Below, in pieces: positions 1 to 64,000 of a stretch of 64,000 bases of DNA. Source of the DNA: Actinomycetota bacterium. GTDB taxonomy: Bacteria; Actinomycetota; Aquicultoria; Subteraquimicrobiales; UBA9087. Position 1 is the stretch's first letter. Every line of letters starts with the position of its first letter. Below the pieces are notes generated by a model. The model did not search any database. It had not been told where the DNA came from and saw nothing but the letters and a program-made list of their open reading frames with translations. The translations under genes were made by a program, and so were the position numbers. The stretch lies in assembly GCA_030019215.1 (NCBI GenBank), contig JASEEZ010000005.1:1-64000 (forward strand), given 5' to 3'.

Positions 1-130
1 TAGAATGGGGTTAAGGAGAGACGTCTTGAATTTCAACTAACAAAGGGACAACCCCGTTACTGAAGCTATTTCTCATTACAATCGGAAGAGGGGATGCTTA
101 AGAAAGGCAGTTCATGAATGGGAGCAGACG

Positions 131-361
131 ATGGATTTGGAATATCTTGGGAAAACCATATTGATGTTTGCGCTCATCCTTTTGATCGTCGGCGGCATGT
201 TCTATCTTCTGGGCAAGGGTTTTGAGGTGAAGCGTTTACCCGGGGATATTCTCTATCGCAGGGGAGGCTTCACCTTTTATTTTCCCCTCGGGGCGTGCAT
301 CGTAATCAGTCTAGTCTTGACCGTCCTTCTCAATCTTCTCTTTATCATCCTAAGACGTTAA
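131..361 (+). CDS. DUF2905-like small membrane protein
   Basis: 76 aa, two hydrophobic segments around 'KRLPGDILYRRGGFTFYFPLG'; directly upstream of queA. Confidence 0.8.
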   Translation: MDLEYLGKTILMFALILLIVGGMFYLLGKGFEVKRLPGDILYRRGGFTFYFPLGACIVISLVLTVLLNLLFIILRR

Positions 362-382
362 TCCTCCATCGGCTGGTGTCTT

Positions 383-1417
383 ATGAAGGTCAGCGAATTT
401 GACTACCATCTTCCCGAAGAATTCATCGCTCAAAGACCCATTGAGCCCCGCGACGCTTCGCGTTTGTTGGTGATCGATCGCTTGGCGGGTTGCTTTGAGC
501 ACGCCATATTCCATGATCTACCACGTTATCTCGACCCCGGGGATTGCCTGGTTGTCAACGATACCCGCGTCCTACCGGCCAGGCTTCTGGGTTGTAAGAA
601 GGAAACTGGCGGGAAGGTGGAGATTTTGCTCCTGCGTGAGCTAGGGGATGGCAGGTGGGAGGCACTGGTCAGACCCGGAAGAAGGCTGGCGCCTGGAGTG
701 AAGATAACGTTTGGGCAAAGGGAGCTCGCCGGACGCATCGAGGCTCGTCTCCCCGGCGGGAGGAGAATAATCTCGTTTGACTGTACCGGCGACTTTATGA
801 CCGTTTTGCATAAGTTGGGAAAGGTCCCGCTTCCCCCCTACATCCACGAGGAGTTGGTGGACGGAGAGCGTTATCAGACTATCTTTGCTAGGAAGGAAGA
901 GTCGGTTGCTGCTCCCACCGCCGCTCTGCATTTCACTCCCGTCTTGTTGAAAAAGATCGAGGAGATGGGGGTTCACATTGCCACTGTTACCCTGCGAGTG
1001 GGTCTGGATACCTTTCGCCCTATTCGCGAGGAGGAGGTCGAGGAGCACGGAATTCATCGGGAGCACTTTAAAGTGGACGGGAGTTCGGCTAAACTTATCA
1101 ACCGAGCCATCAAGGAAAGCAAGAGAATCCTCGCGGTCGGCACCACGTCGGCGAGGGTGTTGGAGGCGGTGGCCATCAAAGAAGGGCGAAGGACGAAGGT
1201 CGAGGCGAAGGAGGGGGAAACAGATTTATTCATCTATCCGGGATACGAGTTCAAGGTGGTGGATGCCCTGATAACCAATTTTCATCTCCCGAGGTCCACT
1301 CTGCTTTTGCTCGTTTCCGCTTTCGCCGGGCGTGATTTGATTATGAGGGCTTATCAGGAAGCCATCGAGAGGCGCTATCGATTTTTTAGTTTTGGGGACG
1401 CAATGCTTATTCTGTGA
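383..1417 (+). CDS. queA: S-adenosylmethionine:tRNA ribosyltransferase-isomerase
   Basis: MKVSEFDYHLPEEFIAQRPIEPRDASRLLV start, 'VAAPTAALHFT', 'ITNFHLPRSTLLLLVSAFAG'. Confidence 0.97.
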   Translation: MKVSEFDYHLPEEFIAQRPIEPRDASRLLVIDRLAGCFEHAIFHDLPRYLDPGDCLVVNDTRVLPARLLGCKKETGGKVEILLLRELGDGRWEALVRPGRRLAPGVKITFGQRELAGRIEARLPGGRRIISFDCTGDFMTVLHKLGKVPLPPYIHEELVDGERYQTIFARKEESVAAPTAALHFTPVLLKKIEEMGVHIATVTLRVGLDTFRPIREEEVEEHGIHREHFKVDGSSAKLINRAIKESKRILAVGTTSARVLEAVAIKEGRRTKVEAKEGETDLFIYPGYEFKVVDALITNFHLPRSTLLLLVSAFAGRDLIMRAYQEAIERRYRFFSFGDAMLIL

Positions 1418-1419
1418 GA

Positions 1420-2712
<1,293 letters not shown>

Positions 2713-2800
2713 AGGAACTTTGCTCGCCGTCGCGAAGCTTTGGCGAAGCACGGCGGGAGGATATGGAACGTAAAAGGAAAATCGAGAAGGAGTGGTAAAG

Positions 2801-3070
2801 ATGCAAGCGGGTCAGTATTCCTCCATCATCTGGTTTGCCGTTTTAATAGGGGTGTTTTATTTTTTGTTAATCCGCCCCCAGCAGCAGAGGACGAGGGAGC
2901 ACCAGAGGCTCATCTCCGAACTGCAGGTGGGTGATAGGGTGGTGACCATCGGGGGGATTCATGGTACGGTTAGGTCCATCTTCGATGATACGGTCTCCCT
3001 TCAGGTAACCGAGGATGTGCAGATGACTTTTTCAAAGAATGCCATGGCTCGAAGGGCGGGAGGCGAATGA
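2801..3070 (+). CDS. yajC: Preprotein translocase subunit YajC
   Basis: MQAGQYSSIIWFAVLIGVFYFLLIRPQQQRTREHQ; SD AGGAG upstream of ATG 2801 (listed ORF starts at 2792). Confidence 0.95.
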   Translation: MQAGQYSSIIWFAVLIGVFYFLLIRPQQQRTREHQRLISELQVGDRVVTIGGIHGTVRSIFDDTVSLQVTEDVQMTFSKNAMARRAGGE

Positions 3071-3744
3071 TAAAAGAAACGGGTGGTGTGACCCTCGATG
3101 ATGTCAAAGAGGATCCAAGTGTCACCGCTTACATGACTCAGGCGGATAAGTTCATGGAGGCAATCGGCTACACGGAGCACGGCGAACGCCATGCTGGTCT
3201 TGTGGCGAATATCGCTAGGAATATCCTAACCCGGCTTTCCTATTCGGAAAGGGAAGCTGAACTGGCTGCCATCGCCGGCTATCTACACGATATAGGGAAC
3301 GTGGTCGGACGCGATCTTCATGGGACGGCTTCTGCCCTCATCACTAAGGGTGTTCTGGAAAGACATGGGATGAAAACACAAGAGATTGCTACTGTAATGA
3401 ATGCCATCGGCAATCACGAGGAGGAAAATGGCCTGGTGACTAGCGAGGTTTGTGCCGCTTTGATCTTGGCGGACAAGTCTGATGTGCATAAAACCCGCGT
3501 TCGCAATCCGGATATGGTTACCTTCGATATACATGATAGGGTCAATTATGCGGCCCAGCGCAGTTTCTTGCGGGTCGACGAGACCAAAAAACAAATCTGT
3601 CTGGAGATAAAAATCGACACCAACATAAGTCAGGTTATGGAATATTTTGAGATATTTCTCTCTCGCATGGTTATGTGCCGAAGGGCGGCTGAATTTTTGA
3701 ATTGCACCTTTAGCTTGGTCATCAACAATGTTAAGCTCCTGTAA
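3067..3744 (+). CDS. HD-domain phosphohydrolase
   Basis: 'EHGERHAGLVANIAR', 'IAGYLHDIGNVVGRDLHGTASA'; start overlaps yajC stop. Confidence 0.8.
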   Translation: MIKETGGVTLDDVKEDPSVTAYMTQADKFMEAIGYTEHGERHAGLVANIARNILTRLSYSEREAELAAIAGYLHDIGNVVGRDLHGTASALITKGVLERHGMKTQEIATVMNAIGNHEEENGLVTSEVCAALILADKSDVHKTRVRNPDMVTFDIHDRVNYAAQRSFLRVDETKKQICLEIKIDTNISQVMEYFEIFLSRMVMCRRAAEFLNCTFSLVINNVKLL

Positions 3745-4008
3745 TTAGCTACCAGGAACCAGCTACCAGGGTGAAAAACAGTCAAGAGTCAGAAGCCAAA
3801 AGTCATGAGTCAAGGGTTAAGGGATGAAGGGCAAAGAAAGTTAGGAATATAGGGCAAAGAAAGTTAGGAATATAGGGGTGAAGGGGTTATTTTCCTAGTT
3901 TCCTGATTTCCTGACTTCCTGAATTTCTTGTTTCCAAGTTTCCTGGTTTTCATCCGACATCCGACCTCTGTCATCCGACAAGATTGAGAACCAGGAACCA
4001 GAAAAGGA
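3745..4008. repeat. Heptanucleotide quasi-repeat array (H2)
   Basis: accagga/accagct; tcaagag-tcagaag-ccaaaag-tcatgag-tcaaggg; ttcctag/ttcctga; catccga units. Confidence 0.75.
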
Positions 4009-4016
4009 GGATGGAT

Positions 4017-5267
4017 TTGACCAACAAACAAAAATATCTTCTCGCCCTGGGATTTGTTTTTGTCTTGCTCGGTGCCGCTGTTTACGGACTCTTTGTTAGG
4101 CCACCCAAGCTTGGATTAGATTTACGAGGCGGGTTACACGTGGTTCTCACCGCCAGGGAGAAACCGGGTGCTCCCGTCACCGAGGAAGCGATGGAGCAGA
4201 CCAAACGCATCATCGACCAGCGAGTGAATAGGCTGGGAGTGGCGGAGCCCGGTATTGAACGACAGGGCGGAAGAAACATAATGGTTCAACTTCCGGGAGT
4301 TAAGGAGCCGCAAAAGGCGTTGGAGGTCATCGGCAAAACGGCTCTGCTGGAATTTAAACCAGTTCTGAATTTCGACGAGGAGGAAAAGAAGTACGTTTTG
4401 GGACCAACCTTGCTCACGGGTAAGGCTTTGAGTGGCGCCAAGGTGGGTGAGGATGAGCTGGGCAGGCCCGCGGTGGACATCACTTTTAATAAGGAGGGAG
4501 CCAAAAAGTTTGATGAGATAGCGAAGGAATTCTATCAAAAGCAGCTGGCGATAGTCCTCGATAACGTCGTGATGTCTGCCCCCGTTATCCAGTCGACCAA
4601 GTATGGGGGAAAAGCTCAGATCACTGGCGATTTTACCATCGATGAGGCGAGACGCTTGGTTGTGGTGCTCCAATACGGTGCTCTTCCCGTCGAACTCGAA
4701 ATATCGGAGACCAGGGTGGTTGGTCCCACCTTGGGTCACGACTCCCTCATCGCTGGCCTGAGGGCGGGCATCATCGGATTAATTTTGGTCGCCCTTTTCA
4801 TGCTCGGTTTTTACCGGGTGCTTGGCTTTCTTTCCTGGCTCACCTTGACCGTTTTCGCTGTTCTCTTGGGTGGTCTCCTGGTGCTCGTGAATGCCACCTT
4901 AACTTTACCTGGGATAGCCGGTATCATCCTCATGATCGGTGTGGCCGCTGACTCCAGCATTATCGTCTTTGAGAGAATTAAAGAGGAGGCGAGAGGGGGT
5001 AAAACTATTAGAACCGCGATGGACACTGGCTTTACTCACGGCTTTCGAACCTTTTTGGATGCGGATCTGGTTGCCCTCACCACCGCAATCATCCTTTTCT
5101 GGTTCGGTGTCGGCCCGGTGCGTGGTTTTGCTCTTACTCTAATGCTGGGCATTGCCTGTGACATATTTACTTCTCTCTTCTTCACGCGTTCTGTTCTGGG
5201 CTTACTCGCCCGAACCAGGCTGGTGAAGAAACCTCGGCTTTTAGGTATGAGGGGGGAAGTCGAATGA
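4017..5267 (+). CDS. secD: Protein translocase subunit SecD
   Basis: 'PKLGLDLRGGLHVVLTAR', 'LGHDSLIAGLRAGIIGLILVALFML', 'DADLVALTTAIILFWFGVGPVRGFALTLMLGI'; TTG 4017 has better SD spacing (AGGAGG) than ATG 4011. Confidence 0.95.
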   Translation: MTNKQKYLLALGFVFVLLGAAVYGLFVRPPKLGLDLRGGLHVVLTAREKPGAPVTEEAMEQTKRIIDQRVNRLGVAEPGIERQGGRNIMVQLPGVKEPQKALEVIGKTALLEFKPVLNFDEEEKKYVLGPTLLTGKALSGAKVGEDELGRPAVDITFNKEGAKKFDEIAKEFYQKQLAIVLDNVVMSAPVIQSTKYGGKAQITGDFTIDEARRLVVVLQYGALPVELEISETRVVGPTLGHDSLIAGLRAGIIGLILVALFMLGFYRVLGFLSWLTLTVFAVLLGGLLVLVNATLTLPGIAGIILMIGVAADSSIIVFERIKEEARGGKTIRTAMDTGFTHGFRTFLDADLVALTTAIILFWFGVGPVRGFALTLMLGIACDIFTSLFFTRSVLGLLARTRLVKKPRLLGMRGEVE

Positions 5268-6154
5268 AATTTGATTTTGTGGGCAGAAAGAAGATCTGGT
5301 TTACGCTCTCGGCGGTTGTTATTCTCGTTGGCTTGACTGCCCTGCTTTTTCGCGGCTTGAACTTTGGGATAGAGTTTAAAGGCGGCACTCTCCTTGATCT
5401 TGAGTTTGAGAGAAAGGTAGATGTTGGGGAGGTAAGAAGCGTACTCAAGGGCTATGGGCTAGAAAAGAGTGTCATTCAACCTCTTGGTGGAAATGAGATG
5501 CTCATCCGCTCCCGCAGTCTCTCCAGGGAAGTTCAAGAAAAAGTTCTTGATGCCCTCGAGACGAAGCTGGGTGTGAAGGAGATTCGCTCCATCCAGAGCG
5601 TGGGGCCCGGTTGGGGTTCTCACATCACTCGTGCGGCCATCATCGCCCTGAGCTTGTGTCTCGTTTGTTTGTTGCTCTACATCAGTTTGCGTTTTGAGTT
5701 TAAGATGGCCATTTCCGCCATCGCAGCCCTTCTTCACGATATTTTGATCGCCGTTGGAGTATATGCGCTGGTGGGCAGACAGGTGACGCCCAACACGGTA
5801 GCAGCTCTTTTGACCATCCTTGGTTACTCTCTGTACGATACCATTGTGGTCTTTCACCGGGTTTTGGAGAATAGTAAGAGAATCAGGAAGCAGACCTATT
5901 CCAGCATGGTGAACGGTTCAATCAATCAGGTCCTTGTCCGAAACATTAACACTTCCTTGACTACCCTCGTGCCCATAACGACCCTTCTTTTGATCGGGGG
6001 GGAGACTTTGAAGGATTTTGCGTTTGTTCTTCTTGTTGGCGTTGCTTCAGGGACGTATTCCACCATCTTCACGGCGAGCCCAATTCTGGCGGTTTGGAAA
6101 GAGACAGAGCCCCGGCATAGGAGCTTGAGGAGGAAGTATGGTAAAATAAAGTGA
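5264..6154 (+). CDS. secF: Protein translocase subunit SecF
   Basis: 'LNFGIEFKGGTLLDLEF', 'LTILGYSLYDTIVVFHRVLEN'. Confidence 0.96.
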   Translation: MKFDFVGRKKIWFTLSAVVILVGLTALLFRGLNFGIEFKGGTLLDLEFERKVDVGEVRSVLKGYGLEKSVIQPLGGNEMLIRSRSLSREVQEKVLDALETKLGVKEIRSIQSVGPGWGSHITRAAIIALSLCLVCLLLYISLRFEFKMAISAIAALLHDILIAVGVYALVGRQVTPNTVAALLTILGYSLYDTIVVFHRVLENSKRIRKQTYSSMVNGSINQVLVRNINTSLTTLVPITTLLLIGGETLKDFAFVLLVGVASGTYSTIFTASPILAVWKETEPRHRSLRRKYGKIK

Positions 6155-6184
6155 AAAAAATAACAAGACTGGTGGAGGTGGAGA

Positions 6185-6541
6185 ATGGACGAGGAAAAAG
6201 AAGGCTTGGTCGACAGGGGGATCCTTAAGGCTTTGGGTGCCTGGCTCCTCGTTCATGAAAAGGCGGATGACTTGATAAGAGAGGTCATAAGGGAGGGGAA
6301 GAAGACTCCCAAGGAGGCGAAGGATTTTGTGGATGAACTTTCAACCCGCGTTGATGAGGAGAAAGAGGAAATTAAGAGAGAGATAGGCGAAGTTACTCGG
6401 AGGTTTTTGAAAGAGACGGGAAGGGAAGCGGGCTTGGTCACTCGAGAAGATTTACAGGCTCTGGTGGAACGCATCGATTCGCTGGAGAAGCGGATTGATG
6501 AATTTGAGGGAGAGATGAAGATCAAGCGGGGCAAGAAGTAA
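6185..6541 (+). CDS. Phasin-like coiled-coil protein
   Basis: 118 aa charged helices, 'GRKTPKEAKDFVDEL..RVDEEKEEIKRE', 'LVTREDLQALVERIDSLEKRI'. Confidence 0.6.
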   Translation: MDEEKEGLVDRGILKALGAWLLVHEKADDLIREVIREGKKTPKEAKDFVDELSTRVDEEKEEIKREIGEVTRRFLKETGREAGLVTREDLQALVERIDSLEKRIDEFEGEMKIKRGKK

Positions 6542-6549
6542 GATGTATT

Positions 6550-6770
6550 ATTGACAAGATAGGTTAACACTATGGTCGGGTGAAGTACTCCGAAAACACG
6601 CGGTCGGCCTCGTTTCAGTTTAACGAGATTTTACTCTGGCCGCCGCTCGGGTCTCGCCCCGTCACAAGCTTTGACTCGACTTAAAGGTCTTCCCAGGCGG
6701 GACTGCGACACGGTTTTCTCCGCACTTTACCCTCCCTTTGCGAGTTTAAGTGTAAACTTGACTTGTTAAT
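6550..6770 (+). repeat. Structured intergenic element, family A copy 1
   Basis: Outer inverted repeat TTGACAAGATAGGTTAACACT / AGTGTAAACTTGACTTGTTAA; inner arms CCGAAAACACGCGGTCGGCC ... GGCCGCCGCTCGGGTCTCGCCCC ... CGACACGGTTTTCTCCG. Confidence 0.75.
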
Positions 6771-6833
6771 GGTGAGAGTTTTTTGGGTTCGCGCTTCTCG
6801 GGCGCGGACTACATTTGATGAGGAAAGGAGCCC

Positions 6834-8483
6834 GTGCTGGACAAGGGAAGAAGACGCAGGAATATTAAAAGGCTGGCCCAGATCTGTGAGATTGTCGTCA
6901 AGCATCGCTTGGGGTTTTTCATCGAAGAATATGGATTGGATCGCCTTCTGCCTTCGGCGAAAAGGGGCGAGAAGTTTGAAAAGCCACCTCGCATGGAGAT
7001 ACTGGCCGAAAGGGTGCGCTTGCTTCTGGAGGATCTCGGCCCCACCTTTATAAAGATCGGCCAGCTTTTGAGCGTTCGCCCCGATTTAGTTCCCCCTGAG
7101 GTTATATTCGAACTCGAAAAGCTTCAAGATCAGGCACCCCCTCTGGATTTTGAGGTCATTAAAGGGGTGACCGAGAAAGAGTTCAGAAAAGGAATCGACG
7201 ATGTTTTCCAGCTTTTTGACCCGGAGCCGATAGCCTCGGCTTCCATTGGTCAGGTTCACCGGGCAACCCTCGAGGACGGCCACGAAGTTGTGGTCAAAGT
7301 TCAGCGTCCGGAGGCGAAAAAGGTAATAGAATCCGATCTGGATTTGCTCTTCGTCCTGGCAAATAGGGTTAAGGACAGAATCAAATTCGTTGATATAGTG
7401 GGAGTTGTTCAGGAGTTCTCCGATTCCCTCCACCGGGAGCTGGACTATCGGGTGGAGGGGCGCCACGCTGATAGACTCAGATTCAATTTTCGCGGCGACC
7501 CCTTGATTAAAATCCCCGTCGTTTTCTGGAACTATACCACACAGCGGGTGCTCACCATGGAGTACATCGAGGGGACGAAGATCAGCGACATGGCCACTCC
7601 GGAGATGCTGGGCATCGATACCATCGCCTTGGCCGAGCATGGAGCCAAGGCTTTCATGAAGCAGGTGCTGGTGGATGGGTTCTTCCACGCCGATCTTCAT
7701 CCCTCCAACATTTTCATCACCCCCGATGGGAAGATTGCCTATCTCGATTTCGGAATGGCCGGCGAGATAAAAGAGGAAGCCAAGGAACCCATGGTCCGCT
7801 TACAGTTCGCTCTCATGAGGCGGGATGCGGATGAAATCGCCAAGCAGGCTCAGAATTTGGGGGCAGAGATATCCCCGGACAAGATATCGGAGATGAAGGG
7901 GGATTTAAGGAAGATACTGGACCAATATTATGGAAAAGCCTTGGGGGAGATGAAAGTCGATATCATTGGGAGGGAATTTCTGGGTTTGCTCTACCGTCAC
8001 CATATCAGGATCCCCAAGGACTATGCTCTTTTGGCCAAGGCCTTGATAACTGTAGAGGGCGTGGCGAAGTATCTTTATCCCCAGTTCAACATCTTCGAGA
8101 CGGCCAAACCGTATCTCTCCACCGTGCTCAAGGAAAAATATGCCCCTCGGATAGCTCTAGAAGAGGTCCGCGAAGAGCTAAAAAAGTATTTTCTCTATCT
8201 ATTGGATTATCCGAAACAGGTTCATGATATCCTGAGTCAGGCCAGGACCGGGGAGTTTCAGATCAAATACCGGCACATTGGTCTGGAGGGATTGATATCA
8301 AAGATTGAAACCGTCTCGAATCGACTCGCCATCAGCCTGGTTTTGGTTGCCCTCATCGTGAGCTCCTCTTTGGTAGTGGTTTTTGGTTCAAGGGGCCTCT
8401 GGTTGGGGATAGCCGGTTTTGCTTTGGCGGGTATTTTGTTTCTCTGGCTCCTCCTCTCCATTGCTGGCTCCAGACGTCCCTGA
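6834..8483 (+). CDS. ABC1/AarF/UbiB family atypical kinase
   Basis: 'LGPTFIKIGQLLSVRPDLVPPE', 'ASIGQVHRA', 'DGFFHADLHPSNIF', 'AYLDFGMAG'; GTG start. Confidence 0.92.
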   Translation: MLDKGRRRRNIKRLAQICEIVVKHRLGFFIEEYGLDRLLPSAKRGEKFEKPPRMEILAERVRLLLEDLGPTFIKIGQLLSVRPDLVPPEVIFELEKLQDQAPPLDFEVIKGVTEKEFRKGIDDVFQLFDPEPIASASIGQVHRATLEDGHEVVVKVQRPEAKKVIESDLDLLFVLANRVKDRIKFVDIVGVVQEFSDSLHRELDYRVEGRHADRLRFNFRGDPLIKIPVVFWNYTTQRVLTMEYIEGTKISDMATPEMLGIDTIALAEHGAKAFMKQVLVDGFFHADLHPSNIFITPDGKIAYLDFGMAGEIKEEAKEPMVRLQFALMRRDADEIAKQAQNLGAEISPDKISEMKGDLRKILDQYYGKALGEMKVDIIGREFLGLLYRHHIRIPKDYALLAKALITVEGVAKYLYPQFNIFETAKPYLSTVLKEKYAPRIALEEVREELKKYFLYLLDYPKQVHDILSQARTGEFQIKYRHIGLEGLISKIETVSNRLAISLVLVALIVSSSLVVVFGSRGLWLGIAGFALAGILFLWLLLSIAGSRRP

Positions 8484-8494
8484 TCATGGTCTGC

Positions 8495-8795
8495 ACATCT
8501 GTCGGATGTCAGATGGCTTATGGCTGATAGCTGATGGCAGATGGGTAAATGAAAAGTGAAGAGTGGAAAAATAAAAATGACAAATAAAAATGCTTTTAAA
8601 GCTTTAAACCATTCTTCATTTTTAGTTCTTAATTCCCAATTCTAGTGACTATCAACTGACCTCTGATCTTTCATCCCTCGTCCTTCGTCGTTTAACCTTG
8701 ACTCTCAATCTCTATGTATCTCCATGAATCTCCACAAATCTCCTCCCACTCAGCTCTAGCCCTTGACCCCTGACCCCTGGCAACTGTCCACGCTT
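8495..8795. repeat. Heptanucleotide quasi-repeat array with A/T-rich fold-back core (H3)
   Basis: ttatggc-tgatagc-tgatggc-agatggg; AATGAAAAGTGAAGAGTGG...AAAGCTTTAAACCATTCTTCATTTTTAGTTCTTAATTCC. Confidence 0.7.
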
Positions 8796-8869
8796 TGAAC
8801 TGTCATTTGATGCCTTTTTCCTATCCTAATCAGCAAGATTTTGGTAAAATTAAAACTACTGGAGGAAAA

Positions 8870-11035
8870 ATGAACGATATCAAGGGCCTGATAAGGAAAG
8901 TTAAAAAGTATAACCCTCAAGCTGAAGTAGAGAAAATTAAGCGTGCTTATGGCTTTGCTGGGGAGTCTCACCTCGATCAGTTTCGCAAATCAGGGGAAGA
9001 TTTTATCCTTCACCCCCTGGGGGTAGCTGATATCCTGGCTGATTTAGAAATGGATACAACGACCATCGTTGCCGCTCTTCTCCACGATGTGGTTGAGGAT
9101 GCCGGGAGGCCGCTAGCGGAGATAAGAACGGAGTTTGGCAAAGAGGTTTCCGATCTCATTGACGGGGTTACCAAGCTTGGCCGGATAGAGTTCGAGACCC
9201 AGGAAGAGCATCAAGCTGAAAATCTTCGCAAAATGCTAATCGCCATGGCCAAGGATATAAGGGTGATCCTGATTAAGCTGGCCGATCGGCTTCACAACAT
9301 GAGAACCCTTTCGCATCTTCCGGAGGAGAAACAAAAGCGCATTGCCCTGGAGACCCTGGAGATTTACGCTCCCCTTGCTCACCGTTTGGGTATTTCCCAG
9401 CTAAAGTGGGAGCTCGAAGATTTGGCCTTTTCGGTCTTGGAGCTCAAGAAATATGCTCAAATTGAGAAGATGGTGGCTGAGCGGAGGGTGGAAAGGGAAG
9501 AGTATATAAATGATGCAGTGAAAATTCTGAAGCGGGAGCTGAAGAAGGTTGGTATCAAATGTGAGGTTGTTGGGAGGGTAAAGCATTTTTACAGCATCTA
9601 CCAAAAAATGACGCAGCGAGGCAAGGAGTTCAGCGAAATCTATGATCTCTCCGCGGTTCGGGTGATTAGTGACTCTGTGGAAGACTGTTATGCTGCTCTG
9701 GGAATCATCCATTCTCTCTGGAAGCCCATCCCGGGCGGGTTTAAGGATTACATCGCTATGCCTAAATTCAACATGTATCAGTCCTTGCACACCGCTGTGA
9801 TTGGCCCAAGGGGTCGTCCTCTGGAGATTCAAATCCGCAGCAAACAGATGCATAGAACCGCAGAGTATGGCATCGCTGCCCACTGGCGCTATAAGGAGGG
9901 AAGCAGAGAGTGGGATAAGTTTGAGGAGCGTTTAGCCTGGTTGCGCCAGATGCTCGAGTGGCAGAGTGAATTGAAAGATCCACGCGAGTTCATGGAGAGC
10001 CTCAAGATAGATCTCTTTGAGGATGAGGTTTTTGTCTTCACACCCAAAGGAGACGTTCTCAGTCTGCCCGCAGGATCGACACCATTGGATTTTGCCTATG
10101 CCATTCATACCGACGTCGGTCATTCCTGTATTGGGGCTAAGGTGAACAATCAGATCGTTCCCATAGAATATAAACTCCAGATGGGAGATATCGTCGAGAT
10201 CTTGATCTCGAAGACCGCCACCGGACCGAGCCAGGACTGGTTGGGTATCATTAAAACATCGCGGGCCAGGAATAAGATAAAACAGTGGTTTAGCGAGGAG
10301 AGCAGGGAAGGAAATGAGCATCTTGGAAGGGAGGCATTTCAGAAAGCCCTTCGTCGACAGGGTTTGGGTCTGGCGAGCATCCCTCATGAATTGCTGGAGT
10401 CCATTGTCAAGGAGTTCAATTTCGTCGAGGCTGAAGATCTTTACGCAAGCATCGGAGCGGGGGAGACGTCGCCAAAGCAAGTTGTGACAAAGGTAATAAA
10501 TGCTTTAGCCAGGCAACGACCTACCGAGGAAGCTGAGGAGATCTCCATCGCCCCCCCCACTCGTCTTAAAAGGAGACCGGGTGCGGTTACCGGAGTGAGG
10601 GTTAAGGGGGTAAGCGGCGTTCTGGTTCGACTGGCTCGTTGCTGCAACCCGGTTCCCCAGGACGAGATAATTGGCTTTGTCACCCAAGGGAGGGGCATCT
10701 CCGTGCATCGCAAGGATTGCCCCAACACAAAACAGCTTATGAGATTCCCGGAGAAGTTGATTGAAGTGTTCTGGGATGTTAAGAAGCCGGGAATCTTTCA
10801 GGTGGAAATCCAGGTCGAAGCCATGGATAGGACGAAGTTGTTGAGGGATATCAGCACGGTGATAAGTGACGCTGGCGTCAATATTCTTTCGGCCAATGTG
10901 AGCACGACGAAAGACCACGTTGCCATCTTCAGATTCATTTTTGAGATAGGGAGTTTGGCTCACCTGGAGAATATATTAGCCAATATAAAAAAGATAGACA
11001 CTGTCTTCGACGCTTACAGGGTTTTGCCAGCCTGA
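8870..11035 (+). CDS. relA: (p)ppGpp synthetase/hydrolase, RelA/SpoT family
   Basis: HD 'ALLHDVVEDAG', 'DIYDLSAVRVI'-type synthetase, TGS 'LPAGSTPLDFAYAIHTDVGH', C-terminal ACT; ATG 8870 after SD GGAGG. Confidence 0.95.
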   Translation: MNDIKGLIRKVKKYNPQAEVEKIKRAYGFAGESHLDQFRKSGEDFILHPLGVADILADLEMDTTTIVAALLHDVVEDAGRPLAEIRTEFGKEVSDLIDGVTKLGRIEFETQEEHQAENLRKMLIAMAKDIRVILIKLADRLHNMRTLSHLPEEKQKRIALETLEIYAPLAHRLGISQLKWELEDLAFSVLELKKYAQIEKMVAERRVEREEYINDAVKILKRELKKVGIKCEVVGRVKHFYSIYQKMTQRGKEFSEIYDLSAVRVISDSVEDCYAALGIIHSLWKPIPGGFKDYIAMPKFNMYQSLHTAVIGPRGRPLEIQIRSKQMHRTAEYGIAAHWRYKEGSREWDKFEERLAWLRQMLEWQSELKDPREFMESLKIDLFEDEVFVFTPKGDVLSLPAGSTPLDFAYAIHTDVGHSCIGAKVNNQIVPIEYKLQMGDIVEILISKTATGPSQDWLGIIKTSRARNKIKQWFSEESREGNEHLGREAFQKALRRQGLGLASIPHELLESIVKEFNFVEAEDLYASIGAGETSPKQVVTKVINALARQRPTEEAEEISIAPPTRLKRRPGAVTGVRVKGVSGVLVRLARCCNPVPQDEIIGFVTQGRGISVHRKDCPNTKQLMRFPEKLIEVFWDVKKPGIFQVEIQVEAMDRTKLLRDISTVISDAGVNILSANVSTTKDHVAIFRFIFEIGSLAHLENILANIKKIDTVFDAYRVLPA

Positions 11036-11225
11036 TTGGCTGCCAGTTGCCGGCTACCAGCTACCAGGAACCAGTTGACGGTTCACGGTTGACAGCTGCT
11101 AAAATTAAAAATGAAAAACTAAAAATGAAGAATGGTTTAAGGATTTAAAAACATTTTTCACTTTTCATTCTACATTCTTCATTTCTGATATCCGTCATCC
11201 GACAAGATTGAGAGCCAGGAACAGG
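11036..11225. repeat. Heptanucleotide quasi-repeat array (H4)
   Basis: agttgcc-ggctacc-agctacc-aggaacc-agttgac-ggttcac-ggttgac-agctgct (phase kept), then aaaaatg-aaaaact-aaaaatg-aagaatg. Confidence 0.8.
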
Positions 11226-11252
11226 GAACCAGGAGCCGGAACGGGGGTATTT

Positions 11253-11702
11253 TTGAGAGCCGTTGTTCAGCGAGTCAAGCGTGGGGCAGTTTTGGTCGAA
11301 GATAAAGTCCTTGCTGAAATAGGGCAAGGACTTGTGGTTTTGCTGGGCGTTGCCGCCGATGATACCCCAGTCGATGCCAATTACATGGTGGATAAGATCG
11401 CTAATCTTAGGATCTTCGATGATGAGGAGGGGAAGTTGAACCTCTCCGTTGGGGAGGCAGGCGGCCGAGTCCTGATCGTATCCAATTTCACGCTCTATGG
11501 GGATTGTCGGAAGGGGAGACGTCCAAGCTTCACCGAGGCCGCTACTGCCACCGCGGCACGGGATCTTTGTAACATGGTTTTGGCCGGGTTTCGGAAAAAA
11601 GGGCTGGGCGTTTATGAGGGGAAATTTCAGGAGAGAATGATTGTGGAGATCATCAATGATGGTCCGGTCACTTTGCTTTTGGATAGTAAGAGGGAGCTCT
11701 AA
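11253..11702 (+). CDS. dtd: D-aminoacyl-tRNA deacylase
   Basis: '[15 protein letters not shown]', '[15 protein letters not shown]', '[18 protein letters not shown]'; TTG start 11253. Confidence 0.95.
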
Positions 11703-11811
11703 ATCAAAGGCAAACTCAAAAGAGTTGTTATGGAAGGGTTCAAGGGTTCGAGGATTCAAGCGTTTTTCACTTGACCCCTAGAATCCTTGAATCCTAAAGT
11801 TTTCTTTGCTC

Positions 11812-11880
11812 TTTACTTTGGCTGCTTGCGATAAGTGGGACCCTCTTCTTTAGAAATGCAAAAGTTCGGTTAGCGAATTG
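11812..11880 (+). repeat. Family A right-end fragment (copy 7)
   Basis: 'gataagtgggaccctcttctttagaaatgcaaaagttcggtta' matches the right ends of copies 4-6 (gagaacgcaaaagttcggtt). Confidence 0.5.
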
Positions 11881-11888
11881 GAGGTAAT

Positions 11889-12527
11889 TTGATTTTACAC
11901 CGACTGATAGTGGGACCCAGTACCAACTGTTATATTCTAGCCCCGCCTTTGGCGGGGCTAGCGGCGGTGGTCGATCCAGGAGGGGAAGGAGAGCGAATCT
12001 TAGAGATCCTCAAAACCAATGCTCTCAAGGTCAAATACATCATAAATACCCACGGTCATTATGATCACATCGCTGCTGATGATGAGTTAGCACAGGTCAC
12101 GGGGGCGCCAATTTACATTCATGCAGGTGATGTTGGTCTACTGAGAAAACCCGAGGAAAATCTTTCTTTGCTATTTTTTGGCAGTTCTTTTACTCTTTCC
12201 TCTCCTGTAATGGAGTTGGGGAATGACCAAATTCTCGAGCTGGGGGATCTAAAGTTAAAGGTGCTTCACACCCCGGGGCACACCCCGGGGAGCATCTCTA
12301 TTTTGGTGGAGGATAAGTTATTCACGGGAGATCTCTTGTTTCAAGATTCGGTGGGGAGGACGGATCTACCGGGTTCTTCTTACGAGGCTCTCATGGGGTC
12401 GCTGAAAAAAATAGCGGCGCTCCCCGATTCAGTGAAGGTCTATCCTGGCCATGGGCCGGAGACGATTCTTGGTGAAGAGAAGAAGCATAACCCTTTTTTG
12501 AGGGGGTTGTGTGGTAAAATTAATTGA
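11889..12527 (+). CDS. MBL-fold hydrolase (glyoxalase II family)
   Basis: 'INTHGHYDHIAADDEL', 'VLHTPGHTPGSISI', 'TGDLLFQDSVGRTDLPG', 'VYPGHGPETILGEEK'. Confidence 0.93.
   Translation: MILHRLIVGPSTNCYILAPPLAGLAAVVDPGGEGERILEILKTNALKVKYIINTHGHYDHIAADDELAQVTGAPIYIHAGDVGLLRKPEENLSLLFFGSSFTLSSPVMELGNDQILELGDLKLKVLHTPGHTPGSISILVEDKLFTGDLLFQDSVGRTDLPGSSYEALMGSLKKIAALPDSVKVYPGHGPETILGEEKKHNPFLRGLCGKIN
11937..11961. repeat. In-frame mini-palindrome inside the MBL gene
   Basis: CTAGCCCCGCC TTT GGCGGGGCTAG, 11-bp perfect stem. Confidence 0.75.
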
Positions 12528-13828
12528 TTATGGAAAGGGGTGAGCCTTTGGAGTTGAGGGCACCGCGGGGAACTTCCGACATTTTTTCTAGACAGGCTGG
12601 GTTGAGACGCTATCTCGAGGAGACGGCGGTTGAGCTGTTTGAGCGGTATGGATATCATCCGATCACCACACCCATTTTTGAGCGAACCGAACTCTTTACC
12701 CGGAGCATCGGAGAGTCAACGGACATTGTGCAGAAGGAGATGTACACCTTTCGGGATAAAAGCGGGCGCAGCTTGACGCTTCGGCCAGAGGGCACTGCTC
12801 CTGTTGTTCGTGCTTTTCTTGAACATAAACTCATCTCGCAACCTCTTCCTATCAAGCTCTACTATTCCGGGCCGATGTTTCGTTACGAGCGTCCTCAGGC
12901 TGGCAGGTCTCGCGAGTTTTGGCAGGTGGGGGTGGAGGCGATCGGCTCCATGGACCCAACGATTGATGCTGAGACAGTCTCCTTGATGATGCACTATCTT
13001 GAAACCCTGGGCTTGCGCGATCTGGGGCTTCTTTTGAACAGCATGGGTTGTTCGGGGTGTCGCCCTTCCTTTGTTGAGGTTCTGAAGGCTTACCTTGAAG
13101 AACATCGAGCAAATTTGTGCATCGATTGCAAGAGGAGGGTTCAGTTAAATCCTCTCCGGATTTTTGATTGCAAGAAGGAGAAGTGTCAGGGTCTTTTGAA
13201 AGAAGCTCCTTTGATCACGGATTACCTCTGCGCCGACTGCAAGGCTCACTTTGCCGAGGTGCAATCTCTCCTCATGAGTGTTGGTGTCGAATTCAAACTC
13301 GAACCAAGCCTGGTGCGGGGATTTGACTACTACACCAAGACAGCCTTCGAGGTGAGATCGCCTCATCTGGGTGCCCAAAATGCCTTGGGTGGAGGGGGTA
13401 GGTATGATGGTCTGATCGAGGAGTTCGGCGGCCCTCCCACACCGGCCATTGGCTTTGCCTTGGGTGTGGAGAGGGTGATCATGGCTCTGCACTGTGAGGG
13501 GATCGATCTTCCGGGGGATTCCGCCCTTGATGTCTTTCTAGCTGTTGTGGGCAAGGAGTCGAAGCCGGAGGGATTCAAGCTATTGGATAGATTGCGCAAA
13601 TTGGGCATCGCCGCGGATATGAATTACGGAGACAGGAGCTTAAAGGCGCAGATGAAGTTGGCCGATAGGATGGGTGCTCTTTACACCCTGTTTGTGGGTT
13701 CCGAGGAGCTGTGGAGGGGCATGTGCAAGATCAGGGATATGAAGAGTGGGGAACAGGTGGAAGTGGCTTTTGAGAAGATACCCCAGTGGTTCAAGAAGCA
13801 GATTGGTTCGAGGAAGGGGAAAGAATAG
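12524..13828 (+). CDS. hisS: Histidyl-tRNA synthetase
   Basis: 'RAPRGTSDIFSRQAGLRRYLEE', 'TLRPEGTAPVVRAFLEH', 'FRYERPQAGRSREFWQVGVEAIG', 'ALGGGGRYDGLIEEFGGP'. Confidence 0.96.
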   Translation: MIMERGEPLELRAPRGTSDIFSRQAGLRRYLEETAVELFERYGYHPITTPIFERTELFTRSIGESTDIVQKEMYTFRDKSGRSLTLRPEGTAPVVRAFLEHKLISQPLPIKLYYSGPMFRYERPQAGRSREFWQVGVEAIGSMDPTIDAETVSLMMHYLETLGLRDLGLLLNSMGCSGCRPSFVEVLKAYLEEHRANLCIDCKRRVQLNPLRIFDCKKEKCQGLLKEAPLITDYLCADCKAHFAEVQSLLMSVGVEFKLEPSLVRGFDYYTKTAFEVRSPHLGAQNALGGGGRYDGLIEEFGGPPTPAIGFALGVERVIMALHCEGIDLPGDSALDVFLAVVGKESKPEGFKLLDRLRKLGIAADMNYGDRSLKAQMKLADRMGALYTLFVGSEELWRGMCKIRDMKSGEQVEVAFEKIPQWFKKQIGSRKGKE

Positions 13829-15616
13829 ATGAGCGGGGAAGTGAGATACTCCAGGAAGACCCATTATTGCGGGGAGCTTTCTCTGAGCAACGTCGGCGAG
13901 AGCGTGGTTTTGATGGGTTGGGCTCATCGCCGGAGAGACCATGGTGGATTGATCTTCATCGATCTCAGGGATAAAGAGGGGCTCGTGCAAACCGTGGTGA
14001 GTCCCTCAGCGACCCCCGAGTCCTTCGCGGTGGCGGAGAAGGTGCGCAGCGAATATGTTTTGTGCATTAAAGGGAAGGTGAGAAAGAGGCCGGAGGGCAC
14101 GGCGAATCCCAGGTTGCTCACGGGAGAGGTTGAGGTATCGGTTGAGGATATGGAGATTCTTAATCCCGCTAAGACGCCTCCCTTTGAGCTGGAAGAGGGA
14201 ATCGAAGTCGCCGAGAGCTTGAGGTTGAAATACAGGTATCTGGATCTCAGGAAAGAGGGGATGCTCGATCTCTTGAAACTCAGGCATGCGGTGACGGAGA
14301 CCGTTAGGGATTTTCTGGATCGGCAAGGGTTTCTTGAGGTGGAGACCCCCATTCTGACCAAAAGCACGCCCGAGGGAGCCAGGGATTACCTCGTTCCCAG
14401 CAGACTGCAGCGTGGGCACTTTTACGCTCTTCCCCAGTCACCTCAGTTGTTCAAGCAGATACTCATGGTGGCGGGGATTGAGCGGTATTACCAGATAGCC
14501 CGTTGCTTTAGAGATGAGGATTTGAGAGCGGATAGGCAACCCGAGCATACCCAAATCGATATCGAGATGTCCTTCGTTGACCAGGAGGATATCTTGGGTT
14601 TGATAGAGGAGATGATGACCGAGATCTTCGCTGCTGCCGGCATCGAGATAAAAACCCCATTTGAGAGGCTTCCTCACGAGGAGGCGGTCGACAGATATGG
14701 AACGGACAAGCCCGATTTAAGGTATGGCTTGGAGCTCGTGGACCTTTCCGACCTCCTTGGTCAAACTGAATTTCGGGTTTTTGCCAAGGTAATTTCCTCA
14801 GGGGGAGTCGTCAGGGGAGTAAACGCCTCTGGTTATGGCCCCGCCATTGGCGGGGTTACCCGCAAACGAATTGATGAATTGGTCAAATTCATCAGCGAAC
14901 AGGGGAATGGGGGCCTCTCCTGGATGGTAGTGGAACCGGGGGGGAAAGTTAAGTCTCCCCTCACCAAGTTTTTGAGTGCGAGGGAGACGGGAGAGATAAT
15001 TGGCAGGATGAAGGGGCAACCGGGTGATTTGCTTCTCTTGGTGGCCGCCGATAAGGGAAAGGCCTGCGAGATTTTGGGAATGCTGAGGGAGAGGTTGGCC
15101 CGGGAGCTGAACCTGGTGGATAAGGGTGAATTCAAATTCGTCTGGATTATCGATTTTCCCCTTTTCGAATACGACGAGGAGGAGAAAAGACTGAAGCCCC
15201 ATCATCATCCATTTGCCATGCCCACCAGGGACTCCATTCCTCTCTTGAGAAAGGACCCCCTTGCTGCCAAGGCTTATGCCTACGATCTCGTGGTCAATGG
15301 TGTGGAGATTGGTGGTGGGAGTTTGAGGATACACGATAGGAAGCTCCAGGATAAGATCTTTCACTTGCTGGGACTTTCAACCGAGGATATAAAGGTAAAG
15401 TTCGGTTTTTTGTTGGATGCCTTTCAGTACGGTGCCCCTCCGCATGGGGGGATCGCTTTTGGTCTCGATCGTCTAGTAATGCTCATTGCGGGCAGGAATA
15501 CAATTCGAGATGTCATCGCCTTTCCCAAGACTCAGACGGCTTCCTGTCTCATGACGGGTGCCCCCGATGAGGTTAACGGTAAACAGCTAAGAGAGCTTCA
15601 CATTCGATTAAAGTAG
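13829..15616 (+). CDS. aspS: Aspartyl-tRNA synthetase
   Basis: 'GWAHRRRDHGGLIFIDLRDKEGLVQ', 'FRDEDLRADRQPEHTQIDIEMSF', 'GIAFGLDRLVMLIAGRNTIRDVIAFPKTQ'. Confidence 0.97.
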   Translation: MSGEVRYSRKTHYCGELSLSNVGESVVLMGWAHRRRDHGGLIFIDLRDKEGLVQTVVSPSATPESFAVAEKVRSEYVLCIKGKVRKRPEGTANPRLLTGEVEVSVEDMEILNPAKTPPFELEEGIEVAESLRLKYRYLDLRKEGMLDLLKLRHAVTETVRDFLDRQGFLEVETPILTKSTPEGARDYLVPSRLQRGHFYALPQSPQLFKQILMVAGIERYYQIARCFRDEDLRADRQPEHTQIDIEMSFVDQEDILGLIEEMMTEIFAAAGIEIKTPFERLPHEEAVDRYGTDKPDLRYGLELVDLSDLLGQTEFRVFAKVISSGGVVRGVNASGYGPAIGGVTRKRIDELVKFISEQGNGGLSWMVVEPGGKVKSPLTKFLSARETGEIIGRMKGQPGDLLLLVAADKGKACEILGMLRERLARELNLVDKGEFKFVWIIDFPLFEYDEEEKRLKPHHHPFAMPTRDSIPLLRKDPLAAKAYAYDLVVNGVEIGGGSLRIHDRKLQDKIFHLLGLSTEDIKVKFGFLLDAFQYGAPPHGGIAFGLDRLVMLIAGRNTIRDVIAFPKTQTASCLMTGAPDEVNGKQLRELHIRLK

Positions 15617-15625
15617 TGCTATATT
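15597..15625 (+). promoter_or_regulatory. Sigma70-type promoter for 6S RNA
   Basis: TTCACA (15597-15602) - 17 nt - TATATT (15620-15625), overlapping the 3' end of aspS. Confidence 0.65.
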
Positions 15626-15631
15626 GTCTGT

Positions 15632-15838
15632 AGAGAGGCTCTGCCTTGTTCGTGTTTGCCATTACTAATTTGAGCTAACACACCTACCTTGGGAGCCCGG
15701 CTCTACTTGTGGCTTGAACGCCCTTATATAGGGACTCATAAAGCAAGTAGGAGGAGCACCCACTTGCGGAGCGCAGGGTTCAATCTAGTATTCAGGCACG
15801 GCAAGGCGGAGTTCCCTATTTAACCTGCTGTTTTTTTG
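15632..15838 (+). ncRNA. ssrS: 6S RNA
   Basis: Closing stem of about 16 bp: CTCTGCCTTGTTCGTG (15640-15655) with CACGGCAAGGCGGAG; about 180-nt interrupted rod, 'GCGCAGGGTTCAA' near the 3' bubble, T-run after; syntenic with the aspS-(x)-bsrA-rarA arrangement of Bacillus. Confidence 0.8.
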
Positions 15839-15902
15839 AATCTTCTTCCCTTTCCTGAGTTATCTCCTCGCTAATGAAAATCTGCTAAAATAATTACAAA
15901 GG

Positions 15903-16210
15903 GTAGATTTTTGCGTTTTTAAGACTATAGGTAAATAACTAATTTTGGCAAAGGTCAGGGGCATACTATCAAATTAAAAACTTAAAATGAAAAATGTAAA
16001 ACGACAACGTGAAATTGAAAATGATTTAAAAGATTTTTTCCTTGGGTTTTGCCAGATCATTTTGCACTTTTCAATTTAGAATGTGCAAGAATAAGATTTA
16101 CGTTCGTTGCATTTTGAACCTGAGGTCTAACCTTTGCACTAAGTCGAATCTTCAATTGTTTGTCACGGGTGAGTGGGGCCTTCTTGCTTGAGAACACAAA
16201 GGTTTCAAGT
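15903..16210 (+). repeat. Family A element copy 6, with core replaced by A/T-rich heptad array
   Basis: Left end TTTTTGCGTTTTTAAGACTATAGG...TTTTGGCAAAGGTCAGG; right end GGTCTAACCTTTGCACTAAG...GAGAACACAAAGGTTTC, as in copy 4. Confidence 0.6.
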
Positions 16211-16234
16211 TGATGATTGAGGGGATGAGTTTTT

Positions 16235-17560
16235 GTGGACCTTTTTGAGGATTTATTGGAAGAGAAATTGGGAAAGAGTGCTCCCCTCGCTTTGCGAATG
16301 AGGCCCTCCAGTCTGGAAGAGTTCGTGGGGCAGGAGAAGATCGTTGGTGAGGGTACTCTTCTACACAAGGCCATTAAGGAAGATAAACTCCATTCGCTGA
16401 TTTTTTGGGGGCCCCCTGGTACGGGAAAAACTACCCTGGCAAATATCATCGCTAATCTCACCAAGGCTCATTTCGCCAGCATCAGTGCAGTGACCTCGAG
16501 CGTTGCCGAGATCAGACGGGTTATAGCTGAAGCCAAGCAACGTCTGAGCATTCAGGGCCGGAAAACAACTTTGTTAATTGATGAAATACATCGCTTTAAC
16601 AAGGCTCAGCAGGATGCTCTCCTTCCCGCGGTGGAAGAAGGGGTCATTGTCTTGATCGGCGTAACCACCGAAAATCCCTATTTTGAGGTAAATCCTCCTC
16701 TAGTTTCGCGATCCAGGGTGTTCCAGTTTGAGCCCCTCTCTAATGGAGATATCGAGGAGATTATGGAACGAGCCTTGAAGGATCAGGAGAGGGGATTAGG
16801 TGGGTGGAAGGTCGAGTTCCAGCAACCGGCCTTGAAACACATCATTAAGAGTGCTAATGGCGATGCCAGGCTGGCTCTCAGTGCCCTCGAGGCAGCGGTC
16901 ACTATGACTTCCCCCGACAAGAAGGGGATCAGAGAGATAACTCTTGTCATTGCTGAGGATGCGGTTCAAAAGAGGGCTCTGGTTTACGGTGAGGATGCGC
17001 ATTACGATGCCATCTCTGCCTTTATCAAGAGCATGCGCGGCTCCGATCCCGATGCTGCTCTATACTGGCTGGCGAGGATGATCTATGCCGGTGAGGATCC
17101 GAAGTTCATCGCCCGGCGGATGGTGATCTTCGCTTCCGAAGATGTGGGGAATGCCGATCCTCAGGCTCTGGTGGTTGCCACGGCTGCTGCTCAGGCCGTC
17201 CAGTTCGTTGGCTTACCCGAGTGCCGCCTTAATCTCGCCCAAGCTGCTACATATCTCGCCACTGTTCCCAAGAGCAACGCTGCCATCAAGGGGATTGACG
17301 GCGCTCTCAAAGATGTAGAGGAGAAGCGGGCTTATCAGGTTCCGAAACATCTGCGGGACTCCCATTATCCGGGGGCAAAGAAGCTAGGTCACGGAAAAGA
17401 CTACAGGTATCCTCACAATTTCCCCGGTCACTATGTGCCCCAGGATTACTTGCCCACCGAACTCAAGGATAGGAAGTATTACTTCCCTTCCGATTCCGGC
17501 TATGAGAGAAAGATAGCTGAATATCTAAAAAGATTGAGAGAAATCGAGCATGAGGAGTGA
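16235..17560 (+). CDS. rarA: Replication-associated recombination protein A (AAA+ ATPase)
   Basis: 'LRPSSLEEFVGQEKIVGEGTLL', 'FWGPPGTGKTTLANIIA', 'LLIDEIHRFNKAQQDALLPAVE'; GTG start. Confidence 0.95.
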   Translation: MDLFEDLLEEKLGKSAPLALRMRPSSLEEFVGQEKIVGEGTLLHKAIKEDKLHSLIFWGPPGTGKTTLANIIANLTKAHFASISAVTSSVAEIRRVIAEAKQRLSIQGRKTTLLIDEIHRFNKAQQDALLPAVEEGVIVLIGVTTENPYFEVNPPLVSRSRVFQFEPLSNGDIEEIMERALKDQERGLGGWKVEFQQPALKHIIKSANGDARLALSALEAAVTMTSPDKKGIREITLVIAEDAVQKRALVYGEDAHYDAISAFIKSMRGSDPDAALYWLARMIYAGEDPKFIARRMVIFASEDVGNADPQALVVATAAAQAVQFVGLPECRLNLAQAATYLATVPKSNAAIKGIDGALKDVEEKRAYQVPKHLRDSHYPGAKKLGHGKDYRYPHNFPGHYVPQDYLPTELKDRKYYFPSDSGYERKIAEYLKRLREIEHEE

Positions 17561-17738
17561 GAAGTTAGTCGCCGGCTACCAAGCGCCAGCTACCAGCGAC
17601 CAGCTTGACGGCTCGGCCTCACGGCCTTGATAGCTGATGGCTCGCCCACCAAGGTTCGCTCGATAGCGGATAGCTAAACCATCTGCCATAAGCCATCTGC
17701 CATCTGCCATAAGCCATCGGACATCCGACAATAGAGGA
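17561..17738. repeat. Heptanucleotide quasi-repeat array (H7)
   Basis: gctacca-agcgcca-gctacca-gcgacca ... tctgcca-taagcca-tctgcca-tctgcca-taagcca-tcggaca-tccgaca. Confidence 0.8.
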
Positions 17739-17746
17739 GTTGATTT

Positions 17747-18787
17747 ATGAGAGAAAGGATAGCTGTTGCTCTGAGTGGAGGAGTTGACAGTGCTGTCGCT
17801 GCTGCTCTTTTGATCGAACGGGGTTACGATGTTTTTGGGGTCACCATGCTCCTGGGTGATTTTACCGACGATGTGGAAGCGAAACAGGTCGCCAGGACGT
17901 TGGGCATCCTGCACTTCAGTATCGACCTGAGGATGACTTTTAAATCAAAAATCATCGATTATTTTTTAAAAGAGTATCTCTGTGGGCGAACCCCAAACCC
18001 CTGTATCGTTTGCAATAGGTTAATTAAGTTCGGTGAACTCCTCGAGTTTGCTCTCAAAAAGGGTGCCACTCATCTGGCTACCGGCCACTATGTCAGAGTC
18101 GAATATGACGGCCCCAGAGGGCGCTTTCTGGTATTTAAAGCGGCGGATGCGGCGAAGGACCAATCGTACATGTTCTGGTCGCTATCTCAGGAGCAGTTGA
18201 GTCGTCTGAAGATGCCCTTGGGGTTGTTGAAAAAAGTTGACATCCGCAGCATGGCGGAGGAGAGGGATTTGCCTGCAAAGAAGCTCGAAAGTCAGGAGAC
18301 ATGCTTCATCTCGAAGGGAGATTATAGGAGTTTCCTTCTTGCCAAAGTGCGGGAGGAGATTTTGCCGGGTGAGATTGTTGATGAGAAGGGAGGGGTTCTG
18401 GGGAAACACAAGGGGCTTCCTTTTTACACCATTGGCCAGAGGAGGGGGCTTGGCTTGGCACACCCTACGCCTCTTTACGTGTTGGGTCTACGCCCCGAAG
18501 AGAACGTGGTGGTAGTTGGGGAGGAAAGAAGTCTGTATAAGACCGAGCTCATTGCCTCCGGGGTTAACCTTATTCCCTTTGATTCGTTGAAGGGGAGGAA
18601 GACGAGGGTGCGGGCGAAGGTAAGATATAAGGTGAAGGAAGCGGAGGCGATTCTTATTCCTCTTGAGATCGATAGGGTAAAAATTGAGTTTTCAATTCCT
18701 CAGCGCGCTATCGCCCCGGGACAATCGGTGGTTTTTTACCAGAATGATATGCTTTTGGGTGGAGGGGTCATCGAATCGGCAAAGTAG
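17747..18787 (+). CDS. mnmA: tRNA 2-thiouridine(34) synthase
   Basis: 'VALSGGVDSAVAAALL', 'GRTPNPCIVCNRLIKFGEL', 'ATGHYVR', 'LESQETCFI'. Confidence 0.95.
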   Translation: MRERIAVALSGGVDSAVAAALLIERGYDVFGVTMLLGDFTDDVEAKQVARTLGILHFSIDLRMTFKSKIIDYFLKEYLCGRTPNPCIVCNRLIKFGELLEFALKKGATHLATGHYVRVEYDGPRGRFLVFKAADAAKDQSYMFWSLSQEQLSRLKMPLGLLKKVDIRSMAEERDLPAKKLESQETCFISKGDYRSFLLAKVREEILPGEIVDEKGGVLGKHKGLPFYTIGQRRGLGLAHPTPLYVLGLRPEENVVVVGEERSLYKTELIASGVNLIPFDSLKGRKTRVRAKVRYKVKEAEAILIPLEIDRVKIEFSIPQRAIAPGQSVVFYQNDMLLGGGVIESAK

Positions 18788-18851
18788 AAATCGAGTGGTC
18801 GATATGGTAGAATTTGGCTTCAAGACGGCGATTCTTTAGAGGGGGTGGAGT

Positions 18852-19214
18852 GTGAACTGGGCGTTGATTTTGGATGTGACGATTGCCCTGGCTGTCGGGG
18901 CCCTCTCGATCTTCCTTGTGGTGGTCTTGATCCAGCTTTCCAGGACGCTTAGGAGTATTAATGCGTTGGTCAAGGACTTTAACAGGGAGATCATTCCGAT
19001 CTTCTCCAAGTTGCAATCCACGGTGGATGAGGTGAACACTGAGCTGGCTAGGGTCGATGAGATCGTCAAGGCTGTTCAGGAGGCGAGCGATAAGGTCAAC
19101 GCCACGGCGGAAGTTGCCCGGCAGCTTATCTCTCCCTCTTTAATCAAGCTGGCCAGTCTTTCCACCGGGGTGAAAAAGGCCGTTACCACTCTGGTTAGGG
19201 GCAAGGGGGATTAA
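18852..19214 (+). CDS. DUF948-like membrane protein
   Basis: N-terminal TM then 'VDEVNTELARVDEIVKAVQEASDKVNATAEVARQLIS' coiled coil. Confidence 0.65.
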   Translation: MNWALILDVTIALAVGALSIFLVVVLIQLSRTLRSINALVKDFNREIIPIFSKLQSTVDEVNTELARVDEIVKAVQEASDKVNATAEVARQLISPSLIKLASLSTGVKKAVTTLVRGKGD

Positions 19215-19218
19215 GGAT

Positions 19219-19503
19219 TTGAGGAGAGCAGGGGTTAGCATATGTCTTGGCTTGCTGGTGGGGACCGGTTTGGTTCTTCTCCTCGACCCATCGGCCAGGG
19301 AGAGGTCGAAGCAGTCTGCTCGGAAGTTACTCTGTCTTCTCCTGACCTGGGCGGAGAGCGGTCTGGGAGAGTGGCAATTGCGCCTGGAGGAGGCCATCGA
19401 GGCGGGCAAGGAAGCGGCCAGACTCAAGGAACGTGAACTAGAGGGCAAGATTTTGTTCAAATCCGGGGAACTGGAAGAGGAATCTCCTAAATACATCATC
19501 TGA
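19219..19503 (+). CDS. Hypothetical protein (YtxH-like topology)
   Basis: 94 aa, single N-terminal TM and charged helix; tightly downstream of the DUF948-like gene. Confidence 0.55.
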   Translation: MRRAGVSICLGLLVGTGLVLLLDPSARERSKQSARKLLCLLLTWAESGLGEWQLRLEEAIEAGKEAARLKERELEGKILFKSGELEEESPKYII

Positions 19504-19534
19504 TTCCCACCTTTTAAGTTCCTGCTTCTTAAGT

Positions 19535-20617
19535 GTGCTCAATGGGGTGACTGAGTTTATGAGGCATTCTGGTGAGGAAATCTATCAAGGATGGAAGAAA
19601 ACGGGAATTATAATCTGGACGATCCTTGGTTGTTTGGTTTTGTTGTTCGCACTGGCTCTTGCGATTAAAAAGATCCAGCCGATTTTTCTTCTTTTCATGC
19701 TGACGGGGATCATTGTCTATGTGATGGAACCGCTCGTTCGCTACTTTGAGAGCCAAAGGATTCCACGGCTTGTGGCAGTTATTTTCGCCTATTTTTTGGT
19801 CATCTTTTTTGTCGTCTTAATCTTCGTGTACCTGGCACCTATAGTGGTACAGCAAGGCAGGGAGTTCACCGCCAACCTTCCCGGTTATGTGAAAAGGGCT
19901 ACCGAGCTGATGGAGGCATATCAGAAGGAGTTGGTGGGCGTACGAGTTCCCCAAATGGCCGGAGAACTCTTGGAGGAAGCCCTGAATTCACTGAAGAATG
20001 TCACCTTGAAGCTATTTTCGCGTCTTCCCAGTATGACGATAAATGTTGTCTATAGTCTCTTTTATCTGGTCTTAGCTCCAGTCCTTGCCTTTTACATTCT
20101 CAAGGATTTGAAGAAGATCAAACTCACAATGAACTCTCTCATTCGGGACAGACATAGGGAGGAGACAGTAATCATACTTCGAAAGATTCACGCCATTGTG
20201 GGTGGTTTCTTGAGGGGTCAGCTTCTGGTGGCTCTTTGTGTGGGCATTCTGTCCATCATAGCCCTGACGATTCTCGGAGTCGACTTCGCTATTGTGCTTG
20301 GAAGTATCGTTGGGATATTGAATGTGATTCCTTATTTTGGTCCGATAGTTGGAGGCCTTCTGGCGGCGCTTGTAGCCTTCATCAAGTCACCGATTCTGGC
20401 ATTTTGGGTTATAGTTGCCATGGTCATCATACAGAGCATAGATGCGATGATTCTCTCCCCCAATATCATCAGCCAGCAGGTCAACCTGCACCCGGTTATG
20501 GTGGTCTTCGCTCTCCTTGTGGGAGCAGTTCTCTTCGGTTTCATGGGGTTGCTGTTGGCAATCCCTCTTCTAGCGATGGGCAAGGCCCTGGTCTATCATT
20601 TTCTAGAGAAGATGTAA
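19535..20617 (+). CDS. AI-2E family transporter (PerM-like)
   Basis: 8-TM pattern, 'GSIVGILNVIPYFGPIVGGLLAALVAF', 'LSPNIISQQVNLHPVMVVFALLVGAVLFGFMGLLLAIP'. Confidence 0.92.
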   Translation: MLNGVTEFMRHSGEEIYQGWKKTGIIIWTILGCLVLLFALALAIKKIQPIFLLFMLTGIIVYVMEPLVRYFESQRIPRLVAVIFAYFLVIFFVVLIFVYLAPIVVQQGREFTANLPGYVKRATELMEAYQKELVGVRVPQMAGELLEEALNSLKNVTLKLFSRLPSMTINVVYSLFYLVLAPVLAFYILKDLKKIKLTMNSLIRDRHREETVIILRKIHAIVGGFLRGQLLVALCVGILSIIALTILGVDFAIVLGSIVGILNVIPYFGPIVGGLLAALVAFIKSPILAFWVIVAMVIIQSIDAMILSPNIISQQVNLHPVMVVFALLVGAVLFGFMGLLLAIPLLAMGKALVYHFLEKM

Positions 20618-20649
20618 TATGGGAAGATTTCACGCTCGAGGGGTGGATT

Positions 20650-23298
20650 ATGACCAGCGATAAGATCAGGGAGAAATTTTTGAAATTTTTTCAGGAGAGA
20701 GACCACACCATTCTTTCCAGCTCGTCCCTGGTTCCACAAGATCTGTCCCTTCTCCTCACCGGTGCTGGGATGATTCAGTTTAAGCCGATCTTTCAAGGCG
20801 AGGTGAAACCGGAGTTCACCAGGATGGCTACTTGCCAGAAGTGTGCAAGGACCACCGATATTGAACGAGTTGGTTACACTGCTCGGCACCTAACTTTCTT
20901 TGAGATGTTGGGCAATTTCTCCTTCGGCGACTATTACAAGAAAGAGGCCATTTCCTGGGCCTGGGAGTTTTTAACCAGGGTTTTGAAATTTGATTCCGAT
21001 AAACTCTGGGTCACTATCTACCAAGAGGATGACGAGTCCTTCGATATCTGGAAGGCCGTTGGGTTTCCAGAAGAGAGGATTGTCCGGATGGGTGAGGAGG
21101 ATAATTTCTGGTCGGCTGGTCCCACTGGGCCCTGTGGCCCCTGCTCAGAGCTGGTCTATGATTTTGGCGAGGAGCGAGGTTGCGGGAAAGAAACCTGTGC
21201 CGTTGGCTGTGACTGCGACAGGTTTCTTGAGGTCTGGAATTTGGTTTTTATGCAGTATAAACGGGACGAGAAGGGGAACTTAAATCCTTTGCCCAAGAAG
21301 AACATCGACACGGGCATGGGTTTGGAGAGGGCGGCGGCCATTCTTCAAGGTGCCTTCACTGTCTTTGAAACCGATCTCCTGAGACCCATCGTGAATAGGG
21401 CGGCGGATTTGGCTGGGGTGAAATATGGAAAGGATGCAGCTAAGGATGTTTCGCTTAAAATTATCGCCGATCATGTGCGGGCGGTTACCTTTTTGATCGG
21501 GGATGGAGTTTTGCCTTCAAATGAGGGGAGAGGCTATATCCTGAGAAGACTCCTGAGGAGAATCGTTCGCCATGGGAGGCTTTTGGGGATCAAAGAACCT
21601 TTCCTTTCCGAACTAATCGACGTTGTGGTGAAGGTGATGGAAGGGGTATACCCAGAGGTTCGAGAGAGTCGGGAGTTCATCTCTCGTATTGCCACCTCGG
21701 AGGAGGAGAGATTCTCCCAGACTCTCAGATCGGGTTTGTCGATCCTGGGCGAGGTTGTCAAGAAAGTTAAGTCGAGGGGAGCTTTGGAAGTTCCCGGGGA
21801 TGCTGTCTTTCAGCTCTATGACACCTATGGTTTTCCCGTGGAGTTGACCGAAGAGATAGCGAAGGAGAGTGGTCTTTCAATAGATCGCAAAGGTTTCGAT
21901 GTTCTGATGGAGGAACAGCGAGCGAAGGCGAGAGCCACTTGGGAAGAGAAGAAGTTGACCGGGCCGAAAGAGGTTTACAATGAGATATTGGACCAGTATG
22001 GGGAGACCGAGTTCGTCGGTTACTCTCAAGATGTCGTGCAGACAACTGTCGTTGCCATCGTCAAAGGAGAGGTGGTTGTACCCAAAGCTCAGGCGAAGGA
22101 GGAAATAGAGATTGTCTTGGGCAAGACGCCTTTTTACGCTGAGATGGGGGGGCAGGTGGGAGACACTGGTCTGGTGGAGACCACCACTGGCAAGTTCAAG
22201 GCAACGGATACTCAGATTCCCCTCCCCGGGGTATATATTCACAGGGGGAAAGTGATTGAGGGAACCATCGAGGCTGGTCAGGCAGCAACAGCCGCGATTG
22301 ATGTGGTTCAACGAGCTGCGATCTGTAGAAATCATACGGCGACCCATCTCCTTCAGTGGGCTTTGCGGACTGTTTTAGGTAAGCATGTGAGACAGGCTGG
22401 TTCTCTCGTGGGCGCCAGGAGACTACGTTTTGATTTCACTCACCCCTCCGCTTTGACTTCTGAGGAAATCCGGAGAGTTGAAAAACTGGTCAATGGCAAG
22501 ATTTTTGAGAATCACCCAGTGAGATGCTATGTGACCTCTCTCGAATTTGCCAAAGAGAGCGGAGCCATCGCTCTTTTTGGCGAGAAATATGACGAGTTTG
22601 TGAGAGTAGTGGAGGTCGATGAAATTAGCCGAGAGCTTTGTGGGGGAACCCACGTGACCTCGACTGCTGAGGTAGGACTGCTTAAAATCATTGACGAGAG
22701 AAGTATAGGAGCAAATCTCCGTCGGATAGAGGTGCTTACTTCCCATCGAGCCCTGGACTATTTATATCGGGAGGAAAAAATTCTCGAAGAGGTGGCCGGT
22801 TCTCTAAAAACTGGGGTCTCTGATGTGGCCGATCGCATTGAGAGTCTTCTGGCAAATTTAAAGGATAAGGAGCGCGAGATAGAGTCCCTGAGGTCACAGT
22901 TGATGGGGGCTCAAGTCGAAGAGATCGTTACCTCGGCTCGGACGGTCGATGGCGTAAAGGTCATCATCGAGTCCGTGGAGGCGAGGAATATGTCTGACTT
23001 ACGTTCCTATGTGGATCTTTTGAGGGAAAAGGTCGGGAGCGGGATAATAGTATTGGCTGCTGTCTCTGGGGAAAAGGTCATGTTGGTTTCGGCGGTCACA
23101 TCCGATCTAGTAGGTGATGGCTTCCACGCGGGAGAGATTTTGAAGGAGATAGCTCCTCTAGTCGGAGGGGGGGGTGGCGGCAAGCCCGAACTGGCTCAGG
23201 CTGGGGGCAAGCACCCCGAGAAGATACCCCAAGCTCTCGAGAAGGCTTTGGGGTTTGTCCGGGAAAGGGTGAAGAAGCGAAGAGAGAAAACGCGATGA
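20650..23298 (+). CDS. alaS: Alanyl-tRNA synthetase
   Basis: 'MTSDKIREKFLKFFQERDHTILSSSSLVP', 'TFFEMLGNFSFGDYYKKEAI', 'NHTATHLLQWALRTVLG', 'SRELCGGTHV'; start refined from listed ORF. Confidence 0.97.
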   Translation: MTSDKIREKFLKFFQERDHTILSSSSLVPQDLSLLLTGAGMIQFKPIFQGEVKPEFTRMATCQKCARTTDIERVGYTARHLTFFEMLGNFSFGDYYKKEAISWAWEFLTRVLKFDSDKLWVTIYQEDDESFDIWKAVGFPEERIVRMGEEDNFWSAGPTGPCGPCSELVYDFGEERGCGKETCAVGCDCDRFLEVWNLVFMQYKRDEKGNLNPLPKKNIDTGMGLERAAAILQGAFTVFETDLLRPIVNRAADLAGVKYGKDAAKDVSLKIIADHVRAVTFLIGDGVLPSNEGRGYILRRLLRRIVRHGRLLGIKEPFLSELIDVVVKVMEGVYPEVRESREFISRIATSEEERFSQTLRSGLSILGEVVKKVKSRGALEVPGDAVFQLYDTYGFPVELTEEIAKESGLSIDRKGFDVLMEEQRAKARATWEEKKLTGPKEVYNEILDQYGETEFVGYSQDVVQTTVVAIVKGEVVVPKAQAKEEIEIVLGKTPFYAEMGGQVGDTGLVETTTGKFKATDTQIPLPGVYIHRGKVIEGTIEAGQAATAAIDVVQRAAICRNHTATHLLQWALRTVLGKHVRQAGSLVGARRLRFDFTHPSALTSEEIRRVEKLVNGKIFENHPVRCYVTSLEFAKESGAIALFGEKYDEFVRVVEVDEISRELCGGTHVTSTAEVGLLKIIDERSIGANLRRIEVLTSHRALDYLYREEKILEEVAGSLKTGVSDVADRIESLLANLKDKEREIESLRSQLMGAQVEEIVTSARTVDGVKVIIESVEARNMSDLRSYVDLLREKVGSGIIVLAAVSGEKVMLVSAVTSDLVGDGFHAGEILKEIAPLVGGGGGGKPELAQAGGKHPEKIPQALEKALGFVRERVKKRREKTR

Positions 23299-23720
23299 GG
23301 AAAATGGGTTTGGATATAGGGACCAAGAGGATCGGGGTGGCGATATCCGATCCTCTTTACCATACAGCCCGGGCTCTAACGGTTATAGAACGTGGCAAGT
23401 TCGATTCGGAGATACAAAAGCTTCGGGAGATCGTCGCCGAATATCAGATCGATGAGATCATTGTGGGTTTGCCCTTGAAACTGAATGGGACAGTGGGGTC
23501 TCAGGCCAAGGCGGTGAAGGAATATATCGATAAGCTTGGATCCACTTTACCCATTCCCATCCGGGGTTGGGATGAGAGGCTAACCACGCTTGTTGCCGAG
23601 AAAGTGCTCCTGTCCCTGGATGTTAAGCGGGCGAAGAGAAAAAGGATAGTTGACAAGGTGGCCGCTTCCGTCATTTTGCAGAGCTATCTGGATAATTTAC
23701 GTCAGGAGGAGGGGGAGTAA
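23295..23720 (+). CDS. ruvX: Putative pre-16S rRNA nuclease (YqgF/RuvX)
   Basis: 'MGLDIGTKRIGVAISDPL', 'IIVGLPLKLNGTVGSQAKAV', 'WDERLTTLVAEKVL'. Confidence 0.95.
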   Translation: MRKMGLDIGTKRIGVAISDPLYHTARALTVIERGKFDSEIQKLREIVAEYQIDEIIVGLPLKLNGTVGSQAKAVKEYIDKLGSTLPIPIRGWDERLTTLVAEKVLLSLDVKRAKRKRIVDKVAASVILQSYLDNLRQEEGE

Positions 23721-23730
23721 TCTGCCAGGG

Positions 23731-24813
23731 TTGAGCGGAGGCAGAGAGAGAAAAAAGACTTTTCCAGAAGGAATCCACTTATCGAAGAAAAGTGGATTGA
23801 CCCTTGCCTTTACTCTTCTTGTGGTCTTGGTTGGGCTGTTTGTTTTGTGGTTACTTCTTTGGCCCCTAACCGGTGCAAAGAAAAGCGTGAAAATCGTCGT
23901 CCAGCCCGGCTCATCTTTTTCTGAGGTTGCTGATGCTTTGGTTCGGGAAAAGGTGGTGGCCAGTACCTTGATCCTTGAAATTTTGGCTGGCCGAAGCGGG
24001 GTGGATAAAAAGGTTCTGCCTGGAGAGTACCAGTTTAGGCGGGGAATGTCTTATGCGGAAACTCTGGGTGTTCTTCGCAGAGGGCCCATCAAAAAGGTCT
24101 CTACGGTGGTGATCCCGGAAGGTTTCACCATCGATCAGATTGCCGATAGATTGAAGGCTAGAACCGAAGTGGATGCTGAGGAGTTCAGAAGATTGGCAAA
24201 AGAGGGGCGTGCCTCCGACCAGATCTCCTCTGCGTTGTGGGGCTACGATTTCCTCGAAAGCAATCTCGGTTCGAGCCTGGAGGGTTACCTTTTCCCGAAA
24301 ACTTACCGGATAGACGAGGATACAACGGCGGATGAATTCCTCAATCTGTTGCTTGCCCAGTTTGAAAAAGAGACCTCTTCGCTGGATTGGTCTGGGGCGG
24401 AGGCAAGAAACTTGACCGTTCACGAGGTCGTCACCCTGGCCTCTTTGATAGAGAAGGAAGCCAGAATTTCCGAAGAGCGCCCTCTCATTGCTGCGGTCAT
24501 TTACAACCGGTTGCAAAGGGGTATGCTTCTGCAGATAGATGCCACTGTTCAGTATGTTCTTCCCACGAAGAAAACCAGATTGACTGAGGATGACCTAAAG
24601 ATCGCCTCGCCATACAATACTTATTTGCAGCCTGGGCTCCCCCCTGGCCCCATTTGTAATCCGGGATTGGCCTGCTTGAAGGCGGCCTTGAATCCCGCCG
24701 AGGTGGACTATCTTTACTATGTGCTGACCGATTCTGATGGGAGGCACACCTTCACCAGTTCTTATGAAGATTTTGTGCAGGCAAAGCAGGAGGCAAAAAA
24801 AAGCTTAAAATAA
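23731..24813 (+). CDS. mltG: Endolytic transglycosylase
   Basis: 'VTLASLIEKEARISEERPLIAAVIYNRLQRGMLLQIDATVQY', 'SPYNTYLQPGLPPGPICNPGLACLKAALNP'; start uncertain (TTG 23731 or CTG 23722). Confidence 0.93.
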   Translation: MSGGRERKKTFPEGIHLSKKSGLTLAFTLLVVLVGLFVLWLLLWPLTGAKKSVKIVVQPGSSFSEVADALVREKVVASTLILEILAGRSGVDKKVLPGEYQFRRGMSYAETLGVLRRGPIKKVSTVVIPEGFTIDQIADRLKARTEVDAEEFRRLAKEGRASDQISSALWGYDFLESNLGSSLEGYLFPKTYRIDEDTTADEFLNLLLAQFEKETSSLDWSGAEARNLTVHEVVTLASLIEKEARISEERPLIAAVIYNRLQRGMLLQIDATVQYVLPTKKTRLTEDDLKIASPYNTYLQPGLPPGPICNPGLACLKAALNPAEVDYLYYVLTDSDGRHTFTSSYEDFVQAKQEAKKSLK

Positions 24814-24849
24814 CTGCTCTAACTGGAAATTGCCCTGTTTGAAGAAGGT

Positions 24850-24879
24850 TAAGAAAATTCTCGAGTGTGCCGATATAAT
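24850..24879 (+). promoter_or_regulatory. Sigma28/WhiG-like promoter 1
   Basis: TAAG (24850-24853) - N15 (AAAATTCTCGAGTGT) - GCCGATATAAT. Confidence 0.65.
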
Positions 24880-24891
24880 TTGTGATACGAG

Positions 24892-25452
24892 GTGAGCCCT
24901 TTGCTGGAGCGTTTTCGCCCTGATGGTTATCACGATTCCATATTCGATGTTGATATGGAGGAACTGAAGAGGGGAGGAATCACTGGTCTGGTAGTTGATC
25001 TGGACAACACACTGGTTCCCCGTTATGAGCGGGAGGCCCCTGAACAGGTTCACAAGTGGCTTGAGGGGGTCATTGAGAGGGGTTTTAAGGTCTGCATCGT
25101 TTCCAATAATTGGGCTGGGAGGGTAAAGACCATAGCTGATGAACTTGGTCTATCCTTGGTAGCCCCGGCTGGCAAGCCTCGAAGTGGTGCCTTTGTCCAG
25201 GCCATGGAGATTTTGGGTACCTCTCGCTCTCAGACGGCGGTCATAGGAGACCAGTTGTTTACCGATATTTTGGGGGGCAACCTGGCTGGCTTGGTGACCA
25301 TTTTGGTCGTTCCTATAAGTCCGCGGGAGCCCTTGCACACCAGGATTTTGCGACGGTTGGAGAGAATAGTTCTTCGAAGGCTGCAGAAAAAAGATTTGCT
25401 TCGGAAATATCGGGCTTCTTTTCCTGATTCGGGGGGCGGTTTTTGTGTGTAA
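24892..25452 (+). CDS. YqeG family HAD IIIA-type phosphatase
   Basis: 'GLVVDLDNTLVPRYE', 'VCIVSNNW', 'KPRSGAF', 'AVIGDQLFTDILGGNLAGL'. Confidence 0.9.
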   Translation: MSPLLERFRPDGYHDSIFDVDMEELKRGGITGLVVDLDNTLVPRYEREAPEQVHKWLEGVIERGFKVCIVSNNWAGRVKTIADELGLSLVAPAGKPRSGAFVQAMEILGTSRSQTAVIGDQLFTDILGGNLAGLVTILVVPISPREPLHTRILRRLERIVLRRLQKKDLLRKYRASFPDSGGGFCV

Positions 25453-26311
25453 AGTAGATGGAAAGACGAAATTGACGGGGATAATTGGTTATCCCTTGGA
25501 ATACACGCTATCTCCCATCATGCACAATGCTGCCTTCCAACATATGGGTCTTAACTGGTGCTACCTTCCCTTGGTGGTGGAAGAAGCCGATATTTACCGC
25601 GCCCTGGATGGTCTCAAGGCCCTCAACTTTATGGGCATCAATGTCACCATGCCTTACAAGGAGGAGGTAATACCCTTCATGGATGAGATGACTTCCTATG
25701 CACAGATTGTTGGGGCTGTGAACACTATTCATATTCAGGGGGGGAGGCTCGTCGGCTACAACACCGATGGCCGTGGTTTTATCACCTCTCTTCAACAGGA
25801 TGCGAAGTTCGATCCCAAGGGCAAGGGTGTTTTAATCGTGGGTGCCGGCGGAGCCGCTCGGGCGGTGGCGGTCAGCCTGACTTTAGCTGGGTCATCGCGC
25901 ATTATCGTGGTTAATCGAACCCTGGAGAGGGCACAATCTCTGTGCCAGCTTCTTCAGGGCAATTTTCCTTCCTGTGAGGTCAAGGCGATGGATATGGAGG
26001 GAGATCTTTCAGGTGCTTTTTCTCAGGTTGAATTGGTAGTAAATGCGACTCCCATTGGAATGGATCTGGAGAAGAAGGAGGTTCCCATTTCCACGGATTT
26101 TTTGGGCAACCGGCATCTCGTCTGCGATCTTATCTATAAACCGGTGGAAACAAACTTTCTTAAGTTGGCCGGAAAGCGAGGGGCGCGTACCTTAGGCGGC
26201 CTGGGCATGCTCCTGCATCAAGGGGCGGCATCTTTCGAGATTTGGACGAACCTCGATCCTCCTATCAAGGTGATGCGAGAGGCGCTGGAGAAGGGACTGG
26301 GTTTGAAATAG
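25445..26311 (+). CDS. aroE: Shikimate 5-dehydrogenase
   Basis: 'GIIGYPLEYTLSPIMHNAAF', 'GINVTMPYKE', 'VGAVNTI', 'GYNTDGRGF', 'VLIVGAGGAARAVA'. Confidence 0.96.
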   Translation: MCKVDGKTKLTGIIGYPLEYTLSPIMHNAAFQHMGLNWCYLPLVVEEADIYRALDGLKALNFMGINVTMPYKEEVIPFMDEMTSYAQIVGAVNTIHIQGGRLVGYNTDGRGFITSLQQDAKFDPKGKGVLIVGAGGAARAVAVSLTLAGSSRIIVVNRTLERAQSLCQLLQGNFPSCEVKAMDMEGDLSGAFSQVELVVNATPIGMDLEKKEVPISTDFLGNRHLVCDLIYKPVETNFLKLAGKRGARTLGGLGMLLHQGAASFEIWTNLDPPIKVMREALEKGLGLK

Positions 26312-26314
26312 ATC

Positions 26315-27991
26315 ATGGTCAGGGTCAAAAAGAGACTAGGGAAAATTCTAATAGAAGCGGGTCTTATCACTGAGGAACAGTTACAGCAAGCCCTGGAGTC
26401 TCAGGATGGTAAGACGCTGGGACGAACCTTGGTCGATCTTGGCTTCATCACCGAGGCAGATATCGCCGCTACACTGGCAAAACAGATGAGTCTCTCCTTT
26501 GTTGATGTAGGAAACTACGAGATCAATCCCAGTGCGGCCACGATCATCTCTGAGGATATGGCGCGACGCTACACCGTTTTGCCCATAGATTTTGAAGAAG
26601 AGAAGCTGGTGGTGGCCATGGCTGATCCAGCTAACATCTTTGCCATCGATGACTTGCGAATTGTTACTGGTTACGATGTCAAGCCGGTAGTGGCGACCGA
26701 GTCCGACTTGCTGGCGGCCATTAACCAGCATTCCAGGGTTGATAGGGCTGTTGAGCAGGTTGTGGAGAGTATTGCCCCGGAGGTCGAAGCTGAAGTTGCG
26801 GTTCCGGAAAAAGAGGAGGTTGAGGAGGCTAGGGAAGCCCCCATCGTCAAGCTGGTCAATTTGATTCTCACCGAGGCCGTCCGCGATAGGGCCAACGATG
26901 TTCACATCGAGCCTCAGGAGAAGGAGTTGAGGATCAGGTATCGAATTGACGGCGTCCTTCACGAGATAATGAGTTCCCCAAAGAAAGTTCAGAATGGGGT
27001 GATCTCTCGAATCAAGATCATGGCCGGAATGGACATCGCCGAGCGTCGTGTTCCTCAGGATGGTCGCTTTAGTCTGACCGTGGACAAGAAGGAGATCGAT
27101 TTTCGGGTGGCGACTCTTCCCGCCATCCACGGAGAGAAGATCGTTCTCCGCCTCCTGGAGAAGGAAAGCATCATGATGGACCTTGATGAGCTGGGTTTGC
27201 TTCAGGAATCTTACGAGAGGTTCAAGAACTCTTTTACCAAACCCTATGGTGCCATTTTGGTCACCGGTCCTACCGGGTGTGGCAAAACGACCACCCTTTA
27301 CGCGGTATTAAATGTGATAAATACGGTGGAGAGAAACCTGATCACCGTCGAGGACCCGGTAGAATACAGATTAACCGGCGTCAATCAGGTGCAGGTGAAT
27401 CCCAAGGCCGGTTTGACCTTTGCCTCGGCTCTCCGTTCTATATTAAGGAACGACCCCGATGTGGTCATGATAGGGGAGATAAGGGATGGGGAGACGGCTT
27501 TGATTGCTATCGAATCGGCCCTCACCGGCCACTTGGTACTCTCCACACTCCACACCAACGATGCTCCTTCGGCTTTAACCAGGCTTACCGAGATGGGATT
27601 GGAGCCATTCCTAACTTCCTCGGCTGTGGATTGCGTGGTAGCTCAGCGGTTGGCCAGGAGATTGTGCAAGGAGTGCAAGGAGTCCTATAGGCCTTCCCCC
27701 GAGATGCTAAAACGGGTTGGTTTCCCCTCCGCCGAAGGCGGGGTGCCCACCCTTTATAAGGCGAAGGGTTGCAAGAAGTGTAACAACACCGGTTATAAGG
27801 GGAGAATCGGCATCTATGAAACCATGATGGTGAGCGAGACCATCGAGCGACTCACTGTGGAGAGGGCGACAACTGAGCAGATAAAAGAGGTGGCCATTGC
27901 TGAGGGCATGAAGACCCTTCGGGAGGATGGTTTTGAGAAGGTGTGTCTTGGGATTACCTCTCTGGAGGAGATATTGAGGGTCATTGTTTGA
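26315..27991 (+). CDS. pilB: Type IV pilus assembly ATPase PilB/GspE (paralog 1)
   Basis: 'HIEPQEKELRIRYRIDGVLHEI', Walker A GPTGCGKTTT, 'LRNDPDVVMIGEIRDGETA', Cys motif CKECKES..KGCKKCNNTGYKGR. Confidence 0.95.
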   Translation: MVRVKKRLGKILIEAGLITEEQLQQALESQDGKTLGRTLVDLGFITEADIAATLAKQMSLSFVDVGNYEINPSAATIISEDMARRYTVLPIDFEEEKLVVAMADPANIFAIDDLRIVTGYDVKPVVATESDLLAAINQHSRVDRAVEQVVESIAPEVEAEVAVPEKEEVEEAREAPIVKLVNLILTEAVRDRANDVHIEPQEKELRIRYRIDGVLHEIMSSPKKVQNGVISRIKIMAGMDIAERRVPQDGRFSLTVDKKEIDFRVATLPAIHGEKIVLRLLEKESIMMDLDELGLLQESYERFKNSFTKPYGAILVTGPTGCGKTTTLYAVLNVINTVERNLITVEDPVEYRLTGVNQVQVNPKAGLTFASALRSILRNDPDVVMIGEIRDGETALIAIESALTGHLVLSTLHTNDAPSALTRLTEMGLEPFLTSSAVDCVVAQRLARRLCKECKESYRPSPEMLKRVGFPSAEGGVPTLYKAKGCKKCNNTGYKGRIGIYETMMVSETIERLTVERATTEQIKEVAIAEGMKTLREDGFEKVCLGITSLEEILRVIV

Positions 27992-27996
27992 GGTGG

Positions 27997-29667
27997 ATGA
28001 TGGCGATTAAACTCGATGAGCGAATTAAAGATATCTTATTGGATGAAGAGATAGTCACGGCGGAGCAATTGAGTGAGGCCGAGAAGGTTGCGGAGAAGAA
28101 GGACATATCCCTGGTCCAGGTTCTCATCGATAAGGGCTTGATCAACGAAGTTACTTTGGCTTCCGTTCTGGCTAAACAGAGGGGCATTCCCTTTGTCGAC
28201 CTCACCGAATACCAGATCGATGTCAGTGCGGCGGTTACCATCTCTGAGGATATGGCTCGGCGCTACACCGTTTTGCCTCTTAGCTTTGAGGGGAATAAGC
28301 TGGTGGTGGCCATGGCTGATCCAGCTAACATCTTTGCCATCGATGACTTGCGAATCGTTACTGGTTACGATATTAAGCCGGTGGTGACGACCGAGTCCGA
28401 CTTGCTGGCGGTCATCGGTCAGTACTTCAGAGCGGGAGAGGCTGTTGAGGAAGAGATCGAGAAGGCCGCTGAGGGAGAGGTCGCTCTGGAGAAAGTTCGT
28501 GAAGTGGCGGCAGAGGCCCCCATCGTCAAGGTGGTCAATCTGATCATCACCCGCGCTATTCGTGATCGCACCAGCGATATTCATATTGAGCCTCAGGAGA
28601 GGGATTTGAGGGTTAGATATCGAATTGATGGTGTCCTTCATGAGGTTATGCGCTCCCCCAAGCGAATTCAACCGGCTCTTCTCTCCCGCTTTAAGGTTAT
28701 GGCTGGGATGGACATTGCCGAGCACCGAAGGCCTCAGGATGGACATTGCGCTTTGACTGTTGGAGGTAAAGCCTACGATTTCAGGGTGGCGACCCTTCCC
28801 ACGGTCTACGGGGAACGTGTCGTTCTGCGGATTCTGGAAAAGGAGAGTATCCTTTTTAAACTGGAGGATCTGGGGTTTTTGCCTGAGAGCCTGGAGAGAT
28901 TCAAGACCTCCTTTACCAAACCATATGGGGCGATTTTGATAACGGGACCGACGGGAAGCGGTAAGTCTACGACTCTATATGCCACGCTTAACGTGTTGAA
29001 TGTAGCAGAGAAAAACATTGTTACCATTGAGGATCCGGTGGAATATAGGTTGCCCGGGATAAATCAGATTCAGATCAATCCCAAAGCCGGTTTGACTTTT
29101 GCCAGGGGCCTTCGATCGATATTGAGGGCCGCACCCGACATCATCATGGTTGGAGAGATAAGGGATAGGGAGACGGCCCAGATCGCCATCGAGGCTGCTC
29201 TCACGGGGCATCTCGTTTTCAGCACCCTTCACACAAACGATGCCCCGGGTGCCATAACGAGGTTGACTGAGATGGGAATTCCTCCTTTTCTAACAGCATC
29301 GGCTGTGGATTGTGTTCAAGCTCAGCGGCTGGCCAGGAGATTGTGCAGGGAATGCAAGGAGTCCTATGAGCCCACCCCCGAAATGCTGGAGCAGGTCGGA
29401 TTTTCCCCCGATGACAAGGTGCCCACCCTTTATAAAGCGAAGGGCTGTAAGAAGTGCAACAACACCGGCTACAAGGGAAGAATCGGCATCTATGAAATCA
29501 TGATGGTGAGCGAGACCATTGAACGACTCACTGTGGAAAGGGCGACGGCCGAGCAGATAAAAGAGGTGGCCATTGCTGAGGGCATGAAGACCCTTCGGGA
29601 GGATGGTCTTGAGAAGGTGCGTCTTGGGATCACTTCCCTGGAGGAGATATTGAGGGTTGTGGTTTAA
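27997..29667 (+). CDS. pilB: Type IV pilus assembly ATPase PilB/GspE (paralog 2)
   Basis: Same domain order; Walker A GPTGSGKSTT; 'LRAAPDIIMVGEIRDRETA'; start refined to 27997. Confidence 0.94.
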   Translation: MMAIKLDERIKDILLDEEIVTAEQLSEAEKVAEKKDISLVQVLIDKGLINEVTLASVLAKQRGIPFVDLTEYQIDVSAAVTISEDMARRYTVLPLSFEGNKLVVAMADPANIFAIDDLRIVTGYDIKPVVTTESDLLAVIGQYFRAGEAVEEEIEKAAEGEVALEKVREVAAEAPIVKVVNLIITRAIRDRTSDIHIEPQERDLRVRYRIDGVLHEVMRSPKRIQPALLSRFKVMAGMDIAEHRRPQDGHCALTVGGKAYDFRVATLPTVYGERVVLRILEKESILFKLEDLGFLPESLERFKTSFTKPYGAILITGPTGSGKSTTLYATLNVLNVAEKNIVTIEDPVEYRLPGINQIQINPKAGLTFARGLRSILRAAPDIIMVGEIRDRETAQIAIEAALTGHLVFSTLHTNDAPGAITRLTEMGIPPFLTASAVDCVQAQRLARRLCRECKESYEPTPEMLEQVGFSPDDKVPTLYKAKGCKKCNNTGYKGRIGIYEIMMVSETIERLTVERATAEQIKEVAIAEGMKTLREDGLEKVRLGITSLEEILRVVV

Positions 29668-29818
29668 TACCGTTACAACTTTTAGATAGAATCCTTTATC
29701 AACCAACCTGAATCTGTTAGCTGATAAGCAAAAGGCTTGTCCTGAGCTTGTTGAAGGAAAAAAGGTGTTACCCCGCCGATGGCGGGGTGGCATAAGAAAT
29801 AGTTGTAACGGCACTAGT
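29666..29818. mobile_element. MITE-like element B2, TA-flanked
   Basis: TIR TACCGTTACAACTTT ... AGTTGTAACGGCACTA; contains ACCCCGCCGATGGCGGGGT and a 'CTTGTCCTGAGCTTGTTGAAGGA' REP-like unit. Confidence 0.65.
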
Positions 29819-29851
29819 TTTTGGGAATGATCTCGAAAAGGAGGGGGAAAG

Positions 29852-30913
29852 TTGTCTGCTTTGAATGATCTATTGATGGAAGCATTTGAGAAGGGAGCCT
29901 CCGATTTACATCTAACGGTGGGGGTTCCTCCCACCATAAGAGTTCACGGGGTTTTAGTTCATCTCGATCACCCTGTTTTGGCCCAGGAGGATACGAAGGG
30001 GCTTGTTTACAGTATTCTCAACGATGAACAGAGAGAGCGCCTTGAGAAGAATTGGGAGTTGGATTTCTCTTATTCTCTTCCTGGTAAGGCACGCTTTAGG
30101 GTGAATATCTATTTTCAAAGGGGAAGCTGTGCTGCCGCCTTCCGTTTAATCCCCGCGGAGATAAGGGGATTGGAGGAGTTGGGTCTTCCTTTGGCCCTCG
30201 AGGGTTTAGCTAAGAGACCGAGGGGTTTCGTTCTGGTCACGGGACCCACGGGTAGTGGGAAGACTACCACCCTAGCCTCTCTCATCGATATAATTAATGA
30301 AACTCAGGAGGTGCACATAATTACGATAGAGGACCCGATCGAATACCTGCACCAGCATAAAAAGGCTATTGTTAATCAGAGGGAGGTTGGATCCGATACT
30401 AAGGCATTTGCCAGCGCCTTAAAATATGTGCTCAGACAGGACCCCGATGTCATCTTGATTGGTGAGATGCGGGACCTCGAGACCATCTCTGTGGCCTTGA
30501 CTGCGGCCGAGACGGGACACCTCGTCTTTGCTACCCTCCATACTCAAGATTCCCCGCAGACCATCGATCGAATCATCGATGTCTTTCCCCCTCATCAACA
30601 ACAACAGGTGCGAATTCAGTTGGCCGGCACGCTTCAGGGTATAATCTCTCAACAGCTTCTCCCCACGAGCGATGGGAAGGGGAGGATAGTCGCCGTTGAG
30701 GTTCTCACACCCACCCCGGCTGTTCGGAACATGATCAGGGAAGCCAAGACACACCAGATCTACAATGCCATTCAAACTGGACAGAAGTATGGCATGCAGA
30801 CGATGGATCAAGCCCTGGCCGGTCTTTATAGAAGGGGAAAGATAACCTATGAGATAGCCCTGGAAAGAGCGATAGATCCTCAGGATTTGAGGCAGCTCTT
30901 GGGCAAAGCATGA
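29852..30913 (+). CDS. pilT: Type IV pilus twitching ATPase
   Basis: 'MEAFEKGASDLHLTVGVPPTIRVHG', 'GPTGSGKTTTLASLID', 'LRQDPDVILIGEMRDLETI', 'AATLHTQDSPQTIDRIIDVFPPHQQ'-type motif; TTG start. Confidence 0.96.
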   Translation: MSALNDLLMEAFEKGASDLHLTVGVPPTIRVHGVLVHLDHPVLAQEDTKGLVYSILNDEQRERLEKNWELDFSYSLPGKARFRVNIYFQRGSCAAAFRLIPAEIRGLEELGLPLALEGLAKRPRGFVLVTGPTGSGKTTTLASLIDIINETQEVHIITIEDPIEYLHQHKKAIVNQREVGSDTKAFASALKYVLRQDPDVILIGEMRDLETISVALTAAETGHLVFATLHTQDSPQTIDRIIDVFPPHQQQQVRIQLAGTLQGIISQQLLPTSDGKGRIVAVEVLTPTPAVRNMIREAKTHQIYNAIQTGQKYGMQTMDQALAGLYRRGKITYEIALERAIDPQDLRQLLGKA

Positions 30914-31115
30914 TGAGTTGACAGTTCACAGTTGACAGAGAGCAGAAATTAGGAATTAGCATAGAGTGGAGAGCCCCGCATCTTGCGGGGTAAACTCCGA
31001 GCACAGAGCGTAGAGACAAAAGATTTTTCTCTAAGCTCTAAGCTCCGAGCTCTAAGCTGACAGACGAATTTCGAATAACGAATAGCTGCATCTGACGGCT
31101 GACAGAATTAGGAAA
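30914..31115. repeat. Heptanucleotide quasi-repeat array with fold-back core (H8)
   Basis: agttgac-agttcac-agttgac-agagagc-agaaatt-aggaatt-agcatag-agtggag; hairpin ctccgagcacagagcgtagagacaaaagatttttctctaagctctaagctccgag. Confidence 0.8.
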
Positions 31116-31217
31116 GAAGGAATTTCGCCTCTTGGGTCGAAGCAATTAACTTCAGGTGGCGAAGGTATGGAGAGAAAAATTGTCGGTGAACTGCCACTCA
31201 TCGATTGAATCGAGGAT

Positions 31218-32444
31218 GTGATTAAATTGGCGGTCACTTTTACTTACAAGGTGAGAGACAGACAGGGCAAAATCATCACGGGCTCCATCGAGGCTGATAG
31301 CCAGACAACCGTTGTTACCAAGTTGCGTCAGATGGGTTACATCGTTGTGGGTATCGCCGAGAAGGCGGAGATAGCTCGCGGAGCCGGTTTAAGCTTCAAG
31401 GGTTTGAAGAGAATAAAATCCAAGGATCTGACCATCTTCAGCCGGCAGTTTTCCACGATGATAAACTCGGGCCTCTCCATCACCAAGTGCCTGGGAATTC
31501 TGGCCGAGCAGACGGAAAACCCCAAATTGGCTGATGTCGTTGGCGAGTTGCAACGGGATGTAGAGGGTGGCAAAGCACTCTCTGAGGCTCTGGCAAAATA
31601 CCCTAAAGTGTTCCCACCCATATTTACAAATATGGTTAGGGCCGGAGAGACCGGTGGTGTCCTAGATGAGGTGCTTGCCAGGGTAGCCGAGCATTTCGAG
31701 AAGGAAGGGGCTTTGAAAGGTAGGATCAAATCGGCTATGGCTTACCCCACGGCCATGTTTTGCTTTTGCATGCTCATCATCTTCGTTATGATTACCTTCA
31801 TCGTTCCCATGTTTGTGAGGATGTTTGCCACCCTGGGGGGAACACTCCCCCTGCCCACGCAGATCCTCCTCTCCATAAGCAACTTCATTCGCGGTTTCTG
31901 GTATGTGATCCTGGCGACGATAGTTGGGTTGGGCTATGGTTATCGTCGCTTTGTGGCCACCGACTTTGGGCGGCTCCGGGTTGACAGGCTGAAGCTGAGG
32001 TTGCCTGTCTTTGGTACCCTTGCCCGAAAGCTCTCCATAGCCAGATTCAGTCGCACCCTGGGAACTTTGATCTCCAGCGGCGTGCCCATTCTGCAGGCGC
32101 TGGATATTGTCGGTGACACCGCTGGCAATGCCGTCGTGTCCAATGCGGTGAGGCAGACTCGATCCAGCATCAAGGAGGGGGAGACCATAGCCAGACCATT
32201 GGGGGAAAGCGAGGTATTTCCCCCAATGGTTGTTCAGATGATCGCCGTGGGCGAGGAAACGGGGGCTCTCGATGGAATGTTGCAGAAGATAGCCGATTTC
32301 TATGAGGAAGAGGTGTCGGCCACGGTGGATGCTCTGACCTCCTTGATTGAGCCCCTGATGATAGCGTTTATGGGGGTTGTTGTTGGAGGGATGATCGTAG
32401 CACTGTATATGCCGATGTTCAGCGTCATCACCTTGATTAAATAA
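31218..32444 (+). CDS. pilC: Type IV pilus inner membrane platform protein
   Basis: 'FSRQFSTMINSGLSITKCLGIL', 'YPTAMFCFCMLIIFVMITFIVPMF', 'MVVQMIAVGEETGALDGMLQKIADFYEEEV'. Confidence 0.95.
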   Translation: MIKLAVTFTYKVRDRQGKIITGSIEADSQTTVVTKLRQMGYIVVGIAEKAEIARGAGLSFKGLKRIKSKDLTIFSRQFSTMINSGLSITKCLGILAEQTENPKLADVVGELQRDVEGGKALSEALAKYPKVFPPIFTNMVRAGETGGVLDEVLARVAEHFEKEGALKGRIKSAMAYPTAMFCFCMLIIFVMITFIVPMFVRMFATLGGTLPLPTQILLSISNFIRGFWYVILATIVGLGYGYRRFVATDFGRLRVDRLKLRLPVFGTLARKLSIARFSRTLGTLISSGVPILQALDIVGDTAGNAVVSNAVRQTRSSIKEGETIARPLGESEVFPPMVVQMIAVGEETGALDGMLQKIADFYEEEVSATVDALTSLIEPLMIAFMGVVVGGMIVALYMPMFSVITLIK

Positions 32445-32449
32445 GTTGT

Positions 32450-32480
32450 TAAAGTTTTTCTCGGGGCGTGCCGATATAAA
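32450..32480 (+). promoter_or_regulatory. Sigma28/WhiG-like promoter 2 (upstream of riboswitch and pilA)
   Basis: TAAA - N16 (GTTTTTCTCGGGGCGT) - GCCGATATAAA. Confidence 0.6.
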
Positions 32481-32502
32481 AAGCGGAATGGTATTTTGAC
32501 AA

Positions 32503-32583
32503 AAAGAGAAGGGCAAACCCACCGTGAGGTGGGGGCGCAAAGCTGCGGGCCCCGCAGGATGCGGGGTAGCTGGGCTGCCTCAG
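32503..32583 (+). promoter_or_regulatory. Cyclic di-GMP-I (GEMM-I) riboswitch aptamer
   Basis: GGGCAAACCCACC-GTGA-GGTGGGGGCGCAAAGCTGCGGGCCCCGC-AGGAT-GCGGGGTAGCTGGGCTGCC matches GEMM-I hallmarks (GGGCAAACC, GNRA tetraloop, CGCAAAGC, GGTAGC-GGG-TGCC). Confidence 0.93.
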
Positions 32584-32606
32584 ATTTTACCCAGATTTCT
32601 TAAGTG

Positions 32607-32662
32607 GAAAGGAAAAGCAAGCCCCGCAGCTCAATATACAATTCGGCTTGTTTTTTCCTTTT
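32607..32662 (+). terminator. Intrinsic terminator / expression platform of the GEMM-I riboswitch
   Basis: AAAGGAAAAGCAAGCC ... GGCTTGTTTTTTCCTTT hairpin with T-tract between aptamer and pilA. Confidence 0.75.
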
Positions 32663-32726
32663 CAAAGAAGGAGGTGGGCGTGAGACATAGAATATTTAAA
32701 AAAACACGGGAAGGAGGTGAAGAAAA

Positions 32727-33083
32727 GTGTTTAAGCTTTTAAAGAGAGAAAAGGGCTTTACACTCGTTGAACTCATGGTCGTTGCATTGATAATCGGTAT
32801 ATTGGTCGGTATAGCCGTGCCCGTGTTTAACGTCGCCCGAGCGACCGCTCAGAAGAGGACCTGTCAGGCGAACCTGAGGACGATTGACGGGGCGATAACG
32901 ACCTACAATGCCACCGAGGAGACCTATCCTCCTGCTGGCGAGATTGGTAGCGGTCATGTGCTGATAACGCAGCATTATCTCAAGACGGTACCCAAGTGCC
33001 CATCGACAGCTACCAACAATCAGTATACTGTCGTGGCGGGCGATCCATCCTACGCCACATGTCCAAATGGTCACACGTATTGA
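32727..33083 (+). CDS. pilA: Major type IV pilin (prepilin)
   Basis: Class III signal 'KREKG|FTLVELMVVALIIGILVGIAVPVF'; GTG start after SD GGAGG. Confidence 0.93.
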   Translation: MFKLLKREKGFTLVELMVVALIIGILVGIAVPVFNVARATAQKRTCQANLRTIDGAITTYNATEETYPPAGEIGSGHVLITQHYLKTVPKCPSTATNNQYTVVAGDPSYATCPNGHTY

Positions 33084-33097
33084 TGCTTGGGTGGGTT

Positions 33098-33130
33098 AAA
33101 AGCCCCCCGACACGTCGGGGGGCTTTTTTT
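33098..33130 (+). terminator. Intrinsic terminator after pilA
   Basis: AAAAGCCCCCCGA-CACG-TCGGGGGGCTTTTTTT. Confidence 0.92.
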
Positions 33131-33345
33131 CATTCGACATCCGTCATCGGACAAGGGTAAATCGCATAGAAGGGTTCGAGGATTCAAGGATTCAAGCCGT
33201 ATAGCTTTCTAAGATTTTCATCCTTCAACTCCGTTCAGGATCACCTTGAGCCTGTCGAAAGGTGAGCTCAGTCGAAGCCTCGAAAGGTCACTTGACCTCT
33301 CGACTCCTGGACCCCTTGAATCCTAAAATAAAGTTTTCTTTGCGC
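33131..33345. repeat. Repeat cluster (H9): TTCAAGGA units plus REP-like 'TTGAGCCTGTCGAAAGG'
   Basis: gggttcgaggattcaaggattcaag; ccgttcaggatcaccttgagcctgtcgaaaggtgag; gaccccttgaatcctaaa. Confidence 0.65.
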
Positions 33346-33402
33346 TTTGCTCACTATTTTTGGAGAAGAGCTATATAATCCAACCAAAGAGAGCAGTGAT
33401 TA

Positions 33403-34188
33403 GTGGCAACTGTAGCGGTATCAATTATCCTTTTCATATTCGGTCTGGCGGTCGGCAGTTTCTTGAACGTCTGCATCTGGCGTCTGCCGCGGGGAGAGTC
33501 CATTATCTCCCCGGTCTCCCACTGCCCTCATTGCGGCCGGCCTATTCGAGTCAGGGATAACATTCCACTGCTCAGCTACCTGATGTTGAAGGGGAGGTGT
33601 CGCTATTGCGGGGGTAGAATCTCCCCCCAATATTTTCTAGTTGAGCTGGCAACCGCGGTTTTATTCGTCCTTGTCTTTCTGAAGCACGGCTTGAGTTGGA
33701 ATCTGGTTTCCTCCCTTTTCTTTGTCTCCGTCCTTCTTTTGGTGGCCGCGATCGATCTGAAGCACCAGATCATCCCAAATAAGGTGATTCTGCCGGCCAT
33801 GGCGGTTCAATTCATCTTGATACTCTCTCCCCCTATCTATCACAATGAGCTGAAGGGAGCGATTCCCTATCTGGCCGGCTTTTTCATCGGTGGCGGTATT
33901 CTTTTATTTGCTGCCTTGGTTTCTCCCCTTATCTTTGGAAAGGAGGGGATGGGGGGCGGAGATATAAAGCTTGGAGCTTTTATCGGCCTGACCTTGGGCT
34001 GGCACATCCTTGTTGCTCTCTTCGTGGGCTTTCTGACTGGGGCCCTGGTTGGCCTCACGCTCATCGCCTTGAAACGCAAGACCCGAAAGGATCTTATCCC
34101 TTTCGGGCCATCCCTCTCTCTTGGAGGGCTGGCGGCGCTGTTTCTAGGTCCTCAGATTTTCTCATTCTACCTCGGTTTATTGCCTTAA
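33403..34188 (+). CDS. pilD: Prepilin peptidase / N-methyltransferase
   Basis: 'GSFLNVCIWRLPRGESIISP.SHCPHCGRPIRVRDNIPLLSYL.LKGRCRYCGG', 'AIDLKHQIIPN', 'GMGGGDIKLGAFIG'; GTG start. Confidence 0.95.
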   Translation: MATVAVSIILFIFGLAVGSFLNVCIWRLPRGESIISPVSHCPHCGRPIRVRDNIPLLSYLMLKGRCRYCGGRISPQYFLVELATAVLFVLVFLKHGLSWNLVSSLFFVSVLLLVAAIDLKHQIIPNKVILPAMAVQFILILSPPIYHNELKGAIPYLAGFFIGGGILLFAALVSPLIFGKEGMGGGDIKLGAFIGLTLGWHILVALFVGFLTGALVGLTLIALKRKTRKDLIPFGPSLSLGGLAALFLGPQIFSFYLGLLP

Positions 34189-34229
34189 ATTTAATTTACC
34201 GGTCTTTTGGGTGATGGTAAAATAAGGAT

Positions 34230-34751
34230 ATGAACTTTCCATCACGCAACGAGAAGGCTTTCACTCTGGTCGAGATCATCCTGGCCCTCGCCATTTTTGG
34301 CATCCTGGTGACGGTAGCCATGCTGGGCTTGGACTATTTTCAGACCTCCAAGCGCCTGGATGCTGCTCTTCGAGAAATCGCCTCCGATATCAGGGAGGCC
34401 CAGTCCCGAGCCATGGCCGAGCAGATGTACTACGGGATACATTTCATCGAGGCCGAGAACATATACTTCATTCACCGTGACACCACCACGACAACCTTGT
34501 TTGATACCGATCCCATACCCTGGGGACCCCACGGGGAGACGACAGCGGCCCTTACCGAGGGCATTGTTTTTGAGCGGGCTGGGCCCAACAACACCGATCC
34601 AATTACCTTTAACGATAACTGGTATGATGCTTTGGTCTTTGAACCTTCCGGTTCCCCAAAAAGGCCGGGTAGCGTCTACCTTCAGAACGAACGCAACAAG
34701 GAACGTTACCTCACCGTGGGAATGGAAACGGGGCGGGTCAGGCTTTACTGA
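34230..34751 (+). CDS. Minor prepilin (GspH/FimT-like)
   Basis: 'NEKA|FTLVEIILALAIFGILVTVAMLGL'. Confidence 0.85.
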   Translation: MNFPSRNEKAFTLVEIILALAIFGILVTVAMLGLDYFQTSKRLDAALREIASDIREAQSRAMAEQMYYGIHFIEAENIYFIHRDTTTTTLFDTDPIPWGPHGETTAALTEGIVFERAGPNNTDPITFNDNWYDALVFEPSGSPKRPGSVYLQNERNKERYLTVGMETGRVRLY

Positions 34752-34767
34752 TCAAGGTGAGGGATCG

Positions 34768-35181
34768 ATGAGATTCAAGGAGGAAAAGGGTATCTCCATA
34801 ATTGAGGTGATGATAGCCATAACGATCCTGGCTCTCGCTCTCTTGCCGATGATGGCCATGTTCGAGACCGGTATTTCCAGCACCACGGTGGCTGGCGAAA
34901 TCACCATCGCCACTCAGCTTGCCAACGACAGAATCGAGGAAATCAGAAATCACTCCTTTCTTGATGTTTACAATACTTATAAGGATGAAGTGGTGGAGAA
35001 TTACGGCACCATCCCCGATTTCCCTCGCTTCCGGAGGGTGACCGTGGCTGAGTACGTGGACGAGAATCTTGATCCCGTGGCGGGACCAACGGATCTTCTG
35101 AGGGTGACCGTCACTCTTTACTGGCATTTCAGGGGTAGCGAAAAGTCCCATTCCGAAGTGACCTTGATAGCACGCCGCTAG
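34768..35181 (+). CDS. Minor prepilin (PilV-like)
   Basis: 'EEKG|ISIIEVMIAITILALALLPMMAMFETG'; start refined to ATG 34768. Confidence 0.83.
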   Translation: MRFKEEKGISIIEVMIAITILALALLPMMAMFETGISSTTVAGEITIATQLANDRIEEIRNHSFLDVYNTYKDEVVENYGTIPDFPRFRRVTVAEYVDENLDPVAGPTDLLRVTVTLYWHFRGSEKSHSEVTLIARR

Positions 35182-35271
35182 TGCCGTTACAACTTTAAGA
35201 TAGAACACTTGTCAGGTAACCTTGTGTCTCTTTGGTAGGAAGAAATAAAAAGAATAGTTGTAACGGTACTA
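35179..35271. mobile_element. MITE-like element B1, TA-flanked, 93 bp
   Basis: TIR TAGTGCCGTTACAACT ... AGTTGTAACGGTACTA; overlaps the stop codon of the upstream prepilin gene. Confidence 0.75.
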
Positions 35272-35381
35272 GGTTAGACCTCCGAAAACATGCAGTTGTC
35301 CGCCCCAGCGAGGCGGCCACTGCTCGGCTCTTCTCGTGAATGGGTGAGGTTTCTTGTCTGAGAACGCAAAAGTTCGGTTAA
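35272..35381 (+). repeat. Family A element copy 5 (left end abutted by MITE B1)
   Basis: GGTTAGACCTCCGAAAACATGCAGTTGTCCGCCCCAGCGAGGCGGCCACTGCTCGG ... GAGAACGCAAAAGTTCGGTTA. Confidence 0.7.
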
Positions 35382-35983
35382 GAATTTGCCGGGAGGAAAG
35401 TGGAATGTCCCTGACGGAGGTGCTCGTCTTCGCACTTCTGTTGACGCTGGTTCTCGCCGCTGTTTACTCCTTGCTTACCAGCGGAATCGGTTCCTGGGGG
35501 AAGGGGGAAACCGCGATTGAACTTCAGCAGAACGCTCGCCTGGCCATGAATAAGATGGTCGAGGAGATCAGAAAGGCACACACCATTGTAAATGCCGAGA
35601 ATGTCAGGGGCACTAGTTATGACTTTCCCACGAATGGTTCTGAGATATCCTTTGTTAATGAGGATTCCGATAAAGATGGCGACTACGATGTCTACGATAA
35701 GATAATAAAATATCGTATTGGGGGAAGCTCGGGCGCTACGCTCGTGAACTGGGTTTTTAATCCTCCGCCGAAGACCAAACCCGGTTATTTCGCTCTCGCT
35801 GAATATGTCGAGGAGCTCAATTTCAGATTCTTTGATGCTAATTCGGTTGAGATCCTGCCCACGAATGATATCTCTCTTACCAACTATTATGACAATGTTA
35901 CCTGCATCGAGATAAGCATCGTCGTGAGCAAGGACAAGATGCGAAAGCAATTGACCTCCAAGGTACGGCTAAGGAACAGGTAG
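35354..35983 (+). CDS. Minor prepilin (PilW-like)
   Basis: 'REESG|MSLTEVLVFALLLTLVLAAVYSLLTSG'; start uncertain, N-terminus overlaps repeat. Confidence 0.8.
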   Translation: MSENAKVRLRICREESGMSLTEVLVFALLLTLVLAAVYSLLTSGIGSWGKGETAIELQQNARLAMNKMVEEIRKAHTIVNAENVRGTSYDFPTNGSEISFVNEDSDKDGDYDVYDKIIKYRIGGSSGATLVNWVFNPPPKTKPGYFALAEYVEELNFRFFDANSVEILPTNDISLTNYYDNVTCIEISIVVSKDKMRKQLTSKVRLRNR

Positions 35984-36036
35984 CACTCTCCTTAAAAATT
36001 TGATTGAATATTGGTAGAGAAACCTTGCTTGGGCTA

Positions 36037-36237
36037 TTGACAAGCTCGATTGACAAATGGTTCGGACAAATGTCTTGAAGACACGCGGTCGGCCTGGTCG
36101 TGGTTTAGCTAAAACTTATCTCTTGGCCGCCGCTCGGGTCTCGCCCCACCGCAGACTTTTGGTTTTCTAAAGCTTTTTCTGGCGGGGCTCCGACACGGTC
36201 TTCTCGACACATGGTCCTCACCCCGCCAATGGCGAGG
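36037..36237 (+). repeat. Family A structured element copy 2
   Basis: TTGAAGACACGCGGTCGGCC ... TTGGCCGCCGCTCGGGTCTCGCCCC ... GGCGGGGCTCCGACACGGTCTTCTCG. Confidence 0.72.
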
Positions 36238-36276
36238 TATAAACCAGCTCACTGGCGACCAATTCTACTGGTGGTC

Positions 36277-36306
36277 TAAATAATTCTCTAAAGATACCGA
36301 TATAAA
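36277..36306 (+). promoter_or_regulatory. Sigma28/WhiG-like promoter 4
   Basis: TAAA - N15 (TAATTCTCTAAAGAT) - ACCGATATAAA. Confidence 0.6.
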
Positions 36307-36320
36307 GATTGGGTGACGAT

Positions 36321-37739
36321 GTGATCCACAAAAAAAGTTCAAAGAATTTACTCTCTCTGCTGGGGGCTGAAAGGGGAGTGGCCTTTGCCACTGCGCTGGT
36401 TGTTCTTCTTGTTTTGTCGCTTCTGGGAACAGCTCTTCTGATCGTTGCCCGAAAGGAAGTGGGGATCTCTCTTCGAGGAAAGCAGGCAAACCAAGCTTTT
36501 CACATTGCTGAAGCCGGCGTCGAGTACGGATTAAACCAACTCGTCCAGAGCAGTGGCGCCTGGAGAGGGCCCATTACACAGGATCTGGCCTCGGCCGATT
36601 CCACGGAGACCATCGGGAGTTTTACCGTTGCCGCAATTTTTGAGGGCCTGGATGGTGGCCTGGCGACGTACACCCTCGAATCCACGGGTACGGTGACGAA
36701 TTCCAGCGCCATCCGCAGGTTAACCGTCAAAGTCGAGCAGACCACACCTCTCTGGAGCTACATCCTTTTTCTTAACGATAAGACCACCACCGATTACGAT
36801 TTTATCTCCTATAAATCTAGCGGTGTTTACTATTCTGATGAGACCACCGGTAGCGTTCATTCCAACGATGACCTCTACGTTTACTCCATTGCAAATGGTC
36901 ATCCCATTTTCAACGGACCGATAACCTACGTTAACAGCTATGTTTTGGGCGGAAGTGGAACTCCTTATTATAGTCCGTCGCCTCCTAAAAAGGTGACAGC
37001 GATCCAGTTTCCCACTCCCGATTATGCGCTTCTGAAGTCAAAGGCGAGTGAAGACGACAATCTGGGTTCCTATTCGGGAGATGTATCGGTCAAGTTGATT
37101 AAGGGAACGGCCGCGAACAACGATGGTACGATTGAGATCGTGACCACTGGCACCCAAACAAAAGAGTTGGGGTCAAAAGAAAACGTTTTGTACGTTGAAA
37201 ATGGCAATGTTTATGTTCAGGGAACTCTTGATGGTCGGCTGACCATCGTGGCCAGGGGCAGTTCTGCCGGCGATGTGTACATTGTGGACAATGTGAGATG
37301 CGCGGATACGAATTTGGCCACCAGTGATGATATGTTGGGCTTGATCGCTGAAAACGATGTCGAGATATTTGAACCCGGGGGAACTCCATGGGGAAAGGGT
37401 CCTCATTCTGCTTGGAAGGGGGGAACGGCTGCCGACGATAAAGTTTACGTCGATGCCCTGATGTTCGCTCAGAATGGGCATATCAGTTATCAGGGTGCTG
37501 GTTCTTGGGGAAGAGATTTGCTTTTTGTCAGCGGTGCCCTCATCCAAAACAGGGACACGGCCACCATCTCTAAGGGTGTTATGGGAGGTGGAGGTGGAGG
37601 TACGCATGTCATGGGCGGAAAAACGGGGTATTTGAAGCGCTACAACTTCGACGAGCGGCTTGCCTATACGCAGCCTCCGTACTTTTTCAAGCCCGATAGT
37701 TCCCGGTACAGGATCTCTTCTTGGGGAGAAGGTTCGTAA
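36321..37739 (+). CDS. PilX-like large pilus protein lacking E5
   Basis: 'ERGVAFATALVVLLVLSLLGTALLIVARKEVGISLRGKQANQAFHIAEAGVEYGLNQLV'; long extracellular domain; GTG 36321 or TTG 36309. Confidence 0.75.
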   Translation: MIHKKSSKNLLSLLGAERGVAFATALVVLLVLSLLGTALLIVARKEVGISLRGKQANQAFHIAEAGVEYGLNQLVQSSGAWRGPITQDLASADSTETIGSFTVAAIFEGLDGGLATYTLESTGTVTNSSAIRRLTVKVEQTTPLWSYILFLNDKTTTDYDFISYKSSGVYYSDETTGSVHSNDDLYVYSIANGHPIFNGPITYVNSYVLGGSGTPYYSPSPPKKVTAIQFPTPDYALLKSKASEDDNLGSYSGDVSVKLIKGTAANNDGTIEIVTTGTQTKELGSKENVLYVENGNVYVQGTLDGRLTIVARGSSAGDVYIVDNVRCADTNLATSDDMLGLIAENDVEIFEPGGTPWGKGPHSAWKGGTAADDKVYVDALMFAQNGHISYQGAGSWGRDLLFVSGALIQNRDTATISKGVMGGGGGGTHVMGGKTGYLKRYNFDERLAYTQPPYFFKPDSSRYRISSWGEGS

Positions 37740-37990
37740 CTTGACTTTTGCGTTTTTAAAATTATGAGCAAGCGATCGGTTTTGGCAAAGGCCAGACCTC
37801 CGAAAACACGCAGTTGTCCGTCCCAGCGAGGCGTCCACTGCTCGGCTCTCAGCCTCGCTCCCCGCCTGCGGCGGGACCGTGCCCGCTCGGCCTCCGAGAC
37901 GGTTTTCTTGAGGCCTAACCTTTGCCCTAAGCCAATTTCAGTTATTTATTGTGAATGATCTTTCTTGACCGAGAACGCAAAAGTTCGGTT
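37738..37990 (+). repeat. Family A structured element copy 4
   Basis: Outer IR AACTTGACTTTTGCGTTTTT / GAACGCAAAAGTTCGGTT; next IR GGCAAAGGCCAGACCTCCGAAAAC / GTTTTCTTGAGGCCTAACCTTTGCC. Confidence 0.75.
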
Positions 37991-38030
37991 CGTAAGTTAG
38001 CAAACGGATATAATTAAAGGAGTTTTGCCC

Positions 38031-38062
38031 ATCTCCGAGAATTTAGTCTCGGAGATTTTTTG
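38031..38062 (+). terminator. Intrinsic terminator
   Basis: ATCTCCGAGA-ATTTAG-TCTCGGAGATTTTTT. Confidence 0.85.
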
Positions 38063-38083
38063 GAAGCCGCTCTCAGCAGTGCT

Positions 38084-38113
38084 TAAGTTTCTCACCAGCG
38101 GTGCCGATATAAT
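38084..38113 (+). promoter_or_regulatory. Sigma28/WhiG-like promoter 3
   Basis: TAAG - N15 (TTTCTCACCAGCGGT) - GCCGATATAAT; about 20 nt before ATG 38132. Confidence 0.65.
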
Positions 38114-38131
38114 AATTAAGAGGGGATATCG

Positions 38132-38542
38132 ATGAGAGTTTTTTTGAAGGATGAAAGGGCCTTCAGCCTGCTGGAGGTCATGGGGGCGTTAACCATCATA
38201 GCCATCATTCTGATTCCCATCTACATCATGTTTTATGAGGGAATCCGCTATGTTGGTATGTCCAAGAACCAGAACCAGGCGGCTAGCTATGGCCAGGAGA
38301 GGGTGGAGCACATCAGGAACATGACTTATACAAACATCACCGAGACCAACCTACCTGATGAGACTCAAACTTTGGGTAATATGGTGTTCACGAACCACGT
38401 GGATGTGGTCTCTTCCCCCACCGAGGTAGAAGGAGCGGACCCAAACATCAAGAAAATAGTCGTGACCGTCTCCTGGGTTGAGAATGAGGCCACTAAAACC
38501 GTTTCTCTAGCGACTCTTCGGACGAAAACACTGGAGGACTGA
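38132..38542 (+). CDS. Minor prepilin (PilV-like, set 2)
   Basis: 'KDERA|FSLLEVMGALTIIAIILIPIYIMFYEG'. Confidence 0.82.
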   Translation: MRVFLKDERAFSLLEVMGALTIIAIILIPIYIMFYEGIRYVGMSKNQNQAASYGQERVEHIRNMTYTNITETNLPDETQTLGNMVFTNHVDVVSSPTEVEGADPNIKKIVVTVSWVENEATKTVSLATLRTKTLED

Positions 38543-38550
38543 AGGGAGCC

Positions 38551-39255
38551 ATGCCGACCTTCTTTAAGAAAGATAGGGGATACACTCTCGTTGAGTTGCT
38601 CGTGGCGGTGGGAATTCTCTGGATTGTTCTGGGCGGGATCTACACCCTTTTTATCGGTGGGGAGGATATCTGGGACATTGGGGACAGGCAGATTGAGGCT
38701 CAGCGAAGCGCCAGGGTGGCGATGCTCAGGATAGCTCAGGAGCTCAGAGAGTGCTATGAGGTAACGGCTTTGTCCGAGTATAGCCTGACACTCAGGGGGA
38801 TACAGGTGAGCGGGGAGGTTTTGGCACCGGATACATCCACTAATCCTCTTCGAACTTTTGGCCCGTCGGCTCATAGTCCTTGGATACAGGAGGCGGCGCC
38901 GACCATCTATCGGGCCGGGACACCTCGCCCATCCAGTGACTATTCTGTGGATTACGCGGATGGGAAGGTCACCTTCAACGACGATGTGACCGATGAGGTT
39001 ACCGCCGATTACACCCACGATGAGACCCTGACCATCTCCCTTTCGAATGGGTCTTTGATCAGGACTACCAGCACCACGAGCACTGTCCTGGCAGAATATA
39101 TCACGAACGAGTCGGCATCCACCTCTGTCTTTGTCGGAGATAAGGCGCTTCCCGATACCAGATTGATCACCACTATTCTGATAGTGGACAGGGATCCGAC
39201 GAAGCGCCCGGCGGCCTACACACTTGAGAACAAGTGCAGGTTGAGGAAGAAATGA
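38551..39255 (+). CDS. Minor prepilin (PilW-like, set 2)
   Basis: 'KDRG|YTLVELLVAVGILWIVLGGIYTLFIGG'. Confidence 0.83.
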   Translation: MPTFFKKDRGYTLVELLVAVGILWIVLGGIYTLFIGGEDIWDIGDRQIEAQRSARVAMLRIAQELRECYEVTALSEYSLTLRGIQVSGEVLAPDTSTNPLRTFGPSAHSPWIQEAAPTIYRAGTPRPSSDYSVDYADGKVTFNDDVTDEVTADYTHDETLTISLSNGSLIRTTSTTSTVLAEYITNESASTSVFVGDKALPDTRLITTILIVDRDPTKRPAAYTLENKCRLRKK

Positions 39256-40730
39256 AACGGTGGTGTGAGATGATTGATGGGCTGAAGCGCAGGATAATCG
39301 AAGAGGGAGGGTATACGCTCGGGTTTACCCTGGGTGTGGTCTCGATCCTGACGATCCTTGGGGCCGGTCTTCTTTTGATGGTCGGTCACGAGATGACCAT
39401 GATCGCCAAGCACGCCGACTCCACCCGTGCCTATTACCTGGCCGAGTCCGGAATAAACCACGCCCTCTGGAATCTGGACAAAGGCCTTTCGGGTGCTGTG
39501 GGAAGCGAGACCACTCAAACCGCTTTGGGAGCCGGCAGTTACTACACCACCTATGAATCAAATACGCGCTTGCTCACCTCGGTGGGAACCGTTGGCAGTG
39601 TGAGCAGGAGGATAAGGGTCCGCACCAAGCAAGAGGAGTTGCCCCTGTCGCTTCAGAGGGCGGTGACCGCCGCCAAGTCGAACGACATTCCTGGGAACAA
39701 GGATCCGGATGCCGAGGATAATGTCTTCATCTGCAACGATACTACTGACACGGAGAGAGTTCTCATCTGTGGTAGCAAAGGCACCTGGACTATTCATGGG
39801 TGGTTATTTAATCTCCAGGAGACGACCTCGAGTTCAAACTATCTGGGCTGGGCTTATAATGTGAAGGGTGTCGAGCCGACCAAATACAGATATGTGGCTG
39901 GCTCCAATGAATACCCCGAGGCTCACTGGAAGGACTGGGAGAAAGACAAGGGGACGGACATTGCTCCGGAGCTACCCAACTTCCGGACGGCCCCCTACGA
40001 AGAGGAGATTCGGACTGCCAAGACCACCGGGACGGCTGGGGATACGACTTGGACGGGAATCAAGACCCTTCAGGGGGGCGAGAAATACTACTTCAAGAGC
40101 AATTTGACCATCGACGGTGCGACGATTACTTGCGATAGCACCGAGACCGCGGCGGTAATCGTCGCTTACGGAAATATCACCATTCGGGATTCCACCATCG
40201 GCGACGCCGCTGGTGGCAAGATCAAGATCATCGCCGGGGGCTGGGATGATGACGATCCTGGAACCAACGTGGATGCCTTGACCATCGAGGGGAATAACAA
40301 TTCTAAATATACCTATCTGGGCAAGGACATTGAGCTCTACAGCAACGCTCAGACCAGGGTGAATGACCACGTCTATCGTTTAGCGGAGGGTTGCTCCAGC
40401 ATGTTGCTTTCAAGATACACTCTTTACATCGAGTCCAGCTACAGCAGCGGCCCCGCGGGCACCGGTTATAATATCGACCTCGAGGGAGTGGTCTTCTCCC
40501 GGGAGGGCATACGCTTTCGAACCGAGGGGGGCGGTCGTCGAGTGCGGATTCGGGGAAGCATCATCGCCGGTGATTTGCAGAACCCCGATGGTCGACTCCA
40601 CTTCGGTAATATCAAGAAGCAGCTGTGGCTAGTTTACGACAGGGGTGCCATCCCCGAGGCGGGTGTGAAGAGCGCTTTCGGGGCGATCTCGGGTGTGACG
40701 CTGGACTATACCACCTGGCGGGAAGATTGA
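39252..40730 (+). CDS. PilX-like large pilus protein lacking E5 (set 2)
   Basis: 'EEGGYTLGFTLGVVSILTILGAGLLLMVGHEMTMIAKHADSTRAYYLAESGINHALWNL'; start refined to 39252. Confidence 0.75.
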   Translation: MKRWCEMIDGLKRRIIEEGGYTLGFTLGVVSILTILGAGLLLMVGHEMTMIAKHADSTRAYYLAESGINHALWNLDKGLSGAVGSETTQTALGAGSYYTTYESNTRLLTSVGTVGSVSRRIRVRTKQEELPLSLQRAVTAAKSNDIPGNKDPDAEDNVFICNDTTDTERVLICGSKGTWTIHGWLFNLQETTSSSNYLGWAYNVKGVEPTKYRYVAGSNEYPEAHWKDWEKDKGTDIAPELPNFRTAPYEEEIRTAKTTGTAGDTTWTGIKTLQGGEKYYFKSNLTIDGATITCDSTETAAVIVAYGNITIRDSTIGDAAGGKIKIIAGGWDDDDPGTNVDALTIEGNNNSKYTYLGKDIELYSNAQTRVNDHVYRLAEGCSSMLLSRYTLYIESSYSSGPAGTGYNIDLEGVVFSREGIRFRTEGGGRRVRIRGSIIAGDLQNPDGRLHFGNIKKQLWLVYDRGAIPEAGVKSAFGAISGVTLDYTTWRED

Positions 40731-40932
40731 CCCTGAGGTTGAGCGAAAATTTGCCGATAATAGAGGTGAAGTGGAAAAAATTGCCCGAAAAAAAGGGAAA
40801 TTGGGATTTTTAACGAATAGGTACTTAAAATTCATACGGAATTGACCATTGCCCCGCCCTAAAGGAATAGCGGAAGAACTGGATTTACCTTTGTGGTAGA
40901 ATCGTTGAGACTACGATCGCAGGAGGGTTGGT

Positions 40933-42057
40933 TTGGGCATTTTTTCATTTGGTAAAGGGTTAGCGTCCATAGGTTTGGACATCGGGACGAACACCTTTCG
41001 AGTGGCCCAGCTCAAGTCCATCTCCGGCTCGCCTACGCTTGTGAACTACGGCAGCATCAAGATTCCTGTTGGGGCCGTTGTGGAGGGCGAGGTATTGGAT
41101 GTGGAGGCGGTCTCCCGTTCCCTGGCCGACCTCTGGAAGAAGACCGGTTTGAGGGATAAAAAGGTCATCATTGGGGTGGCTAATCAAAAGGTCATCGTCC
41201 GCCTCGTTGAGTTCCCCTATATGGAAAAAGACGAACTCAAGGGAGCCATTCAGTATCAGGCTCAGGATTACATCCCTATTCCCGTGGAGGAGGCTATCCT
41301 CGATTTTCAGGTGGTTGGGGAGTTCGTGGGCGAGAACGAGGCGCGCATGATGGAGGTTCTTCTGGTGGCGGCCCAGAAGGATATGATTCAGAACAACGTC
41401 ATTGCCGTGGAAAATGCCGGCTTAAAAGCCGAGGTCATAGATGTTTCTTCTTTTGCCGTAATCCGATCTCTATTGGAAGTGCCTCCCGTGGTTCCCGCGG
41501 AAGGAGAGGAAGAGGCAATCGCCCTAATCAATATCGGGGCGGGAATTACCAACATTGTCGTCGTCGAGAAGGGTATCCCCCGCTTCACCCGAGTTACTTC
41601 TCTAGCTGGAAACACCTTCACCCGGGCTTTAGAGGAATCTCTGGGTATATCCTTTGACGAAGCAGAAGAGTTAAAGACGAAGGTTGGCTTATCTCCTTTA
41701 AAGGGCAAGAAGGGGGGAAAGAAGTCGGCCAAGGAAGCGGAGCGAATCAAGAGTGCTCAGGAAGTTTTGGAGGGTGAAATTGGTAAGTTTGCGGCTGAGA
41801 TTCGTCGGTCTTTCGACTACTACTTAAGTCAGCGGCCCCAGGTTAAGAGCATTCGGAGGATTGTACTGAGTGGCGGAGGCGCCGGAATGAACAACCTGGC
41901 TTCTCATCTTGAGGCCAACTTGCAGACGACGGTGGAGTTGGGACACCCCCTTCAAAAAGTTCAGGTGAGCCCGGGGCTTTCAAAAGAGGAGTTAGAGCAG
42001 GAGAAGCTTTCCCTGGCCATTTGCATCGGTCTTGCCTTGCGGAGGTTTGAAGAATGA
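40933..42057 (+). CDS. pilM: Type IV pilus assembly protein PilM
   Basis: 'SIGLDIGTNTFRVAQLK', 'VVLSGGGAGMNNL'-like actin fold; followed by pilN/pilO. Confidence 0.93.
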   Translation: MGIFSFGKGLASIGLDIGTNTFRVAQLKSISGSPTLVNYGSIKIPVGAVVEGEVLDVEAVSRSLADLWKKTGLRDKKVIIGVANQKVIVRLVEFPYMEKDELKGAIQYQAQDYIPIPVEEAILDFQVVGEFVGENEARMMEVLLVAAQKDMIQNNVIAVENAGLKAEVIDVSSFAVIRSLLEVPPVVPAEGEEEAIALINIGAGITNIVVVEKGIPRFTRVTSLAGNTFTRALEESLGISFDEAEELKTKVGLSPLKGKKGGKKSAKEAERIKSAQEVLEGEIGKFAAEIRRSFDYYLSQRPQVKSIRRIVLSGGGAGMNNLASHLEANLQTTVELGHPLQKVQVSPGLSKEELEQEKLSLAICIGLALRRFEE

Positions 42058-42665
42058 TCAACATAAACCTGCTTCCCCCGGAAGTTCGCGAGAAGAGAAA
42101 GGCTGAGAAGGTATTCTTCTATACGATCGTTGGAGTAGTGACACTGGTGATCATCCTGGGCGGTGTTTATGGTTATTATTCCTGGCTAGTGGGCCTGGAG
42201 GAGCGACAGCTGGCCAGTATCCAAGCGGAGACCCAGAAGTTCAGCGAGGCGGTAAAGGAGTATGAAATATACGAGAAGAAAAAGGCCGAGTTTCAGGCGA
42301 GAAAGGAAATTGTGGACAAGGCCATGGCCGGCGAGGTGCCCTGGCATAAGATTTTGAACGGAATCAGCATGGTCATTCCCAGCGATGTCTGGTTGACCTC
42401 CTTCAGCGGTAGTGAGGGTGGGTTGAATCTGGCCGGTTTTGCCGTAGATTATGCCTTCGACGAACCCGATTTCGGACACAAGCCGGTTGCCAAATGGATG
42501 GTGCGTTTGGGAGAGGTGAAGGGGATCGTCGACATTTGGCTTACCAGCTCTTCTAAGGGTGACGTTGAAGGGCAGCCGGCGATACAGTTTGGGACAACCA
42601 CCAAGTTAAGTGTTGAGGAGATTGCCCCTGCAACTGCCCCGCCGGCAAAGACTACAGGGGAGTAA
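42054..42665 (+). CDS. pilN: PilN-like pilus assembly protein
   Basis: 'MININLLPPEVREKRKAEK' + TM. Confidence 0.9.
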   Translation: MININLLPPEVREKRKAEKVFFYTIVGVVTLVIILGGVYGYYSWLVGLEERQLASIQAETQKFSEAVKEYEIYEKKKAEFQARKEIVDKAMAGEVPWHKILNGISMVIPSDVWLTSFSGSEGGLNLAGFAVDYAFDEPDFGHKPVAKWMVRLGEVKGIVDIWLTSSSKGDVEGQPAIQFGTTTKLSVEEIAPATAPPAKTTGE

Positions 42666-42672
42666 AGGACGA

Positions 42673-43293
42673 ATGGATCTAAAGAATCTCACTTTTAAGC
42701 AGCGTATCATGCTCGTAGCTGGGGTCGCATTGCTCCTTATGGTCCTTTTTGGGGTTTTTGTTCTGCGGCCGAAGATCAGCCAAGTGGGCCAACTTCGAGC
42801 TCAGCAACGGGAAGAGGAAAAGAAGCTGGAGGCGGCGAAGCTCAATTTGACTCGTCTTCAGGCCATTAAGGCAGAGGCGGTGAAGATCGAGAAGGAGTGG
42901 CTAAAGCTCAACCAGAGGTTTCCCGAGGATCCAGATCTTCCCTCCCTTTTGATAACTCTGCAGGATGCGGCGAATGAGGCTGGAATCGATTTCATCTCCA
43001 TCTCTCCCGGGGAGCTGGCTCCGCAAGAGGGTTATTCGGAATTGTCGCTGAGTATATCGATCTCCGGGACATTCTTTGATGTAGTCGATCTTCTGTATCG
43101 GCTGGAGGGTCTCAGCCGCGAGGTGAGGGTGGATAGTGTCGATATCGGTGTCTCGGACTATCCCGAGCTGTCCGCATCCATAACCACCAGGGCGTTTACC
43201 ATGAGTGGGGCAGCACAGCCAGCTCAAGGTCAACCTCCGGCCGAGGGTGGGGGAACCGGGGCGGGAGGAGCCGAGACTCCGCCCGGTACATAG
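42673..43293 (+). CDS. pilO: PilO-like pilus assembly protein
   Basis: N-terminal TM, coiled coil, 'YSELSLSISISGTFFDVVDLLYRLEGLSREVRVDSVDI'. Confidence 0.85.
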   Translation: MDLKNLTFKQRIMLVAGVALLLMVLFGVFVLRPKISQVGQLRAQQREEEKKLEAAKLNLTRLQAIKAEAVKIEKEWLKLNQRFPEDPDLPSLLITLQDAANEAGIDFISISPGELAPQEGYSELSLSISISGTFFDVVDLLYRLEGLSREVRVDSVDIGVSDYPELSASITTRAFTMSGAAQPAQGQPPAEGGGTGAGGAETPPGT

Positions 43294-43301
43294 GAGGCAA
43301 G

Positions 43302-43856
43302 ATGGCAATAGAAGTAAAAAATATCTCTGTGGCTAAGATCAAGGAGTTTTTGGAAACGCCAAAGGGCAAGAGAGTTACCTTGATTGTTGTAGCAACCCTG
43401 GTGGTGTTCGTGCTCGGCATGGGGTTTTTGTTCTTTTTCCTTTTGGGTAAGGCCCCGCAGGTTCCCGAGAGAGCGGTTCAGCCACCTCTCAAAGCTGAAG
43501 AAACTGCTCCCGCGGAGGCGGTGGAGACGACGGCTCCCGCGCCGGCTGAGGGTTATGAGATATACGAGTACAAGGATCCTTTTAAACCCTTAATCACTGC
43601 ACCAACCACGGAGACCATTGCCGAACCGACCACTCCCACCGCCGGCCCTGTTCCCCTTGCGCTGGACGATATCTTCGTGGAAGATGGCGTAACGTATGCC
43701 TCTATCAGGTATGGGGATGCGGTCTATAAGGTCACGGAGGGCGATAGGGTGGATGAATCCCCTTATCAGGTGCTCTCCATCGGCACGGACAGTGTTGTCC
43801 TTTTATACGGAGATGATAGAATTACACTTAGGCTTGGTGAGGAGATATTGAAGTAG
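43302..43856 (+). CDS. PilP-like lipoprotein-analogue / hypothetical pilus protein
   Basis: TM plus Pro/Ala-rich linker, 'YKDPFKPL' and C-terminal 'VTEGDRVDESPYQVLSIGTDSVVLLYGDDRITLRLGEEI'. Confidence 0.6.
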   Translation: MAIEVKNISVAKIKEFLETPKGKRVTLIVVATLVVFVLGMGFLFFFLLGKAPQVPERAVQPPLKAEETAPAEAVETTAPAPAEGYEIYEYKDPFKPLITAPTTETIAEPTTPTAGPVPLALDDIFVEDGVTYASIRYGDAVYKVTEGDRVDESPYQVLSIGTDSVVLLYGDDRITLRLGEEILK

Positions 43857-43881
43857 GTTCAACTTCCAAGGCTTGGCAGAT

Positions 43882-43916
43882 GAAACGGCACTCCTCACGG
43901 GTGCCGTTTCTTTATT
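43882..43916 (+). terminator. Intrinsic terminator closing the pilMNO unit
   Basis: GAAACGGCAC-TCCTCACGG-GTGCCGTTTCTTTATT. Confidence 0.85.
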
Positions 43917-43930
43917 GTTGGGAGGCGAAG

Positions 43931-45082
43931 ATGCTTAGATTTTTAACGGCGGGAGAGTCCCACGGACCAGCGTTGGTGATCATTGTGGAGGGGCTGCCCT
44001 GCGGGGTCGAGGTTTCCAAAAATTCGATCGATTCGGAGCTGGCCAGGCGTCAGCTTGGAGTGGGACGGGGCGAACGGATGAAGATAGAGAAAGACAGCGT
44101 GGAAATCCTAAGCGGGGTGCGCTTTGGAAAGTCGCTCGGCAGCCCGATAGCCATGTTGATCAGGAACAGGGATTGGGTGAACTGGTCTGAAGTGCTGGCT
44201 CTCGAGGGTACTCAAGAGGTTGAGGCCATAACTCAACCGAGGCCTGGACATGCTGATCTGGTAGGAGCTTTTAAGACTGGCCAAAAGGACATTCGTAATA
44301 TCCTGGAGCGCGCCAGTGCACGGGAGACGGCCGCCCGAGTGGCCGTCGGAGCGTTGGCTAAAGCTCTCTTATCCGAGCTTGATATCTTCATTTTGAGTCA
44401 TGTCATCCGGATTGGCACTTGCGAGGTGAGCATTACTTTCACTCCGAAGCCTGAGGATCTAAAAAAGATAGATACCTCGCTGGTCAGGTGCATCGATGAA
44501 AAGACCAGCGATGCAATGGTGAAGGAGATAAGAAAAGCGGTCGATGATAAGGATTCCCTTGGGGGAGTTTTTGAGGTTCTGGCTTACGGGGTTCCCCCGG
44601 GTTTGGGGAGTTATATCTCCTGGGATGGGAGACTGGATGGGCGCATAGCCAGGGCCATGATGAGCATCCCGGCGATAAAGGGTGTGGAAATAGGCAGCGG
44701 TTTTGAGTTGGCTGGGATGAGGGGGTCGGCTTCTCACGATGAGATATTTTACACACAACTGAAAGGATTTCATCGGGAGACGAATAGGGCCGGTGGTATC
44801 GAGGGCGGTATGAGCAATGGGGAGACGATAGTGGTTCGGGCCGCGATGAAACCAATTCCAACTGTAGGGAAGCCCCTGAGGACCGTTGATATTGTTACCA
44901 AAGAGCAGGTCTTTGCTTTTAAGGAGCGCGCGGACGTGTGCGCTGTCCCCAGCGCGGCGGTAGTGGGAGAGTCCATGCTGGCTATCGAGATAGCCTCCGC
45001 TGTGCTGGAGAAGTTTGGTGGAGACAGTCTAGATGAGCTCAGACGTAACTACCAAGGCTACATCGAAACCTTGAAGGGGTGA
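43931..45082 (+). CDS. aroC: Chorismate synthase
   Basis: 'MLRFLTAGESHGPALVIIVEGLP', 'QPRPGHADLVGAFKTGQKDIRNILERASARETAARVA', 'GGIEGGMSNGE'; start refined. Confidence 0.96.
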   Translation: MLRFLTAGESHGPALVIIVEGLPCGVEVSKNSIDSELARRQLGVGRGERMKIEKDSVEILSGVRFGKSLGSPIAMLIRNRDWVNWSEVLALEGTQEVEAITQPRPGHADLVGAFKTGQKDIRNILERASARETAARVAVGALAKALLSELDIFILSHVIRIGTCEVSITFTPKPEDLKKIDTSLVRCIDEKTSDAMVKEIRKAVDDKDSLGGVFEVLAYGVPPGLGSYISWDGRLDGRIARAMMSIPAIKGVEIGSGFELAGMRGSASHDEIFYTQLKGFHRETNRAGGIEGGMSNGETIVVRAAMKPIPTVGKPLRTVDIVTKEQVFAFKERADVCAVPSAAVVGESMLAIEIASAVLEKFGGDSLDELRRNYQGYIETLKG

Positions 45083-45092
45083 TAAATTACAT

Positions 45093-45398
45093 TGTTAACA
45101 AGTCAGGTCAACATTCTGGTCTTTATACAAACAAAGGTCGATGGGATTATCTGGGGCTATATAGCTCGGCCATATGCCACGAAGACACCCCGAAAACCCC
45201 GACGAGTCGGGGAACGGGGCAGGCGCGGCCGTTTACCCCGTGGCGAGTGAAGCGAGCTTTGCGGGGCCGCTCGGGTCTCGCCCCGCACTAGGGGTTCTTT
45301 GATGATTCATGGGTTTCGTTAGCGGAGCTCCGACACGGTCTTCTTAGGCAAATAGGCCTCGCCCCTGTATAGAGGTGCCAACTTAACTTGCTTCTAGG
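45093..45398 (+). repeat. Family A structured element copy 3
   Basis: Outer TTAACAAGTCAGGTCAACA / TGCCAACTTAACTTGCTT; CGAAGACACC ... GCGCGGCCG ... GGGGCCGCTCGGGTCTCGCCCCGC ... GGAGCTCCGACACGGTCTTCTTAG. Confidence 0.75.
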
Positions 45399-45426
45399 CC
45401 ACGATGATATTTTTGCAGAAGGGTGA

Positions 45427-45957
45427 ATGGGTATGCGAAATGTTGTGCTCATAGGTTTCATGGGTTCGGGTAAGAGTAGCGTGGGGCGGAAACTGGCTGG
45501 GGAACTGGGCCTAAGATTTGTGGATACCGACTCCCTCATCGAAGAGAGAACGCACGAGCGAATTGAGGAGATTTTTCGAGATCAAGGCGAGGAGGTTTTT
45601 CGCGCCCTTGAAGCTCAAACGGTGGCTGAGGTTTCTGGCCAAACCGGCCAGGTGATTGCCTGTGGTGGGGGGGCGGTTTTAAGTCCCAGAAATGTTGAAG
45701 CACTCAAGAGAAAGGGATTCCTGGTCTACCTCAAGGCTTCTATACCTGTCATTTACGAACGGGTCAAGGAATCTATGGAAAGGCCTCTCCTCAACGTTTC
45801 AGAGCCAAAGGCTGAAATTGAAAGGCTTTTGGCTTTGAGGGAACGTATCTATGAACGGGTTTCCGATCTCATTGTGGACACCACCGATCGCTCCATCGAG
45901 GAGATTGTGGATGAGATTAAGCGGAGACTAAAGGAGATGAAATGGGAGAGCGAGTAG
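45427..45957 (+). CDS. aroK: Shikimate kinase
   Basis: 'VLIGFMGSGKSSVGRKLAGELGLRFVDTDSLIEER', 'IACGGGAVLSPRNVEALK'. Confidence 0.95.
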   Translation: MGMRNVVLIGFMGSGKSSVGRKLAGELGLRFVDTDSLIEERTHERIEEIFRDQGEEVFRALEAQTVAEVSGQTGQVIACGGGAVLSPRNVEALKRKGFLVYLKASIPVIYERVKESMERPLLNVSEPKAEIERLLALRERIYERVSDLIVDTTDRSIEEIVDEIKRRLKEMKWESE

Positions 45958-47030
45958 TGGAAGTAGCTCTGGGGGCCAGGGGGTACAAGATCTATATTGG
46001 TTGGGGGAATCTGTCCTCTCTTGGAGAAAAGCTCAGGTCGGTGGTTGTTTCCAATAAGGCGGCTGTGATCAGTCATCCGATAGTTGCTGATCTATACGGA
46101 GAGAAGGTTGTCGGGGGTCTGCGGGAAGCTGGTTTTGAGACTCACCTGCTGAACGTCCCCGATGGCGAGGAATACAAGTCGTTAGAGGTGGCTTCGAATC
46201 TTTACGGCAAATTGGCAGAGTTGGAGTTCCATCGCTCCGATTGCATGATTGCTCTGGGAGGAGGGGTGGTGGGTGATCTGGCTGGTTTTGTGGCAGCCAC
46301 CTATATGCGGGGAGTACCTTTTATCCAGGTTCCCACCACTTTATTGGGGCAGGTCGACAGCGGTATTGGGGGAAAGGTTGCCGTTGATCACCCCAGGGCG
46401 AAGAATCTGATAGGCTGTTTTTATCAGCCGAGGTTTGTTCTTAGCGACGTGAGTACGTTGAAATCTCTACCTGAACCTGAGGTTAAGAGTGGTCTGGCCG
46501 AGGTTATAAAATATGGTTTCCTAGAGGGGGAAAGGCTTCTATCCTTTTTGGAGGCCGATCTGGATTCTCTTCTCGGAATCGAGAGAGATGTTTTAGTCAA
46601 GGTGGTGGCCGAGTGTTGCCGGATGAAGGCTGCTATTGTGGAAGAGGATGAGAGGGATCTCAGTGGCAGGAGAGCGATTCTGAATTACGGACACACCGTC
46701 GGTCATGCTCTCGAGGCGACAACTGGTTACACGAGTATCTCACATGGGGAAGCCGTGGCCATTGGTATGGTTTGTGCCGCGCGGATTGCTCGAAGGCTTG
46801 GCCTCATCGATGAAGCTCTGGTCGAGCGGCATGTTGTCTTGCTGGGCAGAGTGGGTCTCCCCACAAAATTGCCGATATCTGACATTGATTCCATTCAGGA
46901 ACGGATACTCCTGGATAAAAAGAGTCAGGGTGAAGCGAATATTTTCGTCTTGTTGAAGGGCCTGGGCAAGCCCGCCTTGGTTGAAGTTTCCCCCCAGGTG
47001 GTTCGCGAAGCTCTGGAGGAGTGTTCTTAG
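45942..47030 (+). CDS. aroB: 3-dehydroquinate synthase
   Basis: 'IALGGGVVGDLAGFVAATYMRGVPFIQVPTTLLGQVDSGIGGKVAVDHPRAKNLIGCFYQP'. Confidence 0.97.
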   Translation: MGERVVEVALGARGYKIYIGWGNLSSLGEKLRSVVVSNKAAVISHPIVADLYGEKVVGGLREAGFETHLLNVPDGEEYKSLEVASNLYGKLAELEFHRSDCMIALGGGVVGDLAGFVAATYMRGVPFIQVPTTLLGQVDSGIGGKVAVDHPRAKNLIGCFYQPRFVLSDVSTLKSLPEPEVKSGLAEVIKYGFLEGERLLSFLEADLDSLLGIERDVLVKVVAECCRMKAAIVEEDERDLSGRRAILNYGHTVGHALEATTGYTSISHGEAVAIGMVCAARIARRLGLIDEALVERHVVLLGRVGLPTKLPISDIDSIQERILLDKKSQGEANIFVLLKGLGKPALVEVSPQVVREALEECS

Positions 47031-47045
47031 AAAGGTTCTGATGGG

Positions 47046-49073
47046 GTGGGAAGAATCGGCACAAAGAGACTCGATGGGCTGGTGAAATACGGCTTAATTA
47101 TTTTTTTTCTGTGTCTGGCTCTTCCCTGGGAAACCTTTCCCCATCCCTTATCGCTCCTTTCTTCTTTGGACACCGGGGCGGGTGTTTTTTTTGAGACTAG
47201 AGTCTTTTTTTGGATCGGGCTGATCTTTCTCACGCTGATTTGGTTTTTGAGATCTTACCAGCAGGGTTCCCTCACTCTTAAGCGGACGGATCTCGATTTT
47301 CCTTTCCTCCTCTTTCTCCTTGTGGCTCTCCTTTCCCTTCTGAAGTCGGTTAATCTCCACGCGAGTCTGGACTTTTTTCTGGTCGTTTTGGGCTATTTTT
47401 TCTTCTACTGGTTGGTGGTCAACCATTTTGAGACCTCCCGAGATATCGATTTTTTTGTCGTGGCGCTACTCATTGCCGGGGGCCTTCTTGCTCTTTATGG
47501 AATCCATCAATATCTAGCTGGATTTAAGATGCTCGTTGAGTACGCCAGGGAGAGACAGATATTGATGGATACCCCAAACCGAGTTTTTGCCATTTTTATA
47601 AGCCCGAATCATCTTGCTTGCTTTTTAATCATGCTCATTCCCGTCTCTTTCACCCTTCTAGTAGATGCCGAACCAGGTTTGAGAAGAATTTTTCTGCTCG
47701 TGGTCAGTGTGGTCATGATCACCTGCTTATTTTTCACCTATTCACGAGGGGGCTGGCTCTGCTTTTTCTTGGTGGCTGTGGTGATGGCCTTTGGCATTTC
47801 TAAGGAGCAAAGATATCGAGCATTCTTGAGTCTTCTCGTAGTTGTCGTTTTGGTCATCCTGACCTCCTTGGTCATCGCCAGGTTGGCTGGGGGGTACTCC
47901 CCTGAGACCGCTTTTTATGGGGGTTTGGCTCCGAAAGCTGGAGCTGAAAGTGCTCTGGGACGTTTTTATCTCTGGCGAGGAACACTGGGACTGATAAAGG
48001 ACTTTCCTATCACCGGAAGTGGTATCGGCACTTTTGCCTCGATCTATCCGAGATATCAATATGGCGGGATCTATTCTAAGCATGCTCACGATGTCTACCT
48101 TGAGGTCTTTGCGGAGACGGGCATCCTTGGGATATCCACCCTGCTTACTGCCTTTTTTCTACTGGCGAGAAGAGAGTTTCTTCTCTGGCGGAGATTGAAG
48201 GAGAACCGCTCGCGGGGGCTGGCCTTGGCCTTTTTACTTGGAACGTCTGGGTTCTTGGTCCACAGCATCATCGACTTTCACTGGCAGGTTCCCCTCCTCG
48301 GTTTGACCTTCTTGGTTCTCGCTGCTTTGAGCTTTTGCCTCGGGGAAGTGGAGGGGGCTGGTCCTCTACCGCGCCGAAAGGTACCCATTTCTGGTTTTGG
48401 GTTTTTTGTTGCTCTTGTCCTTGGTCTGTTTTTGCTCGGGGTCATTCTTGTCTCGTACCGTGCTCATCGTTTTGGTGAGAGAGGAAAGTCTTTATTGAAA
48501 GAGGGGCGATTTAAGGAAGCGGTGCAAGTTTTGGAGAGGGCGGTGGTCCTGGACCCACTCTTTGCTCCTTATCAAAGTCGCCTTGCCGAGGCCTATTTCG
48601 AGAAGACACGGCGAGGGGAAGGGATACCCACGCTTTCCAGGGCAATCTATCGGGAAGAGAGAGCGGTTGCTCTGGAACCTTATAGTTCTGCCTACTATGC
48701 CAAGCTTGGATTCTACTACTGGGCTGTGGGACGTCTAAGGGAGGCGGAGAAGGCCTTTATGGAGGCGAGGGATCTGTATCCAAACGATCCCTACTTTCCA
48801 GTCCTGCTGGGCGAGTTTTATTTCTCTCAAGGACGCCACCAGTCGGCGATAACCGAGTTCAGCCGGGCCATTGATTTGAAGAAGCATTACACCCTATGGT
48901 ATCCCGAGAGGGGTCTTAAGAACATAGCCAGGGCCCATTATGATCTGGGCCTACTTCATCAAGAAATTGGCAATTTAAAGCAGGCTGCGGTAGAATTTAG
49001 AGAAGTACTTGAGCTTGAACCCCGAAATGAGGAAGCGAGAAAGAGGCTCGCAGAGATCGAGGAGGATTTGTGA
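47046..49073 (+). CDS. O-antigen ligase/polymerase-like membrane protein with C-terminal TPRs
   Basis: Multi-TM Wzy_C pattern 'TYSRGGWLCFFLVAVVMAF', 'GSGIGTFASIYPRYQYGGIYSKHAHDVYLEVFAETGILG', then TPR repeats. Confidence 0.85.
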   Translation: MGRIGTKRLDGLVKYGLIIFFLCLALPWETFPHPLSLLSSLDTGAGVFFETRVFFWIGLIFLTLIWFLRSYQQGSLTLKRTDLDFPFLLFLLVALLSLLKSVNLHASLDFFLVVLGYFFFYWLVVNHFETSRDIDFFVVALLIAGGLLALYGIHQYLAGFKMLVEYARERQILMDTPNRVFAIFISPNHLACFLIMLIPVSFTLLVDAEPGLRRIFLLVVSVVMITCLFFTYSRGGWLCFFLVAVVMAFGISKEQRYRAFLSLLVVVVLVILTSLVIARLAGGYSPETAFYGGLAPKAGAESALGRFYLWRGTLGLIKDFPITGSGIGTFASIYPRYQYGGIYSKHAHDVYLEVFAETGILGISTLLTAFFLLARREFLLWRRLKENRSRGLALAFLLGTSGFLVHSIIDFHWQVPLLGLTFLVLAALSFCLGEVEGAGPLPRRKVPISGFGFFVALVLGLFLLGVILVSYRAHRFGERGKSLLKEGRFKEAVQVLERAVVLDPLFAPYQSRLAEAYFEKTRRGEGIPTLSRAIYREERAVALEPYSSAYYAKLGFYYWAVGRLREAEKAFMEARDLYPNDPYFPVLLGEFYFSQGRHQSAITEFSRAIDLKKHYTLWYPERGLKNIARAHYDLGLLHQEIGNLKQAAVEFREVLELEPRNEEARKRLAEIEEDL

Positions 49074-49510
49074 TGGGTAAGGTTCTGGTCATCCACGGGC
49101 CAAATTTAAATCTGCTGGGAATGAGAGAGGTCGAAATTTATGGCACCACCACTCTCGATGAGATAAACGAGAACCTGCGGAATCGGGCTTCGGCTGTGGG
49201 AATTGAGTTGGAGACATTTCAGTCTAATCATGAGGGGGAAATCGTGGAGAAGATTCAAGGAGCAGCCGGGGATGTCGATTACATTATCATCAACCCGGCA
49301 GCGTTCACCCATTACAGCATCGCCATTCGGGATGCTATTGCCTCTGCTGGTGTTCCCACTATTGAGATCCACCTTTCGAATATCTATGCTCGAGAGGAGT
49401 TTCGCCAGGAGTCGGTGACCGCTCCTGTGACCATAGGTCAGATTCAGGGATTCGGCCCCGATGGTTACTATCTTTCTTTGGAAGCTGCCATCCGCAGGTT
49501 GAAGAGGTGA
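49070..49510 (+). CDS. aroQ: Type II 3-dehydroquinate dehydratase
   Basis: 'VLVIHGPNLNLLGMREVEIYG', 'FQSNHEGEIVEKIQ', 'IINPAAFTHYSIAIRDAI', 'EIHLSNIYAREEFR'. Confidence 0.97.
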   Translation: MMGKVLVIHGPNLNLLGMREVEIYGTTTLDEINENLRNRASAVGIELETFQSNHEGEIVEKIQGAAGDVDYIIINPAAFTHYSIAIRDAIASAGVPTIEIHLSNIYAREEFRQESVTAPVTIGQIQGFGPDGYYLSLEAAIRRLKR

Positions 49511-49553
49511 ATAAGAGCCCATAAAAGTGCCCAATACAGGATTTATTTTAGAG

Positions 49554-49585
49554 AAGGAAGAGTGCCTCGCGGCACTCTTCCTTTC
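49554..49585 (+). terminator. Intrinsic terminator after aroQ
   Basis: AAGGAAGAGTGCC-TCGC-GGCACTCTTCCTTT, 13-bp stem. Confidence 0.75.
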
Positions 49586-49666
49586 AGGAGAACTCCAAAC
49601 CAGCTGGGTTAACCAATGGCGGTAAACTGAACTTGTTAACAACGCCCGCATAATTAACAAACGCTT

Positions 49667-50770
49667 TTGTTGTTCAAGGCGAGAAGTAAGGAGGAGTTGT
49701 TGGGAAAGTCGCGCTTGGAGAAATTGCGGGAATGTTTAGCCGAATACCAGGTTGATGTAATGCTTACCTCCAAACCCGAGAATATCCGCTACTTGAGTGG
49801 TTTTACCGGCTCGAGCGGGGTATTGATCGTGAGCTCTCGGGAGGCTTTTCTTTTAACTGATTTCCGCTACGCCGAGCAGGCTCGGAGTGAGGCGCCTCAA
49901 TGCAATATTTGTGTGCGAAGGAATTCCGACTCAGATGAACTCGTTGCTGTGCTTCGTGATATTGGCCCTAGAACGGTCGGGTTTGAATCTCATTTTGTCA
50001 CCGTTAAGGACTATGATGAACTGGCCAAAAAAATTAGTGGTATAACACTGAGGCCTCTTGCCCAAGTTGTGGAGCGTTTGCGGGCGATCAAAGAGGAAGG
50101 GGAAGTGACTTGCATTGCCGCAGCGGCTCGAATAGGAGACGCTGCTTTTTCCCACATTTTGCCCTTTATCAAGCCGGGTGTGACTGAGAAAGAATTGGCC
50201 CTGGAGCTAGAATTTTTCATGATCAAAAATGGAGCGGAGAAGGCCGGTTTTGATATAATTGTTGCGTTTGGTGCTCGCTCCTCCATGCCTCATGCGCGGA
50301 CCAGCGAGAAAAAACTTTATCTTGGCGAGTTCATCAAGATGGATTTTGGGGCAGTTTATAAAGGCTATCACGCTGATATGACCCGGACGGTAATTTTGGG
50401 AAGGGCTACGGAGAGACAGCGGGAAATTTATCGGTTGGTTTGCGAAGCCCAAGAGTTAGCGCTTAACAAGATTTCTGCTGGTCAGGCTGGCAAGGAGGCG
50501 GATGAAATCGCTCGGTCTTGCGTCCGGAAGGCTGGTTATGGTGAGAATTTTGGACATAACCTGGGTCATGGGTTGGGGCTGGAGATTCATGAGATTCCCG
50601 TGCTTGGACCCAAAAGCGAGGATTTGCTGAAGGCGGGGATGACCTTTACGGTGGAGCCCGGCATTTACATCCCCGGTTTCGGGGGAGTGAGGGTCGAGGA
50701 TTCTGTTGTATTGAGGAAAGATGGCGTGAAGGTTTTGACCGGATCAACCAAAGAGCTTTTGGAACTCTGA
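49667..50770 (+). CDS. Xaa-Pro aminopeptidase (M24)
   Basis: 'ENIRYLSGFTGSSGVLIV', 'MDFGAVYKGYHADMTRTV', 'GHNLGHGLGLEIHEIP', 'MTFTVEPGIYIPGFGGVRVEDSVVL'. Confidence 0.95.
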   Translation: MLFKARSKEELLGKSRLEKLRECLAEYQVDVMLTSKPENIRYLSGFTGSSGVLIVSSREAFLLTDFRYAEQARSEAPQCNICVRRNSDSDELVAVLRDIGPRTVGFESHFVTVKDYDELAKKISGITLRPLAQVVERLRAIKEEGEVTCIAAAARIGDAAFSHILPFIKPGVTEKELALELEFFMIKNGAEKAGFDIIVAFGARSSMPHARTSEKKLYLGEFIKMDFGAVYKGYHADMTRTVILGRATERQREIYRLVCEAQELALNKISAGQAGKEADEIARSCVRKAGYGENFGHNLGHGLGLEIHEIPVLGPKSEDLLKAGMTFTVEPGIYIPGFGGVRVEDSVVLRKDGVKVLTGSTKELLEL

Positions 50771-51045
50771 CGCAGCCACCAGTCTCCAGCCGCCAGGAAC
50801 CAGGGTTCAGTGGTCGGAGGACGAGGGGCGAAGAGAGCAGAGAGCAGAGAGCAGAGAGCAGAGAGACAAAAGATTTTTCTCTAAGCTTAAAGCCTCGAGC
50901 TCTAAGCTAAGGGTTTTGTCTCTAAGCTCCGTGCTCTAAGCTCTGAGCTGATAAGATCTGTCAACCGTGAACTGTGAACTGTCAACTAATTTCGAATAAC
51001 GAGTAACGAATTACGAATAGCCGCATCTGGCATCTGACAAATTTT
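50771..51045. repeat. Heptanucleotide quasi-repeat array (H10)
   Basis: agccacc-agtctcc-agccgcc-aggaacc; agcagag x4; gagacaaaagatttttctctaagct; cgtgaac-tgtgaac-tgtcaac; cgaataa-cgagtaa-cgaatta-cgaatag. Confidence 0.85.
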
Positions 51046-51056
51046 ACGGAGGAAGG

Positions 51057-51623
51057 ATGATAACGACGAATCAGCTCAAGATCGGGATGACTATAGATCT
51101 AGAGGGGAATCTCTTCAACATTCTGGATTTTCAGCACGTGAAGCCCGGGAAAGGTCAGGCTTTCGTTCGAACAAAACTCAAGAACACCAAAACGGGAGCG
51201 GTTTTGGACAGAACTTTCAGGGCTGGCGAGAAGGTGGAGCTGGCCAGGCTGGATCGCTCTAAAATGCAATATCTCTATCTCGATGGGTCTCACTATGTTT
51301 TCATGAACACCGACACTTACGAACAACTCTCTTTGGGCAGTGAGCAGCTGGGCGACTCCGTTGATTATCTCAAGGAAGGAATGCTCGTCGAGGTCTTGAT
51401 GCACAAAGGGAAGGCGATCGGTGCGGAACTTCCGATCTTTGTCGAGCTTGAGGTGGCGAGCACTCCCCCGGGTTTAAAGGGGGATACCGCCACGGCCGGA
51501 ACCAAACCGGCTACCCTAGAAACGGGAGCGGTGGTTCAGGTTCCCCTTTTTATAGAGGTCAAGGACGTGATTAGAGTAGACACCCGAACGGGAGAGTACA
51601 TCACAAGGGTGAGTAGAAAGTGA
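51057..51623 (+). CDS. efp: Elongation factor P
   Basis: '[41 protein letters not shown]', '[11 protein letters not shown]'. Confidence 0.97.
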
Positions 51624-51642
51624 AAGAAAGTATGCGGCGAGC

Positions 51643-51872
51643 TAGTACCGTTACAACTATCCTTTTTATTTCTTCCTAACAAAGAGACACAAGGTTACTT
51701 GTGCCATTACAACTTGTCGCTTCAGCCCGTTAGAATTAAATTTACATTAAAAATTCTAACGGGCCAAACGCTTCTTTGATAAACAGATTGAACAAAAGCT
51801 TAGATTTCTCTGGAAAAACTGGTTGTAACGGTACTTGGCGAAATGTCCCAGCTTAAAGTTGTAACGGCACTA
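51643..51872. mobile_element. Nested MITE-like composite B3
   Basis: Outer TIRs TAGTACCGTTACAAC / GTTGTAACGGCACTA; internal TIRs GTGCCATTACAAC (about 51691) and GTTGTAACGGTAC (about 51822); left half is the reverse complement of the B1 right half. Confidence 0.7.
51726..51763. repeat. Perfect hairpin inside nested B3 element
   Basis: CCCGTTAGAATT-AAATTTACATTAAA-AATTCTAACGGG. Confidence 0.8.
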
Positions 51873-51930
51873 GTCAAGTGGAAGAAATTACTTTAAAATG
51901 TTTGAAGATTGAGGCTTTGGGGAACGGAGA

Positions 51931-53766
51931 ATGAAACCAAAACGCGTTAGAGTAACGGATACGACACTGAGAGATGCCCACCAGTCGCTCTGGGCAACCC
52001 GCATGCGCACGGAGGATATGGTTCCCATTTTGGGAAAGATGGACAAAGTGGGGTACTACTCCTTTGAGGTTTGGGGTGGAGCGACATTCGATGCTCCCTT
52101 GCGGTTCTTGGATGAGAATCCATGGGATAGATTGAGGACCATCAAGGCCCATGTACGTAGGACTCCCCTTCAGATGCTGTTGCGTGGGCAGAATCTGGTT
52201 GGATATAAGCATTACCCCGATGATATTGTGAGGAGATTTGTTCGCTGCGCAGCCAAGAATGGCATCGATATATTTCGCATCTTTGATGCCTTGAATGATA
52301 CGCGGAACTTTAAAGTTGCCATCGAGGCTGTCAAGGAGGCTGGGGCTCATGTTCAAGCGGCCGTTTGTTACACCATCAGCCCCATACACACCCTGGAGCA
52401 CTATGTAGAGACCGCTTTGGAACTGGTGGAGATGGGAGCCGATTCCATATGCATCAAAGATATGGCCGCTCTTCTTTCACCCTACCGTACCTACAAACTG
52501 GTTCAGCGATTTAAGAAGGAGATAGACCTTCCTATTAATCTCCACTGCCATTACATTGGGGGGCTGGCTCCCATGAACTACATAAAGGCCATTGAGGCCG
52601 GTGTGGATATCATTGATACGGCCACCGTGCCCCTGGCTTTTGGGAATTCTCAACCGGCGGTGGAGATGGTGGCGGCGGCACTTAAGGACACCCCCTATGA
52701 TACCGGTCTGGACCTGGAGCTGCTCTACGAGATCGCGGAGTATTGGGAGTCCGTGCGGGAGAGAAGGGGATTCAAGCGAGGCGTGACTTCGCTGACTCAT
52801 ATGAAGGTCTTTTCTCATCAGGTTCCCGGGGGTATGATCTCCAATCTTTATAGTCAGCTTGTGGAGCAGAATGCGCTGGATAGGCTCCCTGAGGTGCTAG
52901 AGGAGATACCCCGCGTTCGTGCGGAGGTTGGCTATCCGCCTCTGGTGACGCCGTTGAGTCAGATTGTGGGAATTCAGGCGGTGTTGAATGTTCTCAGTGG
53001 CAAGAGGTGGGGAGTTATTCCCGATGAAATGAAGTCGTACGTGAAAGGTCTTTACGGGCGACCACCGGGGCCAATGAATCCTGAGGTAGAGAAGAAGATA
53101 TTAAATAACGAGAAGAGAATCGAATGCAGACCCGCCGATCTCATCAAAGAGACCCTCGACGACTATGCCAAGGAGATAGGCGATCTGGCCAAAAATGAAG
53201 AGGATGTTTTGATGTATGCCCTCTTTCCCAAGCCGGCCAGAGAATATCTTGAAAGGCACAAGGAGGGAGCGGAAAAGGCGGTCTTTTTGACCAGCGAGGA
53301 GATCAAGGCGGTTAAGGAGGGCGAGTACATGGATATAGATCAAATTCGACAACTCATTCAAATGGTCGAACAAAGCGACGTGAATGAAGTCGTGGTGGAA
53401 GAAGGCGGAGTGAAGATCTATGTCCGTAAGGGAGCGGCCCCCGTTGTTGAGAGCAAAGAATCAGTTGCGGGCGAGGCCGAAAAGGCAGGTGGGGTGACTG
53501 AAACCGCTGAGTATCCCGATAGCTGGAAGAGGATAGATGCTCCGATGGTTGGGACGTTTTACAGAGCTCCGTCACCCGATGCCCCTCCTTTTGTAGAGGA
53601 AGAGGATGTCGTGGAAGAGGGGCAGACCACGTGCATTCTTGAGGCCATGAAGTTGATGAACGAGATTGTGATGGAGGAAAAGGGTATAATAAAGAAGATA
53701 CTGGTGGAAAATGGTCACCCTGTGGAATATGGACAAACGCTGTTTTTGTATGAACCCGTGCAGTAG
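51931..53766 (+). CDS. Pyruvate/oxaloacetate carboxyltransferase subunit fused to AccB-type biotin carboxyl carrier
   Basis: 'VTDTTLRDAHQSLWATRMRTEDM', 'SICIKDMAALLSPY', then AccB-like 'MDIDQIRQLIQMVEQSDVNEVVVEEGGVKIYVRK' and biotin motif 'CILEAMKLMNEI'. Confidence 0.93.
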   Translation: MKPKRVRVTDTTLRDAHQSLWATRMRTEDMVPILGKMDKVGYYSFEVWGGATFDAPLRFLDENPWDRLRTIKAHVRRTPLQMLLRGQNLVGYKHYPDDIVRRFVRCAAKNGIDIFRIFDALNDTRNFKVAIEAVKEAGAHVQAAVCYTISPIHTLEHYVETALELVEMGADSICIKDMAALLSPYRTYKLVQRFKKEIDLPINLHCHYIGGLAPMNYIKAIEAGVDIIDTATVPLAFGNSQPAVEMVAAALKDTPYDTGLDLELLYEIAEYWESVRERRGFKRGVTSLTHMKVFSHQVPGGMISNLYSQLVEQNALDRLPEVLEEIPRVRAEVGYPPLVTPLSQIVGIQAVLNVLSGKRWGVIPDEMKSYVKGLYGRPPGPMNPEVEKKILNNEKRIECRPADLIKETLDDYAKEIGDLAKNEEDVLMYALFPKPAREYLERHKEGAEKAVFLTSEEIKAVKEGEYMDIDQIRQLIQMVEQSDVNEVVVEEGGVKIYVRKGAAPVVESKESVAGEAEKAGGVTETAEYPDSWKRIDAPMVGTFYRAPSPDAPPFVEEEDVVEEGQTTCILEAMKLMNEIVMEEKGIIKKILVENGHPVEYGQTLFLYEPVQ

Positions 53767-53796
53767 AGATAAGAGCCCCATCGGTTTGTCCAGAGA

Positions 53797-53862
53797 CCTG
53801 CCCGCCACCCGCCTGCCTGAGCCAGTCACTGGCGGGCAGGGGGCCAGGCGTTGGCAGGCGGG
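53797..53862 (+). repeat. GC-rich interleaved palindrome between the BCCP stop and accC
   Basis: CCTGCCCGCCA (53797-53807) pairs TGGCGGGCAGG (53830-53840); CCCGCCTGCC (53808-53817) pairs GGCAGGCGGG (53853-53862). Confidence 0.75.
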
Positions 53863-53927
53863 TATAGCTCTTCTGCCAGCTTGGCATGGCTCTGGATTGT
53901 TGGCCTTGCGTGGGAGGCATTGATAAT

Positions 53928-55274
53928 TTGTTTAAGAAGATTCTTGTTGCTAATCGTGGTGAGATCGCCCTTCGTGTAATAAGAGCCTGCAAGGAACTGG
54001 ATATTCCAACGGTTACTGTTTATTCGAAGGCGGACGAGGACTCTCTCCACGTGAAGCTGGCCGATGAGGCAATTTGTATTGGTCCCCCCCAACCCAGCCA
54101 AAGCTACTTAAACATCCCCAGTATCATCAGCGCTGCTCAGGTCACTGGAGCTGATGCTATTCATCCGGGCTATGGCTTCCTCGCTGAGAATACTCAGTTT
54201 GCTGAGGTTTGTGAGTCTTGCGGCATCGTTTTCATCGGGCCCCCTCCAAGAGCGATCGAGCGGATGGGAAATAAGGCGGAAGCCAGACGGATGATGCTGG
54301 AGGCTGATGTCCCGGTTGTTCCCGGAAGCGAAGGGGCGATAAGGAGCGAAAAAGAGGCTCTGTCATTTGCCAGGGAGATATCTTATCCGTTGATAATTAA
54401 GGCCTCCGCCGGAGGCGGTGGGCGGGGGATGAGAATTGCCCAGAACGAGCGAGAACTGAAAAAATTCCTTCAGACCGCCTCTTCAGAAGCCGAAGCTGCT
54501 TTTGGGAGTTCCGAGGTGTACATCGAGAAGTATGTGGAAGAACCACGCCACATAGAATTTCAGATTCTGGCGGATAAAATGGGTAATGTGATTCACCTCG
54601 GCGAAAGGGAATGCTCGATTCAGCGCCGTTATCAGAAGTTGATTGAGGAGTCGCCCTCCTCGGTTCTGACCGATGAATTGAGGGAGAAGATGGGAAAGGC
54701 GGCGGTCGAGGCGGCGAGGGTGGCTGGCTATACAAACGCCGGGACGGTGGAGTTCTTGCTCGATAGGCAAGGCGACTATTATTTTATGGAGATGAATACC
54801 CGGATACAGGTGGAGCATCCGGTCACTGAGATGGTAACCGGGATCGATATTGTAAAGGAGCAGATAAAGCTGGCGGCCGGTGAATTGCTGGATCACAGCC
54901 AGGCCGATGTCAGATTAGATGGTCATGCCATCGAGTTCAGGGTTAATGCGGAGGACACCACGAAAGATTTCATGCCGGTGGCTGGCACCGTGAGACTCTA
55001 TAATCCCCCGGGTGGCCCAGGGGTCCGCGTTGATAGCCACCTTTACTCTGGCTACGTGGTCTCACCGCATTACGACTCGCTTTTGGCTAAGTTAATAGTC
55101 TGGGGGGAGACCAGAGATGAGGCTATCAATCGGGCCAGACGAGCTCTGGATGAATTCATAATCGTGGGACTGGAGACCACCATACCTTTTTACCTCGAGA
55201 TGGTCAACGATGCCTGCTTCAAGAAGGGCGAGATTCACACCGATTATATTTCGAAAAGGACTTCGAACGATTAG
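53928..55274 (+). CDS. accC: Biotin carboxylase
   Basis: '[32 protein letters not shown]', '[15 protein letters not shown]', '[21 protein letters not shown]'; probable TTG start 53928. Confidence 0.95.
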
Positions 55275-55282
55275 GGGGAGCC

Positions 55283-55639
55283 ATGGATGATGATCAAGAG
55301 CTAAAGTTCGATGATTTCAAGATCGCCAGCAGGGCTCTGGAGTTCATCGCTGGTTTGGCAGCCACGGAAGTGGATGGGGTAACTTCTTTAAGCGGTGGGA
55401 TGGTCGAGAGCATCGCTGACTGGCTGAGAAAGGGTTCCACCAAAGGGGTAAAAGTTTCCCTAGAGGACAAAGAGATAAATGTGGACGTTCATCTTCGTGC
55501 CGATTATGGCTGTGTAATTAAGGAAATGGCGGAAAAGGTGCAGTTAAGCGTTAAAGAAGCTTTGGAGGGCATGACCGGTTGGAAGGTGAGAGGCGTCAAT
55601 GTTTTCATCGACAGCCTCAATTTCCCACCCCAGGGGTGA
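55283..55639 (+). CDS. Asp23/Gls24 family envelope stress protein
   Basis: 'IASRALEFIAGLAATEVDGVTSLSGG', 'VKVSLEDKEINVDVHLRADYG', 'VRGVNVFIDSLNFP'. Confidence 0.9.
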   Translation: MDDDQELKFDDFKIASRALEFIAGLAATEVDGVTSLSGGMVESIADWLRKGSTKGVKVSLEDKEINVDVHLRADYGCVIKEMAEKVQLSVKEALEGMTGWKVRGVNVFIDSLNFPPQG

Positions 55640-55647
55640 TCTGTCTG

Positions 55648-56070
55648 ATGCTTGAGAGGCGGAAAGCTCGGAGACTCGCCTTAGAGATTCTTTACCAAAA
55701 GGAAATCACCGGCAGGTCCTTGGAGAAGATAATGGAAGACAGAGCTTGTTTTGAAAAAAGCGAGCCCCTTTCGGACTTCTCTTTGAGAATAATTCAGGGC
55801 GTCTTGAAGCATCAGAAGCAGATCAATGAGATGATCGAGAAATATACCGACAACTGGGCTTTGGAGAGGATGCCCATCTTGGATAAAAATATTATTCGAA
55901 TGGGGATATACGAGATGCTCTATGAGGAGGATATTCCCTTCAGTGTGTCCATAAATGAGGCCGTTGAGCTAGCTAAGATTTTTGGCATGGAGGATTCGAG
56001 CAGGTTCGTTAATGGTGTTTTGGGAAGGATTGCCCTCGAGCTTCGAGGATCTCATGTGGGGAGAGAGTGA
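55648..56070 (+). CDS. nusB: Transcription antitermination factor NusB
   Basis: 'ERRKARRLALEILYQKEITG', 'ILDKNIIRMGIYEMLYEEDIPFSVSINEAVELAKIFG'. Confidence 0.95.
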   Translation: MLERRKARRLALEILYQKEITGRSLEKIMEDRACFEKSEPLSDFSLRIIQGVLKHQKQINEMIEKYTDNWALERMPILDKNIIRMGIYEMLYEEDIPFSVSINEAVELAKIFGMEDSSRFVNGVLGRIALELRGSHVGRE

Positions 56071-56073
56071 GAA

Positions 56074-56298
56074 ATGCGAGGGGATGATATAACTTTCGAG
56101 CGGGCGCTGAAACGCCTTCAAGAGATAGTGGATTTGGTTAAGAAGAAGGAAATCAGCTTGGAAAAATCCCTTGATCTTCTGGAAGAGGGCGTTCAGCTTG
56201 CGAACTTCTGTACCGAGAGAATAGACCACACCCGCTGGCAGGAGGAAAAGAAGGGTTTTGATGAAAAAGGTGCTGAGGGAGAGGATAACCTATCCTGA
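56074..56298 (+). CDS. xseB: Exodeoxyribonuclease VII small subunit
   Basis: 'TFERALKRLQEIVDLVKKKEISLEKSLDLLEEGVQLANFCTERI'. Confidence 0.88.
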   Translation: MRGDDITFERALKRLQEIVDLVKKKEISLEKSLDLLEEGVQLANFCTERIDHTRWQEEKKGFDEKGAEGEDNLS

Positions 56299-57157
56299 TG
56301 ACAAGCGCTTGCTTGTGGAAGAGGCCTTGGCCTACTATTTTCCTTCCGGGGAGACCTACCCCCAGGTTATTTACGAGGCTATGCGGCATAGTCTCTTTTC
56401 CGGCGGGAAGCGTTTTCGACCCGTTTTGACTCTTCTTTCTGCCGAGGTTTTTGGTTGCGAGTCTGAAGATGTCCTTCCCGCGGCTTGTGCCGTGGAGTAC
56501 ATCCACACCTACTCCTTGATTCACGACGATTTGCCAGCCATAGACGATGATGAGATGAGGAGAGGACAACCCGCCTGCCATATTTTGTTCGGCGAGGATA
56601 TAGCAATACTGGCTGGAGACGCGCTTCTCGCCGAGGCTTTTTATCTCATCACTTCTCTGCAAAAAGGGGAGCCCTCCAAAATTGTTCAAGTGATAGGCGA
56701 GTTGGCTGAGGCCTCTAGTGCCAGGGGGATGGTTAGTGGACAAGTTGCCGATATAATCTCTACCGGAAAACGAGTGGATGCTTCCACCCTGGACTTCATT
56801 CACACTCATAAGACGGGCAGGCTTATACAGGCGGCAGCTCGGGTAGGGGCTATTCTCGCTAATGCCTCTGAGGAGGAGATAGAAATTTTAAGCGTGTATG
56901 CTCATCATCTGGGTTTGGCTTTCCAGATCACCGATGATATCCTTGATGTTGTGGGGCAAGTGGAGGTACTTGGCAAGAAGGTCGGGGCGGATCAGCGCCA
57001 ACTCAAGGCCACTTTCCCCGGTACCTTTGGATTGAATAAGGCCAGGGAGATGGCTAAGGAGGCGGCGGATAGGGCGGTCGAAGCTTTGGATAAACTGAAA
57101 GCCGATACCTCTTCGCTGGCTAGCCTCGCCAGATTCGTGTACGTAAGGGAAAAATAA
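56258..57157 (+). CDS. ispA: Polyprenyl (geranylgeranyl/farnesyl) diphosphate synthase
   Basis: 'SGGKRFRPVLTLLSAEVFG', 'IHTYSLIHDDLPAIDDDEMRRGQPACH', 'FQITDDILDV'. Confidence 0.95.
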   Translation: MMKKVLRERITYPDDKRLLVEEALAYYFPSGETYPQVIYEAMRHSLFSGGKRFRPVLTLLSAEVFGCESEDVLPAACAVEYIHTYSLIHDDLPAIDDDEMRRGQPACHILFGEDIAILAGDALLAEAFYLITSLQKGEPSKIVQVIGELAEASSARGMVSGQVADIISTGKRVDASTLDFIHTHKTGRLIQAAARVGAILANASEEEIEILSVYAHHLGLAFQITDDILDVVGQVEVLGKKVGADQRQLKATFPGTFGLNKAREMAKEAADRAVEALDKLKADTSSLASLARFVYVREK

Positions 57158-57162
57158 GGACG

Positions 57163-59157
57163 GTGTTCGATGTGAGTTCGAAGGCCTTGGATAGCATTAA
57201 TTCCCCGGCGGATTTAAAGGGTTTGTCGGCGGAGGAACTAAAGGTTCTAACTCGGGAGATTCGCCAAACGATAATAGAGACCGTTTCCAAGACGGGGGGA
57301 CATCTGGCTCCAAACCTTGGAGTTGTGGAGTTGACCCTGGCCCTCCACCGTGTCCTGGATAGTCCCAAGGATAAGATCGTTTGGGATGTGGGTCATCAGT
57401 GCTATGTTCATAAGCTTTTGACGGGTAGAAGAGAAAAATTCGCCACCCTTCGTCAGTTTGGGGGATTGAGTGGTTTTCCAAAGAATTCCGAGAGCGAACA
57501 TGACATTCTCGATTCTGGTCACGCCAGTAACTCGATCAGTTTTGCCTTGGGCTTGGCTGAGGCCAGAGAAAAAAGTGGAGGGGGGGAGACGATCGTCGCT
57601 GTCATTGGCGATGGTTCCTTGACTGGGGGAATGGCTTATGAGGCCCTGAATCAAGCCGGTCACCTCAAGACCAATTTTATTGTGGTCCTCAACGATAATG
57701 AAATGTCCATAGCCAGCAATGTGGGTGCTCTCTCGTCTTACCTGAGCCGGATTCGTCTGGATCCCACCTATAACAAACTCAAGAGGCAAATCGAGGAACA
57801 CGTCCGCAAAATTCCGGCTGTGGGCGAGAGGATGTATGAGGTCGGGGAGCACCTAAAGGATAGCTTGAAGCAGCTTCTGGTGCCCGGGATGTTCTTTGAG
57901 GAGCTGGGCTTCAAATACATAGGACCAATAGACGGTCACGACGTAGGAAGTGTCGAAGAGAGTCTTAATTTGGCCAAGTGGACAAGTGGGCCGGTCTTAA
58001 TCCACGTCGTTACCAAGAAGGGGTTCGGTTACCCACCGGCTGAGAAAAATCCCGACAAGTTCCATGGCACGTCTCCTTTTGTCATTTCGACGGGCGAGCC
58101 TAAGGCGAAAAGCAAGACCCCCTCTTATACTGAAATTTTTGGGGAAACCCTGGTGGAACTCGGTCAAATGAATGAACGGATCATAGCCATCACCGCTGCC
58201 ATGCCCAGCGGGACGGGATTGGATAAATTCGCCAGGGTTTTTCCCGACAGGTTTTATGATGTGGGGATAGCGGAACAACATGCAGTGGCGTTCGCCGCTG
58301 GTCTGGCTAAGGGAGGATTTCTTCCGGTGGTCGCCGTCTATTCGACCTTTCTTGAGAGAGCCTACGATCAGATCATTCAGGATGTTTGCCTGCAGGGCTT
58401 GCATGTTGTTTTCGCACTGGATAGAGCCGGGCTGGTAGGTGAGGATGGGCCCACCCACCATGGATCTTTTGACCTCTCCTATTTGAGACACATACCTGGG
58501 ATGACGGTCATGGCTCCCAAAGATGAAGAAGAATTTCGTCACATGCTCTACACAGCCACTCAACTGTCTGGCTCTGTGGCCATTCGATATCCCAGGGGAT
58601 CGGCTGCGGGAGTTAAGCGTTCTGAGGAGTTCAAGATGCTTCCCATTGGTCGGGGAGAGATTCTGAAAATGAGTGAGCTTACCAGCAGCAATGGCAGGCG
58701 AGTTTGTTTGATTGCTCTTGGCAGGCTGGTGCAGGTCGCCTTGGAGGCAGCGGATATTCTGAAGAAGAAGGGCATTTCATCTACTGTCGTGAATGCCAGA
58801 TTCGTCAAACCTCTGGATGAGGAGTTAATCTCTCAGGTTGCTGGAGATCATGAGTTGATCGTGACCCTGGAGGAGAATAGCCTAGTGGGCGGCTTCGGAA
58901 GCGGAGTTTTAGAATTGTTGGCTGAAAGGGATATCCATCCCCTCGTATTGAGGTTGGGTCTCCCCGATGAGTTTGTAACCCATGGCTCGGTTAAAGAGCT
59001 CCTGACTAACTTGGGTCTGGACTCATCGAGCGTCGCTTTCACGGTTGAAAAGGTTTTAAAAAGCTATGTTGACCGGGAAACGGGCAATCGGGGGCTCAGA
59101 AAATTGAACTTTCGCCTGCAGGGTTTTGCCAACAGGCTGATTCGGGGTCAGCTTTGA
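57163..59157 (+). CDS. dxs: 1-deoxy-D-xylulose-5-phosphate synthase
   Basis: 'GGHLAPNLGVVELTLALHRVLDSPKDKIVWDVGHQCYVHKLLTGR', 'GDGSLTGGMAYEALNQAG', 'GIAEQHAVAFAAGLAKGG'. Confidence 0.97.
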   Translation: MFDVSSKALDSINSPADLKGLSAEELKVLTREIRQTIIETVSKTGGHLAPNLGVVELTLALHRVLDSPKDKIVWDVGHQCYVHKLLTGRREKFATLRQFGGLSGFPKNSESEHDILDSGHASNSISFALGLAEAREKSGGGETIVAVIGDGSLTGGMAYEALNQAGHLKTNFIVVLNDNEMSIASNVGALSSYLSRIRLDPTYNKLKRQIEEHVRKIPAVGERMYEVGEHLKDSLKQLLVPGMFFEELGFKYIGPIDGHDVGSVEESLNLAKWTSGPVLIHVVTKKGFGYPPAEKNPDKFHGTSPFVISTGEPKAKSKTPSYTEIFGETLVELGQMNERIIAITAAMPSGTGLDKFARVFPDRFYDVGIAEQHAVAFAAGLAKGGFLPVVAVYSTFLERAYDQIIQDVCLQGLHVVFALDRAGLVGEDGPTHHGSFDLSYLRHIPGMTVMAPKDEEEFRHMLYTATQLSGSVAIRYPRGSAAGVKRSEEFKMLPIGRGEILKMSELTSSNGRRVCLIALGRLVQVALEAADILKKKGISSTVVNARFVKPLDEELISQVAGDHELIVTLEENSLVGGFGSGVLELLAERDIHPLVLRLGLPDEFVTHGSVKELLTNLGLDSSSVAFTVEKVLKSYVDRETGNRGLRKLNFRLQGFANRLIRGQL

Positions 59158-59972
59158 GAAAGGAACGGGCTGATATTCTTCTGGTGAAAAAAGGATTCTT
59201 TCCCAGCAGAGAAAGGGCGAAGGCGGCTATTCTAGAGGGAAATGTTTTTACCAACGGTAGACTCGTTGAGAAAGTTGGCACTCTGCTCGATCCCGATGGT
59301 GTAATTTCAGTCAAGAAAGAAATCCCTTATGTTTCTCGAGGTGGCTTAAAGCTCGAAAAAGCCCTGAGAGAATTCAACATACACGTCGATGGTAAAGTGG
59401 CACTTGATGTGGGCGTCTCCACGGGGGGGTTCACCGATTGCTTGCTCAAGCACGGGGCTGAACGTGTAATCGCCGTGGATGTGGGGTACGGTCATTTGGC
59501 TTGGCCTCTTCGTCAAGACCCCCGGGTGTGTCTTTTGGAGAGAACCAATATTCGGCATCTTACACCCGATAGAGTGCCCGCAAGGGCGAATATAGCCACG
59601 GTCGATGTCTCTTTTATTTCGGTGGAAAAAATCATCGAAAACCTTAAGCGCCTTTTGGAGCCCGGGGCGGAACTGGCAATTCTGGCTAAGCCACAGTTCG
59701 AGGTCGGCAGAGAGTTTGTTGAGAAGGGAATCGTGCGGGATCCCAATACCCACAAAGCGATACTTATCCATCTCTGGAATTTTTTTGAAGGAAGCAGCTT
59801 CATTGTAAAAGGATTGATTTTCTCCCCTATCGTGGGGGCGAAAGGGAATATTGAATTCTTTTTTCATCTTTCTTTGAATGGTGGGGAGCCAACCAAATCG
59901 GAGGCGATTGCTGAGCGAGTGAATTGGGTTGTCGACGAGGCTCACCGTCTTTTGGGAAAGAAAGGTAATTAG
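59154..59972 (+). CDS. tlyA: 16S/23S rRNA 2'-O-methyltransferase TlyA family
   Basis: S4 domain 'LRKERADILLVKKGFFPSRERAKAAILEGNV', 'ALDVGVSTGGFTDCLLKHGAERVIAVDVGYGHL'; TTG start. Confidence 0.95.
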   Translation: MRKERADILLVKKGFFPSRERAKAAILEGNVFTNGRLVEKVGTLLDPDGVISVKKEIPYVSRGGLKLEKALREFNIHVDGKVALDVGVSTGGFTDCLLKHGAERVIAVDVGYGHLAWPLRQDPRVCLLERTNIRHLTPDRVPARANIATVDVSFISVEKIIENLKRLLEPGAELAILAKPQFEVGREFVEKGIVRDPNTHKAILIHLWNFFEGSSFIVKGLIFSPIVGAKGNIEFFFHLSLNGGEPTKSEAIAERVNWVVDEAHRLLGKKGN

Positions 59973-59989
59973 GGAAGGGTTGGTGAGGG

Positions 59990-60850
59990 ATGAGAAGTAT
60001 TGCCATCGTGCCTCATCTTGAGAAAAAAGAGGCCGTTTCTCTGGCGAAAGAGCTTATAGAGTGGTTTTTAAAGCGCCACGTAGAGATCAAGCTACCCGCT
60101 GAGGATGCCTCGGTTCTTGGCCATCCCGAAGTGGGTTTTCCGGAGGAGCGGGTCACCGAAGAGGTTGATTTTATCGTTGTTTTGGGTGGCGACGGAACTA
60201 TCCTCCGAACGGCCAGGTTGCTCAAAGGCAGAGATGTTCCCATTCTCGGGGTTAATTTGGGCAGATTTGGTTTTCTCGCGGAGGTCGAAGTCTCTCAGCT
60301 CTATTTCGCCCTTTCCAGAGTCCTGGATGGCAAATTTCGCTTGGAGAAGAGGATGATGCTGGAGTGCGAGGTGTTCTCCGGCAATGAGGTTGTTGGTAAG
60401 CAGTTGGCCCTCAATGAAGTGGTATTGGGGGGAGGGGGGCGACAAAGACTCCTTGAATTCGATGTCTATGTCAATGGAGAGCCCTTTAGTCGATGTGCTT
60501 CCGATGGGCTCATCATCGCCACTCCGACTGGCTCAACGGCCTATTTTCTCTCCGCGGGAGGACCACTGGTTTCCCCTTCCACTAGGTTGATTCTTTTGGT
60601 TCCCGTTTGCCCACATACTCTTTTTAGTAGGAGCTTGGTTTTGACCGAGACCGATGAGATTAGGGTGAGTTGCCCAGGTTCTAAGAATTCCGCGGTCATG
60701 GTGAGCGTCGACGGAGTCATCCTTTTTGAAAAGCCCTTCGATTTCGTTAGAGTTTCAACTTCATCCCACACCACGAACCTGATCAAAGTCGATGGACGGG
60801 ATTTTTGTTCCCTGTTGAGAGAGAAGCTGAGACTCTGGGACTCCTTTTGA
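59990..60850 (+). CDS. nadK: NAD kinase
   Basis: 'VVLGGDGTILRTARL', 'ILGVNLGRFGFLAEV', 'DGLIIATPTGSTAYFLSAGGPLVSP'. Confidence 0.97.
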   Translation: MRSIAIVPHLEKKEAVSLAKELIEWFLKRHVEIKLPAEDASVLGHPEVGFPEERVTEEVDFIVVLGGDGTILRTARLLKGRDVPILGVNLGRFGFLAEVEVSQLYFALSRVLDGKFRLEKRMMLECEVFSGNEVVGKQLALNEVVLGGGGRQRLLEFDVYVNGEPFSRCASDGLIIATPTGSTAYFLSAGGPLVSPSTRLILLVPVCPHTLFSRSLVLTETDEIRVSCPGSKNSAVMVSVDGVILFEKPFDFVRVSTSSHTTNLIKVDGRDFCSLLREKLRLWDSF

Positions 60851-60885
60851 GTCAATGATTGCGGGTTACTCAGGGAGAGCAAATA

Positions 60886-62622
60886 ATGCTTCGGGAGCTA
60901 CACATCAAGAACTTTGCCCTTATCGACGAGTCCTATCTGGAGCTTGGAGAGGGACTTACCGTCCTGACTGGCGAAACGGGAGCCGGGAAGACGATCATTA
61001 TCGAGGCAATGAATCTGCTCATCGGTGAGCGAGCCGATACCACCCTCATTAGAACCGGTAGTGCCCAGGCTCACGTCGAAGGTTTGTTCTCCCTCGAATC
61101 TAGCCATTTGATCCCTGAATTCGATTGGGAGGAACTTTCCCCCGATGCGAGAGGCGAGTTTGTAATCTCTCGCATTATTTCCAACGAGGGCAAGAGCAAG
61201 TGCTATATTGGGGGAAAGTTGGTTGCTTTGGGTTCTCTGTTGTCTCTGGGAAATAACCTGGTTGATCTTCACGGACAGCACGAGCATCAATCCCTCTTAA
61301 AGCCCGCTCTTCATCTAGATTATCTGGACATGTATGGTGGTGAGGAGCTTTCGAAGTTGAGGGGAGAGTTTGCCGAGGGCTATCGGAAGCTTGATGATTT
61401 GAGACAGGAACTTGAGCGACTTTGTTTGAACGAGGCTGAGAGGTTGAAGCGAATTGACTTACTCAAGTTTCAGATCGATGAGATCGAAAGGGCAAATCTT
61501 CAGCGAGGCGAGGGAGAGAGTTTGAACAGAGAGCGGGCTATATTGAGGAACGCTGAGGGGCTTTACTCAGCAAGTCAGCAAGCTTACCAAGCTATCTCTG
61601 GCGATGAAACCCTCCAGGGAGCCTTGGATTGTGTGCACCAAGCTGTTCAGGAGATGAAGACGGTCTCCAGTATAGATGAGAATCTGGATGAAATTTGCCG
61701 AACTCTCGAGTCCCTTTCGTACGAGATGGAGGATTGTGCGCGCTGCCTCAATGCTTATCGAGAGGGAATAGATTTTAGCCCCGGGCGTCTGGATGAGATA
61801 GAGTCACGTCTGGCACTCGTGGATTTGTTGAAGAAAAAGTATGGGAAGAGCATTGAAGAGATCATTGGATATAAGGATAAAGCTGAAGTTGAGCTCGATG
61901 AATTAGCGGATAGTGGGAATAGGGCACAAGCTTTAGAGGGTGAAGTGGCTGAGTTAGAGGAAAAACTGGGTTTGCTTGCAGGTAAAATTTCCGATGCAAG
62001 AAGGGGGATAGCGTCACGATTTGAAAAAGAGGTTCAGCTCCAACTCCAGGAGTTAAATATGGCCAATGCGAGGTTTAAGGTTGCCATTGAGCAGGAGCCT
62101 TGTCTAGGTGGATTACCAGTGGGGAAAAAGAGTCTTAAGGCTTCACCGCAAGGGGTGGACCAGGTTGAATTTCTGATCTCGCCCAATCCCGGTGAACCCC
62201 TGAAATCTTTGGCGAAAATAGCTTCCGGAGGCGAGATCTCTCGAATAATGCTGGCATTGAAAATTATCCTGGCTGGAATAGATAACATCCCCATCTTAAT
62301 TTTCGACGAGATAGACGTGGGAATAGGGGGAAAGGCCGCCTCTGCCATCGGTCAAAAACTGGCCCTGTTGGCTCGAAATCATCAGGTGGTCTGTGTCACG
62401 CATCTTCCTCAAATTGCCTCTTTTGCCGACAGGCATTTTTATGTTTATAAAAAGGAAGTCGAGGGGAGAACATCGATACGGGTGGAACCCCTTGATTCGG
62501 AAGGGCGAACCAATGAACTTGCCCGCATGCTTAGTGGCGCGGCTGTTTCTGCGGTTTCTAGAAAGCATGCCAAGGAGATGATAGAATCGGCAGAAAAAGT
62601 GAAGGTGGCAGTCAGAGGATGA
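60886..62622 (+). CDS. recN: DNA repair protein RecN
   Basis: 'MLRELHIKNFALIDESYLELGEGLTVLTGETGAGKTIIIEAM', 'IASGGEISRIMLALKIIL', 'IFDEIDVGIGG'; start refined. Confidence 0.97.
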   Translation: MLRELHIKNFALIDESYLELGEGLTVLTGETGAGKTIIIEAMNLLIGERADTTLIRTGSAQAHVEGLFSLESSHLIPEFDWEELSPDARGEFVISRIISNEGKSKCYIGGKLVALGSLLSLGNNLVDLHGQHEHQSLLKPALHLDYLDMYGGEELSKLRGEFAEGYRKLDDLRQELERLCLNEAERLKRIDLLKFQIDEIERANLQRGEGESLNRERAILRNAEGLYSASQQAYQAISGDETLQGALDCVHQAVQEMKTVSSIDENLDEICRTLESLSYEMEDCARCLNAYREGIDFSPGRLDEIESRLALVDLLKKKYGKSIEEIIGYKDKAEVELDELADSGNRAQALEGEVAELEEKLGLLAGKISDARRGIASRFEKEVQLQLQELNMANARFKVAIEQEPCLGGLPVGKKSLKASPQGVDQVEFLISPNPGEPLKSLAKIASGGEISRIMLALKIILAGIDNIPILIFDEIDVGIGGKAASAIGQKLALLARNHQVVCVTHLPQIASFADRHFYVYKKEVEGRTSIRVEPLDSEGRTNELARMLSGAAVSAVSRKHAKEMIESAEKVKVAVRG

Positions 62623-62625
62623 GTC

Positions 62626-63396
62626 ATGGAGATTGGAAGCCAAGATAGAGCTGGGCGACGCAGTAATCGTCAGAGGGTTTATAGGCCTCGCAGGAACCGG
62701 GGCTTTTTACTGGCTCTTATCTTTGCTTTCATCGTTTGTCTTGTGGTCTGGGGGCGGGGGTTCGGGGGAAAATCTTCGGAGATCGATTCCACCGAGGAGC
62801 TGAATATTTCCTCCAGTACTTTAGAGGGAGCTTCATTTTTTTCCCGCGTGAGTTCCACCGATTTGATTATCCATTTTCCAGCGGATTTTTCTGAGATGAT
62901 AGCGATCGGCTTTCACCAAGCTTCTAATCCAAAGGCTTACCCTCTGGAACCCATTGGGCATTGTCTCGTGGATGAGACGACGCAAACGGTGAGCGAGACG
63001 ATATCGAAATCTAAATTTCCCACCCTTTTCGTGATGAATGCCAGAGGGAGGGGAGGTTCTCCCACCTCGGCGGCGGATGTAGCCGTCAAGCCCGGTACTT
63101 TGATTAGGAGTCCGGTTGATGGCGTGGTGACCAAGATAAAGACCTATTATCTATATGGAAAGCATCCAGATTATCATGTTGAGATAGAACCCAGGGGTCA
63201 TCCTGAGCTCCGAGTGGCCATGATTCATCTTGATGAATTGGAGGTAAAAGTGGGAAGCAAGGTGAGTCATGGAAAGACGGTGGTGGGGAAGGTTCGCAGA
63301 CTCTCGCGATTACAATCCCAGATAGATAGATATTTACCGGAGCATTACGATCATGTTCACATACAGGTTAATCCCTACGAACCGGAGGGAGAGTAG
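62626..63396 (+). CDS. Membrane-anchored M23/LytM-like protein, probably degenerate
   Basis: N-terminal TM; 'TLIRSPVDGVVTKIKTYYLYGKHPDYHVEIEP', C-terminal 'HYDHVHIQVNPY'. Confidence 0.6.
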   Translation: MEIGSQDRAGRRSNRQRVYRPRRNRGFLLALIFAFIVCLVVWGRGFGGKSSEIDSTEELNISSSTLEGASFFSRVSSTDLIIHFPADFSEMIAIGFHQASNPKAYPLEPIGHCLVDETTQTVSETISKSKFPTLFVMNARGRGGSPTSAADVAVKPGTLIRSPVDGVVTKIKTYYLYGKHPDYHVEIEPRGHPELRVAMIHLDELEVKVGSKVSHGKTVVGKVRRLSRLQSQIDRYLPEHYDHVHIQVNPYEPEGE

Positions 63397-63457
63397 CTGT
63401 CGTTAATGTCTTTAATTACACAAGGGATTCAGTTTCCGCCGGGTTTGGGAGGAATTT

Positions 63458-64000
63458 ATGCATTACGCGGGTACCGCGAAGCTGGATAAGCGAACGAAAA
63501 ATTTGGTTAAGCGTCTGAAGGCCAAGGATATTGCCATTATCGACCACGCCGACCTCGACAGGGTAACCGCCGAGTCGCTTCTGGAGACGAAGGTTAAAGT
63601 GGTTGTGAATGCCAGTCCATTTATGACTGGTCGTTATCCGAACATCGGTCCCCTGATTCTATACTCGGCCGGAGTACATCTCATCGATGAGGTGGGCCAG
63701 GGGATCTTTCAAAAAGTTAGTGAGGGTGAAAAGTTGGTGGTTCGAGACGGAGAACTCCTTCGCGATGGTGAACTCGTAGGCCAGGGGAAGGTTCTTGCTC
63801 ATCAGGATATTCAAGATATCCTGGAGAGGGGCAAGAAAAGCCTGGATGCCGAGTTGGAAAGGTTTGCGACTAACACCCTTCGCCACATTCAGGAGGAAAA
63901 GGGCCTGCTTCTGGAGGAAGTCGAATTGCCCGATATTACCACGCAATTTTCTCGATGTCAGGCGTTGATTGTGGTTAGGGGCTACGACTACAAGGAAGAC
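63458..64000 (+). CDS. SteA-like (cytokinetic ring protein / thiamin pyrophosphokinase-like), truncated by window end
   Basis: 'LDKRTKNLVKRLKAKDIAIIDHADLDRVTAESLLETKVKVVVNASPFMTGRYPNIGPLILYSAGVHLID'; open to window end; follows recN as in actinobacteria. Confidence 0.82.
   Translation, partial: MHYAGTAKLDKRTKNLVKRLKAKDIAIIDHADLDRVTAESLLETKVKVVVNASPFMTGRYPNIGPLILYSAGVHLIDEVGQGIFQKVSEGEKLVVRDGELLRDGELVGQGKVLAHQDIQDILERGKKSLDAELERFATNTLRHIQEEKGLLLEEVELPDITTQFSRCQALIVVRGYDYKED

What the first reader, a model, noticed from the sequence alone, without database searches (positions are those of the whole stretch)
24850..38113. Four sigma28/WhiG-like promoters with near-identical architecture in front of type IV pilus transcription units
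Seen directly: TAAG-N15-GCCGATATAAT (24850), TAAA-N16-GCCGATATAAA (32450), TAAA-N15-ACCGATATAAA (36277) and TAAG-N15-GCCGATATAAT (38084). All four carry TTCTC just inside the spacer. They precede yqeG-aroE-pilB-pilB-pilT-pilC, the riboswitch-pilA unit, the set 1 PilX-like gene and minor-pilin set 2. Established knowledge: the FliA/WhiG (sigma28) consensus is TAAA-N15-GCCGATAA. Inference: a dedicated T4P regulon under a sigma28-family factor. The conserved TTCTC spacer and the TATAA extension of the -10 may be lineage-specific.
Basis: partly seen in the sequence, partly recalled or inferred. Interest (0 to 1): 0.85.

Follow-up and report, generated by a model that had tools for sequence, protein, structure and literature searches.

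The report
WhiG-type promoters driving type IV pili
Four near-identical DNA start signals in front of the pilus genes of an uncultured, deep-branching actinobacterium match those read by the sigma factor WhiG; the genome also carries WhiG and its c-di-GMP-triggered inhibitor RsiG, and the main pilin gene has a second c-di-GMP sensor in its RNA leader, so one signalling molecule probably gates pilus production twice.

Summary
In detail: all four TAAR-N15/16-RCCGATATAA sites are at the stated coordinates, far above chance. The sigma28/WhiG reading is strongly supported. The genome encodes one WhiG orthologue (xerC-whiG-rpsB; E=1e-94 to Streptomyces WhiG) and a single-motif RsiG anti-sigma (Pfam RsiG, E=4e-17), but no FlgM or flagellin was found. 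Both proteins occur across nearly the whole class (34/36 and 33/36 genomes). Core hexamers and the N15 spacing recur upstream of pilA, pilT, pilD, minor pilins and pilM in relatives, and at two T4P sites in a same-genus genome the core is kept while neighbouring bases drift. "TTCTC" in the spacer is not conserved, and the TATAA extension looks genus-level. The regulon is wider than T4P: rsiG itself, a diguanylate cyclase and a third minor-pilin set also follow such sites. [quoted passage not shown] What that paper does not mention: in 8 of the loci examined the WhiG promoter is followed by a c-di-GMP-I riboswitch before pilA, with a terminator/antiterminator suggesting an OFF switch. This predicts a coherent double c-di-GMP gate on one transcript. 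No transcription data were available.

The parts
24850..24879 (+). WhiG/sigma28-type promoter P1 (TAAG-N15-GCCGATATAAT) before yqeG-aroE-pilB-pilB-pilT-pilC
   Evidence: identical in same-genus genome G001 while the adjacent upstream intergenic DNA diverges
32450..32480 (+). WhiG/sigma28-type promoter P2 (TAAA-N16-GCCGATATAAA) before the riboswitch-pilA unit; highest PWM score in the window
   Evidence: syntenic pilA promoters in relatives
36277..36306 (+). WhiG/sigma28-type promoter P3 (TAAA-N15-ACCGATATAAA) before a PilX-like gene
   Evidence: in G001 TAAA and ACCGATATA are kept while the spacer changes
38084..38113 (+). WhiG/sigma28-type promoter P4 (TAAG-N15-GCCGATATAAT) before minor-pilin set 2
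   Evidence: conserved in G001 with TAAG changed to CAAG
40734..40762 (+). weak candidate fifth WhiG-type site (TGAG-N15-GCCGATAATA) before pilMNO, at the position where same-order relatives have a consensus site
   Evidence: PWM scan; relatives' pilM sites; in G001 TAAAG...GCCAATAATA
32503..32583 (+). c-di-GMP-I-GGC riboswitch aptamer in the pilA leader
   Evidence: Rfam RF03167, 64.4 bits against cut-off 59
32541..32549 (+). aptamer P3 5' strand AGCUGCGGG, predicted antiterminator arm 1
   Evidence: 9-bp complement to 32623-32631; inferred
32613..32656 (+). predicted intrinsic terminator (AAAAGCAAGCC...GGCUUG-UUUUUU) with antiterminator arm 2 CCCGCAGCU at 32623-32631
   Evidence: inferred
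24892..25452 (+). yqeG-like HAD phosphatase (start more likely a TTG near 24902)
   Evidence: Pfam HAD/PGP phosphatase
25445..26311 (+). aroE
   Evidence: Pfam
26315..27991 (+). pilB1 with MshEN domain
   Evidence: Pfam T2SSE, MshEN
27943..29667 (+). pilB2 with MshEN domain
   Evidence: Pfam
29852..30913 (+). pilT
   Evidence: Pfam T2SSE
31218..32444 (+). pilC
   Evidence: Pfam T2SSF
32727..33083 (+). pilA (major pilin candidate)
   Evidence: Pfam N_methyl
33403..34188 (+). pilD prepilin peptidase
   Evidence: Pfam A24
36309..37739 (+). PilX-like gene (start probably GTG near 36321)
   Evidence: Pfam PilX_N
38132..40730 (+). minor-pilin set 2 (three genes)
   Evidence: Pfam N_methyl, PilX_N
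40933..43293 (+). pilM-pilN-pilO
   Evidence: Pfam

Best explanation
The four sites are promoters of a WhiG (sigma28-family) holoenzyme. RsiG, bound to c-di-GMP, holds WhiG inactive. When c-di-GMP falls, WhiG is released and transcribes the T4P units together with rsiG itself (feedback) and a diguanylate cyclase gene. On the pilA transcript a c-di-GMP-I riboswitch directly downstream of the promoter probably terminates transcription when c-di-GMP is high, so pilA is gated twice in the same direction. Shown here: the sites, their conservation, the WhiG and RsiG genes, the aptamer, and the predicted terminator with its complementary antiterminator arm. Inferred: promoter use by WhiG, RsiG-WhiG binding in this organism, and the OFF direction.
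For: WhiG: 262 aa between xerC and rpsB, E=1e-94 to Streptomyces WhiG, in 34/36 class genomes. RsiG: Pfam PF22802 E=4e-17, matches solved RsiG of Streptomyces (6e-8) and Rubrobacter (8e-6), in 33/36 class genomes, motif E(X)3S(X)2R(X)3H(X)3D; the His variant binds c-di-GMP in Conexibacter RsiG (PMC8325347). rsiG itself follows a TAAG-N15-GCCGATAATG site, identical in G001. No FlgM or flagellin found. In T4P upstream regions of relatives 19/208 carry the motif; 180 anagrams of CCGATA average 0.42, with the next best at 6, and spacing peaks at one value. Spacer drift with -35/-10 kept in G001. Riboswitch before pilA in 13 loci, 8 of them with the promoter pattern upstream. In the window the pre-terminator fold equals the antiterminator fold.
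Against: No transcription start, binding or expression data exist for this uncultured organism. The -10 extension TATAAT could also serve sigmaA. The terminator and antiterminator are thermodynamic predictions; in two of the five leaders folded the antiterminator is 6-8 kcal/mol less stable than the free fold before the terminator arm is made, and four relatives (family f3) have the aptamer but no clear terminator. About half of the 40 genome-wide core matches are expected by chance.
Confidence: 0.87

Rival explanations
1. The sites are ordinary sigmaA promoters with a TATAAT -10, and the TAAR and GCCG parts are coincidental or bind an activator.
For: TATAAT/TATAAA is present in all four sites in the window.
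Against: No TTGACA-like hexamer lies 17 bases upstream; the position is taken by TAAGAA, AAAGTT, TAAATA and TAAGTT (read). In relatives the conserved part is TAAR-N15-NCCGATA while the TATAA part is not kept. A WhiG gene and its anti-sigma are present.
Confidence: 0.06
2. WhiG reads the promoters, but the pilA riboswitch is an ON switch, so the two c-di-GMP inputs oppose each other, making a pulse or band-pass on pilA.
For: c-di-GMP promotes T4P in some bacteria (for example riboswitch-controlled pili in C. difficile, own knowledge); PilB1 carries an MshEN domain that may be activated by c-di-GMP. The direction is inferred from folding only.
Against: In the window and several relatives the complement of the aptamer P3 5' strand lies in the terminator 5' half, so ligand-stabilised P3 would free the terminator.
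Confidence: 0.2
3. The four sites arose by recent duplication of one regulatory segment and are not independently maintained.
For: Near-identical cores.
Against: Spacers and flanks are unrelated between sites, and syntenic sites occur in other families of the class with different spacers.
Confidence: 0.02

Closest known systems
[quoted passage not shown]
   Same: WhiG sigma, single-motif RsiG, flagellar-type promoters within the T4P cluster and before DGC/PDE genes.
   Different: Uncultured class from the UBA9087-related clade; His in place of Gln in the motif; promoter also before rsiG; c-di-GMP-I riboswitch between promoter and pilA, not mentioned in that paper; -10 extended to TATAA in this genus.
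Streptomyces RsiG-WhiG (sporulation)
   Same: Orthologous sigma and anti-sigma; whiG neighbourhood xerC-whiG-rpsB (Streptomyces synteny is own knowledge).
   Different: Streptomyces RsiG is twin-motif and the regulon is sporulation, not pili.
c-di-GMP riboswitch control of pili and flagella in Clostridioides difficile (PMC6200980)
   Same: c-di-GMP riboswitches control surface-structure genes.
   Different: Unrelated lineage; no RsiG/WhiG step; riboswitch classes and directions there (own knowledge) differ from that predicted here.

Membership tests
WhiG/FliA (sigma28) promoter | -35 TAAA(GTTT), about 15 bases, -10 GCCGATAA | tested here: met
   position 8 of the -10 is T, not A, in the window sites
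WhiG/FliA (sigma28) promoter | cognate sigma28-family gene in the genome | tested here: met
WhiG/FliA (sigma28) promoter | transcription start a few bases after the -10 and dependence on the sigma | not testable with these tools
   uncultured organism, no RNA data
RsiG single-motif anti-sigma | family profile and E(X)3S(X)2R(X)3[QH](X)3D motif | tested here: met
   His variant functional per PMC8325347
RsiG single-motif anti-sigma | c-di-GMP-dependent WhiG binding | not testable with these tools
   needs purified proteins
RsiG-WhiG T4P regulon (Rubrobacter type) | WhiG promoters in the T4P cluster and before DGC/PDE genes | tested here: met
   T4P; one GGDEF gene 49 bases after a site
c-di-GMP-I riboswitch | aptamer above curated threshold in a 5' leader | tested here: met
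c-di-GMP-I riboswitch | ligand is c-di-GMP rather than cGAMP | not tested
   sequence AAGGGC suggests G at the discriminating position, from memory only

The most novel reading that the evidence does not exclude
A class-wide, two-stage c-di-GMP gate on a single pilus gene: an anti-sigma releases or holds the sigma at the promoter and, about 50 bases downstream, a riboswitch decides whether the same transcript is finished, with the anti-sigma gene itself in the regulon. I know of no earlier case of a c-di-GMP-controlled sigma and a c-di-GMP riboswitch stacked on one leader.
Probability: 0.55. Interest if true: 0.65.

Novelty: new variant of a known kind. Interest (0 to 1): 0.52.

Why it matters
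It extends the RsiG-WhiG control of type IV pili from Rubrobacter to a deep-branching uncultured actinobacterial class, which supports pili as an early target of the switch. It also shows one second messenger apparently acting at initiation and at elongation on the same gene. That gives a concrete system for asking why a cell would sense the same molecule twice (sharper threshold, lower leak, or memory through rsiG feedback).

Tried and rejected
The exact Gln version of the RsiG motif as a DNA pattern gave only chance hits in wrong frames; rsiG was found instead as the gene behind a promoter hit because this class uses His. TTCTC as a recognition element was rejected. FlgM and flagellin were searched and not found. 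A site at C3:21166 is conserved in G001 but has no gene in frame behind it.

Full report
Observation. The four sites are exactly as described. Allowing two mismatches, the N15 and N16 patterns each match 6 times in the window against about 0.7 expected, and none of 100 shuffles reaches 6. The -10 nonamer alone is weakly enriched; the pairing with TAAR at N15/16 is what stands out.

Sigma factor. The genome (1.63 Mb, 94% complete) has seven region-4 matches. One is a 262-aa protein between xerC and rpsB whose best solved relative is Streptomyces WhiG (E=1e-94, next best FliA at 1e-51). It is present in 34 of 36 genomes of the class. FlgM and flagellin were not found, so WhiG has no visible flagellar role here.

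Anti-sigma. Behind one of the genome-wide motif hits lies a 97-aa ORF. It matches Pfam RsiG (E=4e-17) and the solved RsiG proteins of Streptomyces and Rubrobacter. It has one c-di-GMP motif with His in place of Gln, as do nearly all single-motif RsiGs of the class that I read. The 2021 paper reports that the His version from Conexibacter binds c-di-GMP. RsiG is in 33 of 36 class genomes. The rsiG promoter is identical in the same-genus genome G001.

Regulon. TAAR-N15/16-NCCGATA occurs 40 times in the genome against 20 in the reversed-pattern control; the tighter TAAAG form occurs 204 times against 38 across the class. Candidates with plausible spacing to a gene include rsiG, a GGDEF protein (49 bases downstream), a third minor-pilin set at C49:70114 (CAAG variant), an NlpC/P60 hydrolase, an ABC substrate-binding protein and secreted proteins of unknown family. 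About half of all core matches are expected by chance, so the non-T4P members are individually uncertain.

Conservation. In 20 loci of relatives I took regions upstream of T4P genes. 19 of 208 contain the core motif; the 180 anagrams of CCGATA average 0.42, and the spacing histogram peaks sharply at one value. Sites lie before pilA, pilT, pilD, minor pilins and pilM. Against G001 the pilX site keeps TAAA and ACCGATATA while its spacer, TTCTC included, changes; the yqeG site is unchanged although the DNA just upstream has drifted. A weak fifth site in the window precedes pilMNO.

Riboswitch. A c-di-GMP-I-GGC aptamer starts 24 bases after the pilA -10. Aptamers of this clan precede pilA in 13 of the loci examined, 8 with the promoter pattern just upstream. 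In the window a terminator follows whose 5' half holds CCCGCAGCU, a 9-base complement of the aptamer P3 5' strand AGCUGCGGG. Several relatives show the equivalent pairing with changed bases on both sides (AGCCAC with GUGGCU). Before the terminator 3' arm is made, the window's minimum-energy fold is the antiterminator; afterwards the two states are nearly equal in energy. Ligand binding should tip this to termination, an OFF switch. This is inference from folding, and four family-f3 leaders lack a clear terminator.

Placement. The same switch and T4P target are described for Rubrobacter (PMC8325347). The window's closest named relative is UBA9087, from a clade of uncultured actinobacterial classes. 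The word riboswitch does not occur in the 2021 paper, and none of the four papers in the library that hold RsiG, WhiG and riboswitch together is about pilus genes by its title or abstract. Novelty therefore rests on the stacked gate and the new class, not on the WhiG-T4P link.

Noticed in passing
L274 (G009), L275 (G011), L276/L214 (G020): Twin-motif RsiG proteins of 176-185 aa in two families of the class. The canonical-looking motif is the C-terminal one, the reverse of Streptomyces RsiG, which suggests an independent duplication.
   Followed up: partly
window 26315-29667: Both PilB ATPases carry MshEN domains; PilB1 motif I (RLGKILIEAGLITEEQLQQALESQ) fits the published c-di-GMP-binding consensus, motif II lacks the Arg. 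A possible third c-di-GMP input on the same pili.
   Followed up: partly
L155:8138-11481 (C49): Third minor-pilin set (PilV-, PilW-, PilX-like) outside the T4P cluster, behind CAAG-N15-GCCGATATAAA.
   Followed up: partly
L232:2160-2240 (G012): c-di-GMP-I aptamer before pilA reads AAGAGC instead of AAGGGC; from memory this position separates cGAMP from c-di-GMP sensing.
   Followed up: no
L152 (C3:21166): A consensus site conserved in G001 with no ORF behind it and a convergent gene downstream; possible small RNA.
   Followed up: no
window 15635-15816: 6S RNA (Rfam RF00013).
   Followed up: no
window 37780-37930 and L155 around 9340-9500: Similar-looking intergenic stretches (GGCCAGACCTCCGAAAACACGCAG-type) recur near minor-pilin genes; possible small repeat element. 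The window copy before set 2 falls in a stretch that did not align to G001.
   Followed up: no
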